NCBI RefSeq assembly: GCF_022965805.1
Contig: NC_133102.1
Location: 11,390,485-11,454,484 of the forward strand
DNA from: Primulina eburnea
Lineage: Eukaryota > Streptophyta > Magnoliopsida > Lamiales > Gesneriaceae
Direction of reading: 5' to 3'
DNA length: 64,000 nt
Positions 1 to 64,000 of the stretch are shown here, piece after piece. Positions within the stretch are counted from its first letter, which is position 1, and every line of letters begins with the position of its first letter. Below the pieces are notes generated by a model, which was not told the origin of the DNA, did not search any database, and worked only from the letters and a program-made list of their open reading frames with translations. Position numbers and translations under genes: made by a program.

Positions 1-183
1 TCTAGATAATCAGACCACAGCTCCTCCCATCACTAACACATTCGAAACCGGAGGTAGTAGCTTGACTAAAAATATTCCACAGTACGTACCAGCCCCTTTT
101 GTAGAATATCCTGGAGTCATGAACACAACAATAGATCAAAACCCATGTATGATAAAAGATTATCTGTTGCAGTCACCGGAATT
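1..183 (+). pseudogene. 5' part of a host coding exon split by a retrotransposon
   Basis: Frame 2 is open from the window edge to the retrotransposon. It encodes a Ser/Thr/Pro/Asn-rich segment ending near DYLLQSPEF, which looks like the poorly conserved C-terminal region of a regulatory protein. At 179-183 the sequence GAATT is repeated right after the element (8581-8585). If the element and one GAATT copy are ignored, the same frame runs on without a stop into 8586-8820. I do not recognise the protein family. The conserved N-terminal part, if any, lies left of the window. The insertion should destroy the full-length product. Confidence 0.55.
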
Positions 184-1936
184 TGTGGGGACCCGGCTCT
201 AACTCAATTGTATTTGGGATTAATTGGATCTTTGCTAGAAAATTTGGGTCAAAATTTTACTTTTAATATCAAAAAAAATTGTATATAAATCATACATCAG
301 TAATATCTCTATTTTATTTCAACAAACGTAGGTACATGTCTTGTTCCATTACAGTAATACAACTAGCTAGTGTTTATAACACATTACATATCAAATGTAA
401 AACTACTAATTTATCTTCTACGCCCGAATTCACCACGCTATCCAATCTCAGTCACGCTCTCCTTGACCCTGATTATGTCCCACCTGTTGTCATGCACACA
501 TACAGACACAACAACAGCCGGATACTCCGGTGAGAACAATCCCAGTATAAAACATATATACATGCATGTCATGCAATAATATAAAATTATAATACATGAA
601 TCGACATATATGACACATTAGTGAAGACAGATAAAACATATTTGACTCTTATTCTTTGACTTCGACTTATATCTAAGTCTAGGGATCCCGGTGTGAATAA
701 GGCATAACAAGTCTCCCACCTACTATCCCAATCGAGGCTGGCGGTACGTCTTATTCCTAGACTTCGGCCCTGTCTGTATCGAATATCTACAATCGGAGTC
801 GATCTTCTCCTATGCCTCGATACTACCAAACGTCTAGAAACTTGGCATATCTGCCAATGACTCTCCTATCTCAATGCTTTTATATAAATCAATATAAAGC
901 ACAAACATAGCAATGTATAGAAATCTAGTATGTGGTTTGTGGGAAACTCAAACCGGATCTGATTCGAGTTATATTTCCCCATTCAAACATTGAATTATAC
1001 CTTTCTTGTCTTAATCTCGGTTGAACAAGTCGAAATTTTGAAATCTCGATATCAAATCTATCAATACCAATCTGAAAAAACATATATAGCATGTACCATA
1101 TCAATCTCCAACTCAAGGTAGGATATGTGTGCGGATCAATATGAAATTTCATTAACTTTCGACGGCATAACGGCGTAGTCTCTATATACCGATAATACCA
1201 ACACGAGAATTATATCATCAGCTCATAACCATCACAATCTATACATCATAATCTCAAAATCTGCATATTCTCAATTCAACACATGCTGGAAAATGAAACG
1301 ATAGCATATGATACCCGTTCTTTGATCCGTTTTCGATTCTACGATGTATATTATCTCGAGAATACATTGTAGAACTCAAATCATAATTTCCCTAACATCT
1401 CAATTTTAAAACATGCTAAAATGTAGTAATACTTACATCCTTTTGTAGCTTGTATCAAGAGGAGTACGGAACCGAAGTCAGATCGAAATTCGGGTGGTTA
1501 GATCTTTTACAAGCTAATTTCTTAGCTAAGAACATTCTTGAGGCTTTCATGGAGGTTTTGTCTCGTTCCTGTATGTGCAAGGGTGAAGAAATGAAGACTC
1601 AGTACTTATATTGCATGGCAAGGGACACATGGCTTATTTTTCAAGTTGCACGTCTCACCGCGGGTGCGCTCGCCTGCACCGCGAGTGCGCTGAGCACACT
1701 GGATCACATCCAACAATTCAGAAGACACGACCGTGGGTGCGCTAGGTCTTGTACTGCGTGTGCGCTGACTCTACTGTACCAACACCGCGGGTGCGATCAT
1801 GTTTCTGGTGCGGTTGCGGTGTCTCTTTGCCACTAAACTCAACTTGCAACGTCGCTTCTTCCTGTCTGTTCTTCCATTCCCTTATTCATAATACATGACA
1901 ACTCAAAATTATCAAACTAAAATCTCGGGTATTACA
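184..1936 (-). repeat. 3' LTR of element 1
   Basis: This 1753-bp LTR matches 6827-8580 almost base for base, with scattered substitutions and small indels. It holds a GC-rich cluster at 1657-1800 with five variants of a CGCACCCGCGGT-like unit (minus-strand reading) inside otherwise AT-rich sequence. Small open frames that appear in both LTRs are chance frames of the repeat and not genes. Confidence 0.93.
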
Positions 1937-1952
1937 TTTCTCCCCCTCTTAA
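1937..1952 (-). other. Polypurine tract of element 1
   Basis: On the minus strand a purine run (AAGAGGGGGAGAAA) lies immediately before the 3' LTR start TGTAATAC. This is the position expected for the plus-strand primer of an LTR retrotransposon. Confidence 0.8.
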
Positions 1953-2037
1953 ATATGAGTTCGTCCTCGAACTCGCAGGCAATCAATCATAGCATGCAAA
2001 AGAAGCAATATAATCAAAAGCTGAATAAATACTCACG

Positions 2038-5000
2038 TCATGGAAATAACTCTGGATATCTCTGTCTCATTTCTGATTCTGTCTCCCAAGTCGCTTCTTC
2101 AGTGCCATGATGATTCCATTGGACTTTCACTAGCGGAATAGTCTTCGTTCTGAGCTGTTTTTCTTTCCAATCAAGAATCTGAGTTGGCTGTTCAATATAA
2201 CTCAAAGTGTCATCAAGCTCGGCTTCATCAGGCTGAATGACATGAGAAACATCAGGCATATATCTATGCAGCATCGATACATGAAAGACATCATGTATCC
2301 CAGATAGAGAAGGAGGAAGAGCAAGTCTATATGAACGATCACCAATCTTCTCAAGAATCTCGTATGGACCGATGTATCTAGGAGAAAACTTCCCACGTTT
2401 ACCAAATCTGACAATCCCTCTGAAAGGAGAATCTTCAAAAATACTCTGTCTCCTTGTTCAAACACTAATGGTCTACGTCTAACATTCGCATACTTGGCTT
2501 GTCTTACCTGAGCTGTCTTCATTCTCGTCTGAATTAGTTTCACTTTCTCAGTCATCTCTCAGATCATATCAGCCCCCAGTTCTGGTACTTCTGATATAAC
2601 ATCCCAATACAGAGGAGATCTGCACTTTTTGCCGTATAATGCTTCAAACGGTGCCATCTCGATGCTCGTCTGATAGCTGTTGTTGTACGAGAATTCACAA
2701 AGAGGTGGTGAATCTTGCCAACTAGTGCCAAAATCTAGCACTACAGCTCTCAGCATATCCTCTAATGTCTGGATAGTCTGTTCTGACTGTCCATCGGTCT
2801 GAGGATGATATGCAGTACTCAGGTGCAATGGCGTACCTAAAACCTGCTGCAAACTGTGCCAGAAATGTGAAGTGAATCGGGGATCACGATCTGATACGAT
2901 AGATTTCGGCACACCATGCAATCTGACCACTTCTCTGACATAGATATCTGCCATCTGATCATGTCGGTACGTCATTCTATACGGAATAAAGCATGCTGAT
3001 TCGGTCAATCTGTCAATCATGACCCAAATCGCATCACAGCCCCGGGATGATCGTGGTAACTACGTAACAAAATCCATGGAAATGTGATCCCATTTCCATT
3101 CAGGAATAGATAAATTTTGAAGTAAACCTCCGGGTTTCTTCCTCTTGGCCTTCACCTGTTGGCAATTCAAACACTTAGATACAAACTCTGTAATGTCTGA
3201 TTTCATCTGTTTCCACCAAAACTGTGTCTTTATATCGTTGTACATCTTTCTGCCGCCAGGATGAATACTGAACCGACTACGGTGCGCTTCTGACAATATT
3301 TGTTGTTTCAAATCTGAAACATCTGGCACTACAAGACCGTTATTCACATATAAAACATGATCAAGTACCTGATACTCTGACTGATGTCCTGATCTAACCA
3401 TCTCAATCGACTTCTGAACATTCTGATCATTTTTTTGTGCTTCTTTAATGCGAACAATCAAATCTGGTTCCACTTGAATCGTAGCAAGTCGTAATGGTCT
3501 ACTATCTGTATCGAATACTAATCCAGAAAAAAAACAATTTTCAATCAACTTCGAAACACCTATCGTCGACAAGGATAGAGCACATACCTTTTGACTCAAG
3601 GCATCCGCTGCTACATTAGACTTCCCTGGATAGTACTTAATTTCACAGTCAAAATCTTTCAGTAAATCTAGCCATCTACGCTGTCTCATATTCAACTCTG
3701 ACTTTGAAAACAGGTATTTCAAGCTCTTGTGATCAGAATAGATTTCAAACTTTTCGCCATAGAGATAGTTTCGCCATATCTTCAGTGCAAATACAATAGC
3801 CGCAAATTCAAGATCATGAATTGGGTAACAAGTCTCGTGTGGCTTCAACTGTCTCTAGGTATAAGCAATGACATGTCCTCGCTGTATCAGAACACATCCT
3901 AGCCCTCTGTGAGATGCATCACAATATACAACGAAAACACCAGTACATGAAGGAATAGTCAGCACTGGAGCACTGGTTAATCTTTTCTTCAATTCTAGAA
4001 AACTGGACTCACAAGCTTCTGACCAAATAAACGGAGCATACTTCTGAGTTAGCTGTGTAATCGGCTTTGCAATACTGGAAAAATCTCTGATAAATCGCCA
4101 GGTAATAGCCTGCCAGACCCATAAAACTGCGTATCTCTGGCACAGAGGTCGGTCTAGGCCAACTGATCACTACCTCGACTTTGCTCGGGTCAACAGATAT
4201 AACGTCTCCAGATATGATATGCCCCAAAAACACAACCTGTCTCAACCAGAACTCGTATTTCGATAATTTAGCGTATAATTTTTCTGTTCTCAAAATTCTC
4301 AGCACAGTTCTCAAATGTTCGGCATGCTCATTCATGTTCTTGGAATATACCAAAAAATCATCAATAAAAACAATAACAAAATCATCCAGATATTTCTGAA
4401 AGACACGGTTCATCAGTCCCATGAACACAGCTGGAGCATTCATTAACCCAAAAGGCATGACAACAAACTCATAATGTCCATACCTGGTTCGGAATGCTGT
4501 CTTCGGTATGTCTGCATCTCTGACACGGATTTGGTGATATCCAGATCGTAGATCGATCTTGGAATAGACAGAAGATCCCTGCAACTGATCAAATAAATCG
4601 TCGATACGAGGCAAAGGATATTTGTTCTTCACCGTTGCTTTGTTTAGTTGGCGGTAATCAATGCACAATCTCATCGAACCATCTTTCTTGCGAACAAATA
4701 GCACTGGTGCGCCCCCCAAAGAGATACAATCGGTCTGATATAACCTTTGGCCAGTAAATCTTCGAGATGTTCTTTCAATTCTTTCAATTCAATAGGTGCC
4801 ATTCTATAGGAAGCTCGAGATATAGGAACGGTACCTGGTATAAGATCAATGCTAAAATCTACCTCTCGGACTGGAGATAATCTTGGAATCTCGTCTGGGA
4901 ATACATCAGCAAATTCGCATACTACTGGGAGATCTGTCAGTGCTGGGCTCGATTTCCGTAGATCTACTGAATAGACAAAGAACCCCTCTGCTCCTTTCTA

Positions 5001-5498
5001 TGAAAATCGTGTCATCGTCAAAACAGATACTAATGGAATCCAAGATCTGGAACCCTTACCGTAAAATTTCCACTCGTCAGCCATCTCTGGTCTGAACCTG
5101 ACAATCTTCTAGAAACAATCTACAGTGGCTCGGTACTTGGTTAACATATCGATACCGACAATGCAATCAAAATCAGACAACCCAAGCACAATGCAATCTA
5201 AGTCAATCTCGTGACCTTCGAACTGTAGCATACAATGTCTAACCGAAGTCACGGATATAAGACCACTTCCCAACGGGGAAGAAACAGACACTACCATATT
5301 TAATGATTCGACAGGCAATGAATGTAATAATGCAAAACGCTCTGATATGAATGTATGAGATGCACCCGTATCAAGCAATACATAGGTAGGATAACCGCAA
5401 AGAAAATAGTTACCTGCGACAACATCGTCTGGTGCATCTTGGGCCTGCTCCTCTGTCAATGCAAACACCTGAGTTTGCTGTCTAGAAGACTGGCTCAC
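2038..5498 (-). pseudogene. pol region of element 1 (protease, RT, RNase H, integrase, chromodomain), broken
   Basis: Domains in order along the minus strand: a retropepsin with an intact DTGASH active site (5498-5109); reverse transcriptase, best preserved at 4719-4009 with FIDD as its catalytic motif; RNase H and the integrase zinc-binding region with CLNCQQVK (3848-3060); the integrase core with VSDRDPRF and HPQTDGQSE (3020-2559); the integrase C-terminus; and a chromodomain ending in QRYPELFP (2274-2038). Stops and frameshifts separate the blocks, for example between protease and RT around 5095-4720 and near 3850-4010. The chromodomain defines the lineage and in this group is thought to guide insertion. 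No functional polyprotein can be made. Confidence 0.9.
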
Positions 5499-6568
5499 TG
5501 TCTGGCTACCTCTGGCTCGGGGCTGGGTCTGTGGAGGTGTTGGCTGAAAAGAATGGACAGATGATGCTTGCTCTCAGGCTGAGGTACTGATACAGATGAT
5601 CCTGCACCTTGGAATCTCTGTGAACCTCTCTGTGGACAGACTTTGGCGAAATGTCCCTGCTGTCTGCACATGTTGCATCGACCCATCACACCCTGACACT
5701 GCTCGATGGCATGTCTGCCTCCACAAGAACTGCAATATACTCCTATATACTCTGTACTCTGGCCAGAACCCTTCTGCCGTGACCCACTGGAGCTCCACGA
5801 ACTGCTCCCTCATCTTTTGAACTGTTTGCCTTTCACTTTTAACTGGTCTTTCCTCCCACTACTACTACCACCACTCTCAAATCTGGGAGGGGGTTGAACT
5901 GAAATTTGTGGCGGTCTCGGAGTCGGAGCAGCATACGAAAGTCCTCGTTGCTTAATCAGACCCGCTTCCGCTCTGTTGGCTCTGTTCAAGGCATCTGCAA
6001 AATTGTTGGGTCTGCCGGTATTCACCAAGGTAAAGATATCCGGATTCAAGCCATTGATAAACTGATCTGCAACGGCCTCGTCACTCTCTGCGACGTGAGG
6101 AGCAAATCAGAGCAATGTCGAAAACTTTGCCACATATTCCTCGATATTCAGATGTTCCTGTTTTAGATTGGCAAACTCGGCACCTTTATCCTTTCTATAG
6201 GATACGGGAAAGAAGCGTTGATAGAACTCTGTTTTAAAAACCTTCCAAGTGATCTCTGTGCCACGATGCTCCAATGCTCTTTTTGTGGTAAACCACCAGT
6301 TCTTTGCGACTTCATGCAGTTGATGCCCAATTAACTTCACTCGGCGTTCATCGGTATATTCAAGAGATTCAAATAACATCTCAATGTCATCTAACCAGCT
6401 TTCGCAATCCATAGCGCTCTCAGTACCTTTCAATGTCGGCGGTTTGAAGGATTGAAACCGTTTCAATAGTGTCTCCATCGGTGTTGCAGTAACATCCATC
6501 GGATCATTAGAAGTACTACCTTGTTCAGGTACCGGACGTACAGGCACTGTTGCTCTTCGAGAAGGCAT
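5495..6568 (-). pseudogene. gag of element 1, broken
   Basis: The start ATG at 6568 opens a capsid-like gag frame with the retrotransposon gag signatures WWFTTK and FYQRFFP, followed by a zinc knuckle CNMCRQQGHFAKVCP near 5690-5640. The reading frame is interrupted around 6107-6049 and again near 5810, so the gag fragments lie in different frames. Gag normally forms the particle and binds the element RNA. Its end overlaps the start of the protease block. Confidence 0.85.
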
Positions 6569-6809
6569 ATCTGATTATCAAACGGATTAGTACACAATCT
6601 ATACAATCTGTCTCAATCCTCCTCTGATCATATAACTCTGATCCAGATTCGGTTCTGATTCATCTTTGCAAATACATGATGTAATCAACTCAGATAACAA
6701 TACAATATGTAATACTGAAGCAATAAATCATGCTAGCACAATAAAAGCAAGGAAGAAAATTCGATCTATCCCCGGTAACTCGCTTCTAGTTCAGCCTAAA
6801 GGATCTATT

Positions 6810-6821
6810 GCTCTGATACCA
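6810..6821 (-). other. Primer binding site of element 1 (tRNA-Met)
   Basis: The minus strand reads TGGTATCAGAGC five bases inside the right LTR. This is the usual complement of the 3' end of plant initiator tRNA-Met and marks 6827-8580 as the 5' LTR. Confidence 0.92.
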
Positions 6822-6826
6822 CCTGT

Positions 6827-8580
6827 TGTGGGGACCCTGGGCTCTAACTCAATTGTCTTTGGGATGAATTGGATCTTTGCTAGAAAATGTGGGTCAAAAT
6901 TTTGCTTTTAATATCAAAAACAATTGTATATAAATCATACATCAGTAATATCTATATTTTATTTCAACAAACGTAGGTACATGTCTTGTTCCATTACAGT
7001 AATACAACTAGCTAGTGTTTATAACACATTCCATATCAAATGTAAAACTACTAGTTTATCTTCTACGCCCGAAGTCACCACGCTACCCAACCTCAGTCAC
7101 GCTCTCCTTGACCCTGATTATGTCCCATATGTTGTCATGCACACATACAGACACAACAACAGCCGGATACTCCGGTGAGAACAATCCCAATATAAAACAT
7201 GTATACATGCATTTCATGCAATAATATAAAATCATAATACATGAATCGACATATATGACACATTAGTGAAAACAGATAAAACATCTTGGACTCTTATTCT
7301 TTGACTCGACTTATATCTAAGTCTAGAGATCCCGGTGTGAATAAGACGTAACAAGTCTCCCACCTACTCTCCCAATCAAGGTGATGGTACATCTTATTCC
7401 TAGACTTCGGCCCTGTCTGTATCGAATATCTACAATCGGAGTCGATCTTCTCCTATGCCTCGATACTACCAAACGTCTAGAAACTTGGCATATCTGCCAA
7501 TGACTCTCCTATCTCAATGCTTGTATATAAATCAATATAAAGCACAAACATAGCAAGGTATAGAAATCTAGTATGTGGTTTGTGGGAAACCCAAACCGGA
7601 TCTGATTCGAGTTATATTTCCCCATTCAAACATTGAATTATACCTTTCTTGTCGTAATATCGGTTGAACAAGTCGAAATCTTGAAATCTCGATATCAAAT
7701 CTATCAATACCAATATGAAATAACATATATAGCATGTACCATATCAATCTCCAACTCAAGGTAGGATATGTGTGTAGATCAATATGAAATTTCAATAACT
7801 CTCGACGGCATAACGACGTAGTCTCTATATACCGACAATACCAACACGAGAATTATATCATCAGATCATAACCATCACAATCTATACATCATAATCTCAA
7901 AATCTTCATATTCTCAATTCAACACATGCTGGAAAATGAAACGATAGCATATGATACCCGTTCTTTGATCCGTTTTCGATTCTACGATGTATATTATCTC
8001 GAGAATACATTGTAGAACTCAAATCATAATTTCCCTAACATCTCAATTTTAAAACATGCTAAAATGTAGTAATACTTACATCCTTTTGTAGCTTGTATCA
8101 AGAGGAGTACGGAACCGAAGTCAGATCGAAATTCGGGTGGTTAGATCTTGTACAAGCTAATTTCTAAGCTAAGAACATTCTTGAGGCTTTCATGGAGGTT
8201 TTGTCTCGTTCCTGTATGTGCAAGGGTGAAGAAATGAAGACTCAGCACTTATATTGCATGGCAAGGGACACATGGCTTATTTTTCAAGTTGCACGTCTCA
8301 CCGTGGGTGCGCTCGCTCTGCACCGCGAGTGCGCTGAGCACACTGGATCACATCCAACAATTCATAAGACACGACCGCGGGTGCGCTAGGTCTTGTATTG
8401 CGGGTGCACTGACTCTACTGTACCAACACCGCGGGTGCGATCATGTTTCTGGTGCGGTTGCGGTGTCTCTTTGCCACTAAACTCAACTTGCAACGTCGCT
8501 TTTCCCTGTTTGTTCTTCCATTCCCTTATTCATAATACATGACAACTCAAAATTATCAAACTAAAATCTCGGGTATTACA
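6827..8580 (-). repeat. 5' LTR of element 1
   Basis: A 1754-bp copy of the left LTR. In element orientation it begins TGTAATACCCGAG and ends CCCCACA. The GC-rich repeat cluster lies at 8301-8440. The target duplication GAATT follows directly at 8581-8585. The few differences between the LTRs suggest a fairly recent insertion. Confidence 0.93.
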
Positions 8581-8820
8581 GAATTTGAATTTCTTCCTGA
8601 CCTCATGTGGGAAAACTTTGTATTCGGAGTAGATGAACTTGTTCCAATGACTATCTTACCTAAAAGTGAAAATGTTAATGAGCCTAGTTATGAACCGGAC
8701 CCAGTTGAACCACATACATCACTGCCGAATACGGATCAAAATGTTACCATGGGAACCACAGGCACAAATGAAGGCACGAGCCATACAATTTTTATAGATC
8801 TCTCAGATGACGAGATATGA
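8581..8820 (+). pseudogene. 3' part of the split host exon, with the stop codon
   Basis: After the second GAATT the frame of 1-183 continues: an acidic, Thr/Pro/Asn-rich C-terminus containing DLMWENFVFGVDEL and ending in IDLSDDEI followed by TGA at 8818-8820. An ATG inside the LTR at 8539 happens to be in frame, so a short LTR-initiated fusion peptide is conceivable. There is no recognised domain. The composition is that of a transcription-factor tail, which is inference only. Confidence 0.5.
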
Positions 8821-9065
8821 AGAAAATGAATATTTGGCACTAGTAGATAACTAGTATTAATAATCATCATCTTTTGTAGGTATGATAATTATCAAATTCA
8901 TCGATTTTTGTAGGCATGATATATGACCCAGTTTTCTAGTTCTGTTTCTATTATGCTTGGTTATTGTAAATATTTGAAACATGTCTTGTTTATAAACAAA
9001 ACCGACTGTTTACCCTATGACATAACTATGTACATTTATGATATATATATATATATATAAATATA
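8821..9065. other. AT-rich flank, probable 3' UTR of the split gene
   Basis: This stretch follows the stop codon of the split exon. It has two similar segments (TTTTGTAGGTATGAT near 8872 and TTTTTGTAGGCATGAT near 8906) and an (AT)n run at 9041-9060. It contains no LTR end and no primer site, so the 5' end of the next element is missing here. Confidence 0.4.
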
Positions 9066-9104
9066 GTGCAAGATATGTTCATATTTGATATTTATGTGTT
9101 TAAA

Positions 9105-10130
9105 ATGACGTCTTCACAAAATAGTACTCAATCTAGAATAAGACAAGAAATTCTCCCTCAAGATGACCACAACTCGGCAACTAGTGAAAATTCTAGAAGC
9201 GCTCAACACAATCCCCCCCAAGAACAAAACGTACAAAATATGTTTGAAATAATGCATAGCTCAAGAACATCACATTGAGGCAAATGATCGAGCTCTTGAG
9301 AGATTTTTGAGATTCAAAACCGCCAAAGTTTGAAGGAAAACCAGATGCGTATCAAGCAGAATCTTGGCTAAGTAAAATCATCAAAATATTCTCTATTCTC
9401 AATTATTCTGAAGAACAAAAGGTGAATTTTTCCACTTACTTATTTGAAGAAGCAGCTCACAACTGGTGGCGTACGGTGGAACATAAGTGTACAAAGAATC
9501 ACACCCCAAAAACGTGGGAAAATTTCTGCAAGAATTCGAAGGTAAATATACAACTCAAGTTATATTAAATACCCGAGAACGTGAATTTATGGATTTAGTC
9601 CAAGGTGACATGACCGTAGCTCAATATGAGGCAGAATTCCACCGTCTTATACATTATGCACCACACTACATGGAAGATGAGGTAAGAAAAAGAAAAAAAT
9701 TTGTTCAAGGATTAAATCTAGATATTCGTTGGGCAACATTGTCCACAGAAGTTGCCAGTTATGTTTATGTTGTCAATCAAGCTCTACGAGTAGAAGAAGA
9801 CATCAAGGCACTTCTTAAAAAAGAAAAAGAAGAAAAGAAAATCAGGAAGCCCAACCTTTTTGAAGATAACAATCGCAAAAGAAAATTTGAAAAAAGAACA
9901 CAACCAATCAGGCAAGGAGAAGCTGTCAAAAGAAAAGTTCCAAGAAACAACAAAAAGTGTGGATATTGCGGATTACCAAATCATGAAGAAGAAAAGTGTT
10001 GGAGAAAGGTGGGAAATGTCTTATTTGCGGAAGTGAGCAACACTGTATTCAAGATTGTCCAAAAAGAACGCAGAAGACTCAACCCACAACAAAGCGAAAG
10101 ATACCTGCTCGAGCCTATGCCCTCTTAGGA
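9105..10130 (+). pseudogene. gag of element 2, broken
   Basis: ATG at 9105 (MTSSQNSTQ) starts a frame that stops at 9278. Capsid sequence continues in other frames, including WWRTVEHKC near 9460 and a long block 9487-10128 with the typical FMDLVQGDMTVAQYEAEF segment. A basic Lys/Glu-rich linker precedes two zinc-knuckle-like motifs, CGYCGLPNHEEEKC near 9960 and, after a frame change, CLICGSEQHCIQDC near 10020. Several frame shifts disable it. Confidence 0.82.
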
Positions 10131-13100
10131 AACAAAGAGGAGGAAGTTGACCCCACTGTAGTCGTAGAAGGTATTGTTACCATATTATCCAGTTCTGCAA
10201 AAACTTTATTTGATCCAAGAGCTACTCATTCTTTTATCTCAAAAGTTTTTGTACATAAAGTACCCCTGTTATCTGAGCAGCTACCATATAGCTTCGAAAT
10301 TAGCTCACCTTTAGGGACAACAATGATTACTGACATCATTTACAAAAACCGTCACTTAAACTCTCAAGAAAAATAATATCTAGCAGATTTGATTGAATTA
10401 CCTATCAAGAATTATGGTATTATTGTTGGAATGAACTGGTTATTTAGACACCAAGCCCAACTCAATTGCTACACAAAAGAAGTTTATATTCAAACTTCTC
10501 ATCCAATCATTTCCAAAGCTAACCATACCATGGGAATAGTATCAACAGCAGAAGCTAAGGCTATACTAAAAGACAACGGACAAGGATTTCTAGCTTATTT
10601 GATAAATAAGCCAAAGGATCAACTCAAGATCTCAGAAATCTCAGTTGTACAAGAATTTCCAGATGTTTTTCTTGAAGAAATCAATACTTTACCTACTCAG
10701 AGAGACGTAGAATTTTCCATTGATCTAATACCTGGAGCACAACCCATATCTAAAACTCCATACCGAATGGCACCTTCAGAGTTAAAAGAATTAAAACTTC
10801 AATTACAAGAGCTCGTGGACAAGAAATACATCCGGCCTAGTACATCTCCATGGGGTGCTCCTGTATTATTTGTCAAAAAGAAATATGGAACCCTAAGGAT
10901 GTGCATTGATTATCGAGAACTTAACAATATTACCATAAAAAACAAATATCATCTACCACATATCGAAGAATTATTTGATGTCTTACAAGGGTCTCAAGTA
11001 TATTCAAAACTTGATTTGCAACAAGGATATTACCAATTGAGAATTAAGGAGGATGACATCTCCAAAACGGTTTTTAATACCCGTTATGGACAATATGAGT
11101 CTGTGGTAATGTCATTCGGATTAACCAACGCTCTTGCAGCTTTCATGTATATGATGCATCGAATATTTCAACCATTCTTGGACAAATTCGTTGTCATATT
11201 CATAGATGATATTTTGATATTTTCAAGAAGTCATGAGGAACATGCTCAACATCTACGATTGATTCTCAAAATTTTGAAAGAACATCAATTGTATGTTAAA
11301 TTCAGTAAGTGTGAATTTTGGCTAGTAAAAGTGTCATTTCTTGGCCACTTTATCTCTAAGAAAGGACTGGAAGTAGATCCTGCAAAAATAGAAGCAATAT
11401 CTCGCTGGAAACAACCAATCAACATCATAGAAATTAGAAGTTTTCTCGGCCTAGCAGGATACTACCGAAGATTCATTAAAGATTTTGCGAAAATTTCTGT
11501 TCCCCTGACAGGCTGACACAGCTAACTCGCAAAGACAACCCTTTCTTGTGGAATGATGAGAGTGAGAAATTTTTTGCAAATTAAAAGAAATTCTTACTAG
11601 TGCACCTGTATTAGCTTTACAAGAAGGGACAGAAGGATTTGTGGTTCACACAGATGCCTCAAAAGAAGGCTTTGGATGTGTATTAATGCAAAACGATAAA
11701 TTTATTGCATATGCCTCTAGAAAATTAAAGAATCACGAGTTAATTATCTCACTCATGATCTGTAATTAGGAGCAATAGTGTTTGCATTAGCAAAATGGAG
11801 ACATTACTTGTACAGTTCCACTTTTGATATTTATACAGACCGCAAAAGCTTTAAGTATTTATTTACTCAAAAAGAGCTGAACATGAGGCAAAGAAGATGG
11901 ATTGAATTTTTGGAATATTACGATTGTTCAATTCTTTATCAATCAGGTAAAGCTAATGTAGTGGCTGATGCTTTAAGTAGAAAGATTAGCATGGCTTGTT
12001 TGGAAATGAAAGAATAAGAGAATGGTTACACATCCATTCACATGGGCACTTGGGCAGATTGAGAATCGAACCTGAATTTCATACCAGAATTAAGAAAAAT
12101 CAAGAATTGGGCCAAGAAGTTTCAAAACTCTGTACTGATACAAATTTCGTCACCAATTCACAAGGAATACTATTCTATCATGACCGTATTTGTGTGCTTA
12201 GCTCAATGAAAAAGGAAATAATGGAAAAATCACATCAATCTCGGATCAGCATTCATCCATGAGGATCTAAGATGTACCAAGAGATTAAAAAACACTTCTG
12301 GTGGAAAGGAATGAAACGAGATATTGCAGATTTCATTTCACAATGCCTATCTTGCCAAATGATAAAGGATGAACATCAAATACCAGCAGGTCTTTTGCAA
12401 CCACTTCCTATACCAGAATGGAAATGGGATCAAATAACTATGGACTTTGTGACCGGATTACCCCATCTCCCAGGAGGTTTTAATAGCATATGAGTGATCG
12501 TTGATTTCTTAACCAAGTCAGCACATTTCATACCCATAAGTCACAAATATGGGGTGGAAAAACTGGCTGAACTCTATCAGAAGGAAATTATACGGTTACA
12601 TTGTATCCCCAAGTACCATAGTATCTGATAGAGATCCGAAGTTTACGTCAAGATTATGGACAAAACTTCAAGAATGCCTTGGTACTAAATTAAATTTTAT
12701 CACAACAACACATCTGCAAACTGATGGTCAGTCTGAACGAACCATTCAAATATTCGAAGACATGCTTCGCGCATGTGTGCTGGATTTTGGGGCAAACTGG
12801 GGAAAACATTTGCCTCTAGTTGAATTTTCATACAACAATAGTTATCAATCCTCAATAAAAATGGCACCATATGAAGCATTATATGGAAGAAAATGTCGCT
12901 CTCCTCTTAACTGGGATATGGATGAATGGAGAGGCATAAAGAATGGACAAGAACGAGCAATGAGGCCTAACATTATACAAGAAGCTATTGACAAAATGCA
13001 ACTTATCAAGCAACGGATACAAACAGCTCAAAGTCAACAGAAGAGTTATGCAGATAAGAAGCGGAAAGATTTGAAATTTGAAGTCCGAGATTATGTATTA

Positions 13101-13503
13101 CTAAAAGTATCACCAATAAAAGGAATCAAGCGTACTGGAAAGAAGGGAAAGTTGCATCCTCGATTTGTGGGACCCTTTGAAGTTATAGAACGAATAGGCA
13201 CTGTGGCTTATCGTCTATCTCTACCCAAAAAATATCTATGGTATACATAATGTATTCCACGTATCACAATTAAGGAAATGCAAAGTAGACTCATCCCAAT
13301 TGATTGCCCACCAACAGATAGATCTGGAAGAAAATCTAGCATATGAAATACAACCTGTGAAAATTTTGAACCAAAGAATAAAGGAACTTCGTGGTCGACC
13401 AATTCAGTTGATAAAAGTGTTATGGAAAAACGACAACATTGAAGAAGCAAAGTGAGAAACAGATAAAGATATGAGATGTCAATATCCGCATTTATTCCAA
13501 TAA
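10130..13503 (+). pseudogene. pol of element 2, broken
   Basis: The protease active site reads DPRATHS where retropepsins have D-T/S-G, so it should be inactive. RT (10389-11516) is nearly intact and has FIDD at about 11200. RNase H, integrase zinc finger (CLSCQM near 12350), integrase core (VSDRDPKF near 12620) and the C-terminal domain follow with stops in between. A chromodomain-like end runs to TAA at 13501. In that tail a TGA at 13453 sits where relatives have a Trp codon. Confidence 0.88.
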
Positions 13504-13540
13504 CTCTTAAACCTGGGGACCAGATTTTTAAAAGAGAGGA

Positions 13541-15695
13541 TGTTGTGACACCCCAAACACAAAGGTGCATAAATGCATTAGTATGACTAAATTTTATTAT
13601 TTTTATTTTTTAACCACACTATTTTTCGGTACAAATTTTATTTGTCCAAAGTATCTAGAAATATCTTAAAATACATCACAATACAATTAAAAATTTATCA
13701 AGTACCATGAGGTTCTCATTCCAAAACCAAATACCCAAAATATAATAAAATATTATAATTAAGCTCAATATATATATGTTAAGTAATTAAGTACAATAAT
13801 CATTAAGTTCAATGTAAGATAATTTATGATTAGTTTCAATACATAGGTTTAATGTAATATAATAATTAAGATTCAAAGTATATAAGAATATTAAGTTTTG
13901 GATAGACATAATCTTTTCTATTTAATAAATAATAAAATTAATATAGATAAATATGAATTCACGGCTATATATAGCTGAACTCTTTTCTCATTTTCAATTC
14001 ACCGAGAAGAAAGAAACGGGAGAGAAAAGAAGAAAGGAAGGAGGAAAAGAGAGAAGAAAAATCTATACCCCTTTCCGAAAAATTCCAATAAATCACCAAC
14101 TATTCACCTCATGTCTTAAAGCAATATAGCACTGGAGGTGATGTAAAAGGAGCGATCAAGAACAAGAAAATCAAACCAAGATATTCTGAAAACGGCAACG
14201 GAATCTCGTTTCAAGCTAGGTACTTTTTGTTCATCTTTCTTATAGCTATACACCAAACTAGAGGTTGACTTGAACACAAAAGTTGTACCTCTTGTTGCAT
14301 AGATAAGGCACATACCGTTCGTCGTCCCAAAATATTGACGGATCTAACATTTTCGGAATGCCAGAGTACATTAGTTATTCATAAAACGATATTTAAATCT
14401 GGTATTGATCGGATAGGAATTTGAAAATACTTTCAACATAAGAATTAAAGATCTTACAAAGTTACATAAGCTGAAAAAACCGGCCGGGCGTGGCCGCCGG
14501 AAGGCCTATCACGTGTCGGAACGGTCGGTGCATGTACCTCACGCGCCGCCGTATCGCCGTTTTTTCGGTGGCCGAACCTTCTTGGTGATGTTTCCAACTT
14601 TTTGGCCAACTTTCGTAATGTTTAGAGATATTTTCTAATTAATATGAATTTTGCGAACTTAAGTAAAATCAACCGGGTTAAATTTTGAACAAAAATAATT
14701 TGGATATGATTAGCTATTATTAAAAACTTTAACATATAAATATCGTTCATAATATATTTTTAGGACTTGCTCCAACAATTCGAATTACTAATCAAGCATA
14801 CACTGTAATTTATCAGGTGAGAAAATTACTATTCATTCTTCTATTAAAGCCTTGGGCGTTTGGCCTGGAAATTTCAATAACATTTATTTAATGTTCAAAT
14901 ATCATTCACAATTCATTTCGATTAATGATATATTTTCTTGAATATTTATGAATGGATTGATATATCATTAATGAATTGAGTCATGGACAACGGATTTTGG
15001 TCCGGAAATTGTGTCCACTGGACAACGAAGCTTCGGCCCGGAAAGTGAGTCTAATGGACAACGGGTCAAAAGTCCCGGGTATATGGTTCATCTGAACAAC
15101 GCGCACCGAATATTTCGGTCCGAAGAATGGTTCACTCGACTCGTAAAATGATCTTATAAGTGCTCAATTAGATCCACCAATGTTAATTTATGAAATTTTC
15201 TTTTATCTATTATTCTTAGTAATTTTAACATTTCTTAACATTCATAACATCTAATTTGTTATGCCTATTACTTCATGCCTAATTATTATGAAGCGCTATT
15301 TTAACTTATTTAAAAGCTATATAATAATTTAAACTCACTAAGTCCTCAAAGACTTAACCCTCTGTTTCTTTTCTTCTATTGTAATTCCAGACACAGGAAC
15401 CCCATAATTGGAACATGAGGAAAATAACTGAAGCTGAAATAAGAGTATTTGAAAGTTGTGATGATCTGTTTATAAATAAATGTTAAGTTTTGCTATAAAA
15501 TAATTGTACATATTTGAAATAATAATGTAAATATTTGTATATAATCTTTTAATAATAGTAGAAAATATTTAAATTTTTATCTACAATATTTTTTTTCTAA
15601 TGGTAAAAATAAAGATAACAGTTCAATAAATAAATATTGTAGAAATGTGGCATTTAATAAGGAAATAATTATGAATTCTTAAACCGGACGTCACA
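13541..15695 (+). repeat. 3' LTR of element 2 (unpaired)
   Basis: The LTR starts TGTTGTGACACCCC directly after a purine tract and ends GACGTCACA, giving TG...CA ends. The exact start may be 13541 or 13544. It is about 2.15 kb and AT-rich, with a GC-rich patch near 14480-14560 and a degenerate tandem repeat at 14983-15135. No partner LTR exists in the window, so the target duplication cannot be checked. Confidence 0.75.
14983..15135 (+). repeat. Degenerate tandem repeat inside the LTR
   Basis: Four imperfect units of about 35-44 bp each begin with a TGGACAACG-like core and carry a TCGGTCCGGA-like second half (starts near 14983, 15018, 15054 and 15092). Confidence 0.7.
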
Positions 15696-16200
15696 TAGCT
15701 ACTACAATAAATTAAATATGGATACTCTATGTTCGAATTTATAATAACTTATTTATGTAGTAGATAACTTATAAGATTTTAAGATAAGCATATATTTTAT
15801 GTCCAATTAGATGCAGTTTATTAAACTTCTTCCATTTGAACACCAACACAATCTTTTCCTAACTATTTTCACTTTTATAAATTCATTGTACTTTAATATT
15901 TTTTTTACTTTTTTAAGCACAATTCTAACTTGAAATAATAATAGTATGATCAATATCTAAAAGAAAATAAAAAATTAATATACTCATCATATTTATATAT
16001 TTTAAAATTAAATTATTAAATAAGGCTTATACAAATATGAATACATAATTAGTTTCTCTGAAAAAAATATAAATATGTTGGACTACAAACCTGAATAAGA
16101 TACGTAAGAGGTGTCCTACCCTGTAGTATATATGAAAATATATAATTTCTTCTTTTCCGTATTTTTTTTTCCTTTTAAATAAATTACTATAAAAGAACCT
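15696..16200. other. AT-rich spacer
   Basis: No gene or repeat is recognised. The right part (16100-16200) is the presumed promoter side of the DUF1644 gene and contains TATA-like runs. Confidence 0.4.
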
Positions 16201-16460
16201 CCTTTCGTCTTACAGCGTCGGTCATATTTGGGCACTGGTTTTCTGCAGCTATCAAATCCTCCGACCGGACGGTCACTTTCGAATCGAGTCGGTTCACGGG
16301 TTCATATGAATTTCCGATCTCTCAAAGCCCTGTGCCCTATTACTTTACCTCGTGTTAATTCTCTGCAAGTGTAAATCTGAGAAATTTAATCGCCGCACGG
16401 AATTGTTTTGCTGGTGTTATAGTCGGCGGAGGTCGATCACTTTGCGATTTAGTGTTTGAG
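16200..16460 (+). other. Probable 5' non-coding leader exon of the DUF1644 gene
   Basis: The composition rises abruptly in GC at about 16200, and the stretch ends in TTTGAG followed by GTACTTG at 16461, a good splice donor. No long frame is present. The coding frame begins at 19814, which implies a leader intron of about 3.2 kb. A likely acceptor is the TGTGTAG near 19630-19637, but this is not certain. Confidence 0.5.
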
Positions 16461-17031
16461 GTACTTGATTTCTGGTTTTTTGTTTATTTAGTGATTTTTT
16501 AGTTCTTCGGGGGCCTAATTGTTTGTGTAATTTCTGTTTTCGGTGGTTTGATTTGGGTAATTATGTGTGAATTCGGGTTTTGATTTCTTATATGGAGAAG
16601 ATTTTTGAGAGTTTACTCGTCATGATTTGTTCGTGTTCGATTCTGGTATCTGTAAAGTCAATATACTGCGTTGATTAGAATTCTGAAAAATTAATTATCT
16701 TTTTAAAGAACATAATGAAACGAAGTTAGCTGTGATTGGTTTCCGGTGACCGAATTTTTAAGAAATTTTATCCTTTTGTTTTTAGTTGAATGATATCGGA
16801 ATTAACATAAAGTTTCATCGAAGAACAAAAATCACCAGATCTGTAATATTAGATAAATTTTAGAAAGAAAGATTCTTTCTTTTCTGTTGTAAATTATTTG
16901 TCTTGTTGACATGGATAAAACCTAGGTTTTCAATTTAGCAACGAGATTCTTTAATCCACACAAAGCACAAGGAAAATTTGAATTACACTTTTTTTTTCTT
17001 GGTATTTCTCTCATACAGAGGTTATGCATTA

Positions 17032-17745
17032 GGGCATCTCCAACCCTATTCTCCATTTTTTCATTCTCTATACTCCAAAATGGAGTATTGCATTCTCTAT
17101 TTAAAAAATCTTCTCCAACCCATATTCTCTAAATTTTATAAATTCTTTATTTTTTATATTTTTTATTCCAAATTATTTAATATAAAAATAGTAATTATGT
17201 AATATGATATTAAACAAATTAAATTAAATGTGACTCATTTTTTTAAAACATAATTCATTTATTTTGACATCAAATTTCAAGCCGCATACAACATTAAAAC
17301 ACATACATAGATCGATATAAAATTATCCCACTATCCCATTACTACCCACTAAAGTATTTGAATGACATCCACACTACCCACTATCCCACTAACATCTATC
17401 CTTCTATAAAATACTCTTTCATCCCTAATTCATTCTCTCCAAGCATAATGAAGTCATCTCGACGTGGTCCTGGTTTCTCAATTGAGGAGGACAAACTTCT
17501 TGTGACAATTTATCTCGACATCTCCCAAAATCTTATTATTGGCATAAACCAGTCAAATGATAGCTTGTGGTCTCGAGTGGCAGCCAGTTACAACGAGCAA
17601 CTCACTAGTCCGTCAACAGAGCATCGTACTATGAGGGCCCTTCAATGTCGATGGTCCAACATAAGTAGGGCTGTCCAAAGTTTTAGTGGATGTATTCGTC
17701 AAGTGGAACTTAGACACCAAAGTTGGTGCATCGGAAAATGCCATT
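17032..17745 (+). repeat. Left inverted arm of the Harbinger-type element
   Basis: About 714 bp, the inverse of 18866-19567. It carries an open copy of the ORF1 N-terminal part (about 17358-17745, with RRGPGFSIEEDKLL and RWSNISRAVQ). That copy lacks the frameshift found in the right arm, but after an extra T near 17725 it runs into unrelated sequence. Confidence 0.88.
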
Positions 17746-18135
17746 CTCCAAAATTGCAAATACACCCTTTAACTTTTTTTTATATTAATTTCATATATTT
17801 TAATGTTTATTCAATACTTTTACTAAATCTTAATGATTTTTTGGTATTATTTAATTTATTTCAAGTTTTCTCATTTTTTATTATTTATTTATTTATTGTA
17901 ATTGAATTATTTTGATGAAAAAAACAAATGAAAATAATAATTAAATAAGATTGTGAAATGATACATTACATGTTTTTTTCAACACAAATCGAATTAGTTA
18001 ACTTGAGATAAATTAAACATGCATACACATTAAAACATAAAAAACAGTTCACATTAAAACATATAAAATAGACGATCATAAAACAAACCAACAACTTAAA
18101 ACAAACACTCACAAGCAATACACATTGACATATTT

Positions 18136-19251
18136 TTATTCCACTGCAATGATGACTAAACAGTAGTACTCTCCTAGATCGGACCCGGATGGAGAAGTTC
18201 CGCCGAAGAACTGGCCAAACAGATTAGAAGATCCGTCGGCTCCATCACCTTTTGCTGCTCTTTTCTGCCAAATGTTTTGTTGTTCTTTGAGCAAGTATGC
18301 ACGGAATGATTCATCAACAGACATAGGGTTCATCCGTAATATTTTATTTTCTTCTTTCCAAGCCAATAGAGCGTTCCTTTCTTTCTGAACATCAATGAGT
18401 TGTTGTCGATGGGTCTCGGCATTCTCCATTGCAGTCATCATTTTCTCACTGCATTTGGCCATGGTGGAAATATCGTTTGAGTAATCTTCAGTGGCTTTTC
18501 TTTTGGCTTTTGCTTTTTTTATGCCGATTGGTCGCTGAGTACTCCCTGATGGGCTATCTTCATCTAGGTTTACATCAAACCCAGATAGTCCCGGAAAATC
18601 TGGTGTTGGGGATTCTGTGTTGGGTGAGTAGTCAGACTGGGAGGAGTTCATACAGTTTGATATGAAACCAGGTAAGGTAGCGTTGGATGACCTAAACTTC
18701 TCCTGGTCTTTTAGTAAAGACCGAACATGATCCAATCTCCATGTTGACCCAGATTGCTTAAATAATTCTTTTGCTTCTTCAAGCTTTAAAAACGTGTTAG
18801 TTGTATGTTATTTACACACTAAAAATTAAAATATTTAAAGAATATTTGAACATTTGTACTCACAATGTCTTTCTCCGATGCACCACTTTGGTGTCTAAGT
18901 TCCAATTGACGAATACATCCACTAAAACTTTGGACAGCCCTACTTATGTTGGACCATCGACATTGAAGGGCCCTCATAGTACGATGCTCTGTTGACGGAC
19001 TAGTGAGTTGCTCGTTGTAACTGGCTGCCACTCGAGACCAAAATGCTATCATTTGACTGGTTTATGCCAATAATAGGATTTTGGGAGATGTCGAGATAAA
19101 TTGTCACAAGAAGTTTGTCCTCCTCAATTGAGAAACCAGGACCACGTCGAGATGAATTCATTATGCTTGGAGAGAATGAATTAGGGGTGGAAGAGTATTT
19201 TATAGAAGGATAGATGTTAGTGGGATAGTGGGTAGTGTGGATGTCATTCAA
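18136..19251 (-). pseudogene. Harbinger ORF1-like Myb/SANT (trihelix-type) protein, frameshifted
   Basis: Exon 1 (19251-18864) encodes a SANT/Myb-like domain with FSIEEDKLLVTIYLDISQNPIIG, RWSNISRAVQ and FSGCIRQLELRHQSGASEKDI. A donor GTGAGT follows at 18863. The intron is about 80 bp and ends in AAAG at 18784. Exon 2 (18783-18136) continues with LEEAKELFKQ, a basic KKAKAKRK stretch and a C-terminal helical region, as in plant NAM-associated or GST-T3-like ORF1 proteins. One extra base near 19036 shifts the frame in exon 1. In Harbinger elements ORF1 acts with the transposase, which is absent here. Confidence 0.8.
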
Positions 19252-19567
19252 ATGCTTTAGTGGGTAGTAATGGGATAGTGGGATAATTTTATATCGATCA
19301 ATGTATGTGTTTTAATGTTGTCTGCGGCTTGAAATTTGATGTCAAAATAAATGAATTATGTTTTAAAAAAATGAGTCACATTTAATTTAATTTGTTTAAT
19401 ATCATATTACATAATTACTATTTTTATATTAAATAATTTGGAATAAAAAATAAAGAATTTATAAAATTTAGAGAATATGGGTTGGAGAAGATTTTTTAAT
19501 AGAGAATGCAATACTCCATTTCGGAGTATAGAGAATGAAAAAATGGAGAATAGGGTTGGAGATGCCC
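18866..19567 (-). repeat. Right inverted arm of the Harbinger-type element
   Basis: About 702 bp, the inverse of the left arm. A transcript through the intron could fold the two arms into a hairpin with a loop of about 1.1 kb (17746-18865). Confidence 0.88.
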
Positions 19568-19813
19568 TTAATCTTTAAACCCTCTCATGTTATGCAGTTT
19601 TTAGAATATTTTGTTTGCTGGGTTCGGCTTGTGTAGACATGTTAATTTATAACTAAACTGAATTTTTTGAGCTGTCTGAATTGTAGAGAAATACAGTATT
19701 ATTGTTTCTTTTATGCATTGAAACGATGAACAATTCATAACTAGCTTCTTCATGAAATGAAGCCTCAGCCAGTTGCGGCTAACTAAATTCCAAAAAATTG
19801 CTCCACTTCTGAA

Positions 19814-20509
19814 ATGCCAAAAGATGGAAGGGCATCTTTTGACCGGGCTAGAGTATCTCCTTATTCTTGCAGCTTGAAGGACACAGGTGGAAGCTCATCG
19901 CCTCTTGTTGGGGATGAAAGAGAATGGGAAGAAGCCCGATGCCCCATTTGCATGGAGCATCCACACAATGCTGTCCTGTTACTATGTTCCTCCCAGGAGA
20001 AAGGTTGTCGCCCTTTCATGTGCGACACGAGCTACCGACACTCAAATTGCCTTGATCAATATCGAAAGTCATTTTCATCTTCAACGTCGGCAGGACAGAA
20101 GTATGACCTCATTTGCCCCCTTTGTCGGGGATGTATCACAGGATGGGTTGTCAAAGAGCCTGCAAGGAGGTTCATGAACTCGAAAACAAGATGCTGTTCT
20201 CTAGAAAAATGCAATTTCAGTGGAAATTATACCGAGCTAAGGAAGCATGCTAGACTTGAACACCCCTCTGATCATCCATCAGAAACCAGTGCAATCCGGC
20301 AATCAAACTGGACAATGTTGGAGCGACAACTAGATATCAATGATGCACTTGTGTACCAGTTGGATTTTGAAGATGCTTGGGATGGGTGGCCTAGCTGGGA
20401 TGAGTTGGGGGATGCTGATTTTTGGAGTGATGGAACCTTTTTCGATTTCCCTATGGAAGAAATGCCTGATTTTGAAGCTGACGTGTTTGGGAGTCTACCT
20501 CTAATCTGA
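19814..20509 (+). CDS. DUF1644 family zinc-finger protein
   Basis: The 231-residue frame starts with MPKDGRASFDRARVSPY, a typical start for this plant-specific family. The conserved domain has CPICMEHPHNAVLLLCSS, then CRPFMCDTSYRHSNCLDQY, then CPLCRGCITGW at about residues 43-110, and a second Cys/His cluster (CCSLEKCNFSG, HARLEHP). The spaced Cys and His residues resemble a RING-like zinc-binding fold. Family members are linked to stress and hormone responses, and their biochemical role is not settled. The C-terminus is acidic and Trp-rich. The coding part has no intron. The gene has a leader intron carrying a Harbinger-type element. A second open frame starts just after the stop. Confidence 0.9.
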   Translation: MPKDGRASFDRARVSPYSCSLKDTGGSSSPLVGDEREWEEARCPICMEHPHNAVLLLCSSQEKGCRPFMCDTSYRHSNCLDQYRKSFSSSTSAGQKYDLICPLCRGCITGWVVKEPARRFMNSKTRCCSLEKCNFSGNYTELRKHARLEHPSDHPSETSAIRQSNWTMLERQLDINDALVYQLDFEDAWDGWPSWDELGDADFWSDGTFFDFPMEEMPDFEADVFGSLPLI

Positions 20510-20540
20510 TTCCACTTTGTTCACATCTCTGGAGACAGAG

Positions 20541-21065
20541 ATGAGCGATTCTGATTTCTCAGGAGAATACGACAGTCTTCATTGGAGATCAACGGCAGAC
20601 AATTCAAGTCCAAGCTCTAACAATCAAAGTAACTCGTTGAGTTCAGTTCCAACATCGATGTATAACAGAGAAAATAATCCAACCATTTCCGAGCCCAGTC
20701 AAACATCACTCAGTCAAAGAGGGAATCCCTTGTTGATTTCCAGATCAACATTGAGCTATCCCATAGAAAACAATCCAACCATTTCAGGGTCGAATCCTAG
20801 GTCAAACAATGGAGGAGGAAATTCCTTCTCGATTTCAAGGTCAATAGCAAGGTATGATAGAGAAAACAATCGTACCAATTCAAGATCGCGATCGAGTTAT
20901 GAAAGAGAGAATTACATTACTTATTCAAGATCGAGATCAAGTTATAGAGGGGAAAATGCGTCAATAAATTCAAGAACAAGCAGTCGCACCGAAGAAGACG
21001 CCCGTTTTGCAAGACGAGCTGGATTTAGGGACTTTCCTGCTGTTTCAAGACAACGGTCGCCTTGA
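20541..21065 (+). CDS. Ser/Arg/Asn-rich repetitive open frame just downstream of DUF1644
   Basis: This frame of about 174 codons (ATG 20541; open upstream to about 20517) begins 7-31 bases after the DUF1644 stop, in another frame. It encodes imperfect repeats such as SRSRSSYERENYITYSRSRS and NPTISEPS-like units, a low-complexity Ser/Arg pattern. It could be the true C-terminus of the DUF1644 gene separated by a frameshift, a second cistron, or an open 3' UTR. No domain is recognised. The length and clean amino-acid pattern argue against chance, but expression is unknown. Confidence 0.4.
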   Translation: MSDSDFSGEYDSLHWRSTADNSSPSSNNQSNSLSSVPTSMYNRENNPTISEPSQTSLSQRGNPLLISRSTLSYPIENNPTISGSNPRSNNGGGNSFSISRSIARYDRENNRTNSRSRSSYERENYITYSRSRSSYRGENASINSRTSSRTEEDARFARRAGFRDFPAVSRQRSP

Positions 21066-21245
21066 AGAACAATCTAAAATTGTACCAAAAATGCATCTTT
21101 TGTTGTTTCTTCGAAATGGGATTTAAGTTCAGGATGTATTTCATTTGGACACGTGTAGCTTTTGGTTTGGTTTCTTCATATTGAATTCCATTTGGTATTC
21201 ATGTAGTCCATTGACTTCTTTTTATTAGGGTTCGAATTTATATAC
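21066..21245. other. 3' flank of the DUF1644 gene
   Basis: AT-rich sequence after the downstream frame. The last five bases, TATAC at 21241-21245, are the left target duplication of the copia element. Confidence 0.5.
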
Positions 21246-22325
21246 GGAATGGAAATATATTTTCTTTATTTAATTGATATAATTTCTTATCTTAAATAAT
21301 TTCCCTAATATTATTTATTTCTTGTTGATTTGATTGAGTATAATATTTAATTATGGTTTTGTCTTTCTAGATAATTATGTTAAGATTTTATTGTGATATA
21401 ATATCTTCCTTAAATTTAATTTCTTATTGATAATATTATGTGGAATATTGAGTTTGCCTTTTCTAGATATTATATTTATGATTATGATTTAATGAGATAT
21501 GGTATCAATGTTTAAAAAGAGTTTATTTCTAATTAAACTCTCACATTCCTTGTGAAATAGGTTTCCTTGAAGAATAAAAGTCCACATCTATAAATAAGAG
21601 ATCAAAGACATTGTTGAAGCTCTCTCTCTCACTCTCTCTTCTCTCTCTTGTGCACAAGGCTTCTCGATTATTCATACACGCACTTTGGAGAGAGCTCTTG
21701 GATTGATGATTCATGTATACTTTTAAGAGAGAGCTTTTTCGATGTATATGGTTTTCACTCTTCGCTTGGAGGTTTTCATGAATGCATAACTTATGCACTT
21801 TTGCACGTTCAGAATTTCAGAGAAAACCTTATTCAAGAGACGTGCTGTGTTTGAAGAGTTGTGACAGGGTGTTGCCGTGAATGTTGGGAACATCTCCAGA
21901 CAATATCTGGGAAGATGTTGGCCAAAGATTGCTTCTCTTGGATCTACTGTTTGGCAACACGTTTTTGCTTTCTTGTTTTAGTTTTATTCTGGTTGTTTGT
22001 TTTTAGAAAGCATTTGTTTTCTCAACTTGTGTCATAATCACTAGTGTTAGGTTTTTGTGCAAACATTGTGGTTTTCTAGTGATTAATTTTTGCCATAAGG
22101 CACCGCACAAGTATTTATACTTGTGCATATTTAATCTTGTCCATTTATTTATTTCAAGTCAATTTGTGTTGTAAAATATAATTTTCCGCTGCATGTAGAT
22201 GTTGTCCGAGATGTTGTAACATCTGGCACAACATTTAATTCTGACAAAACACAAATTCACTATTTCACATCATATTCTGAGATTCTTATTATTTGTGATA
22301 TCTGTCGGACAAAATAATCCTTACA
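21246..22325 (+). repeat. 5' LTR of element 3
   Basis: 1080 bp, ending CCTTACA. It contains a (CT)n-rich tract near 21620-21650 and two copies of the palindromic motif (near 21867 and at 22200-22233). Confidence 0.92.
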
Positions 22326-22327
22326 AG

Positions 22328-22340
22328 TGGTATCAGAGCC
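22328..22340 (+). other. Primer binding site of element 3 (tRNA-Met)
   Basis: TGGTATCAGAGCC two bases after the 5' LTR, complementary to the 3' end of initiator tRNA-Met. Confidence 0.95.
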
Positions 22341-22398
22341 AACTCTTGATATACTAAGTGCTGATTCTGGTTTTTATTTTTTTTGACAGACATATTTA

Positions 22399-24198
22399 AT
22401 GGACACATCACTTGCAAACAGAGCACTTCGACCACCAGCTCCTAAACCTCCTGTCCAACAACAGTTTCGACCAAGGAATGAAGAAAAACGCTGGTTGCAA
22501 GTGAATCCTTTAGGTGTTGCCACACCTGGCCGCAACATCTGCAAAAATTCAGTATGTTTGAACTCCACAACTTCTAGAAATTTAAGTGGTGATGATGGAT
22601 CAGATACTGATTATGAAGAACTCACTCTTGAGAGTGTGCAAAAGCTGTATGAAGAGCTGTTTGAAGATTGGACCAAGACAAACAAGTTGAACTCAAGTCT
22701 CATGAAGGAGAACGTTGAACTAAAAGCCGTAGTTGCCAAACTTGAAGTACTTTTGAGCAAAAAGGATTCGGAACTTGGTAAGACCAAAGAAGAGCTTCAA
22801 AAGGCAACAGAAACTTTGTCCAAATTCAATTCAAATACATCCAAGCTTGAATCCATACTTTTGATGGGAAGAGATGACAAGAAAGACTTAGACTTCAAAG
22901 ATAATGTGTTTGAGATTGGTGAATCTTCCAAGTCGACTATCTTTGTGAAGGGAAAGGATGATACATCTATACAACCACAATCCAAACCGCCGATCAAAAG
23001 ATCTCCTTCAAAAAGACAACATGTTGAACCTGTGCCTAAGAAAAGAAAACGCAGGTATGTATGTCATTATTGTTTTAAGCCTGGACATATCAGGCCATAC
23101 TGTTTTAAACTCAAGGATGACTGCATGAATCGAAAGTCGAGCAGGATGTTACCCCGAATGTTGTCCAACATTTCCCGCAACACCTCCCACCATCGACCTA
23201 CAGTAAGACAAATTTGGGTATCAAAGGTAAAAACTCACTGTAATGTTGTCTATACTTCATTGAAAACTAATACTGCAGATCATTGGTACTTTGATAGTGG
23301 AAGCTCACGCCACATGACAGGTTCAAGAGAACATCTCATCGATTATGTTGAACAAAATTGTGGTAGAGTGACCTATGGAGGGGGAGCTAAAGGAAAGATT
23401 GTGGGAAAGGGAACTTTGAATGTGGAAGGAGTACCAAAGCTCCACAATGTGCTTCATGTTGAAGGATTAAATTTGAATTTTATAAGCATAAGCCAATTGT
23501 GTGATGATAATTTGCTTGTTAAGTTTGATAGACATGCTTGTGAAGTTTTTGATGAAACTGATATGTGCATTATGACAGGTACAAGGTCTTCGGACAATTT
23601 CTACCAAATAGGTGAAGAACTTTCATGCAAACATGCAGAAGTTAGTGAACTCGACCTATGGCATCAAAAACTTGGACATGCTAGTTTCAAAACCCTGAAG
23701 AATTTGAGTATACGAGGTATGCCTAACCTATCATCTAGTACACCATATGTTTGTGGAGATTGTCAAAAGGGTAAGCAAACTCGCGTGTCACATCACATGT
23801 TTCCCCACTTTGGGACAACACGTTGCCTCGAATTGCTACACATGAATCTTATGGGTCCTGTAGAAGTGGAAAGTTTTGGGGATCTCAAAAAGAAAACAGC
23901 TGAAGATGATGTGGATGAGTTTCTGGAAATTCCAATATCACTGGAAAATGCAGATGTTGTCCCAGATGTTGCAACATCTGACACTGAAGTCAATGAAGCC
24001 GCGGACGAAACGAATAATGATGATGACGCAGTAGATGATGGGCAGAATATTCCAAGTAAAATTCAGAAAAACCATCCATCATCTCAAATAATTGGAAGTA
24101 TGCATGAAGGTGTCCAAACTCGAAAGAAAGAAAAAGTGGATTACCGAAAGATGGCTGGACTTATTTGCATGAGCTCCTTATACTCACAGATTAAGTGA
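22399..24198 (+). pseudogene. gag-protease-pre-integrase fusion frame of element 3, deleted
   Basis: This 599-codon frame stays open across at least one large deletion. It has a short N-terminus, a coiled-coil-like Lys/Glu/Leu segment (residues about 75-145), a CCHC knuckle CHYCFKPGHIRPYC (about 217-230), the protease site WYFDSGSSRHMTG (about 298-310), and a GAG-pre-integrase part with LWHQKLGH and CGDCQKGKQ. The start of integrase (LELLHMNLMGPVEVESFG) is joined directly to the acidic linker that normally precedes RT. The integrase catalytic core is missing, and the gag capsid domain also looks shortened. Confidence 0.85.
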
Positions 24199-24571
24199 AT
24201 ATCTACTGAAAATTGGCTTCAAACGAGGTGAGGTAGACAAAACTCTTTTTATTCAGAAATCTAAAGGTGAGATTCTTTTTGTCAAGCTTTTGTTTATGAT
24301 TTCTCACAATTTTCATGGGTCAGTTTCATTAGAGAGAAATCGGATACTGTGTAATTCTAGTACAATTGATATTTCAAAAAAATCCAGTAAACACTCTCGA
24401 ACAAAACACATTGACATTAGACGTCACTTTATTCGAGATTTAGTAGAAAAAAGATTGATTCGAATTGAATTTGTTGATACAAATAACCAAATGGCTGATA
24501 TATTCACAAAAGCATTAGTTTTTTTTAGACTCTCCACCCTTAGGAAATCTCTCAGCATGTGTTCTGCCTGA
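24199..24571 (+). pseudogene. RT and RNase H remnants of element 3
   Basis: After the TGA, short pieces of the copia RT end (GFKRGEVDKTLFIQK in another frame) and the RNase H end (HSRTKHIDIRRHFIRDLVE, NNQMADIFTKAL) remain. They are joined by further deletions and are non-functional. Confidence 0.8.
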
Positions 24572-25846
24572 TCATTCATAGATGTTGTCTCAGATGTTAC
24601 AACATCTCGGACAACACCCAACATGCATGTGCATTTCTAGAACTTAGACATACTGCATTTGCATTCATACTGTTATATGATGTGTTATCACAATGTTGCA
24701 TAAATCTTCTGGTGCACTTACAATTTCTTGCTCTATCTAAACTTAACACACTTGGATATGCTTAACAATCTGATTAAATCACAAAATAGTTGAAGGATGA
24801 TCATGTACTCCATGACATTGTCCCATACGAAAAATGACTTGAAAAGATTGAGTACAAAGAAAAATCAATTATGCATATGCTCTGTTATCAGAAGAAAAGA
24901 TGGGAAAAAGCTACCTAAAAGAGTACAATGAAGACTGTGTTTTTAGTGTGGGAGCTATCTTTTCTGAATTTAATACAAAAGGCAAAAATAGAAGAAAATG
25001 GAAAAAGCTACCTAGAGGAGTCCTAAAGAAGACCGTTCTTCTAGTGTGGGAGCTACCACTTCTATGATCAGAAAGTTGATAAGTCTCTAAGTGTGCAGAA
25101 AAATCTAAATATATCTTGAAATTGGACGTGTTGTCAGAAGATGTTGCCAACATTTGTGACAACATTTCATTTGTGAACATATCTCATATTTGTTTTCATG
25201 TTTCTAGTTTTGTTACATTGTGTTATTAGGCATAAATAGGTCATGCATAAATATAACATTGTGAATATTGTTGGTCAAGAGGGTATTCATATTTCAATTG
25301 AGAAAATTCGATGAAAATCCGGATTTTGCTAGAAATCCAATATTTGTGATTTTTGATGGTTCAGTGGTGTTAATTCGATGTGTGCTTCTGGAATTTTTTT
25401 GAAATGATTCTTGACGCAATTATTCAGTAATTTTGGACAGTGATTACGGGCTAAAGCTGATCTTGTCTCTTATGAGAACTTAGTTTTTGACTGTCGTCCA
25501 GCTATTGAGGTAGATGTCCATTCTGGACAAAAAAGGGGAGAAAATGCGACTCAAACTCAAGGGACTATGATTTGAAAGGCTCAAATGAATTGAAAGGATC
25601 AAATGATACATTTGCTTGATTTCGTTTTTAATGTTCTGCTTTGTTAAGGTTTGTTGCCCTGATGAGTTTCTGTTTTAATGAACTGTTAATGATTTTTGCA
25701 GGTGTATTCTCAGGTGTTGCCAACACAACGAACAACACCCGTACCAACTTGATTTTATTCAGGGGGAGAAAAATTCTCATATTAAGGGAGAGTTAACTGG
25801 AGTTCAACTGAGAAATTGAGTTTGATTTGATTTTGTCCAGAAAGAC
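24572..25846 (+). other. 3' non-coding region of element 3
   Basis: No gene is seen. The region holds palindromic-motif copies at 24583-24616 and 25129-25164 and a related one near 25712. It also holds a direct repeat of about 59 bp (24902-24960 and 25000-25058, sharing GGAAAAAGCTACCTA and AGTGTGGGAGCTA). SIRE elements are known for long, repeat-bearing 3' regions. Confidence 0.6.
24902..25058 (+). repeat. Direct repeat pair in the 3' region of element 3
   Basis: Two copies of about 59 bp, 98 bp apart. Both begin GGAAAAAGCTACCTA and end TAGTGTGGGAGCTA, with a purine-rich and then T-rich middle. Confidence 0.75.
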
Positions 25847-25860
25847 AAAAAGGGAGAGAT
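25847..25860 (+). other. Polypurine tract of element 3
   Basis: AAAAAGGGAGAGAT directly before the 3' LTR, the expected plus-strand primer. Confidence 0.85.
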
Positions 25861-26959
25861 TGAAGGGAAATATATTTTTTTTATTTAATTGATATAATTT
25901 CTTATCTTAAATAATTTCCCTAATATTATCTATTCCTTGTTGATTTGATTGAGTATAATATTTAATTATGGTTTTGCCTTTCTAGATAATTATGTTAATA
26001 TTTTATTGTGATATAATATCTTCCTTAAATTTAATTTCCTATTGATAATATTATGTGGAATATTGAGTTTGCCTTTTCTAGATATTATATTTATGATAAT
26101 GATTTAATGAGATATGATATCAATGTTTAAAATGAGTTTATTTTTAATTAAACTCTCACTTTCCTTGTAAAATAGGTTTCCTTGAAGAATAAAAGTCTAC
26201 ATTTATAAATAAGAGATCAAAGACATTGTTGAAGCTCTCTCTCACTCTCTATTCTCTCTCTCTGTTGTGCACAAGGCTTCTCGATTATTCATACACGCAC
26301 TTTGGAGAGAGCTCTTGGATTGAGGATTCACGCATACTTTTAAGAGAGAGCTTTTTCGATTTATATGGTTTTCACTCTTCGCTTGGAGGTCTTCATGAAA
26401 GCATAACTTATGCACTTTTTCACGTTCAGAATTTCAGAGAAAACCTTATTCAAGAGACGTGCTGTGTTTGAAGAGTTGTGACAGGGTGTTGCCGTGAATG
26501 TTGGGAACATCTCCAGACAACATCTGGGAAGAAGTTGGCCAAAGATTGCTTCTCTTGGATCTACTGTTTGGCAACACGTTTTTGCTTTCTTGTTTTAGTT
26601 TTATTCTTGTTGTTTGTTTTTAGAAAGCATGTGTTTTCTCAACTTGTTGAGGAAATTGATTTTTGTCATAATCACTAGTGTTAAGTTTTTATGCAAACAT
26701 TGTGGTTTTCTAGTGATTAATTTTTGTCATAAGGCACCGCACAAATATTTATACTTGTGCATATTTAATCTTGTTTATCTATTTATTTCAAGTCAATTTG
26801 TGTTGTAAAATATAATTTTCCGTTGCATGTAGATGTTGTCCGAAATGTTGTCACATCTGACACAACATTTAATTCTGACAAAACAGAAATTCACTATTTC
26901 ACATCATATTCTGAGATTCTTATTATTTGTGAAATCTGTCGGACAAAATAATCCTTACA
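25861..26959 (+). repeat. 3' LTR of element 3
   Basis: 1099 bp, starting TGAAGGGAAATAT and ending CCTTACA. It is longer than the 5' LTR mainly through a small insertion near 26645-26660. The target duplication TATAC follows. Confidence 0.92.
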
Positions 26960-26964
26960 TATAC

Positions 26965-28351
26965 TTTTCAGAATATCCATCGGGCAACGAGCTCTTCCCA
27001 AAAGCCATCCGACTCACTCATTTTTTTTATAAGCTCATAATTTAAAAATAAAAAACCTATTATGTGATAATATAAATTGACTCAATATAAATTATTATTT
27101 GTGGATTTTTCTTATTACACATCACTAAAAAAGTTAGTTAAATATAAGTTTTTATTATTATTTATTGGTTTCTTGATAAATTTATTTATAAAATTTATTA
27201 ATCTTGGGTCTCATGATAAATTTGTTTCTAACATAAATTTATTTATTCTAGGCCAAGTACAAACAAAAAAACAGTTATTTATCATCTAAATTTATTATAT
27301 ATTATAATAAATTGACACAATATAAAAGTTATTCTGACTCATGAGAATTGTTCAGATATCAAGGAAGATTTATTTTCGAAGTCGACATTCCCGAAATGCT
27401 CGTCAACAAAAAAAACAAAAAACAAAAACTGCAATTGATGTAATGAGAATTGAATTGATGTTTTCCAAATGCTTACATTGCTTATAAAATCTTGTTGGCT
27501 ATCTCGGTTAATCGGAAGTTGTATTGCCTAAATATCCTACCAAACATAGGATCATTTCTAGGAACATCCATACAAAACAAATGCAAGAATTTTCGTCTAA
27601 CAGAAAAAAACAAAAAAGTCTTTAATATAACTTCCGCCAATGTCATGAATCAACCAACTTGCCTCGCATATTCAGAAAACTGAAGAGTAGAACAACAAAA
27701 TATCATTCGTCTCGTGTGATTGAAACCACCTCTTTAGCCGGTCCAAATGATCGAACAGTTGCAAGTTATTCTACAACATCTGAAGTCCGATGAGATCCGC
27801 CCAACAAATCAATTCTACCAGGTACAATGGTTTTGCCCTGTAAAATCTTTAAAAGAAACAAAGCCAAAACTCGTTGTGGCTGCCATTCTTTCTTGAGGCA
27901 TCCAGTTTCATCAGGTTCAAGCTATGTAGTATGCGTTTCAAAAACATCTCGTATAAAGAATTTCAAACATTTGTCCACAGTAATCCCTGTGAAATGAAGT
28001 GGGTTATTTTCCAGATCAAGTTGTCTATGTATGCTCAAAACCTTAAAATGTAAGATGATTCTGCAATTTTGGATTCAGTGTCGGATTCAATTGTAGTTAC
28101 TACTTTCTACTAACCAAAAACAAACCGCAACTCCTTCGGTTTTAACTTCAGTGCATGTTTCGAACAGAAACATGATCAGGTCTAGCTGGTGGCATTTATG
28201 GCCACACAGAAGTGTATTCTTTTGGAGGTGGGATCACCTATCTTTATGAATCAGGGTGTACCTTAACCCCATCATGAAATATTAAGCTTAAAAACAAGGA
28301 AATGAAAACAAATTCTCACCATCACTGGAATTGAGATCATAGGGATGACTT
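26965..28351. other. Spacer between the copia element and PWP2
   Basis: The sequence is AT-rich as far as about 27400. At about 27740-27915 the minus strand has a 46-codon open stretch (KKEWQPQRVLALFLLKIL and onward, ending at TAA near 27771) that looks protein-like but is not recognised. It may be an exon relic. The part next to 28352 is the PWP2 3' UTR. Confidence 0.35.
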
Positions 28352-31300
28352 TTATCTCTTTTTGCTAGTGGAGCATAAATATCGAAGCATATACTCGTTT
28401 GAGAAACAAGTATCGGACAGATCTGTATGCAACCGAGTAATTGCATTTTGCAATGTTCTAAGAGCAGGTCGCACGTTTGTGAAATTCTGCTGAATTACGG
28501 TGCCATGGAATTTGCACAGTTCCTAAAAAAAGTCAAAAAATGTCACAATTTGTTCTGCAATGCAAATTTCTGTTTCTTCATTTGCAAGATAAATATAGAT
28601 CGATTAATGGTAGCTTTTGTGTAACCTGGCACCATCTAAGAATGAACTCCAAATGTGGACAATTTTCCAGAAGATCTGCCAGTGCTTCCACTAATCTCTG
28701 CAAATATTTGGCAGGGACTGACGAGGCAACATCTGATATATCTGCTGGGGCGACTGTGAGAATACACTTCTTTATTAGGGTATCTTCGTTCATACGCAGG
28801 CTGAGAAATAATGCTCTTTTCGGCTGATCGTCTTTCAATGCATCATCAACTGCCTACCCACAAAAGATAGGCAGGGATCAGAAAAGTCAATGTTATGGGA
28901 GTATTTCAAAGGACCGACATGAATTGCAGTTGATTTTCAGTACAATATAAAGAAATGGGACTGAATTAGAGTGCAGATTAATCTACTAGTGAGCTTTTAA
29001 AGCCACTAAGAATTCTATCCAATTCATTTTGTAGGTTATCAAATTAAAACCAAGACGTTCAACTATATTTTGATGTTCAAACAATATTTCCTTAATAGAG
29101 CTCGATGATTAAGTTTGAACAAATCGAGCTTTTATCCAAACTAGCTTGAAGTTCATTTTTCCAAATCTTGAGATCAAACTTGAATGTTAAACTAACCTCA
29201 GGAGTGACATCCATGTCAAGATCCGTGGGGTCAAATATGAATGTATCATCCATAGAATACAGCAACACCCCTTCTGTTGTTGCTGCTGCCCAACTCCGGC
29301 CGGTTGGAGCAATTCTCAAGCATTTTGCTCTAATAACGGGTCTTCCATGGTTTGGCATCGAACCAGGTAAATCATACGCCAATCTATCTCGTGTTTGCTT
29401 ATCCACGCCTTCCTCTGTGTCACTATTATCATCATCAATCAAATCCAGTGGACCTGCTTCGGTCATATTTTTCGAGTTTAAGAAATCAAGAACCCCATCT
29501 AGTGATAAATTGTGTGTGATCTGGAACCTCCGCAACAGGACCTGATACGTTAATAAGAATTAAGTGTCATAATATGATATATATATATTTAATAGAAAGA
29601 GCTAACTCATGTCGTTTTGTTACAAATAATTTATCACAATCATGTTACTGAAAAACATAAAAGAAAATTGCAACAAAATATACTATTATCCTACAAAAGG
29701 TCCAGTAAAGCACATGGCTTGAATTAAAACTGACCTGGTCAGCTGCATCGTACATACAAACGTATTTACTATTTCCCCCAGCCAATATATAGCTACCATC
29801 AGAGGAATAACACAAAGTTGTGAAGTACTTTCCGGCACTTGAGTTTGCAGCTGACCTTCGATCTGTCATCAGACGCCCACCAGCAATGTCCCTACGCCCT
29901 TCAATTGTAAACATTTCCAAGCCTTGCATAGGATCCCAAAAATGAATTTGACCATCCAGCGTGCTACAAGCCATCTGTTTACCATCAGGACGATAAACAA
30001 CTGTAAGAACATCATGTGTATGATCAAATTTTTCGATTCCACCTTTTCCTTCGAAAATGTCCCACAGGCGAACAGTTTTATCCCACGAAGAGGAAGCCAA
30101 AATAGCCTGCAAGGTAACTAGGAAACTCTTAATACAGATTAATAACCAACAATCTATCTCGTTCTAAGCTCCAAAATGCAATCAAAGAACATTATATATG
30201 CACATCTGAAATTTAAGATTAATGATGATGTAAATGAATCGTGACAGATGACAAAAATGATAGATTAGAAAAAATGTCTTCCACAAAGAATTTACCTGAT
30301 TGGGAGAAAACATTAATCCATGAACAGGACCCTCGTGGCCGCTTAGAACTTCCAGTAGTCGTGCATCCTTCATGGACCAAACAAATATCTACAGGTATTT
30401 GCCAACTACCATTTTATCAGTAAAATATATGAAGTCATATGACTCGTATCATTGAAAATATCAAGTTCAAAAATAGGAGTTATCAAGACCTCAAATGAAT
30501 CGAGAGTTCCAGCACAAATGATGTCACCACTCTGATCTGATGTTAAAGAAACAAACTGCTTTGGTGTAGGGGTCACAAATATTTTAAAGTTGCGATAGCG
30601 GAACAGATCATATGCACGAACAGTCCCATCCAGAGATGCACTCAGGAGGCAATTCTTGCTAGCCATGAAATGCAGCGCAGTAACAGCATTATTGTGTTCA
30701 GAAAATGTGACAAAACAGAAGCCTGATGAAACAGTCCACACCTGTACCAACAACTTTTAAATTTCTGATTTATGTCGTGGAAATACCAGAAAATAACAAT
30801 ACACAAGACACTTTAAAAAATTTATATTAATGCCTTTGTCCTTGGGAAAAGTTTGATCTATATATAAAGAAATAGATACAAAGACACAATGGAGCACAAA
30901 TGTATAATCTGATTGGATTTCAGATCCATGCCTCAACAACACTACTCAGTTTGCAGGAGCAATTTGTGCTCCATTAACAACAACAACAAAATATAAATAA
31001 TTATAGTCAATTGGTTGTCTTACCAACAAAATGAAAAATAAATTGTGACGAGCTTGCCTTGATTTTGTTATCATCTGCTCCAGTAGCCAAGAGCTGCGAA
31101 TCTGATGAATAAGCAAGGCAATTGACATCAAAATAATGCCCTTGTTGCTTCAGTATATAGCTCTCTGATTTCCACTCCCACACAAGCAACTGACCAAGCT
31201 TGGCACACCCGAAGGTTAACCAATTTCCCAGGCCGTTGAATATAGCTGTAGTGATCTTCTCTCTCGAAACAGACAACAAATGGATGCACACAAAATCAGG

Positions 31301-32248
31301 CATGTGATATAGAGCAAAGACCCCATTAGAAAGCCCTACTACCACCATATCAAGCCCCCGATGATAATCGCACGATGTTACCTTTGCAGGAGCCTGCATT
31401 AGATAATCCTTTTTCATCAGTTCCCATTTCATTTTATCCAATAAAACCCCATTCCCTCCATCAAATTCATCGTCGTTCCCATCAGTTTCTTTCCTTTTCT
31501 TCAAAACTGTGTCATTCCCACTTGCCAAATTCTGCTCCTGCCTCTGCTCTGGTGTCCCTGGAGAATCCAGCTCTGCTTCACTAAACCCCCATCTAAAAAC
31601 CGCTCCATCCCGTGATAAGCTATAAACACTAGCTATTCCATTCGTTTTCTTATCCACTCCAAAGAATGCGCCCACAATGACATCCCTATGACCTAAAAAC
31701 AGAAACGGCTTCTTAGAGTCACTCTTCTTCACCTTTTTCAAACAAAAAAGTCTCAAAGTCAAATCTTTGGACCCAACAATTACGTAATCCGAGTCAGGAC
31801 TCCAATCCAGACACGTAATTATATCATTACAATCTGCAAATGTTCGAATCAACTCGAATGGAAAAAATTCCTTCTTAAAACCAGGAGACCGCCATATCTG
31901 GAGTAGCTTTCCCGCAGATACAGCTATGAATCTCCCGTCAGGGCTGAACTTCACAACGTATATTCGGTGTTTGAAAGATAGGCGATGAAGGACAACCCGG
32001 CGGGAGAGGTTTATAAAGAGGCAGCGGTTGTTCTCGTCGACGGTGAACACGAACACACCATCCGATGAGGCGGCGATGTGACGTAGGTTGGTGGAGGCCT
32101 GACAAGGGAGGGTTATGGTCTCGGATTTCAAGAGGTCTGTGACGGAGATTCGGTTACCAACCGGTGAGATGAGCAAGGTGTTGTTAACAACGACGACGTT
32201 TCCACCGCGGTAGGGAGCGCCAATTGGGTTTTGGAACCTGTAATTCAT
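28352..32248 (-). CDS. PWP2: PWP2/UTP1, WD40 protein of the small-subunit processome
   Basis: Seven exons on the minus strand: 32248-31058, 30741-30490, 30388-30296, 30106-29735, 29541-29197, 28853-28626 and 28522-28352. They join to 883 codons plus TAA, close to the usual length. The start MNYRFQNPIGAPYRGGN and repeated WD40 units (ITCLDWSPDSDYVIVGSKD, ASSSWDKTVRLWDI and others) match Periodic tryptophan protein 2. The last two exons form a Utp12-type C-terminal domain. PWP2 is a U3 snoRNP / UTP-B subunit needed for early 18S rRNA processing in the nucleolus. All six introns are in phase 0. Intron 1 starts with GC (AAG|GCAAGC), the others with GT. An acidic, charged insert lies at about residues 230-270. 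No damage is seen. Confidence 0.96.
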
Positions 32249-33025
32249 GTCCGACTCACTGAGGATTCAACGAATTTGGAAAGGGTTTATGCTCTTAAAC
32301 CCTAATCTCTCAGCTGCAGTTCAACACCAAAAAAAACAAAAAGCGTGCTTGTCAAAATGCGCCATTTAAAGATATTTTTTTTATATATATATATTTTAAA
32401 AAAAAACAAAAAAATTAACCAACTTAACGTAATGGTCTTTTCTCATTGCATGCTAAGTTGCTAACGAGGCTACGATATTCGCCGGTTGGTTCGATTCAGT
32501 TTACATAATTTTATTTCGATTTTTGGATTTTCAGGTTAAAAATATATAAATTGATATTTAAATTTTTTTTACTTCAATTAAATTTTATTTTAGTAATTTC
32601 GATTTTTGGATTTTCGGGTTAAAAATATATAAATTGATATTTTAATTGTTATACTTCAATTAGATTTGATTTTTACTAAACCGTCTGGTTGTTTCTATTG
32701 AACAATTATTTAAATTAGCAATTAAAGTATATTTTAAAATATGATATATTACGTTTTTAGTTAATTTTTTTAAAAAAAACCTCTAACTATTAACTTTAAA
32801 TTGTCACTTAATATCATTTTATAAAATGTATGATCTATATAAAGTTTGGTTTAACATTTTTATCCAAAATAAAAATATCGGTTTTGTATTTACTCTATAT
32901 GAATTTGCAATTTTTTTGGTTTAAACCAAGGTTTAACACATTTACTAAAGACTTGATTACAATCTTTTAATTGAGATCCTAAATCAATTCATATTCGAAC
33001 AAAAATGAGTTTTCAATATTCAATC
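32249..33025. other. AT-rich spacer upstream of PWP2
   Basis: The first 150 bp are the PWP2 leader and promoter side. The remainder is AT-rich with one tandem duplication (32513-32679). No gene is seen. Confidence 0.5.
32513..32679 (+). repeat. Two-copy tandem repeat, period 83 bp
   Basis: Both copies start ATTTCGATTTTTGGATTTTC (32513 and 32596) and share the following GGTTAAAAATATATAAATTG, with a few substitutions. Confidence 0.85.
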
Positions 33026-33260
33026 CAACTAAGAGGGTGTTTGGCAGAATTTATAAGATCTAAAAAACAACTTATAAGTTGTTTTAGAGTTTATGAACTC
33101 TCATAATTTGTTTGATAAAAAAATTTGCAAATATCTTATAAACTGTCGATAATAAGATGTTGACCGTTTATAAGCTGTTCTAGAAAATTTTACCCCGGAT
33201 TTTTTTTCAAAAACTATCTTATTTTTATAATTGAGTTCTCCAAAATTTTCTTAATATACA

Positions 33261-33269
33261 TTCTTAAAT
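33261..33269. repeat. Left 9-bp target duplication of the virus-bearing transposon
   Basis: TTCTTAAAT, identical to 41488-41496 and directly abutting the terminal GGGGAAATTG. Confidence 0.88.
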
Positions 33270-33407
33270 GGGGAAATTGTCAAAAACTCCCTATTTCCAT
33301 TCTCAACCTCCTCTTTACTCCCTACCCCATTAAAACTTTGTTTCAACTCCCCATATCCCTCAAATTTCCAAGTTTACCCTTATATATTTATTTTAAATAA
33401 TTGATTT
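33270..33407 (+). repeat. Left terminal inverted repeat
   Basis: About 138 bp, collinear with the inverse of 41351-41487 and with the direct sequence at 46574-46710. By eye roughly 60-65% of bases match, with conserved blocks at the outer end. Confidence 0.78.
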
Positions 33408-33671
33408 CTTTTTTGTAGTAAAAGGCCCATCATGCTTCCGTAAAATAAATTGAATCTTTTACCTTTTTGACTAGAGTACCACCGGGTTATATCCACCGTT
33501 TTTTACGAACTGCTCCTCACAGTCCAACCACACGATCGCAACCGATGGTTACTAAGCAGATTCCTTCAGCAATACTTAGCACAGCTCTAATTCGTTTCCT
33601 ACCTTAGAGCGTACAGCAAAAGATCAATTTTTGAAAATAATACATGATAGGGGCTAAGAGCAAAGATCTCT

Positions 33672-33699
33672 TTTATTCAAACACAAACATTTATTTATT
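33672..33699 (-). promoter_or_regulatory. Viral poly(A) signals
   Basis: Three AATAAA motifs on the minus strand (33699-33694, 33695-33690 and 33677-33672), about 130-155 bases beyond the predicted transcription start. Caulimovirids have their poly(A) signal just after the start, so that it is read twice in the terminally redundant RNA. Confidence 0.65.
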
Positions 33700-33850
33700 A
33701 CATAGTAACCTCCTGTAGAGGAGGAGAAACTTGTTTTAGCTACTTATCGTAGCTGAACTCTTGACACACATAAAACTTGAAAGAAAATATTACAACCTTG
33801 TATGAAAGAAATGGAGAAAATATTTGATGATCTTCACTTCCTTCTTTCTG

Positions 33851-33861
33851 CCTTATTTATA
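33851..33861 (-). promoter_or_regulatory. Viral pregenomic RNA promoter TATA box
   Basis: The minus strand reads TATAAATAAGG, followed by a purine-rich AGAAAGAAGGAAG segment, as in caulimovirid full-length promoters. The start of transcription should be near 33825. In this linear copy transcripts would run out through the left TIR. Confidence 0.65.
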
Positions 33862-33954
33862 GAAGGCTCCTTCGGATTTGAACTTCGGATTTCAAATCTT
33901 CATAAGCCTTTACAGCTTGCATTGGGGACCATTTGGTGGTTGAGGGGTCCCTGT

Positions 33955-34155
33955 CTAGATTATTAATCTTGACATCAACTTCTCATCCTCCTGTATCTCT
34001 TTTAGATACCATTGACGATGAGTTTCCAGGATATCGGCAGTAATTTCATCTTTTTTATACTCTTTGAAATGATTTACTAACCATTTAAGAGCTTCTGCCT
34101 CTTTCCTCTTGTATGTTATTCTTCTTTTCAAAACTTTCAAGTATACACGATACAT
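33955..34155 (-). CDS. Small basic viral frame after the transactivator
   Basis: This 66-codon frame is rich in Lys, Arg and Glu, with a predicted helical character (alternating charged and hydrophobic residues). It sits between the transactivator frame and the promoter, where most caulimovirids have only non-coding DNA. I do not recognise it. It could be a novel small protein or a chance frame overlapping promoter elements. Confidence 0.35.
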   Translation of the reverse strand: MYRVYLKVLKRRITYKRKEAEALKWLVNHFKEYKKDEITADILETHRQWYLKEIQEDEKLMSRLII

Positions 34156-34402
34156 TTTAAGTTTTGGTTCTGGTGTGTTAACTGGTTTCCTTTCTGTCCT
34201 TATTTATGGATGAATTTTCGGGACCAGTTAATTTACTTTTATTCATTGGATTCCTTTTAGATTGGTGTCCAATGCTTGCTGAGTCATCCACCATTTGTTA
34301 TTGATGGTCTATTTGTCTTTTACCACTAATTAGTGGTTGTCTTGTTTCTTCCACTCACATGGTAGTGGTCCTGCTTTTGTAGTGGAGGGTCACATGTCCC
34401 TT

Positions 34403-35749
34403 TTAATTTTGTCGAGGAATCTTTGGCTTTCGGCTTCCCCGAGGAAATCGTGAATGTGGTCCATCCCCACTTGTACTGGTTTCGGTAAAGTGTTTCCGAT
34501 CAGATCTCGGCTTGAATCCTTTACCAAATTCCGGTTCCTTCTGGTTTTGGCATTCTGGACAGATGTTTTCAGACCATCTTCCTACATGTGCCATATTACA
34601 GAATTTCCGACGAGTTTCTTTACTTGCCGGCAGCTTGCTATTCCACAAAAGATTTCTTTTCTTTTCAAATAGATCTTCTGCAAAACTTGTTGTTTTTCCT
34701 GTCATGGTATTTAACAGGAATGATCTGTTCCCTGAATGATTGTAGAATTTGAACGGAAACTTGACTTTGTCCATCTCAGTGAGACAGACCCAAATACCCC
34801 AAGCTCTTCTGGTAGAAATGTCATCTTCAGTTATTGAAGATACTAGGGGTGTTTCTTCTGTCGGAGGGTCCTTGATAAATTTCTGGATATTTGAATCTGG
34901 CCTCCTTAGCTTGATGAAATGAAAGGCTTCGTGAGAACCTTTCCCTGCTGGTTCTGGTGCTGCACTAAAGAAGTATAGCTCCAAAACATCTCCTCTGGAC
35001 AAATAATCATTGTTTGCCCAAGTCTCGTGAACAGCTTCCTGGATCCACTTTGGTAAACCTGAGATTTCCGGAAAGCTGGGTGATGTAGTATAAACTGAGG
35101 CAAGAGCCCCAAATTCATACCAAGCTTTAACCTCCTTGGGATATGAATTAGGTTTCATCCATACCCTTGGATATTTTCCTGAAACATCAACCCTATTTGT
35201 AGCTGGGTTAATGCCAATACGTGTTTTTAATTTCTCCCAATTCTGCTGATAAACCTGGAATGGAGAAATTACACCTTCATTAGTACCAACCTTAGCTTTG
35301 CCTTTGTCAATTCGAGGCCTAAGGTTGATCTCTCCCTCTTCAATCCCCGAGGTGAAGGGTTGACTTGAGGACTCAAGATAAGGATCAGGAGTCTCAATTT
35401 TTGTTTCAGCCGACTCATCTCGTGATGATCCCGACTTAACACTTGTGCAAGGGGTATTTGAATCCCCCGCTACAGGTATAGAGTCCTGTACTCGAAAACT
35501 CTCCATTTGAGAAACCAGTGGTCTCTCAATGCCCTGGAGGATAGGCCTTTGCGTTACAGACCATAACTGAGTATATGCCTGTAAACATCCTGTAATTCGA
35601 TCAGAGACAATTCTCTTATCAGCTTGTTGTAGCCTTCCCGCAACTTCTGCGTTAACAGCTAACTTGTTGAACTCGGTTTGAAGCATTTCAAGGTGTTCCC
35701 TCAAATGCCTCTGCATCTTGATAATAGCATCAATGTCAATGCTGTCCAT
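34403..35749 (-). CDS. Caulimovirid transactivator/viroplasmin-like protein (P6-type)
   Basis: A 448-codon frame in the last large position, the place of the inclusion-body/translation transactivator. It has an N-terminal helical segment, a Ser/Thr/Pro-rich linker, a central conserved block around residues 170-330 with WYEFG and EISGLPKWIQ, and a basic C-terminus containing a CNMAH...CPEC arrangement that may bind metal. P6-type proteins form virus factories and allow translation of polycistronic viral RNA. It overlaps the end of the RT frame by 14 bases and is intact. Assignment rests mainly on position and on the central block. Confidence 0.7.
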   Translation of the reverse strand: MDSIDIDAIIKMQRHLREHLEMLQTEFNKLAVNAEVAGRLQQADKRIVSDRITGCLQAYTQLWSVTQRPILQGIERPLVSQMESFRVQDSIPVAGDSNTPCTSVKSGSSRDESAETKIETPDPYLESSSQPFTSGIEEGEINLRPRIDKGKAKVGTNEGVISPFQVYQQNWEKLKTRIGINPATNRVDVSGKYPRVWMKPNSYPKEVKAWYEFGALASVYTTSPSFPEISGLPKWIQEAVHETWANNDYLSRGDVLELYFFSAAPEPAGKGSHEAFHFIKLRRPDSNIQKFIKDPPTEETPLVSSITEDDISTRRAWGIWVCLTEMDKVKFPFKFYNHSGNRSFLLNTMTGKTTSFAEDLFEKKRNLLWNSKLPASKETRRKFCNMAHVGRWSENICPECQNQKEPEFGKGFKPRSDRKHFTETSTSGDGPHSRFPRGSRKPKIPRQN

Positions 35750-37772
35750 CTCTTGTTAAAAAATCTGCAAGAATATTTTCATGAGATTTTATTATCATAA
35801 TATCAAAAATATAATTTTGACATAAAGCTTGCCATCGTAATAATCTAGCCTTCTCCGGTTTAGACTCAATTCTATTCCTCAAAAAGGCTTTAACTTGAGT
35901 GTTATCAACTTTCAAAGTGAATTTCTTTGCAAGTAAAAATAACGGCCATTTTTCAAAAGCCCTTTTTACTGCATAAAATTCCTTTTCGTTGATATGCCAT
36001 CTTATGGCTTCTGTGTCTGAGAATAACCCACTACAATATCTGCATGGTTGTTCTCCATCTGGTGTGAGCTTTGTTAATACTGCAGCCCACCAATGATCAC
36101 TGGCATCGGTATATAATACCAGATCATCCTCGTCTTGAGGAATAGCCATCTTTGGAAGATTTTTGCAAACCTTCTTTAAATGGATAAGTCCCTTTGTGTG
36201 TTCGTCTGTCCATATAAATCTAGCATCCTTTTTCAATAATGGACTGAACACCTTCCTGTGTTTTGCTAGGTTTTTAATAAACATCCCAGCAAAATTAACA
36301 ACCCCTAAAAAACTTTGAAGTTGTTTCTTGTCTTTGAGATTCTCTGGAAAATTCTGCACCTTTTCTACTATGTGTTCTTGCAGAATTATTCCTGATTCAT
36401 CGATTTCAATTCCGAGGAATTCAATCTTTCTTGTAGCAATGACTGCTTTCTTTTCAGATAAAACCAGTCCTTCTTTCTTGCAAACATTAGAGAAAATCTC
36501 CAAATGTTTAACATGTTCATTCATATCTTTGGATGCTATTAGAACATCGTCGATGTAAACAAACATAAACTTGAAATAATCTTTGAAAAGATTATCCATC
36601 TTTCTTTGAAATATTTGGGGTGAGTTAGCCAATCCCATTGGTAATACTTCCCAAATATAATGTCCTTGAGGTGTGGAGAAAGCTGTGAATTTCTTGCTTT
36701 CTTCCTGCATCCGAATCTGATAGAATCCAGACTTGCAATCAAATTTAGAGAATATCTTGGCATTGCGAATGCAACTAATCAAGTGTTCTCTACTAGGTAT
36801 AAAATACCCATCAAACTCCAGAATCTTATTAATTTCTTGATAATTAATAACCAATCTGGGTTTTCCTCGTTTAATTTCACCATGGTTTCTTACCAGAAAA
36901 CCTGGACTGCTATATGGTGACATACCTGCTTTGATTAATCCAAGGTCCAAATGTTCCTTGATTATAATCTGCATATCCCTCTGATCAATGATGTTCATTG
37001 GGATGGGTTTACAACGGACAAATTCATACTCTTTGCCTTCCTTGATCTTAAGGCAAGCCCTGAGTTGATTTCTGTCCCACCATGCCAAGGGATCTTCGTT
37101 ATAATTTTCTTTGATCCTCTTCTTGACATCTTCCAGTGATACCTTAGATTCAAACTCTACTTCATTTGTGTGTAGAGTTATCTTAAGGCATTCTATATCT
37201 TCTGGTTGGAGTTCCTTATCTGCTCTTAACTGGAGCATTGTTTCTCCAAACCGTCTTGAATCCTTCATTTTTGGGTTCAGAAGTTTTCCTGAATCACCAC
37301 GCTTGCTGCGAAACTGGATTGGCAATTTTCTGTAAAATGCCTCCCTAAGTCTCTGGACTATGATTTTGTGGGCACATGGTGTTGTGAACACTAATCTTCT
37401 AGTCTCATTTTCTTGTGTATAGGACTTGAACATTTGTAGGAAATTATTTCCTAACAATATGTCAGCTCCTGTATCATGAAAATAAATTGGTGGTGTCTTT
37501 ACCTTGTACCAAGGTGTTTGTCCAGCACCGCCAATCATGATTTCAGTCATCTTAATCCCTTTACATAAGATTAAGATTCTTCTGGAAAAATCTCTTCCAG
37601 CAATCTTGGGTAACTCTTCTTCCAAATTATTTGGAAAAACTCCTCGTTTTGCTGTACATATTCCAGCACCTGAATCAATATATGCAGCAAAGTATTCTGC
37701 CTTATATTGTTCATACAACATTCCTACTGGAATGTATATGGAGAATGGACTTGTGGTAATTGGATTTTCCAC
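35736..37772 (-). CDS. Caulimovirid protease-reverse transcriptase-RNase H polyprotein
   Basis: A 678-codon intact frame. The N-terminal aspartic protease has a DSG site at residues 33-35 and an ILLGNNFL C-terminal strand near 105-112. Reverse transcriptase follows, with FSKFDCKSGFYQI near 341-353 and YIDD at 406-409. RNase H begins near residue 545 with LYTDAS. The layout is that of the caulimovirid pol frame, which lacks integrase, and no integrase is present. It overlaps the movement-protein frame by 49 bases. The enzyme would convert the terminally redundant RNA to DNA in the cytoplasm. No frameshift or stop is visible. Confidence 0.93.
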   Translation of the reverse strand: MENPITTSPFSIYIPVGMLYEQYKAEYFAAYIDSGAGICTAKRGVFPNNLEEELPKIAGRDFSRRILILCKGIKMTEIMIGGAGQTPWYKVKTPPIYFHDTGADILLGNNFLQMFKSYTQENETRRLVFTTPCAHKIIVQRLREAFYRKLPIQFRSKRGDSGKLLNPKMKDSRRFGETMLQLRADKELQPEDIECLKITLHTNEVEFESKVSLEDVKKRIKENYNEDPLAWWDRNQLRACLKIKEGKEYEFVRCKPIPMNIIDQRDMQIIIKEHLDLGLIKAGMSPYSSPGFLVRNHGEIKRGKPRLVINYQEINKILEFDGYFIPSREHLISCIRNAKIFSKFDCKSGFYQIRMQEESKKFTAFSTPQGHYIWEVLPMGLANSPQIFQRKMDNLFKDYFKFMFVYIDDVLIASKDMNEHVKHLEIFSNVCKKEGLVLSEKKAVIATRKIEFLGIEIDESGIILQEHIVEKVQNFPENLKDKKQLQSFLGVVNFAGMFIKNLAKHRKVFSPLLKKDARFIWTDEHTKGLIHLKKVCKNLPKMAIPQDEDDLVLYTDASDHWWAAVLTKLTPDGEQPCRYCSGLFSDTEAIRWHINEKEFYAVKRAFEKWPLFLLAKKFTLKVDNTQVKAFLRNRIESKPEKARLLRWQALCQNYIFDIMIIKSHENILADFLTRDGQH

Positions 37773-38992
37773 ATTTTATCTTCTGCCATAAACTCCATTC
37801 CATACTCTAGACGTTTCCAAGGTTTATGTTCCTCGAGAAACTCTAGCCCAAGAATCAATCGTTCTGATTCTTTTCCTGGAATTCCTTGAATATGAACCTC
37901 CAATTCTCCGATATTAATCAGTCCTTGGTAAGTTCCTATCATCGGTTGTTCCAAATAGTATATTGAATTACAAGGAAATTGATTCCTTTGTTTTGTAATA
38001 TCAAATACTATTTCTACTTCCTTCCAACCTTCTGGGCATCTGAGTTTTCCTATTGTAGAAAAACTTTTCAACTCCTGTTGGGTTTCTATGACAGGCCTTT
38101 TATCCCATCTGTAACTTGTAATTCTATCTCCTTGAAAAGATAGTCTTCTTGGTTCCAGTCTAAGACTTTGATTTCTCTGTAGAATCGGTTTGTCTTGGAT
38201 CTGGATATCTGTTTCCTGTATTAAAGGAAACTCAATTCTTTCTGGATAAATTGCCTGCGCAACTTTTCCAAATATCTCAGGTATTTCAATAAACTCGTTT
38301 CTAATAAACAATTCAGAATGATGTGTATTAGATAGAGCATATGAAATCTGATAGGTAATAGAATATGGTCTATTGCCTTCCTTCATCAACCTTTTTTCCT
38401 TGAAGTTCTGATGTAATGTCAAGGCTCGGCTGAAATCTCGATCTGCCAGGTTGTAGGCTATCCTTGGATAGATTACTCCTACAATTTTTCCTGCACAGAG
38501 GTTTCCTGAGATTGTTCCCAGTACTGAATCTTGTAGATTCCCCATTCTTTTATCGCATATGGCGATATCAATTGGTGAATCTATCCCTTCTTTGAAAGTA
38601 GCCTTTATCATAATCTGGATTGCTCCTATATGAATCCAGGACATAGTCCTTGCTACTTCTATCTTGAGTTTTTGTAATTCCTCCTTTATTTCTTCGGAAG
38701 GAATTAACTGCATCTCCATTTTATTTCCTGTAAGTTCCATTGGGATTGCCATTTCCCTTCTAGAAACTTTATAGATTAGATGATGCTTTCTGTTTCTTAG
38801 GCCAAGACTTCCTAAGAACTTTTCTACCTGTCCTGCAGAGAAACCTTGATATCTCTGTAGACTCGGATTTTCTCTCATGATTCTTTGAACCATGTTATGA
38901 GATATTGTTGTCTGGCTAAAAAACCCAGACAAATCTTCATGTGTTTCGTGTCGAAACACCTCGTCTTCAGTCAGATTCCGATTCTGTTCCAT
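37724..38992 (-). CDS. Caulimovirid movement protein (30K type) with extra C-terminal domain
   Basis: A 422-codon intact frame. Residues about 95-235 carry 30K-superfamily features: MSWIHIGAIQIMIKATF, a central IAICDKRMGNLQDSVLG and a conserved segment around NLADRDFSRALTL. Such proteins form or line tubules through plasmodesmata. The remaining 170 residues contain a beta-rich stretch with LILGLEFLEEHKPW, somewhat like the C-terminal part of a retropepsin. The frame lies between coat protein and polymerase, whereas the caulimovirid genomes I know place movement protein upstream of coat protein. It overlaps the coat frame by 26 bases and the RT frame by 49. Confidence 0.8.
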   Translation of the reverse strand: MEQNRNLTEDEVFRHETHEDLSGFFSQTTISHNMVQRIMRENPSLQRYQGFSAGQVEKFLGSLGLRNRKHHLIYKVSRREMAIPMELTGNKMEMQLIPSEEIKEELQKLKIEVARTMSWIHIGAIQIMIKATFKEGIDSPIDIAICDKRMGNLQDSVLGTISGNLCAGKIVGVIYPRIAYNLADRDFSRALTLHQNFKEKRLMKEGNRPYSITYQISYALSNTHHSELFIRNEFIEIPEIFGKVAQAIYPERIEFPLIQETDIQIQDKPILQRNQSLRLEPRRLSFQGDRITSYRWDKRPVIETQQELKSFSTIGKLRCPEGWKEVEIVFDITKQRNQFPCNSIYYLEQPMIGTYQGLINIGELEVHIQGIPGKESERLILGLEFLEEHKPWKRLEYGMEFMAEDKMWKIQLPQVHSPYTFQ

Positions 38993-40409
38993 CAGATTCT
39001 TCCTGACTTAAGACTTCCTCTTCTTCATATATACTCTCATCTGAGGCAATGTCCTCAAATTGGTATACTTGAATGAGATCTTGGTAATAAACTGCTTCTT
39101 CAATATCCGGAGTAGGATCAAAACGTTTAATACCTCTTTTCTCATTTTCTGGACAATTGGTCGAGATATGACCTCTTGCTCCACATGTCCAGCAATTACA
39201 ATCCCTGAAACTTTCATTGGCTCTAGTATGAGCTCTTCTGAAAGTTTTCTTTGTAGGTGTTCTTCCTGTGCTTCGAGATGAACTTGATGCCTGGGATGAT
39301 ATCCTACTTCTTGATGGTCCGCTTCTTTGTCCAGATTTATAAGATCTGGCTTTCTGTCTAGACCATACGGTTCTTGGTTTCCAAGAACTTCTTCCACTTC
39401 GTGCATAAGGATGAGTCCTAAAACTTTTCCTTTTATGTTTCTGTGGTTTACTTCCAATAATTGTTGGAAGATCATTTTCCTTACAACACAAAGGAGTTCT
39501 TTTGTTGATACCCCTTAGTCGTTTGTAATTCTTTTGTAATGCTGCCATGTGACACCATTCTGCTAATTTCCCTTTAAGGAAAGAGGCTCTTCTTGCCAAT
39601 GTATCTGGATTACCAGGTACGTATTCCCCTATGAGCATTTCTCTCCACGGGCTTGGCATTTTTGCGAAGAAAAGCTGCATAGCTATATCTTCTTCGACTC
39701 CTGAATTCCATCTATATTTGGTGAATAACATAATGTATTCATCTACCAAACATATATCATGTAATTCAAGACTATACAGAGCTTGCGTATATTTTTTCTT
39801 TTTCTCTGTATCTTGACTATTGAAATAGTCTACCCCTATAAAGTGTGCTTTGAATAGGGTAGCCATTTTTCCCGCGATCTCACTAAGAGATTCTCCAACT
39901 AGGACTGACTCTTTCATGTCTGCTGAAGTCATGTCCCAAGCAATTTTTACTGATCCCATAAGACTCATTTCCAAAAGTTTAATGAATCCTTCTTTGTTGA
40001 GATCAAGTGTTCCTGCTGCAATTCTCATAGCAGATGTCCAATCGTCTATGAGATCTTCTCTGTTTTTGAAGTCCAATACATCAAGGTTAAGCATAACCCC
40101 GTAAGGATGTATAGGATCTAAAACAGTTTTCCCATAGGGTGTTTGGTGCAAAGGGATTTGAGTTCTCCTTGCCCTTGTTCCCGCTGGGTGTGCTCCTCCA
40201 CCAGTATGGAAATCAGTCTGAGATTCCCTCATATTTATATTATGAGATCCCATACTTTCCCTTGGTGGTTCCTGGGAAGATGACCAGGTTATTGCAGGTG
40301 GTGTTTCACCTACTGCTGTATTCATCTTTAGATCTACAACTTTGAGATTTGCGAAAGATTCCGCAAGCTCTTGTAGATCCTCCAAACCAATCCTTTCTAG
40401 AGTTGTCAT
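38967..40409 (-). CDS. Caulimovirid coat protein
   Basis: A 480-codon intact frame. It has a structured central region (residues about 110-300), a Lys/Arg/Ser-rich basic tract (about 310-395), a zinc knuckle CWTCGARGHISTNC at 406-419 and a strongly acidic C-terminus. This basic-knuckle-acidic arrangement is characteristic of caulimovirid capsid proteins. Its ATG overlaps the stop of the preceding frame by one base (TGATG), suggesting coupled translation. The N-terminal part is repeated in copy 2 at 47546-47902. Confidence 0.9.
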   Translation of the reverse strand: MTTLERIGLEDLQELAESFANLKVVDLKMNTAVGETPPAITWSSSQEPPRESMGSHNINMRESQTDFHTGGGAHPAGTRARRTQIPLHQTPYGKTVLDPIHPYGVMLNLDVLDFKNREDLIDDWTSAMRIAAGTLDLNKEGFIKLLEMSLMGSVKIAWDMTSADMKESVLVGESLSEIAGKMATLFKAHFIGVDYFNSQDTEKKKKYTQALYSLELHDICLVDEYIMLFTKYRWNSGVEEDIAMQLFFAKMPSPWREMLIGEYVPGNPDTLARRASFLKGKLAEWCHMAALQKNYKRLRGINKRTPLCCKENDLPTIIGSKPQKHKRKSFRTHPYARSGRSSWKPRTVWSRQKARSYKSGQRSGPSRSRISSQASSSSRSTGRTPTKKTFRRAHTRANESFRDCNCWTCGARGHISTNCPENEKRGIKRFDPTPDIEEAVYYQDLIQVYQFEDIASDESIYEEEEVLSQEESDGTESESD

Positions 40410-40780
40410 CAGATTAATTTCTTTTCTGAGACAGATTTGATTAGATTGATCATCTTTTCTTCTTCAGTTAAAGGTTTTGACACCACTCTGGCCTTCCCTT
40501 GTTGATGTAACAAAGGTTCGGTACCAAAGGATGGTGGTAACCAGCCTCCTGAAGTTCTTCTACTAGAACTTGGTTGTTGTTCTAGTTTCTGTATTCTTGT
40601 TTGAATATCCTTTAAGATCTCAAGAATTTCTTCTTGTTTCTCTAGGACCTTTTCAATCCTTTGAGGTACATAATATAGCATATTGCCATAATTTTGTACC
40701 GTTTTCTGTATTTCTCTAAGATCCAGAGAGAGCTTAGAGGAGTCTGGTACTATCTCCAGAAATTTATTATTCTGAATCAT
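40409..40780 (-). CDS. Small viral protein with coiled coil (virion-associated-like)
   Basis: 123 codons. Residues about 15-65 form heptad-like repeats (MLYYVPQRIEKVLEKQEEIL, ILKDIQTRIQKLEQQ), then a Pro/Ser/Gly-rich part and a charged end. Caulimovirid virion-associated proteins and badnavirus ORF2 proteins have a similar coiled coil plus nucleic-acid-binding tail and sit just before the coat gene in some genera. The function is inferred from this likeness. Confidence 0.6.
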   Translation of the reverse strand: MIQNNKFLEIVPDSSKLSLDLREIQKTVQNYGNMLYYVPQRIEKVLEKQEEILEILKDIQTRIQKLEQQPSSSRRTSGGWLPPSFGTEPLLHQQGKARVVSKPLTEEEKMINLIKSVSEKKLI

Positions 40781-40827
40781 AAATTTTTACCTGAGGGTGC
40801 TGTTGCTTCCCTTCGTAGATCTTCTGT

Positions 40828-41025
40828 TTATACAGATCCATTGTTCTCTGAAGAATTTCTTCTGAGTAAAATTTGAAGTATGTTTTTACGGTTCTTTAAA
40901 CCTTGTAAACGCATACCTTTCGTTCTGAGTTCAGTGAAGCATGTACTTCGCTGTAATTCTTGTTCTAATTGAATTATTTCTAGGGAAATAAGTTCAATTT
41001 CGAGCTGGATGGTAGTCCCTGGCAT
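40828..41025 (-). CDS. Small viral frame, helical
   Basis: 65 codons, starting two bases after the stop of the 81-codon frame. It is rich in Leu, Ile, Gln and Glu with coiled-coil character (ISLEIIQLEQELQ) and a basic second half. I do not recognise the family. Its tight spacing suggests it is translated. Confidence 0.5.
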   Translation of the reverse strand: MPGTTIQLEIELISLEIIQLEQELQRSTCFTELRTKGMRLQGLKNRKNILQILLRRNSSENNGSV

Positions 41026-41027
41026 AT

Positions 41028-41273
41028 TTAACAGATCATTGGAGATCTGGTCTTTTCGGCCTGTAAGAGTCTACCTTTTGTGTATGCAAGGTTTTGCAAA
41101 CACTGCTGTCTAACATCAGGAGATAAATTTCCTTTGTTCTCCTGCTTCTGATATCTAACAATAGTTAGATAAACTTGTGTATATTCCAAAATATTGGAAT
41201 AGTTCTTGTAAATTATTCTCATCGAACTAAAGTTCGGATTCATAATTTTTTCGAAATTCTCCTTCTCATACAT
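41028..41273 (-). CDS. First small viral frame
   Basis: 81 codons, about 50 bases after the primer site. Tyr- and Asn-rich at first, later basic. No domain is recognised. The corresponding region of copy 2 has lost most of it through a deletion of about 0.33 kb. Confidence 0.45.
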   Translation of the reverse strand: MYEKENFEKIMNPNFSSMRIIYKNYSNILEYTQVYLTIVRYQKQENKGNLSPDVRQQCLQNLAYTKGRLLQAEKTRSPMIC

Positions 41274-41322
41274 TTAATTACTAGTAATAATAAAATTTTC
41301 GTGTTTGAAATAAATTAACCAT

Positions 41323-41334
41323 GCTCTGATACCA
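41323..41334 (-). other. Viral primer binding site (tRNA-Met)
   Basis: The minus strand reads TGGTATCAGAGC followed by ATGG, the caulimovirid minus-strand primer site. It lies about 17 bases inside the right TIR, so the viral genome is linearised at its primer-site gap. Confidence 0.92.
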
Positions 41335-41350
41335 TTTGGAGAAGCGCGGA

Positions 41351-41487
41351 GGATCAATTAAAGAAAATAGAGAATAAGGGTAGTTTTGTCAATTCTATAG
41401 GTTTAGGGAGTTAAAAGAGAGTTTTTGATGGCTAGGGAGTTAGGAACAAGTTAAGTTTGGGTTTAGGGATTTAGGAGCAATTTTCCC
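41351..41487 (-). repeat. Right terminal inverted repeat
   Basis: About 137 bp. Its reverse complement closely matches 46574-46710 (GCTC.TAAATCCC.AAACCCAA, CCGCGCTT before the primer site) and, less closely, 33270-33407. Confidence 0.82.
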
Positions 41488-41496
41488 TTCTTAAAT
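41488..41496. repeat. Right 9-bp target duplication
   Basis: TTCTTAAAT, the second copy of 33261-33269, directly after the terminal CCC. Confidence 0.88.
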
Positions 41497-41981
41497 CTCT
41501 ATTTTATTACTGTTTTTTTTATCAAATTTAAAATACAATTTTGTTCTATTTTTTTATTAGGAAATAAAAACAAAATTGATAATATTTTATAGAGTAAATT
41601 ATTAACTACAATATTTTTAATCAACATTTATTTGCGTACAATAAAAATAATATGAAATATTTTTTATCCAAAGAACATAATTTTTCCTAAATATAAATAC
41701 AAAATAGATTTATTTTTTAAGTGTTAAAATTATAAAACTATTTTCATTATATATATATATACATTAATTTATAATATTATCATTTTAGATAATTTTGACA
41801 ATAAAAAAATCTTATAATACTAAACGAATTAATAACTTTAATTTGTTTAAAACAAATTCATCTAAATACTATAACAGTTTATTTACAAAATAAGCTATCA
41901 CAACTTATAAGATCTTAAAACAACTAAGAAAATGTAAAAGCTTATAAACTTTTAAATAAATTTAGTCAAACATCGACTAAG

Positions 41982-42492
41982 TTGAAAATCGGATTCATAG
42001 CAGAAGCTATTTAATCAAACTTTGGATTTTATTACACACTAAACCCTTGCATAAGAATGATAGTCAACTCATGAAATGACGGAGATTGATACTTTTTCAG
42101 ATTATTTCTGGGAGGAAAAGAGCATACGAAAAAGGGACTTCACAGAACATTGAAATTGGCAACTAATGAACACTGTAAAATGGATGAATCCAATTTTTTT
42201 TTTTGAAATATGAAGTTAGTTTATGGGACTTAATAGAACAATGAAATTGGCAACGAATGAACAAATAGTTGTCACCATTATTTTGTTTGGATAGTAAAGG
42301 GTGAAAGTCCATATTTCCTATGGATGACTGGTACCATCAACAAATGGAAACAAGTTAAAATGAAGCCTAAAACAATTGTGACCAGCAGATTCAATCAAAC
42401 CTCGTAAGGCAGTTCAGATGTGGAAGAATACTCTAGATAATCACCCGTCAGGTCACCAGATCTTATTCTGGCAGTAACATAGATGACTTTGT
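41982..42492. other. Spacer and 3' flank of COX5b
   Basis: No gene is seen. Two similar short stretches (near 42130-42180 and 42215-42260, both with GGGACTT, ACATTGAAATTGGCAACTAATGA-like wording) suggest a small local duplication. Confidence 0.4.
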
Positions 42493-45400
42493 TTAGTGAT
42501 GATGGTCCTCTCCATGACCATCAGGAGGTCCGCCGGGCCCAACCACTTCCAACTGTCAATAAAAAGAGCTCCATTACACTTCGATAGAAATAAGAAGAAA
42601 GCTTTAAAGAAAGAGATGACGCGGATTAGTCATAAAACGAGTCATTCATTCAACATCAGAGGCAGACACATTTGTTAATTTTTAAATCAGATAGAATCCT
42701 CATTCTCCTCAATGCAGTCGACGCTTTGAGAACAAAATTGACATTGAAAAATTAGAAGGGTGGTGGAGTGGAAGCTATCATGTTGAATAACTAGAAGAAA
42801 GTAGAGAAACTATAACTAGAGAAAGGGCAATCAATGTACTGTAATTTCAAGAATAAACAAAATTCCAGGTTCGATTTAATTAAAACCAATTCCAAAAGAT
42901 TTTATTTGCCACTACCTAAGGATCAGTATGCTTTAAAAAATGCCAAGTAGCTTAATATACGAATATGAAAACCATCTCAGGACAAACCAAGTACTCTCTC
43001 TGACTATTCTCGATTACAGTTAACAACATCGTCAAAGATATTATCTGACATTGCAAAGGAAAATCATGTGCATATTTACAAGTAAAGAAATATTTCATAT
43101 ACTTTTAGATCAAATTTACAAGGTATCCAACTATAGTCACGCGACCAATTAATATTTATGCACATTAACAATTTATCACCTCTGAAAATCAGTTCCTATA
43201 AAAGTATCCACACTGCACGTGTATGTCAGTGAATTTCCACAAGATATCTTAAAAAGGAAGCGAGGACCCTCTACTACACATGGAAGAACTAAAAGAAGAA
43301 TGAATGATAGATTTAAAAGAAGAATGAATGATAGATTTCTCAAAAATCACGACTACGCATATATCTTTCAATTGATATGAAATTCGGTAATTTTCCATGT
43401 TCACTAAGTAATATCCATGTATCAATAGTCAAATTTTAAAAGGTAGCTTTACTTACAACAAAGTACTGTGAGCATACTGGGCATTCATGTGGTCTCCCCT
43501 TCTCTAACCAGAACCAAACAACGTCGTGTTCGTCCTCTGTTGAATTTTGGAGTGTATAACAAAAGTTCGAAATAAAGTCTAAACTAAATGGACAAGAAAG
43601 GAAAATGATTTCACATGCAGAAGAAAGCAGATGAAAACTAACCGCCTTCAACTCCAGGGCATCCCACAATTCTTTTGTCATAATAAGACTTGACCACAGC
43701 AGGTTCTTCCTGCAGGCAAATAACAACAAATTGCTATTAGAAGATGTTCATGCAGATGTAGAGAGCATCACTTTACAAAAAATTTAATTGTAAGACCTCC
43801 ATTGAAATAAAAAAGTACATATAATTGATTGAACTGCAACAACGCTCAAGTCATATCATATTCAAACTTTAATTGATTAATACGAGTAATGTCTCTCGTT
43901 CTCTCTGTCTCCCTCTTGCTCTCTGCTGGGTATCAATGGGGAGGATGAGATGTCATCGCAGTAAGAACCAATAGATTAATAATTTACACAATGGCACATC
44001 ATGCTCATTCAGATTTCTTAACTAGGATGAACAGTATTAACGGCAAGATCCACGAGCTCAAAAAGTACATAATGAATTTCATGCTCAGACAGACACCTGG
44101 TTCATAGCTTTCAAGTGGCAGCCCAATTACATTAATCTGCCAGTACCTTCAGTTACATGCACATAGCTCCTATATATGAATCTCAAGAGTACTCCTAAGC
44201 CAAGAAAATGAGAGAAACAAGAAAGAACATAACAGGCATGTAAAAGCCTTTGTACTATTATTCACTGTGCTATGATGCCTAGCAGTGCAGAAGCAACTCA
44301 AACACTCTGGGCAGCGCCTCTCTTGTATTACCAGCATAATTTTTTTCATCAAATACACAAGCTACAAGAAATTCATGGAATCAAATTATCAGATGAAAAA
44401 CCTGGAATGTTAAATTAAATACAAGTCCTTAGGATTTAAGAATTTCATCACAGGAAAGGAAGACAATGTTTTCTGTCACAAACCTAACAAATAATGCACT
44501 CCAGTTAATCATCAAACTCTACAATGAGCTCTAACAATCATAGGAAAGCAAGTGTTCTCAAACCTTAACTGGAAAATGCCGAAACTCAGCAATGAACTGG
44601 CTTCTTTTGATAAATTAATGGACAAAAATAGTAAAGAAGATGAGCGTAAAAAGGAACATGATATGGAATTAGATCTCAAACCTAACTTTCCTAGCACTAA
44701 ACACTTGACTCGTCTGTTGAGGCCAAGCAATTTAGCGAAATTGAGTTAAGGGTGTGGAGTCAAAACAAACTCCTGAACGGCATGTCATACACAATACCAT
44801 TACTCATACCGCATAACCATGCAAGCATCAAATTATTTATTTTTTAAGCAACCATATCATACATTTCACCACACACTCTTGTAGCCTGTCGCTGACAACA
44901 TAGACAGTGAGTAATTAATTACAGGCTAATCAATAGCTCAGGGTATATACTATTTCAGATTATTATCAACCCGTAATAGCAAGTTAAACGAGATAATATA
45001 CACTGACCTTTGTTCCATACGGACCAGAAGGGTAGTTAATTTCGAGAACGTCCTTTCCCTAATCAAATAAATGCGATAAACCCAAGCACATATTAATTAA
45101 AACACAAAAAATTAACTCAAATAATAACGAAACACCCAAGAAATAAGCCGAATTCAATAAAATACTCACTGTAAGCGCGGCTTGGAGCTCCTCACGCTCA
45201 TGACCAGTAGCAATCGGCATTACATCGTCGACTGTTATCGTTGCGCCTGCACCCACGCGTCAACATCTCATTTTATTTCAAGCATCACAAAGATCGTAAG
45301 ATTTAAATGATGGCACATAGCCGAAAAGAATACGACGATTATGGTTTACAAACGCACTCGGAGCAGTACTTAAATGGCGCGACATGACGAAGGCAGAACG

Positions 45401-45508
45401 GTGGAGATTCTTCGGAACTGCAGAAGAACCAACGACGAATCCGACGGGTTTGGGATTAGATCGGGCGAGGGGAATAGTTCGGAGCTGATGTGAGAGCCTA
45501 CGCCACAT
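42493..45508 (-). CDS. COX5b: Cytochrome c oxidase subunit 5b, mitochondrial
   Basis: Six exons: 45508-45358, 45246-45170, 45058-45008, 43710-43644, 43536-43457 and 42552-42493, giving 161 residues. The N-terminus MWRRLSHQLRTIPLARSNPK is Arg- and Ser-rich without acids, a mitochondrial presequence. The mature part has VDDVMPIATGHEREEL, YYDKRIVGCPG, the zinc-site Cys residues of GCPG and HECPVCSQYF, and the conserved LEVVGPGGPPDGHGEDHHH end. Subunit 5b binds zinc on the matrix side of complex IV. All introns are GT-AG. Intron 3 is about 1.3 kb and intron 5 about 0.9 kb, and no mobile element is seen in them. The gene lies between the two virus-transposon copies and looks intact. Confidence 0.96.
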
Positions 45509-46274
45509 ATTTATTGGGCAATGATTCCGATTAGGGCTTCGGTGTGATCTTAGCTAGCCTCCGTTTGTCAGAATTTGGAAAGTACTGAAAAATTAGAGAA
45601 ACAAAGCGGCGTTGAAGAAGAAGTCCGTGGTGCTGTAGTTCGAAACGGTTCAACACAAAAAAAATAAAGTTCAGGTGTGGGGTTTTCGGTTTCGGGTGAG
45701 ATCGAGTCGGATCAGTCTATATTTTATATCATAAATTTTGAACATTTTTTTATTTTTTAAATAATTGTTTATTTGATTTAATAAATATTCTATATTTTTC
45801 GACAATTAGACTCTCAAATTTAAATCATATATACAAGTAAAATTTTGTTATTATATTTTTAAATTAAAATATTTTTTTTTAATTTAATTAATTTTTTTTA
45901 AAAAATTCAACATCGAGTTATATGGGTTGATGAATTGATCGAATTGATTCGGGTTGAGAATTTTCGGGTTAACTCGGGTTCGGGTTGGGCAACTTTTGAA
46001 TAGTATTGTTCAACCCGACCCAACTCACCCGAATTGACATCTCTAGCTGTAGTCGAATAAATCCAGTTTATTATTATTTTTTAAAATCTTGATTTATTTT
46101 TTATTTTTTAAAAAATATCTCCCTCACGTGTAAAATCTCAATATTTTTATTGTTAAATTTGTATTTTCCTATTCAAATGTAAAAATATTAAATCAAGATT
46201 TACTATTCAAGTTCATAATTGTTAGGACAAAGAGAAAAAAGAAATTATTTTAGTGAGATGTTTATTTATGCCTC
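45509..46274. other. Spacer upstream of COX5b
   Basis: The first part is the COX5b leader and promoter side. At 45900-46050 there is a CGGGTT-rich stretch (TTCGGGTTAACTCGGGTTCG) that reads as a degenerate dispersed repeat with partial inverted symmetry. No gene is seen. Confidence 0.4.
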
Positions 46275-46440
46275 ACGAAGATGATATAGTGGTAAAATAT
46301 TTGGAAAATAATGTAACAGTCATAAATTCAAATCTCAATTAAAGATAACAACTAATGAGAGTCGACAAAAAGTGTGTAAAATATGGCATCCTCCGCCAAG
46401 ATTAGTTAAGCAAATCCCAGATATATGGGTACCAAAAACA
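46275..46440 (+). repeat. Possible tRNA-derived SINE relic
   Basis: GATATAGTGGTAAA resembles a pol III A box and AATTCAAATC about 40 bases on resembles a B box, as in tRNA-derived SINEs. There is no clear poly(A)/poly(T) tail or target duplication, so this is tentative. Confidence 0.3.
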
Positions 46441-46726
46441 AGTTATTTAATTAGACAAGTTAGTAATCTATTAATTTAAAAATCTATTTTTACCCTACAT
46501 TGACTTCATATTAGCCATAATTTTTTTAAATATTAATTTAAATAATAATAAAATAAATTAAACGTTTATATATGGGTAAATTGCTCATAAATCCCCAAAC
46601 CCAAAATCAACTTTACCCAAACTCCCTACACATCAAAAACTTTCTTTAAACTCCTTAATACCTTAAAATAGACAAAAATATCCTTATTCCTATTTTTAGT
46701 TTAATTGATTCACCGCGCTTTCAAAA

Positions 46727-46949
46727 TGGTATCAGAGCTTATAAAAAGCCCCGAACCTCTATCGTGTGATATGACACAAAGCACGACTCTCCGTAGGGGA
46801 TAACCTAGGCTCTTCTACAGAGTTTGAGGTTAGCAAACTGATAGGTATCTTTGTGGGTGTCACCTCGTCATTGATCATATGATCCCTCATCTCCTTATCC
46901 AAAAGCCGGAGCTCTGAGTTGAGGCACTGTACACAAATGGTATCAGAGC
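46727..46949 (+). repeat. Duplicated viral primer site with a 199-bp spacer
   Basis: TGGTATCAGAGC occurs at 46727-46738 and again at 46938-46949, each after a run of A. Copy 1 has only one, which matches the second in downstream context and the first in upstream context. The spacer has no clear frame. Confidence 0.85.
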
Positions 46950-47170
46950 GAAATGTTAATTTAATTCAAATACAAATTTTATTATTACTAGTAACTAATT
47001 GTATGAGAAGGAGAATTTTGAAAAAATTATGAATCCGAACTTAAGTTCGAGAAAAATAATTTACAAGATATATTCCAATACTTTGGAATATACACAAGTT
47101 TATCTAACTATTATTATATATCAGAAGCAGAAAGGGACGCAACGGCACCCTCAGTTAAAATTTCAGGTAT

Positions 47171-47519
47171 ACTTATAATTCAAGAAAATAAGTTTCTGGA
47201 GATAGTACCAGACTCCTCTAAGCTCTCTTTAGATCTTAGAGAAATCCAGAAAACAGTACAAAATTATGGCAACATCCTATATTTTGTACCCCAACGAGTT
47301 GAAGAAATCCTTAAAAACCAGGAAGAAATTCTTGGAATATTAAAGGATATTCAAACAAGAATTCAGAAACTAGAACAACAACCAAGTTCTAGTAAAAGAA
47401 CTTCAGGAGGTTGGTTACCACCATCATTTGGTACTGAACCCTCGTTACACCAACAAAGAAAAGCTAGAGTGGTGTCAAAACCTTTGACTGAAGAAGAAAA
47501 CATGATCAATCTAATTTAA
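47171..47519 (+). pseudogene. Remnant of the viral coiled-coil frame (copy 2)
   Basis: Corresponds to 40780-40409 of copy 1 (FLEIVPDSSKLSLDL, IQKLEQQPSSS) with base changes. An early stop replaces part of the end. Upstream, about 335 bp present in copy 1 are deleted, joining the first small frame to this one. Confidence 0.75.
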
Positions 47520-47545
47520 TCTATCTCAGAAAATAAATTTATCTG

Positions 47546-47902
47546 ATGACAACTTTAGAAAGGATTGGTTATGTCTTGCGGAATCTTTCGCCAATCTCAA
47601 AAGTTGTAGATCTAAAGATGAACACAGCAGGAGGAGAAATACCTGCTATAACCTGGTCATCTACTCAGGAACCACCAAGGGAAAGTGTGGGATCTCAAAA
47701 TGCTAACATGAGAGAATCCCAATCAGATTTCCATACTGGTGGAGGATCACACCCAGCGGGTGCAAGGACAAGGAAAAGTCAAATTCCCTTGCACCAAACA
47801 CCCTACGGGAAAAATGTTTTAGATCCGATACATCCTTACGGGATTATGCTTAACCTTGATGTATTAGATTTTAAAAACAGAGAAGATCTCATACACGACT
47901 GG
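47546..47902 (+). pseudogene. Viral coat protein N-terminus (copy 2), interrupted
   Basis: About 119 codons matching the first 126 of the coat frame in copy 1, with a small deletion near codon 10. It ends at DLIHDW, where an LTR begins at 47903. Non-functional. Confidence 0.85.
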
Positions 47903-48380
47903 TGATAAGTGCAATTTATTGTACTTTTATTAATTGTTTTTAACTTGGAATTTTGTGATTCTTGAGCAGGTTTTATGTGAATTGTTGTTGTAGTTTGGAA
48001 GCTTAGAATGAGAATTTGGAGTAGTAAATTGTTTAATTGGAAAGTGCAAAAGATAAAAAAGGCCAAAGCTCCAGCGCACCCGCGCTAACAAAAAGACCGC
48101 ACCCGCGGTCAATGTTCAAGAATTTTTTCCGAAGCTGTACCGCACCCGCGGTCACTGAATTTCGAAGATGGAAGTTTTCCCCGAAACATCAGCGCACCCG
48201 CGGTGCCATCTTTACCGCACCCGCGGTCTTTGACAGACAAAGTCCGGAAATTCTGAAATTTGGTGTGATGCGCATGGGAGTTGATGACTTTTGTGTTTTG
48301 CGTGCAAAGACTTGTCTAGGACTATAAAAGGCTTCTATTATTCACTATCTAGGGTATTGGGGATCCAAGGGAAGAGTAGT
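47903..48380 (+). repeat. LTR fragment of a further retroelement (element 4)
   Basis: It begins TGATAAGTGCAATTTATTG, a common plant LTR start, directly in the coat sequence. It has a TATA box TATAAAAG at 48323-48330 and five CGCACCCGCGGT-like units at 48075-48227. It is cut at 48380 by element 5. The rest is not in the window, so its class is not certain. Confidence 0.65.
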
Positions 48381-49924
48381 TGTAAGACCGTGTATCGTAT
48401 TATCATAAATCATGTGTGATTATCGATAATTAATGAAATTGTCATGTGATTATGTATTTGATGTATATCGTGACAAGGAATTGAGAATTGAATATTGAAT
48501 ATGAATTGACGTTGTAAGAGCTCGAGTGGAGAGGCTGGACGCTAATTTAGTACAAACATTAAAATTTGTACAGAACGAGTGGCGCCGGGCGGTAGAAAAT
48601 GACCGCCCGAGCGCCAAGGTAGAAATTATGTATGTTTGGGCAGAACATGCCGCGCCCGAGCGGTAATGTTTGACCGCCCGAGCGCGGTGCAATTGACACT
48701 CGGGGACAGAATGTCTCGCGCTCGGGCGCGAGAATTCTACCGCCCGAGCGCGAGAGCGGTGGAAAGATAAGAATGAAATTGCTGTTCGATTTCTTCATTT
48801 CATTTACGTAGCTTCGAGAGAGAACGAGAGCTTCTGATTTTCTTTCGTCCAAATCGACTTCGAAACGCCGTCTAAACGCGAAACAAATTATATATTTGTG
48901 ATCGTCGCGTCGAGGGCTTCAGACTGAGGTAATTTTCTTCCGGTTCCAGCAGCTCTAAATATCAAAGTGCTGGAATAGCATGTATTTGAAGTTGAATTTC
49001 GGATATGTAATAGCATAACTGACAAGAAACTTATAATCGAAGTCGGAATTGAATTATGATATGATTTTGATTTGATATGAATTTTTGAAGTTTCAAATGA
49101 TATTTGAAACTCATATTAATTATTTTGGAGTATGTTATTGATTGAAATGAGTATTTTATTGATGTAGATAAAGTATTATACCGATATCTTCAGGCTACAT
49201 CAATTGGAACGAAGAATTGAGGTATGTTACGACCGGGTAACATACGACATGTATCTGTATTATATGATATATGATTGGATTGATTGGATTGGAATACGTG
49301 TCTATGTGCCTATTTGATGATTTGATGTGGCATACATAACATTGAGATTTGAGTATCGATGTATAAAATAAATGTTTTGTTAACACACATTATTTGATGC
49401 ATACATCGATACATGACATACACCTTGAGCTATGATCCTTGGATACCTTGATATGATTGGATTGGATTCCGGGGTTTGTGAACACAATTGCTATGTTGGT
49501 ATTATATGACCCGTAAAACATAGACATTTATGGCCCCATATGATTGGATATGAGATGTGGAATTTGATGGCGCTTTGCCGACGCTATCATACGTGTATTC
49601 CCATATCGGCCGGTGTGCCAGCTCGAGCATTGATTTGATAGCGATTCGATTGATTCTGACATGTGCTCAGTGGATGGGCATTTGACTTGATACCTCCACG
49701 ACATACATGCATTGCATACCATATATCATTGTTTAGATATTTGTGGTATATATGATTGGTTGTTCCATACATAGCTTTGCTCACCCCCAAGGGGGGCTGT
49801 TGTTGTCGTGTGGACAATGGCAGGTACTCTAGGATATCAGGAGACCGGAGAGGGTACTTCTAGAGGGAGCCACAGCTTGGGCTGAGGTTTTATTTTTATG
49901 TTTATGTCTTGTTCCCAGTATATA
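48381..49924 (+). repeat. 5' LTR of element 5, first piece
   Basis: It begins TGTAAGACCGTGTATCG and matches 63474-64000 for its first 530 bases. GC-rich inverted repeats occupy 48580-48765, including a perfect 14-bp pair CTCGCGCTCGGGCG / CGCCCGAGCGCGAG at 48715-48728 and 48741-48754. Confidence 0.92.
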
Positions 49925-51852
49925 TGTCACACCCTTACTCTATACTTGACATGATTAATGATACTTATATTTGTAATCAAAATAAGGTTTGAATGATATA
50001 ACTATAGTATGAAGTAAATCAAACAAGAGGCATCACTTTGATGGTCTATAAAAATTTTGGCATGATGTCCCTATATTTTGTATACACCAAAACTCAAGAA
50101 ATACTATTCATACACATTTATAAACATATTCTCATATACCAACATACTTTGTATCATCATACATAACATGGAACTTGTTTCAAACCCTCATATAAAATTT
50201 ACTACAATACATATGCGGAAGCTATACAATAAGAAGTCCCGGTTCTTGTCGAGGTAGGGCACGTCACAAGCATCCATTGGCGAACCGGCATCCTATGTCT
50301 GTTCACTACCTGATCCTGTAACCCATGAGCTACGTGAGTTTATAAAACTCAATAAGTTGGCACTTGTACGTATCAATATGCGTCGAAAGAATATACATAT
50401 CAAGTCGTGACAACAATGAAACTTTAAACCATGTCATATCATAGCATATATTCATGTTCATTTTTGTACTTGAGCCTCATTAGTTGACCTGTACTACTGC
50501 GCTTGCTTTATTATATAGCTACTACTGTGTTGGACGTCAGGGAGCAACCTTTGGCAACCCCACGCCCCATGAACATATATTGGCCAATAGCTTTGGTGGA
50601 CTTAAAACCACCCATGATGTCAACAAGCTCTATATCATGTAAATCAGTCCTTTTTCTTTCAATGTTCATGTTCATGTTCATAACATATCACCCATCATCA
50701 ATATTCATGAGTTCCTTACATATTTAATACATAACAGTGGAATATGGTGCTATGTTTTCATCAATAAGATACTAACAATGTACATATAACAATAATCAAT
50801 GAGAAGTATTTGAAATCATAATATTACTCATGTATTACTTCAAGAACATGCCAACTTACAGTCCAATCGTACGAATACGTGTTTGAGACGATGTATTCAG
50901 TTACTATTGTTTAGACTAGGTGAAAATCACTCCTCTACATGTAGGACAACTAAAAGAGAAGAAAGCTTACACTTCTATGATGTTCTTGTGATGGAGAACT
51001 AAGATCTATCTTCAAATTGATGAAGGAAAGGAAGAAGAGAGCTTTTGGAGGAAGAGTTTCTTGGTTTACTTCGAGCTTTTGCTGATAAAGGAGGGGAAGA
51101 ACTAAAGAAATGATTCAGAAAGTCGAAACTTATCTTCTTATATGCAAGGCGGCGCTCGGGCGGTCATAAATTACCGCTCGAGCGCGGAACTTTCTGTCCG
51201 AAACAAAAATTCCAGAACCATTGGCGCTCGGGCGGTAATTTCTTACCGCTCGGGCGCCACCTATTCTGCTTCTGTGCACTTCTTCATTAACGATCGCTCC
51301 AGAAACGTCTCTTCCGTTCATAATCTGGAAAAGTGCTAAACTAGGAAGTTGTAGCTCTATGTCTTGGCTTGAATCTCCCACTGGTTTCATGTCATTTGGA
51401 GGTCTGAGTAAAAATTTATGACCATTCTCCCAACATGTGTCATTGTAGGAGTGACGATACACACAACCCACTTCGGGGCGCTTTTGGCTTGTCTTCCACA
51501 ATGATTTGGACAAAACTCAAAATTAGAAAGTTGTAACCTTATATCTTAGCTTTCTAATGGTTATGGCCTCACACAATTTGGATCAATACTCAAATGATTA
51601 TGCTAAAACTCGTACGAACTACCATATTTTCATCTCATTTCCCACCACTTCTATTACACTATTTCTACGTACCCATCTTACTATCACTATTTAGACATAT
51701 TATCAATCTCAAAACACCATGAACAATATAAGAATCATGTTCAATCTAATATCGATACCTGAATCATCACGTGGAATCTAACGAGCTAAATAACTACATA
51801 ATAAACGACATAAACGCATTATTATCATTTGTACGAGTAACCGGGCAGTACA
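49925..51852 (-). repeat. 3' LTR of element 6
   Basis: 1928 bp with ends TGTCACACCC / GTACA on the plus strand. GC-rich inverted repeats lie at 51150-51262, for example GGCGCTCGGGCGGTAA at 51223 with its near-inverse at 51243-51258. Confidence 0.93.
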
Positions 51853-51865
51853 ATTCTCCCCTCCT

Positions 51866-54501
51866 TCAAAGAATTTCGTCCTCAAAATTTGACGTACCAT
51901 ATAGTTCAGGATATCTCTGTTGGATCTCGTCTTCTCGCTCCCAAGTTGCTTCTTCAATCGCATGATTGCGCCATAATAATTTCACCAAGGGTATTTCCTT
52001 GCCTCGTAACACTTTTGATTTCCTATCGAGGATTTGGACCGGTCGTTATTCATATGAGAGATTCGATGCAAGCTCCAATGGTTCATAATGAAGAACGTGA
52101 GAAGGATTGGCCAAATACTTTCGTAGCAAAGAAACATGAAAAACATTGTGAACATTTGACAAGTTCGGAGGTAAAGAAACTCGGTAGGCTCTGTCTCCTA
52201 TTCTTTCCAAGATTTCAAATGGACCGATATATCTTGGACTCAATTTTCCCTTCTTACCAAAACGCAAAATTCCCTTCAATGGTGATATCTTTACAAATAC
52301 ATGGTCACCAACCTGAAATTCCAATCGACGACGTCGCACATCAGCATAGCTTTTCTGTCGACTCTGGGCAGTGTGCATTCTTTCTCTGATCTTGGTTACC
52401 AATTCAGCTGTCTGTTGTACCAATTCAGGGCCTAATAATTTCCTTTCTCCTATTTCATCCCAATGTACTGGAGATCGACATTTTCTACCATATAATGCAG
52501 TATATGGTGCCATTCCAATGCTTGACTGATAGCTATTGTTATATGTAAACTCAGCCAACGGTAGTTTACTGTCCCAACTACCTGAGAAGTCAATAGTACA
52601 TGCCCTCAACATATCTTCTAAGATCTGATTCACTCGTTCTGATTGTCCATCAGTTTGAGGGTGGAAGGCTGTGCTGAATGACAATCGAGTTCCCATAGCA
52701 TGATGTAAACTCTTCCAAAATGCAGATGTAAATTTTGGATCTCTATCAGATACAATGGACACTGGGATGCCATGAAGCCTCACTATCTCCTTGATGTATT
52801 CTTCAGCATATTGATTCATCGTGTATGTGGTCTTCACCAGAAGAAAGTGAGCTGATTTTGTAAGTCGATCCACAATAACCCATATAGCATTGAACCCTCT
52901 TTGAGTTCTTGGCAAACCAAGAATGAAATCCATCGTGATGTGTTCCCATTTCCATTCAGGAATGGGTAGTGGTTTCAGGAGTCCTGCTGGTCTTTGATGT
53001 TCAGTTTTGACCTGTTGACAAGTTAGACATTGTGCAACAAATTGAGCAATGTCCCTTTTCATACCTGGCCACCCAAATAATGGTTTCAAATCCTTGTACA
53101 TTTTTGTGCCTCCTGGATGGATCGAATAGGGAGTAGCATGAGCATCAATAAGAATGTTGGTTCTGATCGCTCCTTGCTTTGGCACACACAATCTCCCTTG
53201 ATATGTCCATATTCCTTCCCCATCCAATTCAAAGTTCAAATTTCCTTTTTCTTCATCTCGTTGCCTCAATTGTTGTAATTCATTATCTGTGTTTTGTTCG
53301 ACCTTAATCCTGTCTGCAAGCGTTGGTCGAACCATAAGAGATGATAGCTGAATTGCAGCTCCCTTTGGAATAACATCAAGCTTCAAGTTCTGCAAATCCC
53401 ATAGGATTTGTTCTTGTACTTGCATCGCAGCAATAGAACTGGACTTTCGACTTAACGCATCTCAACAACATTGGCTTTACCTGGATGATAGTTAATAACA
53501 CAATCGTAATCCTTCACCAATTCCAAGCAACGTCGTTGTCTCATATTCAGTTCTTTTTGCGTGAATAAATATTTCAAACTCTTGTGGTCCGTATAAATTT
53601 CACATCGTTCGTCATACAGATAATGGCGCCATATTTTCAATGCAAATACCACTGCTGCCAGTTCTAAATCATGTGTTGGATAGTTCTTTTCATATTCTTT
53701 CAATTGTCTGGAGGCATAAGCAATCACCTTCCCGTGTTGCATCAAGACTGCTCCTAAACCTTGTTTCGAAGCATCTCTGTACAATACAAAATCTCCTGAT
53801 CCTTCTGGAATAGCAAGGACCGGTGCTGAAGTCAATTTTACCTTTAACTCTTGGAAACTGCGATCACATGCTTCGTCCCATACAAATTTCACATTCTTTA
53901 GAGTTAAAGCAGTCAAAGGCAATGCTATCTTAGAAAATCCCGCTATAAACCGACGGTAATAACCAGCTAGCCCAAGAAAACTACGTACCTCGGTAACAGT
54001 GGTAGGTCGTATCCAGTTATTAACAGCTTCAATCTTACTTGGATCCACTGATATGCCTTCTTTTGAAATGATATGACCCAAGAATGATACTTGTTCAAGC
54101 CAAAATTCACATTTCTTCCATTTTGCATATAAATGTTTATCCTTCAAAGTCTGCAAAATTAATTGCAAATGTTCTCTATGCTCCTCTACAGTTCGTGAGT
54201 AGATGAGAATATCATCTATAAACACAATCACGAACCTGTCTAGAAATGGCTTGAAAATTCTATTCATTAAATCCATAAAATCTGCTGGTGCATTTGTTAG
54301 TCCAAATGGCATTACAAGAAATTCATAATGCCCGTACCTGGTTCGGAAGGCAGTCTTTGAGATATCATCTGATTTAACTTTTAATTGATGATATCCTGAT
54401 CGTAAATCAGTCTTCGAAAAGATAGCAGCTCCTTGTAGTTGATCAAACAAATCATCAATTCTAGGGAGTGGATACTTATTTTTGATTTTCACTTTGTTCA
54501 A
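51866..54501 (-). pseudogene. RT-RNase H-integrase-chromodomain of element 6
   Basis: RT and RNase H fill 54501-53452, with [10 protein letters not shown] for catalysis and [21 protein letters not shown] in RNase H. A one-base change near 53460 shifts the frame at ANVV. Integrase spans 53425-52049 with the zinc motif CLTCQQVK, VSDRDPKF and HPQTDGQSERVNQ. A TAA at 52048-52046 precedes an otherwise open chromodomain (PVQILDRKSKVLRGKEIPLV...ATWEREDEI...QRYPEL) ending at 51866. A single nonsense change therefore removes the chromodomain. Confidence 0.92.
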
Positions 54502-54510
54502 CTCCGATAA

Positions 54511-55407
54511 TCAATGCATAGACGAAGAGTACCGTCTTTCTTTTTCACAAACAAAACAGGTGCACCCCGACGGTGAAAAGCTCGGTCTGATAAACCCTTT
54601 ATCAAGCAACTCCTGTAACTGTTCTTTCAATTCTTTCATTTCTGTAGGAGCTAATCGATAAGGGGCTTTTGAGATCGGATGAGTTCCTGCTACAACATCA
54701 ATTACAAATTCGATCTCTCTATCTGGGGGTAAGCCTGTTACATCATCAGGAAATACTTCTGGAAATTCACAAACAACATCTGTATCTTTTAATTCACGAA
54801 CAGGTGGATCACTAGTTAACACAGATGCTAAATATCCTTGACACCCCTTCTGTAGTAATTTACATTCCTTCATACAAGAGATTATCCGAAGAGGTAAGGA
54901 TATACCTGCACTTGCTACGGTGAATGGTTCAGCTCCTACTGGTGCAAACTTGATCATCTTTATGCCACAGTCAATAGTAACTCTGTACTTCGAGAGCCAA
55001 TCCATTCCCAATATCACATCAAAATCGATCATTTTCAAATCAAACAATTCAGCATACATCTGATGACCTTGGACATATATTGGACACCCTCGCACAATCT
55101 GATCTGTCTGTAATTCTTGCCCGGAAGGTAAGGCTATGGCGATTTGTGTCTCTGTTGTACTTGGTGTAATGCCCAGTCTCTTTACAAATGATTCCGAAAT
55201 AAAGGAATGTGTGGCTCCTGAATCTAGTAAAACAATAGCAGTAATACCAGAAATCAAGAACATACCGGTGATCATCGATGTATCCGCATCCACTTCTTCT
55301 TTGGTCATGGAGAAAAGGTGTCCCTGTACTTTCTCAGAACTTCCTGGACAATTCTTGGCGAGATGTCCTGGCTTCTTGCAACGATAACAGACATTAGAAC
55401 CCTGCAT
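54511..55407 (-). pseudogene. Zinc knuckle, protease and RT start of element 6
   Basis: CYRCKKPGHLAKNC is followed by the protease with LLDSGATHSFIS and the start of RT ([21 protein letters not shown]). A frameshift near 54565, within the segment that should read on into the RT fingers, ends the frame at 54511. Confidence 0.88.
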
Positions 55408-55551
55408 ACACTCCCCGCCATGGAGTTTGCCACATTTAGGACAAGGTGGCCTGTCCTGTTCTTTACGTGGAGGGGGACCCTTGCTACGGGGTTCCTCTGG
55501 TTGAGCACCTTTGCTATCGGTCTTTTTGTCTTGTCCTGTTCCTTGGCTCTT

Positions 55552-56338
55552 TTAAAAGTACTGTTGCCTTCGCTGATGCCTATCTCTGTCAATGTCTTGC
55601 TCATCCTGTTCAGCCATAAGTGCTCTTTCCACTATCTCCCCATACGTAGCAACTTTCGACATTCGTACATCTCTTTTAATTTCAGAGCGAAGTCCCCGCA
55701 TGAAATGTTCGCCCTTACTGGTGTCATCTTGTGCAATATATGGTACATATTGGACTCCGGCCTCAAATTGTTGTATGTATTCCGTCATTGACATGGTCCC
55801 TTGCTTCAAATTTAGGAAGTCACTAGCTTTCTTGGCTCGTACGTCTTTACTGAAATATTTGTTATAAAACACAGTTTTGAAAGTTCCCCATGTCAATGGT
55901 CCAACCGGTAATGCCACTTTTGCACTTTCCCACCATATTCTTGCATGTTTTGTTAAGAGAAAGATGGCACAAGTCACTTGGTCAGCATCATCCATATGAA
56001 GGTACGAGAAGATGGACTCCAATGACTTAATCCACTCTTCTGCTACTGCTGGATCGGTGCTTCCCATGAATTCCGGAGGATTAAAACAGTCTAAAACGAT
56101 CATATACGTCTGTTTTAACAGGCACATGTCTGTGTACTATGGCTTGAGCTTGTGCGTGTTCATGAGTAGTCCGTTGCATCTCCAGTAGCTGCTGGATTTG
56201 TTCACCATGGACTTTTGCTTGATGTTGGAGTAATTGAGCGAAGTCATCTATCGGTCGTGGCGCACTGCCCTCACCTTCGACTGTTGGGGCCTTGCCCTTA
56301 GATGACTCTCCTTCATGTACTTTACGTTTTGGTGGCAT
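55552..56338 (-). pseudogene. gag of element 6
   Basis: The likely ATG is at 56338 (MPPKRKVHEGESSKG). The first 85 codons run to about 56085. The capsid part then continues in another frame (56127-55552, with WWESAKVALP and EYIQQFE), so a one-base change separates them near 56100. Confidence 0.85.
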
Positions 56339-56470
56339 CGTCACTTATCTTAACCTACATGTAGGATACATAGACACATAACTTAGCATAAACTATGAGA
56401 TACAAAGATACTTACTTGCCGAGTTCTCCATGTGGATGAAGTGCAGTGTCTTCCCTGTCAAAGAACCGTG

Positions 56471-56483
56471 GGCTCTGATACCA
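56471..56483 (-). other. Primer binding site of element 6 (tRNA-Met)
   Basis: The minus strand reads TGGTATCAGAGCC six bases inside the 5' LTR. Confidence 0.93.
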
Positions 56484-56489
56484 TAAAAA

Positions 56490-58445
56490 TGTCACACCCT
56501 TACTCTATACTTGACATGATTAATGATACTTATACTTGTAATCAAAATAAGGTTTGAATGATATAACTATAGTATGAAGTAAATCAAACAAGAGGCATCA
56601 CTTTGATGGTTTATAAAAATTTTGGCATGATGTCCCTATATTTTGTATACACCAAAACTCAAGCAATACTATTCATACACATTTATAAACATATTCTCAT
56701 ATACCAACATACTCTATATCATCATACATAACATGGAACTTGTTTCAAACCCTCATATAAAATTTACTACAATACATATGCGGAAGCTATACAATAAGAA
56801 GTCCCGGTTCTTGTCGAGGTAGGGCACGTCACAATCATCCATTGGCGAACCGGCATCCTATGTCTCTTCAATACCTGATCCTGTAACACATGAGCTACGT
56901 GAGTTTATAAAACTCAATATGTTGGTACTTGTACGTATCAATATGCGTCGAAAGAATATACATATCAAGTCGTGACAACAATGAAACTTTAAACCATGTC
57001 ATATCATAGCATATATTCATGTTCATTTTTGTACTTGAGCCTCATTAGTTGACCTGTACTACTGCGCTTGCTTTATTATATAGCTACTACTGTGTTGGAC
57101 GTCAGGGAGCAACCTTTGGCAACCCCACGCCCCATGAACATATATTGGCCAATAGCTTTGGTGGACTTAAAACCACCCATGATGTCAACAAGCTCTATAT
57201 CATGTAAAATCAGTCCTTTTTCTTTCAATGTTCATGTTCATAACATAGCACCCATCATCAATATTCATGAGTTCCTTACATATTTAATACATAACAATGG
57301 AATATGGTGCTATGTTTTCATCAATAAGATACTAACAATGTACATATAACAATAATCAATGAGAAGTATTTGAAATCATAATATTACTCATGTATTACTT
57401 CAAGAACATGCCAACTTACAGTCTAATCGTACGAATACGTGTTTGAGATTATGTATCTCGCTCCTATACTGTCAAATATATCAATAATTCAGTTACTATT
57501 GTTTAGACTAGGTGAAAATCACTCCTCTACATGTAGGACAACTAAAAGAGAAGAAAGCTTACACTTCTATGATGTTCTTGTGATGGAGAACTAAGATCTA
57601 TCTTCAAATTGATGAAGGAAAGGAAGAAGAGAGCTTTTGGAGGAAGAGTTTCTTGGTTTACTTCGAGCTTTTGCTGATAAAGGAGGGGAAGAACTAAAGA
57701 AATGATTCAGAAAGTCGAAACTTATCTTCTTATATGCAAGGCAGCGCTCGGGCGGTCATAAATTACCGCTCGAGCGCGGCACTTTCTGTCCGAAACAAAA
57801 ATTCCAGAACCATTGGCGCTCGGGCGGTAATTTCTTACCGCTCGGGCGCCACCTATTCTGCTTCTGTGCACTTCTTCATCAACGATCGCTCCAGAAACGT
57901 CTCTTCCGTTCATAATCTGGAAAAGTGCTAAACTAGGAAGTTGTAGCTCTATGTCTTGGCTTGAATCTCCCACTTGTTTCATGTCATTTGGAGGTCTGAG
58001 TAAAAAGTTATGACCATTCTCCCAACATGTGTCATTGTAGGAGTGACGATACACACAACCCACTTCGGGGCGCTTTTGGCTTGTCTTCCACAATGATTTG
58101 GACAAAACTCAAAATAAGAAAGTTGTAACCTTATATCTTAGCTTTCTAATGGTTATGGCCTCACACAATTTGGATCAATACTCAAATGATTATGCTAAAA
58201 CTCGTACGAACTACCATATTTTCATCTCATTTCCCACCACTTCTATTACACTATTTCTACGTACCCATCTTACTATCACTATTTAGAAATATTATCAATC
58301 TCAAAACACCATGAACAATATAAGAATCATGTTCAATCTCAATATCGATACCTGAATCATCACGTGGAATCTAACGAGCTAAATAACTACATAATAAACG
58401 ACATAAACGCATTATTATCATTTGTACGAGTAACCGGGCATTACA
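56490..58445 (-). repeat. 5' LTR of element 6
   Basis: 1956 bp, a near-identical copy of 49925-51852. On the minus strand it starts TGTAATGCCCGG. Confidence 0.94.
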
Positions 58446-58450
58446 ATATA

Positions 58451-58683
58451 TGTATATGTATCTATATATCGGGGCATGTCCCGAGGATATGAGTTGTTTG
58501 TATGTGATTGGTTTTTGATTTCGTGTGGGCATGTTTTTTGATATGATATTAAATACTATTTTTAGTATTCAAGTGAAATGATTTGGGCTCATTGTAAAGA
58601 AAATTTAAACTCGTTTTCCGCTGTGATTAATTAATCCTAATCAGATTGCATTGTAATAACGATTAGGAGCTAAGGGCCCCACA
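58451..58683 (+). repeat. 5' LTR of element 5, second piece
   Basis: The LTR end that resumes after element 6, finishing GGGCCCCACA. With the first piece the LTR is about 1.78 kb. Confidence 0.85.
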
Positions 58684-58688
58684 CTAGA

Positions 58689-58700
58689 TGGTATCAGAGC
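58689..58700 (+). other. Primer binding site of element 5 (tRNA-Met)
   Basis: TGGTATCAGAGC five bases after the LTR end. Confidence 0.93.
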
Positions 58701-58895
58701 ATAGCTGGGAATGCTCTATTGAGTCTTGTGTACACTTGAATAGGCACAAATGAATTGTGCGTATGTGTTTGACTTATTTGTATTACTCGCTCTTATGTGA
58801 TTTGATTTGAGTAAGTATCTGATGAGATTGATGATATGAGGTGATGAGATTATGAAATTGATATGAAATTGTGATATTCATCTTTTGATTTGTAA

Positions 58896-59880
58896 ATGGA
58901 TCCCACAAATGAGACTGCGAGTAGCAGAACTGAGAGGATTGTTGGGCAATTTGAAGGGTTGTCCATGGATGTTGTGATGGCTTGATTCCAGGATCTGAAA
59001 CCACCGAAGTTCTTTGGCACTGAGAGTGCAGAAAGAGCTGAGGCCTGGCTGAAGGATATCGAGCACTTGTTTAATATTGTTGAGTATTCCAAGGCTCGGA
59101 GACTGAAACTTGCTTTGTATCAGCTGAAAGACCGAGCTAAATCTTGGTGGGAAGCCGCTGAGTTTGGATTGAAAGAGGCCGGGACTGAAGTCACATGGGA
59201 TGTCTTCAAGGCCCAGTTTTTGGAGCAGTATTCCCCTCCTTCTTATTATACTGCTCAGGAGAATGAATTCAATAATCTGCAGCAGGGAACGATGACTGTT
59301 GTAGAGTATGCTTCGAAATTTTCTACTTTACTGAAGTATGCACCTCACGTAGCTGGGAATGCGAGTGCAAAATATAATAGGTTTGTAAATGGTTTACATC
59401 CTGTTTTGCATACATATGTTGTTTCTGGATTACCTACCAGCTACGAAGAGGCAGTGGAACGAGCCAAGGCAGCCAAGGCTGGACTTAGGCGTGGAGGTCC
59501 ACAGTATACTCCTCCACCTCCGGTGTCAGCTCAGCAGCCTACTTTGCGACCGAGGGCTAAGAAGTTTAAGAAGACTGGTTCTGCTTCTTCGTCTTCTTCG
59601 TGCTCTAGTGGATAACAGAGAGGGAGTCCTGTGATTGCTCCCTATTGTAGCCATTGTGGGGGTAAACATACTATCGAGCAGTGTCGAGGTATGTTTGGTA
59701 CTTGTTATCAGTGTGGGCAGGAAGGCCATTTCTCTCGAGTATGTCCGAACAGAGGTACGACTTCTGCTCAACCCCAGCCAGGATTTAGAGGTGGCCCTAG
59801 TACTATGATGAGACCTGCTGTTCCTGTTCCTTCTTTTCAGCAGTCGAATGTCCCAAGATATCGAGGACTGGGTGGTCAGA
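58896..59880 (+). pseudogene. gag of element 5, with in-frame stops
   Basis: ATG at 58896 (MDPTNETASSRTERIVG). A TGA at 58983 stands where relatives have Arg (CGA to TGA), and the frame then stays open to a TAA at 59613. The capsid part includes WWEAAEFGLKEAG and QYSPPSYYTAQENEF. After the TAA the same frame gives two zinc-binding motifs, CSHCGGKHTIEQC and CYQCGQEGHFSRVC. The stops look like single-base changes in an otherwise healthy frame. Confidence 0.88.
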
Positions 59881-62800
59881 GTCCCCAAGTTCCTCTTCAA
59901 GTGAGAGTGTGCGCCATGACTGAGGATCAGGCGAGAGAAGCTCCTGGTGGCGTAATTGCAGGTATTTGCACGCTTTGCGATTATCCTGCACGTGTTTTAT
60001 TTAATATAGGAGCATCTCATTCATTCATATCTCATGCATTTGTTGCATTTCACGATATTGAGTGTACCCCGTTGTATGATACTTTGTCGATAGCCACGCC
60101 AGCAGGGAAGATTATTTTGTCTGATAACGTTGTGCATAATTGTGTATTGATATACGAGGATAATGTGATATTTCTGAATTTGATTGTCCTCCCAATGCAC
60201 GACTTTGATTGTATTGTTGGCATGGATATCTTGATGACGAATTGAGCTACTGTTGATTGTGGTCATGGAGTGGTTCGATTTCGACCGATTGATGGACCCA
60301 AGTGGAATTTTTATGGCAAGGGTTCCCAAGCCAAAATTCCATTGGTATCTTCCTTGGAAATGTCTCGATTGTTGACTAGCGGAGATGAGGGTTTTCTTAT
60401 CTACGCTATTGATATTTCGAAGAAGGAGTCTCCTTTATCTGAGATTCCAGTTGCGAAAGAATTCTCGGATGTATTTCCCGATGAGATTCCTGATTTTCCT
60501 CCTCATCGAGAAGTTGAGTTTAGTATTGATCTTGTGCCGGGGACTGTGCCTATTTCTAAAGCTCCTTATCGCATGGCACCATTGGAATTGAAAGAATTGA
60601 AAGAACAATTACAGGATCTTCTCGATAAGGGATATATTCGACCGAGTGTATCACCTTGGGGAGCTCCAGTTTTATTTGTTCGAAAGAAAGATGGTACTAT
60701 GCGAATGTGTATCGACTATAGGCAGCTGAATCGGGCTACTGTGAAAAATAAGTACCCACTCCTCGTATTGATGATTTGTTTGATCAGATTCAAGGTACTT
60801 CTGTATACTCGAAGATTGATCTTCGTTCTGGGTATCATCAAGTACGAGTTCGAGACGAAGATGTGCCCAAAACTGCTTTTCGTACGAGGTATGGCCACTA
60901 TGAATTCTTGGTTATGCCTTTTGGTCTTACGAATGCTCCTGCTATTTTTATGGATTTAATGAATCGGGTCTTTCGAGATTATCTTGACCGATTCGTTATT
61001 GTATTTATCGATGATATTCTTGTTTATTCGAAATCGAAGAAGGAGCATACTGAACATTTGAGACTAGTACTTCAAACTCTTCGTACTAGTCACTTATATG
61101 CTAAATTGTCCAAATGTGAATTCTGGATGGACAAAGTGGTATTTCTAGGCCACGTCATTTCGAGAAATGGCATATCTGTTGATCCTGCGAAGGTCGAAGC
61201 TGTATTGAATTGGCCAAGACCTACGAATGTTCCTGAGATCCGTAGCTTCATGGGTTTAGCGGGATATTATCGTCGTTTTATTGAAGGATTTTCGAAGATA
61301 GCTAAACCTATTACTCAACTGACACAGAAGAATCAGCGATTCATTTGGTCAGATGAATGTGAAGCTAGTTTTCTTGAATTGAAGACGAGATTGACCACAG
61401 CACCTGTGCTTACTATTCCTTCAGGTATCGGAGGATTTGTGGTGTGTACAGATGCGTCTGGTAAAGGTTTGGGCTGTGTTCTGATGCAACATGGCAATGT
61501 GGTTGCTTATGCGTCTCGTCAATTGAAATTTCATGAAACACGTTATCCTGTTCATGATCTGTAATTGGCTGCCATTGTGTTTGCTTTGAAGATTTGGCGC
61601 CATTATTTGTACGGAGAAAAGTTTGTTATCTATTCGGACCATAAGAGTCTGAAATATCTCTTTTCTCAATCTGATTTGAATATGAGGCAACGCAGGTGGA
61701 TGGATCTCCTGAAGGATTTTGATTGTGAGATTCAATATCACCCTGGATCGGTGAATGTTACTGCGGATGCCCTGAGCCGTAAAGTTCATGATTTTGTTCT
61801 AGCTTCTGTTTATGTCATGTACTTCTGGTTGGACTTTTCACTCGAATTGGAATTCTGTCATTGTTTCATCATTGCAAATTGAGCCGAATTTGATATCTAA
61901 AATTCGAAAGGCCCAACGAAGCGATGCTCAGATCCAAAAGTCGAAAGAACTTGTATCTGCAGGACATCAGTCTGGATTCCAGATTTCTTCTGATGGTTCT
62001 TTACGACTTAATGGTCGGCTGGTAGTTCCTGATGATTCTGATTTGAGATCTGCCCTTCTTCGAGAAGCACATTGTAGCAGATACAGTATTCACCCTGGAG
62101 GCCGAAAGATGTATTTGACATTGAGACCTCAATTCTGGTGGAAACGTATGAAGAAGGACATTGCTGAATTTATTTCGAAATGCTTGGTCTGCCAGCAAGT
62201 GAAAGCCGAGATAATGAAACCTGGAGGATTGCTCCATAGTCTTGAAATTCCGAAATGGAATTGGGAACATATTGCTATGGATTTTGTGACTCATTTACCT
62301 CGTTCGCCCAAGGGCTGTGATGCTATTTGGGTCATTATTGATCGGCTTTCGAAATCTGCACATTTTATTTCGTATGAGCGGACTTATCCTTATAAGAGAA
62401 TCGCCCGTTTATACATTGAGAATGTTGTGAGACTGCATGGTGTACCAGTCTCGATTGTATCAGATCGTGATCCCAGGTTTGCTTCTAAATTCTGGGGTAG
62501 TTTTCAGGAAGCGATGGGTACGCGTTTGGCTATGAGTACTGCTTATCATCCTCAAACTGATGGCCATACTGAGCGTACGATTCAAACTTTAGAGGATATG
62601 TTGCGTGCGATTGTGATGGATTTCAGAATGGGATGGCAAGATACCTTAACATTGGTTGAATTTTCTTATAATAATAGCTTTCAGATGAGTATCGGTATGG
62701 CACCGTTTGAAGCTCTATATGGGAGACGATGTAGATCACCGTTATTCTGGAATGAGATTGGTGAGAGACAATTGACTGGTCCTGAATGATACAGGAAATG

Positions 62801-63427
62801 AACGATAAGGTTCAGTTGATTCGGCAGCGAATGAAAGCTGCTCAGGATCATCAAACGAGTTATTCGAACAAACGAAGACGACCCCTGGAATTCCAGAAAG
62901 GTGACAGAGTATTTTTGAAAATATCTCCCTTTAGAGGCACTGTTCGATTTGGCATGCGAGGGAAGTTATCTCCTCGATATGTTGTCCCATACGAGATTCT
63001 CGATCGAGTTGGTGATCTTGCGTATCGATTGGCATTGCCACCAGCTCTATCTGCTATTCATGATGTGTTTCATGTTTCTATGTTGAGGAAATATAAACTT
63101 GATCCATCACATGTGCTTGCGCCTGATGAGGTTGAACTTGATTATTCTCTTTCCTATGTTGAACAACCTGTTCGCATTATGGATCGAAAAGAGAAGATAT
63201 TGAGAAATAAATCGATTCCTTTGGTACGAGTGCGATGGACTCGACATGGTGTTGAAGAATCGACATGGGAATTGGAGAGCAAAATACGAGAATCGCATCC
63301 GCATTTAGTTGATGCTAGTCCATCTGTTCCATTGTATTCTATGTATTCTGATCCATTTACTGATTTTAGTTTTGATATGTACTATACTGGTGACATATAT
63401 ATATGTTTACCAATGTTATGTATATAG
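59881..63427 (+). pseudogene. pol of element 5, broken
   Basis: The protease site reads FNIGASHSFIS, so the catalytic Asp is lost, and a TGA at 60243 follows. RT starts at 60270. A one-base loss near 60760 shifts it, and 60776-61564 holds the catalytic [13 protein letters not shown] at 61562 replaces a Glu codon in RNase H (HDL-stop-LAAIVF). Integrase is at 61812-62789 with CLVCQQVK and VSDRDPRF, then a base loss at 62787. The last block (62786-63427) ends in a chromodomain (RIMDRKEKILRNKSIPLVRVRW, STWELESKIRE) with a 40-residue extension. Confidence 0.9.
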
Positions 63428-63473
63428 AGATGTTTGAGATTTCGAGAACGAAATCTTTTAAGAGGGGAAGAAA

Positions 63474-64000
63474 TGTAAGGACCGTGTATCGTATTATCGT
63501 AAATCATGTGTGATTATCGATAATTAATGAAATTGTCATGTGATTATGTATTTGATGTATATCGTGACAAGGAATTGAGAATTGAATATTGAATATGAAT
63601 TGACGTTGTAAGAGCTCGAGTGGAGAGGCCGGGCGCCAATTTAGTACAAACATTAAAATTTGTACAGAACGAGTGGCGCCCGGGCGGTAGAAAATGACCG
63701 CCCGAGCGCCAAGGTAGAAATTATGTATGTTTGGGCAGAACATGCCGCGCCCGAGCGGTAATGTTTGACCGCCCGAGCGCGGTGCAATTGACACTCGGGG
63801 ACAGAATGTCTCGCGCTCGAGCGCGAGAATTCTACCGCCCGAGCGCGAGAGCGGTGGAAAGATAAGAATGAAATTGCTGTTCGATTTCTTCATTTCATTT
63901 ACGTAGCTTCGAGAGAGAACGAGAGCTTCTGATTTTCTTTCGTCCAAATCGACTTCGAAACGCCGTCTAAACGCGAAACAAATTATATATTTGTGATCGT
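63474..64000 (+). repeat. 3' LTR of element 5, cut by the window end
   Basis: It begins TGTAAGGACCGTGTATCG after a purine tract. The first 527 bp match 48381 onward with a handful of changes, including the GC-rich inverted repeats at 63670-63855. Confidence 0.93.

What the first reader, a model, noticed from the sequence alone, without database searches (positions are those of the whole stretch)
33261..41496. A complete pararetrovirus packaged between Mutator-like inverted termini
Seen: a full caulimovirid genome of about 7.9 kb fills the space between inverted termini (GGGGAAATTG at 33270; GGGAAAATTG on the reverse strand from 41487) that stay collinear for about 138 bp, with a perfect 9-bp direct repeat TTCTTAAAT touching both ends. 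Known: Mutator-like elements make 8-10 bp duplications and often have long TIRs starting in G; endogenous pararetroviruses have no integrase and usually insert without TSD. Inference: a DNA transposon carries a whole virus as cargo and could spread it by cut-and-paste, which would make it a virus-transposon hybrid.
Basis: partly seen in the sequence, partly recalled or inferred. Interest (0 to 1): 0.95.

Follow-up and report, generated by a model that had tools for sequence, protein, structure and literature searches.

The report
Plant virus carrying jumping-gene ends
In a plant genome, a family of DNA copies of a reverse-transcribing plant virus sits between the two ends of a DNA transposon and has inserted at many separate sites like a jumping gene, which suggests how a virus without an integration enzyme can get into chromosomes.

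Summary
At 33270-41487 a caulimovirid gene set (coat protein, movement protein, protease-RT-RNase H, transactivator-like protein) and primer site lie between two ~137-bp inverted termini (69% identical), abutted by a perfect 9-bp duplication. It is not a single oddity. The host assembly (812 Mb) gave 40 scored left and 40 scored right ends (capped lists). Thirty pair up, 21 of them at 8.20-8.22 kb; 26 of 30 have a perfect 9-bp duplication, against 7 of 870 in mismatched pairings. Three older copies located at both ends also show it.
The virus is not just dead cargo. RT differences between TIR-bearing lineages show dN/dS 0.08-0.10. Variants shared among copies are mostly silent (10 N: 28 S), private ones are not (60:33).
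Best reading: these pararetroviruses carry Mutator-type ends in their replicating genome, and a host MULE transposase inserts them in trans. The enzyme is inferred: MULE transposases abound, but none of four loci examined has matching ends. I found no published precedent in the searches made; Teratorn in fish is the nearest analogue.

The parts
33261..33269 (.). left target-site duplication TTCTTAAAT
33270..33406 (+). left terminal inverted repeat (TIR-L)
   Evidence: 69% identity to TIR-R over 137 columns; 40 scored matches at 96-100% in the host genome
33684..33689 (-). AATAAA, putative viral poly(A) signal
   Evidence: read by eye; inference
33854..33861 (-). TATAAATA, putative viral promoter TATA box
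   Evidence: read by eye; inference
34403..35755 (-). ORF4, transactivator/viroplasmin-like protein (450 aa)
   Evidence: fold match to caulimovirid transactivators, (model pLDDT 57)
35736..37775 (-). Pol: protease A3, reverse transcriptase, RNase H; no integrase domain found
37724..39007 (-). movement protein
   Evidence: PF01107, E 6.5e-32
38967..40463 (-). coat protein with zinc knuckle
   Evidence: PF22909 26.8 bits against a cut-off of 27; zf-CCHC 18.6 against 20.8
41323..41334 (-). primer binding site TGGTATCAGAGC (recalled as tRNA-iMet type), next to the inner end of TIR-R
41353..41487 (-). right terminal inverted repeat (TIR-R)
41488..41496 (.). right target-site duplication TTCTTAAAT
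46574..46710 (+). TIR-R of a second, older copy in opposite orientation (83% to TIR-R of copy 1); its other end lies outside the window and was not found
46727..46949 (+). second copy: primer site, ~196-bp segment, second primer site
46934..47902 (+). second copy: leader and start of coat protein gene (85-90% to copy 1), then interrupted by unrelated DNA

Best explanation
This is a lineage of plant pararetroviruses (Caulimoviridae) whose genome carries the two ends of a Mutator-like DNA transposon, placed just upstream of the tRNA primer site where the circular viral genome would be opened. Shown: precise ends, 9-bp duplications at dispersed sites, and purifying selection on viral genes in lineages that carry the ends. 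Inferred: the virus replicates through an RNA stage with its own reverse transcriptase, the ends being copied as part of its circular DNA, and a host Mutator-like transposase acting in trans recognises the ends and inserts the unit into AT-rich sites. The transposase thus stands in for the integrase the virus lacks. Excision and circularisation by the same enzyme could return a copy to the replicating pool; this step is a guess.
For: Ends and TSD: 26 of 30 paired copies perfect, three more with one mismatch, one with none found; null 7 of 870. Four further copies located at both ends, three of them of the older lineage, also show 9-bp repeats, read by eye. The 14-bp flanks printed for the 30 copies differ from site to site. 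Inside: 20 of 20 left-end loci and 30 of 30 right-end loci tested are viral, with the primer site in 30 of 30 (all found with TIR queries); six of six further older right ends are viral too. Selection: Pol, window against three older TIR-bearing copies, dN/dS 0.091, 0.100, 0.078 at dS 0.24-0.27. Within the young group, variants shared by at least 2 of 21 rows 10 N: 28 S, private 60: 33, P 9e-5; CP and ORF4 parts pooled 22:41 against 37:23, P 0.004, neither significant alone. Fusion older than the lineage split: same-arm identity between lineages is 85-88%, left against right about 70% in both. Mosaic sub-lineage with a switch ~450 bp from the left end. MULE transposase genes abundant.
Against: No MULE with matching TIRs was found; only four transposase loci were looked at, of 150 scored and 865 candidates. 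No transposase or integrase domain in the element. No episome, transcript or excision was observed. A pattern search for head-to-tail end junctions found none, while its reversed control found 12 and 11. In a linear insert the putative promoter would read out through TIR-L, so a full-length RNA needs a circle or a promoter in the other end, neither shown. Left and right termini are only ~70% alike. TIR-less relatives in the genome were not searched for.
Confidence: 0.7

Rival explanations
1. Passive cargo: a MULE captured one viral genome (a giant Pack-MULE) and has since multiplied it only by DNA transposition, the viral genes being dead weight.
For: Ends, TSD and dispersed copies are as expected of a non-autonomous MULE; an internal-deletion derivative and a 262-bp foldback exist.
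Against: dN/dS 0.08-0.10 in RT between TIR-bearing lineages; shared variants depleted of amino-acid changes while private ones are not; 15 of 20 fetched copies have no in-frame stop in Pol, though two of these 15 carry a gap.
Confidence: 0.15
2. The virus replicates without TIRs, and linear viral DNA is captured again and again by related MULEs at the primer-site gap.
For: The junction lies next to the primer site, where viral DNA has a discontinuity (discontinuity recalled).
Against: The same left and right arms, each 85-88% alike between lineages, in the same places would need repeated identical captures. The 50 end loci checked are TIR-bounded, but they were found with TIR queries, so TIR-less copies are not excluded.
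Confidence: 0.08
3. An integrase other than a MULE transposase (for example from an LTR retrotransposon) inserts the element, and the inverted ends are coincidence or a leader hairpin.
For: A review names retrotransposon-mediated capture as a hypothesis for caulimovirids (PMC10377300 section 3.1).
Against: 9-bp duplications and long TIRs are Mutator features (7-12 bp TSD, long TIRs: PMC10741241 passages); no excess of G-U-compatible differences between the arms.
Confidence: 0.05
4. Break-repair insertion, segmental duplication or assembly artefact.
For: A usual view of endogenous caulimovirids is filler DNA in break repair (PMC13308828 passages).
Against: Same ends and 9-bp TSD at sites with different flanks.
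Confidence: 0.02

Closest known systems
Teratorn (piggyBac transposon fused with a fish alloherpesvirus)
   Same: A virus joined to the ends of a cut-and-paste DNA transposon that multiplies in host genomes (PMC10175614 abstract and recombination section; PMC6431247 passages).
   Different: Teratorn is a 41-182 kb element from a DNA virus, with an active transposase; here a reverse-transcribing virus of ~8 kb carries only the ends.
Endogenous caulimovirids / pararetroviruses (ECVs, EPRVs)
   Same: Gene content and primer site.
   Different: The integration mechanism of known ECVs is called speculative; they often lie by (TA)n repeats or in tandem arrays (PMC10377300 section 3.1). Here there are precise ends and a TSD.
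Mutator-like elements and Pack-MULEs
   Same: Long TIRs starting in G, 9-bp TSD, AT-rich targets.
   Different: No transposase gene; the interior is a whole virus under purifying selection rather than captured gene fragments.
LTR retrotransposons / retroviruses
   Same: Reverse transcriptase and a chromosomal copy.
   Different: No long direct repeats in the element region (longest family 33 nt), no integrase domain, 9-bp TSD.

Membership tests
Caulimoviridae | protease A3, RT, RNase H polyprotein | tested here: met
Caulimoviridae | movement protein, zinc-knuckle coat protein, transactivator | tested here: met
   (MP strong; coat domain and zinc knuckle just under curated cut-offs); for transactivator, on a low-confidence model
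Caulimoviridae | tRNA-Met primer binding site | tested here: met
   (30 of 30 right-end loci); tRNA type recalled
Caulimoviridae | circular episomal dsDNA genome | not testable with these tools
   no reads or circle data
Mutator-like element (MULE) | TSD of 7-12 bp | tested here: met
   26 of 30 perfect 9 bp; range from PMC10741241 passages
Mutator-like element (MULE) | long TIRs | tested here: met
   ~137 bp but 69% identical
Mutator-like element (MULE) | encodes a MULE transposase | tested here: not met
   the element could only be non-autonomous
Mutator-like element (MULE) | TIRs match an autonomous MULE in the genome | tested here: inconclusive
   four transposase loci examined of 150 scored
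Teratorn-type fusion | virus bounded by transposon TIRs and TSDs | tested here: met
Teratorn-type fusion | transposase gene inside the element | tested here: not met
LTR retrotransposon | long terminal direct repeats and integrase | tested here: not met

The most novel reading that the evidence does not exclude
A pararetrovirus lineage in this plant, and perhaps in other Lamiales where relatives of its proteins occur, has evolved a regular proviral stage: its replicating genome carries Mutator ends, and a host transposase acts in trans as its integrase, so that reverse transcription and DNA-transposon integration are joined in one life cycle.
Probability: 0.65. Interest if true: 0.97.

Novelty: categorically new. 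Interest (0 to 1): 0.93.

Why it matters
How integrase-less caulimovirids enter and multiply in plant chromosomes is called speculative or unknown in two reviews (PMC10377300 section 3.1; PMC10175614 recombination section). Here one lineage leaves precise, testable marks of a mechanism. It also crosses the line between reverse-transcribing and cut-and-paste elements, and would be a second kind of virus-transposon fusion beside Teratorn, this time with a borrowed enzyme.

Tried and rejected
Leader-hairpin reading of the TIRs: not supported. G-U-compatible differences between arms are not in excess over the other transitions (7 against 10 in the window copy, 3 against 10 in the C7 copy).

Foreign cargo in an older copy (L112): my notebook entry called it non-viral. 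One search shows an internal deletion from primer site to Pol.

Unrelated insert in copy 2: the ~196-bp segment gave 35 matches from 34 candidates. All 8 sampled follow a primer-like site; in 7 of 8 the bases before it resemble the inner end of TIR-R (L147 is the exception), and 5 of 8 have an exact second primer site. It looks like a viral leader variant.

Autonomous partner: 5.2 kb around each of four MULE transposase loci, no virus-like terminus; the true ends of those MULEs were not all found, and L155 holds masked N's. TIR-pattern census of the genome: not completed. Head-to-tail junctions: none; reversed-pattern control 12 and 11. IMG/VR relatives: none by Pol or by TIR plus primer-site pattern. 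Left ends of older copies: 12 of 13 guessed places missed, copy 2 of the window among them; two (C8, C15) were then found with corrected places. Three of six older Pol pieces did not match. Empty-site test: flanks joined but not searched, being too AT-rich.
Full report
What was checked. The window is plant nuclear DNA. The host genome held for it has 812,487,562 bases in 1224 contigs, the window being C2:11390485-11454484. A protein record named Primulina eburnea lies on a contig of 41,820,699 bases, exactly the length of contig C5 here, so I infer that the host is Primulina eburnea (Gesneriaceae, Lamiales). Of 924 protein relatives of the viral Pol, the best 120 were listed; those that bear a name are from Sesamum and two from Centaurea solstitialis. 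Those of the 92 relatives of ORF4 that bear a name are from Lamiales: Sesamum, Salvia, Perilla, Phtheirospermum, Phlomoides, Dorcoceras and Primulina. Whether those plants have TIR-bounded copies could not be tested.

Anatomy. From left to right on the + strand: TSD TTCTTAAAT (33261-33269); TIR-L from 33270; ~1 kb of viral intergenic DNA with a TATA-like and a poly(A)-like signal on the - strand (read by eye); then, all on the - strand, ORF4, Pol, movement protein and coat protein; the primer site TGGTATCAGAGC (41323-41334, - strand); TIR-R ending at 41487; TSD again (41488-41496). The primer site sits close to TIR-R and the putative promoter near TIR-L, as if a circular caulimovirid genome had been opened just upstream of its primer site. 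Pol has protease A3, RT and RNase H and no integrase domain. ORF4 has no Pfam match above cut-off. Nothing in the PDB reached that level. So no transposase was found in the element.

A second copy in the window. At 46574, in the opposite orientation, another copy begins with the same terminus (83% to TIR-R), primer site, leader and coat-protein start (85-90%), and is then interrupted at 47902. Its other end was not found.

The family in the genome. TIR-L as query gave 40 scored matches (187 first-look candidates) at 96-100%; TIR-R gave 40 (162 candidates). Both lists are capped and favour young copies. Thirty left ends pair with a right end within 25 kb: 21 at 8.20-8.22 kb, two shorter (7994 and 6477) and seven longer. 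Among these 30, 26 have a perfect 9-bp direct repeat at the ends, three have one mismatch (one of them over 10 bp), and one has none by the script; pairing the left flank of one copy with the right flank of another gives 7 of 870. The 26 repeats are 94% A+T. Ten left ends and ten right ends stayed unpaired and were not tested for TSD. The 14-bp flanks printed for the 30 copies differ. A 500-bp flank comparison gave one match of 82% over 159 bp among the eleven plus-strand left ends; for the nine minus-strand loci that comparison took element instead of flank. All 20 left-end loci and all 30 right-end loci tested have viral DNA inside, and all 30 right ends have the primer site; two of the 30 lack the coat-protein match, and one has the extra leader segment.

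Older lineages. The copy-2 terminus gave 41 matches (170 candidates, 40 scored), mostly 87-96% identical. Six of these right ends were fetched for their interior and all six are viral. For three older-lineage copies both ends could be located: C7 (TTATATTAT on both sides, with one extra G next to the left end), C8 (AAAAAAATA) and C15 (TTAAAATAT), read by eye from the printed letters. A lineage-1 copy on C18 with the extra leader segment also has one (TTTTTATAA). Twelve of 13 first guesses at left ends missed. Between window and C7, left arms are 115 of 135 identical and right arms 117 of 133, while left against right is 95 of 135 in the window and 94 of 134 in C7. So the two arms had already diverged from each other before these viral lineages split.

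Selection. Pol of the window against the three older-lineage pieces that could be aligned gives dN/dS 0.091, 0.100 and 0.078 at dS 0.27, 0.24 and 0.26; three other fetched pieces did not match. These three are the C7, C15 and C8 copies that carry both TIRs and a TSD; the last two have one and two in-frame stops and the first has a deletion, as expected of old inserts. Among the window and 20 young copies (of 29 other paired ones), variants shared by two or more rows are 10 nonsynonymous to 28 synonymous, private ones 60 to 33 including 5 stops (Fisher P 9e-5); chance would give 2.4-3.3 to 1. Parts of CP (27 rows, three loci dropped) and ORF4 (20 rows) point the same way: 22:41 against 37:23 pooled, P 0.004; each alone is not significant (P 0.055 and 0.10). 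Shared variants may include repeated hits at the same base; these would push the ratio towards neutrality, not away. The reading is that the multiplying lineage kept working viral genes and that copies decay after insertion. A captured passenger moved only by a transposase would not show this.

Recombination. One sub-lineage is 99-100% identical to the window over the first ~450 bp at the left end, 82-99% from there to 34770, and 96-100% in Pol. This mosaic fits template switching between viral RNAs, but gene conversion is not excluded.

What inserts it. A 9-bp duplication with long TIRs fits Mutator-like elements (TSD of 7-12 bp, TIRs sometimes over 300 bp: passages of PMC10741241; a G at the start is recalled). 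The genome holds many MULE transposase domains (150 scored, 865 candidates; many in open frames of 700-800 aa). Four of these loci were examined, and none shows a terminus like the viral TIRs within 5.2 kb. The link to a host MULE transposase is therefore an inference from the ends and TSD, not a match to a partner element. No tandem end-to-end junction was found, so nothing here shows circles directly.

Literature. Searches on pararetrovirus or caulimovirid terms together with Mutator, MULE, transposase, TIR or TSD terms returned no listed paper that from its title and abstract start describes such an element: 1 of 1 listed; 1 of 1; 6 of 6; 15 of 3,359; 8 of 8; 6 of 6; 10 of 51. The library holds open-licence PMC papers only. 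[quoted passage not shown] A 2026 paper on caulimovirid origins (two passages) keeps the filler-DNA view, and its main text has no occurrence of transposase, target site or inverted repeat. A 2022 genome-wide survey has none of those terms either (term search only). The Teratorn review calls that element the first fusion of a cut-and-paste transposon and a DNA virus and says that the integration and propagation of endogenous pararetroviruses is unexplained (section read).

Verdict. The hybrid is real, multi-copy and TSD-bounded (confidence about 0.97). A MULE-type transposase as the inserting enzyme is likely (about 0.85). TIRs as part of a replicating viral genome is the best reading of the selection data (about 0.7). 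I rate it categorically new because it is neither a known type of endogenous pararetrovirus, nor a Pack-MULE, nor Teratorn with its own transposase; a reader who counts all virus-transposon fusions as one kind would call it a new variant.

Noticed in passing
46739-46934; also L144-L151 and L062: A ~196-bp segment after the primer site, often followed by a second primer site, in the leader of some copies of both lineages; 35 matches in the genome, all 8 sampled after a primer-like site. Possibly a viral leader variant exchanged at the primer site.
   Followed up: partly
L111 (C18:26565404-26565665): 262-bp foldback made of two right-type TIRs, MITE-like, without an evident TSD by eye.
   Followed up: partly
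L112/L143 (C15:3427321 onwards): Internal-deletion derivative: TIR-R and primer site joined directly to Pol.
   Followed up: partly
L152 and the list: Sixteen MULE transposase loci share the same score (114.9 bits) and an open frame of 776 aa, a sign of a recent burst; the one examined shows no end like the viral TIRs.
   Followed up: partly
17133-17723 and 18885-19476: Large inverted repeat (97-99% alike, 1.16 kb between the arms) with ORFs on both strands, one with a Myb/SANT-like match just below the cut-off; an unidentified TIR element or foldback.
   Followed up: no
47903-64000: Second viral copy is cut by other repeats: unidentified DNA from 47903 and an LTR pair at 48381 and 63474 (98.7% identical over 527 bases).
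   Followed up: partly
31007-32266: Open frame matching periodic tryptophan protein 2 (PWP2), 419 aa, apparently a partial gene copy.
   Followed up: partly
19787-20509: DUF1644 gene (E 1.9e-60).
   Followed up: no
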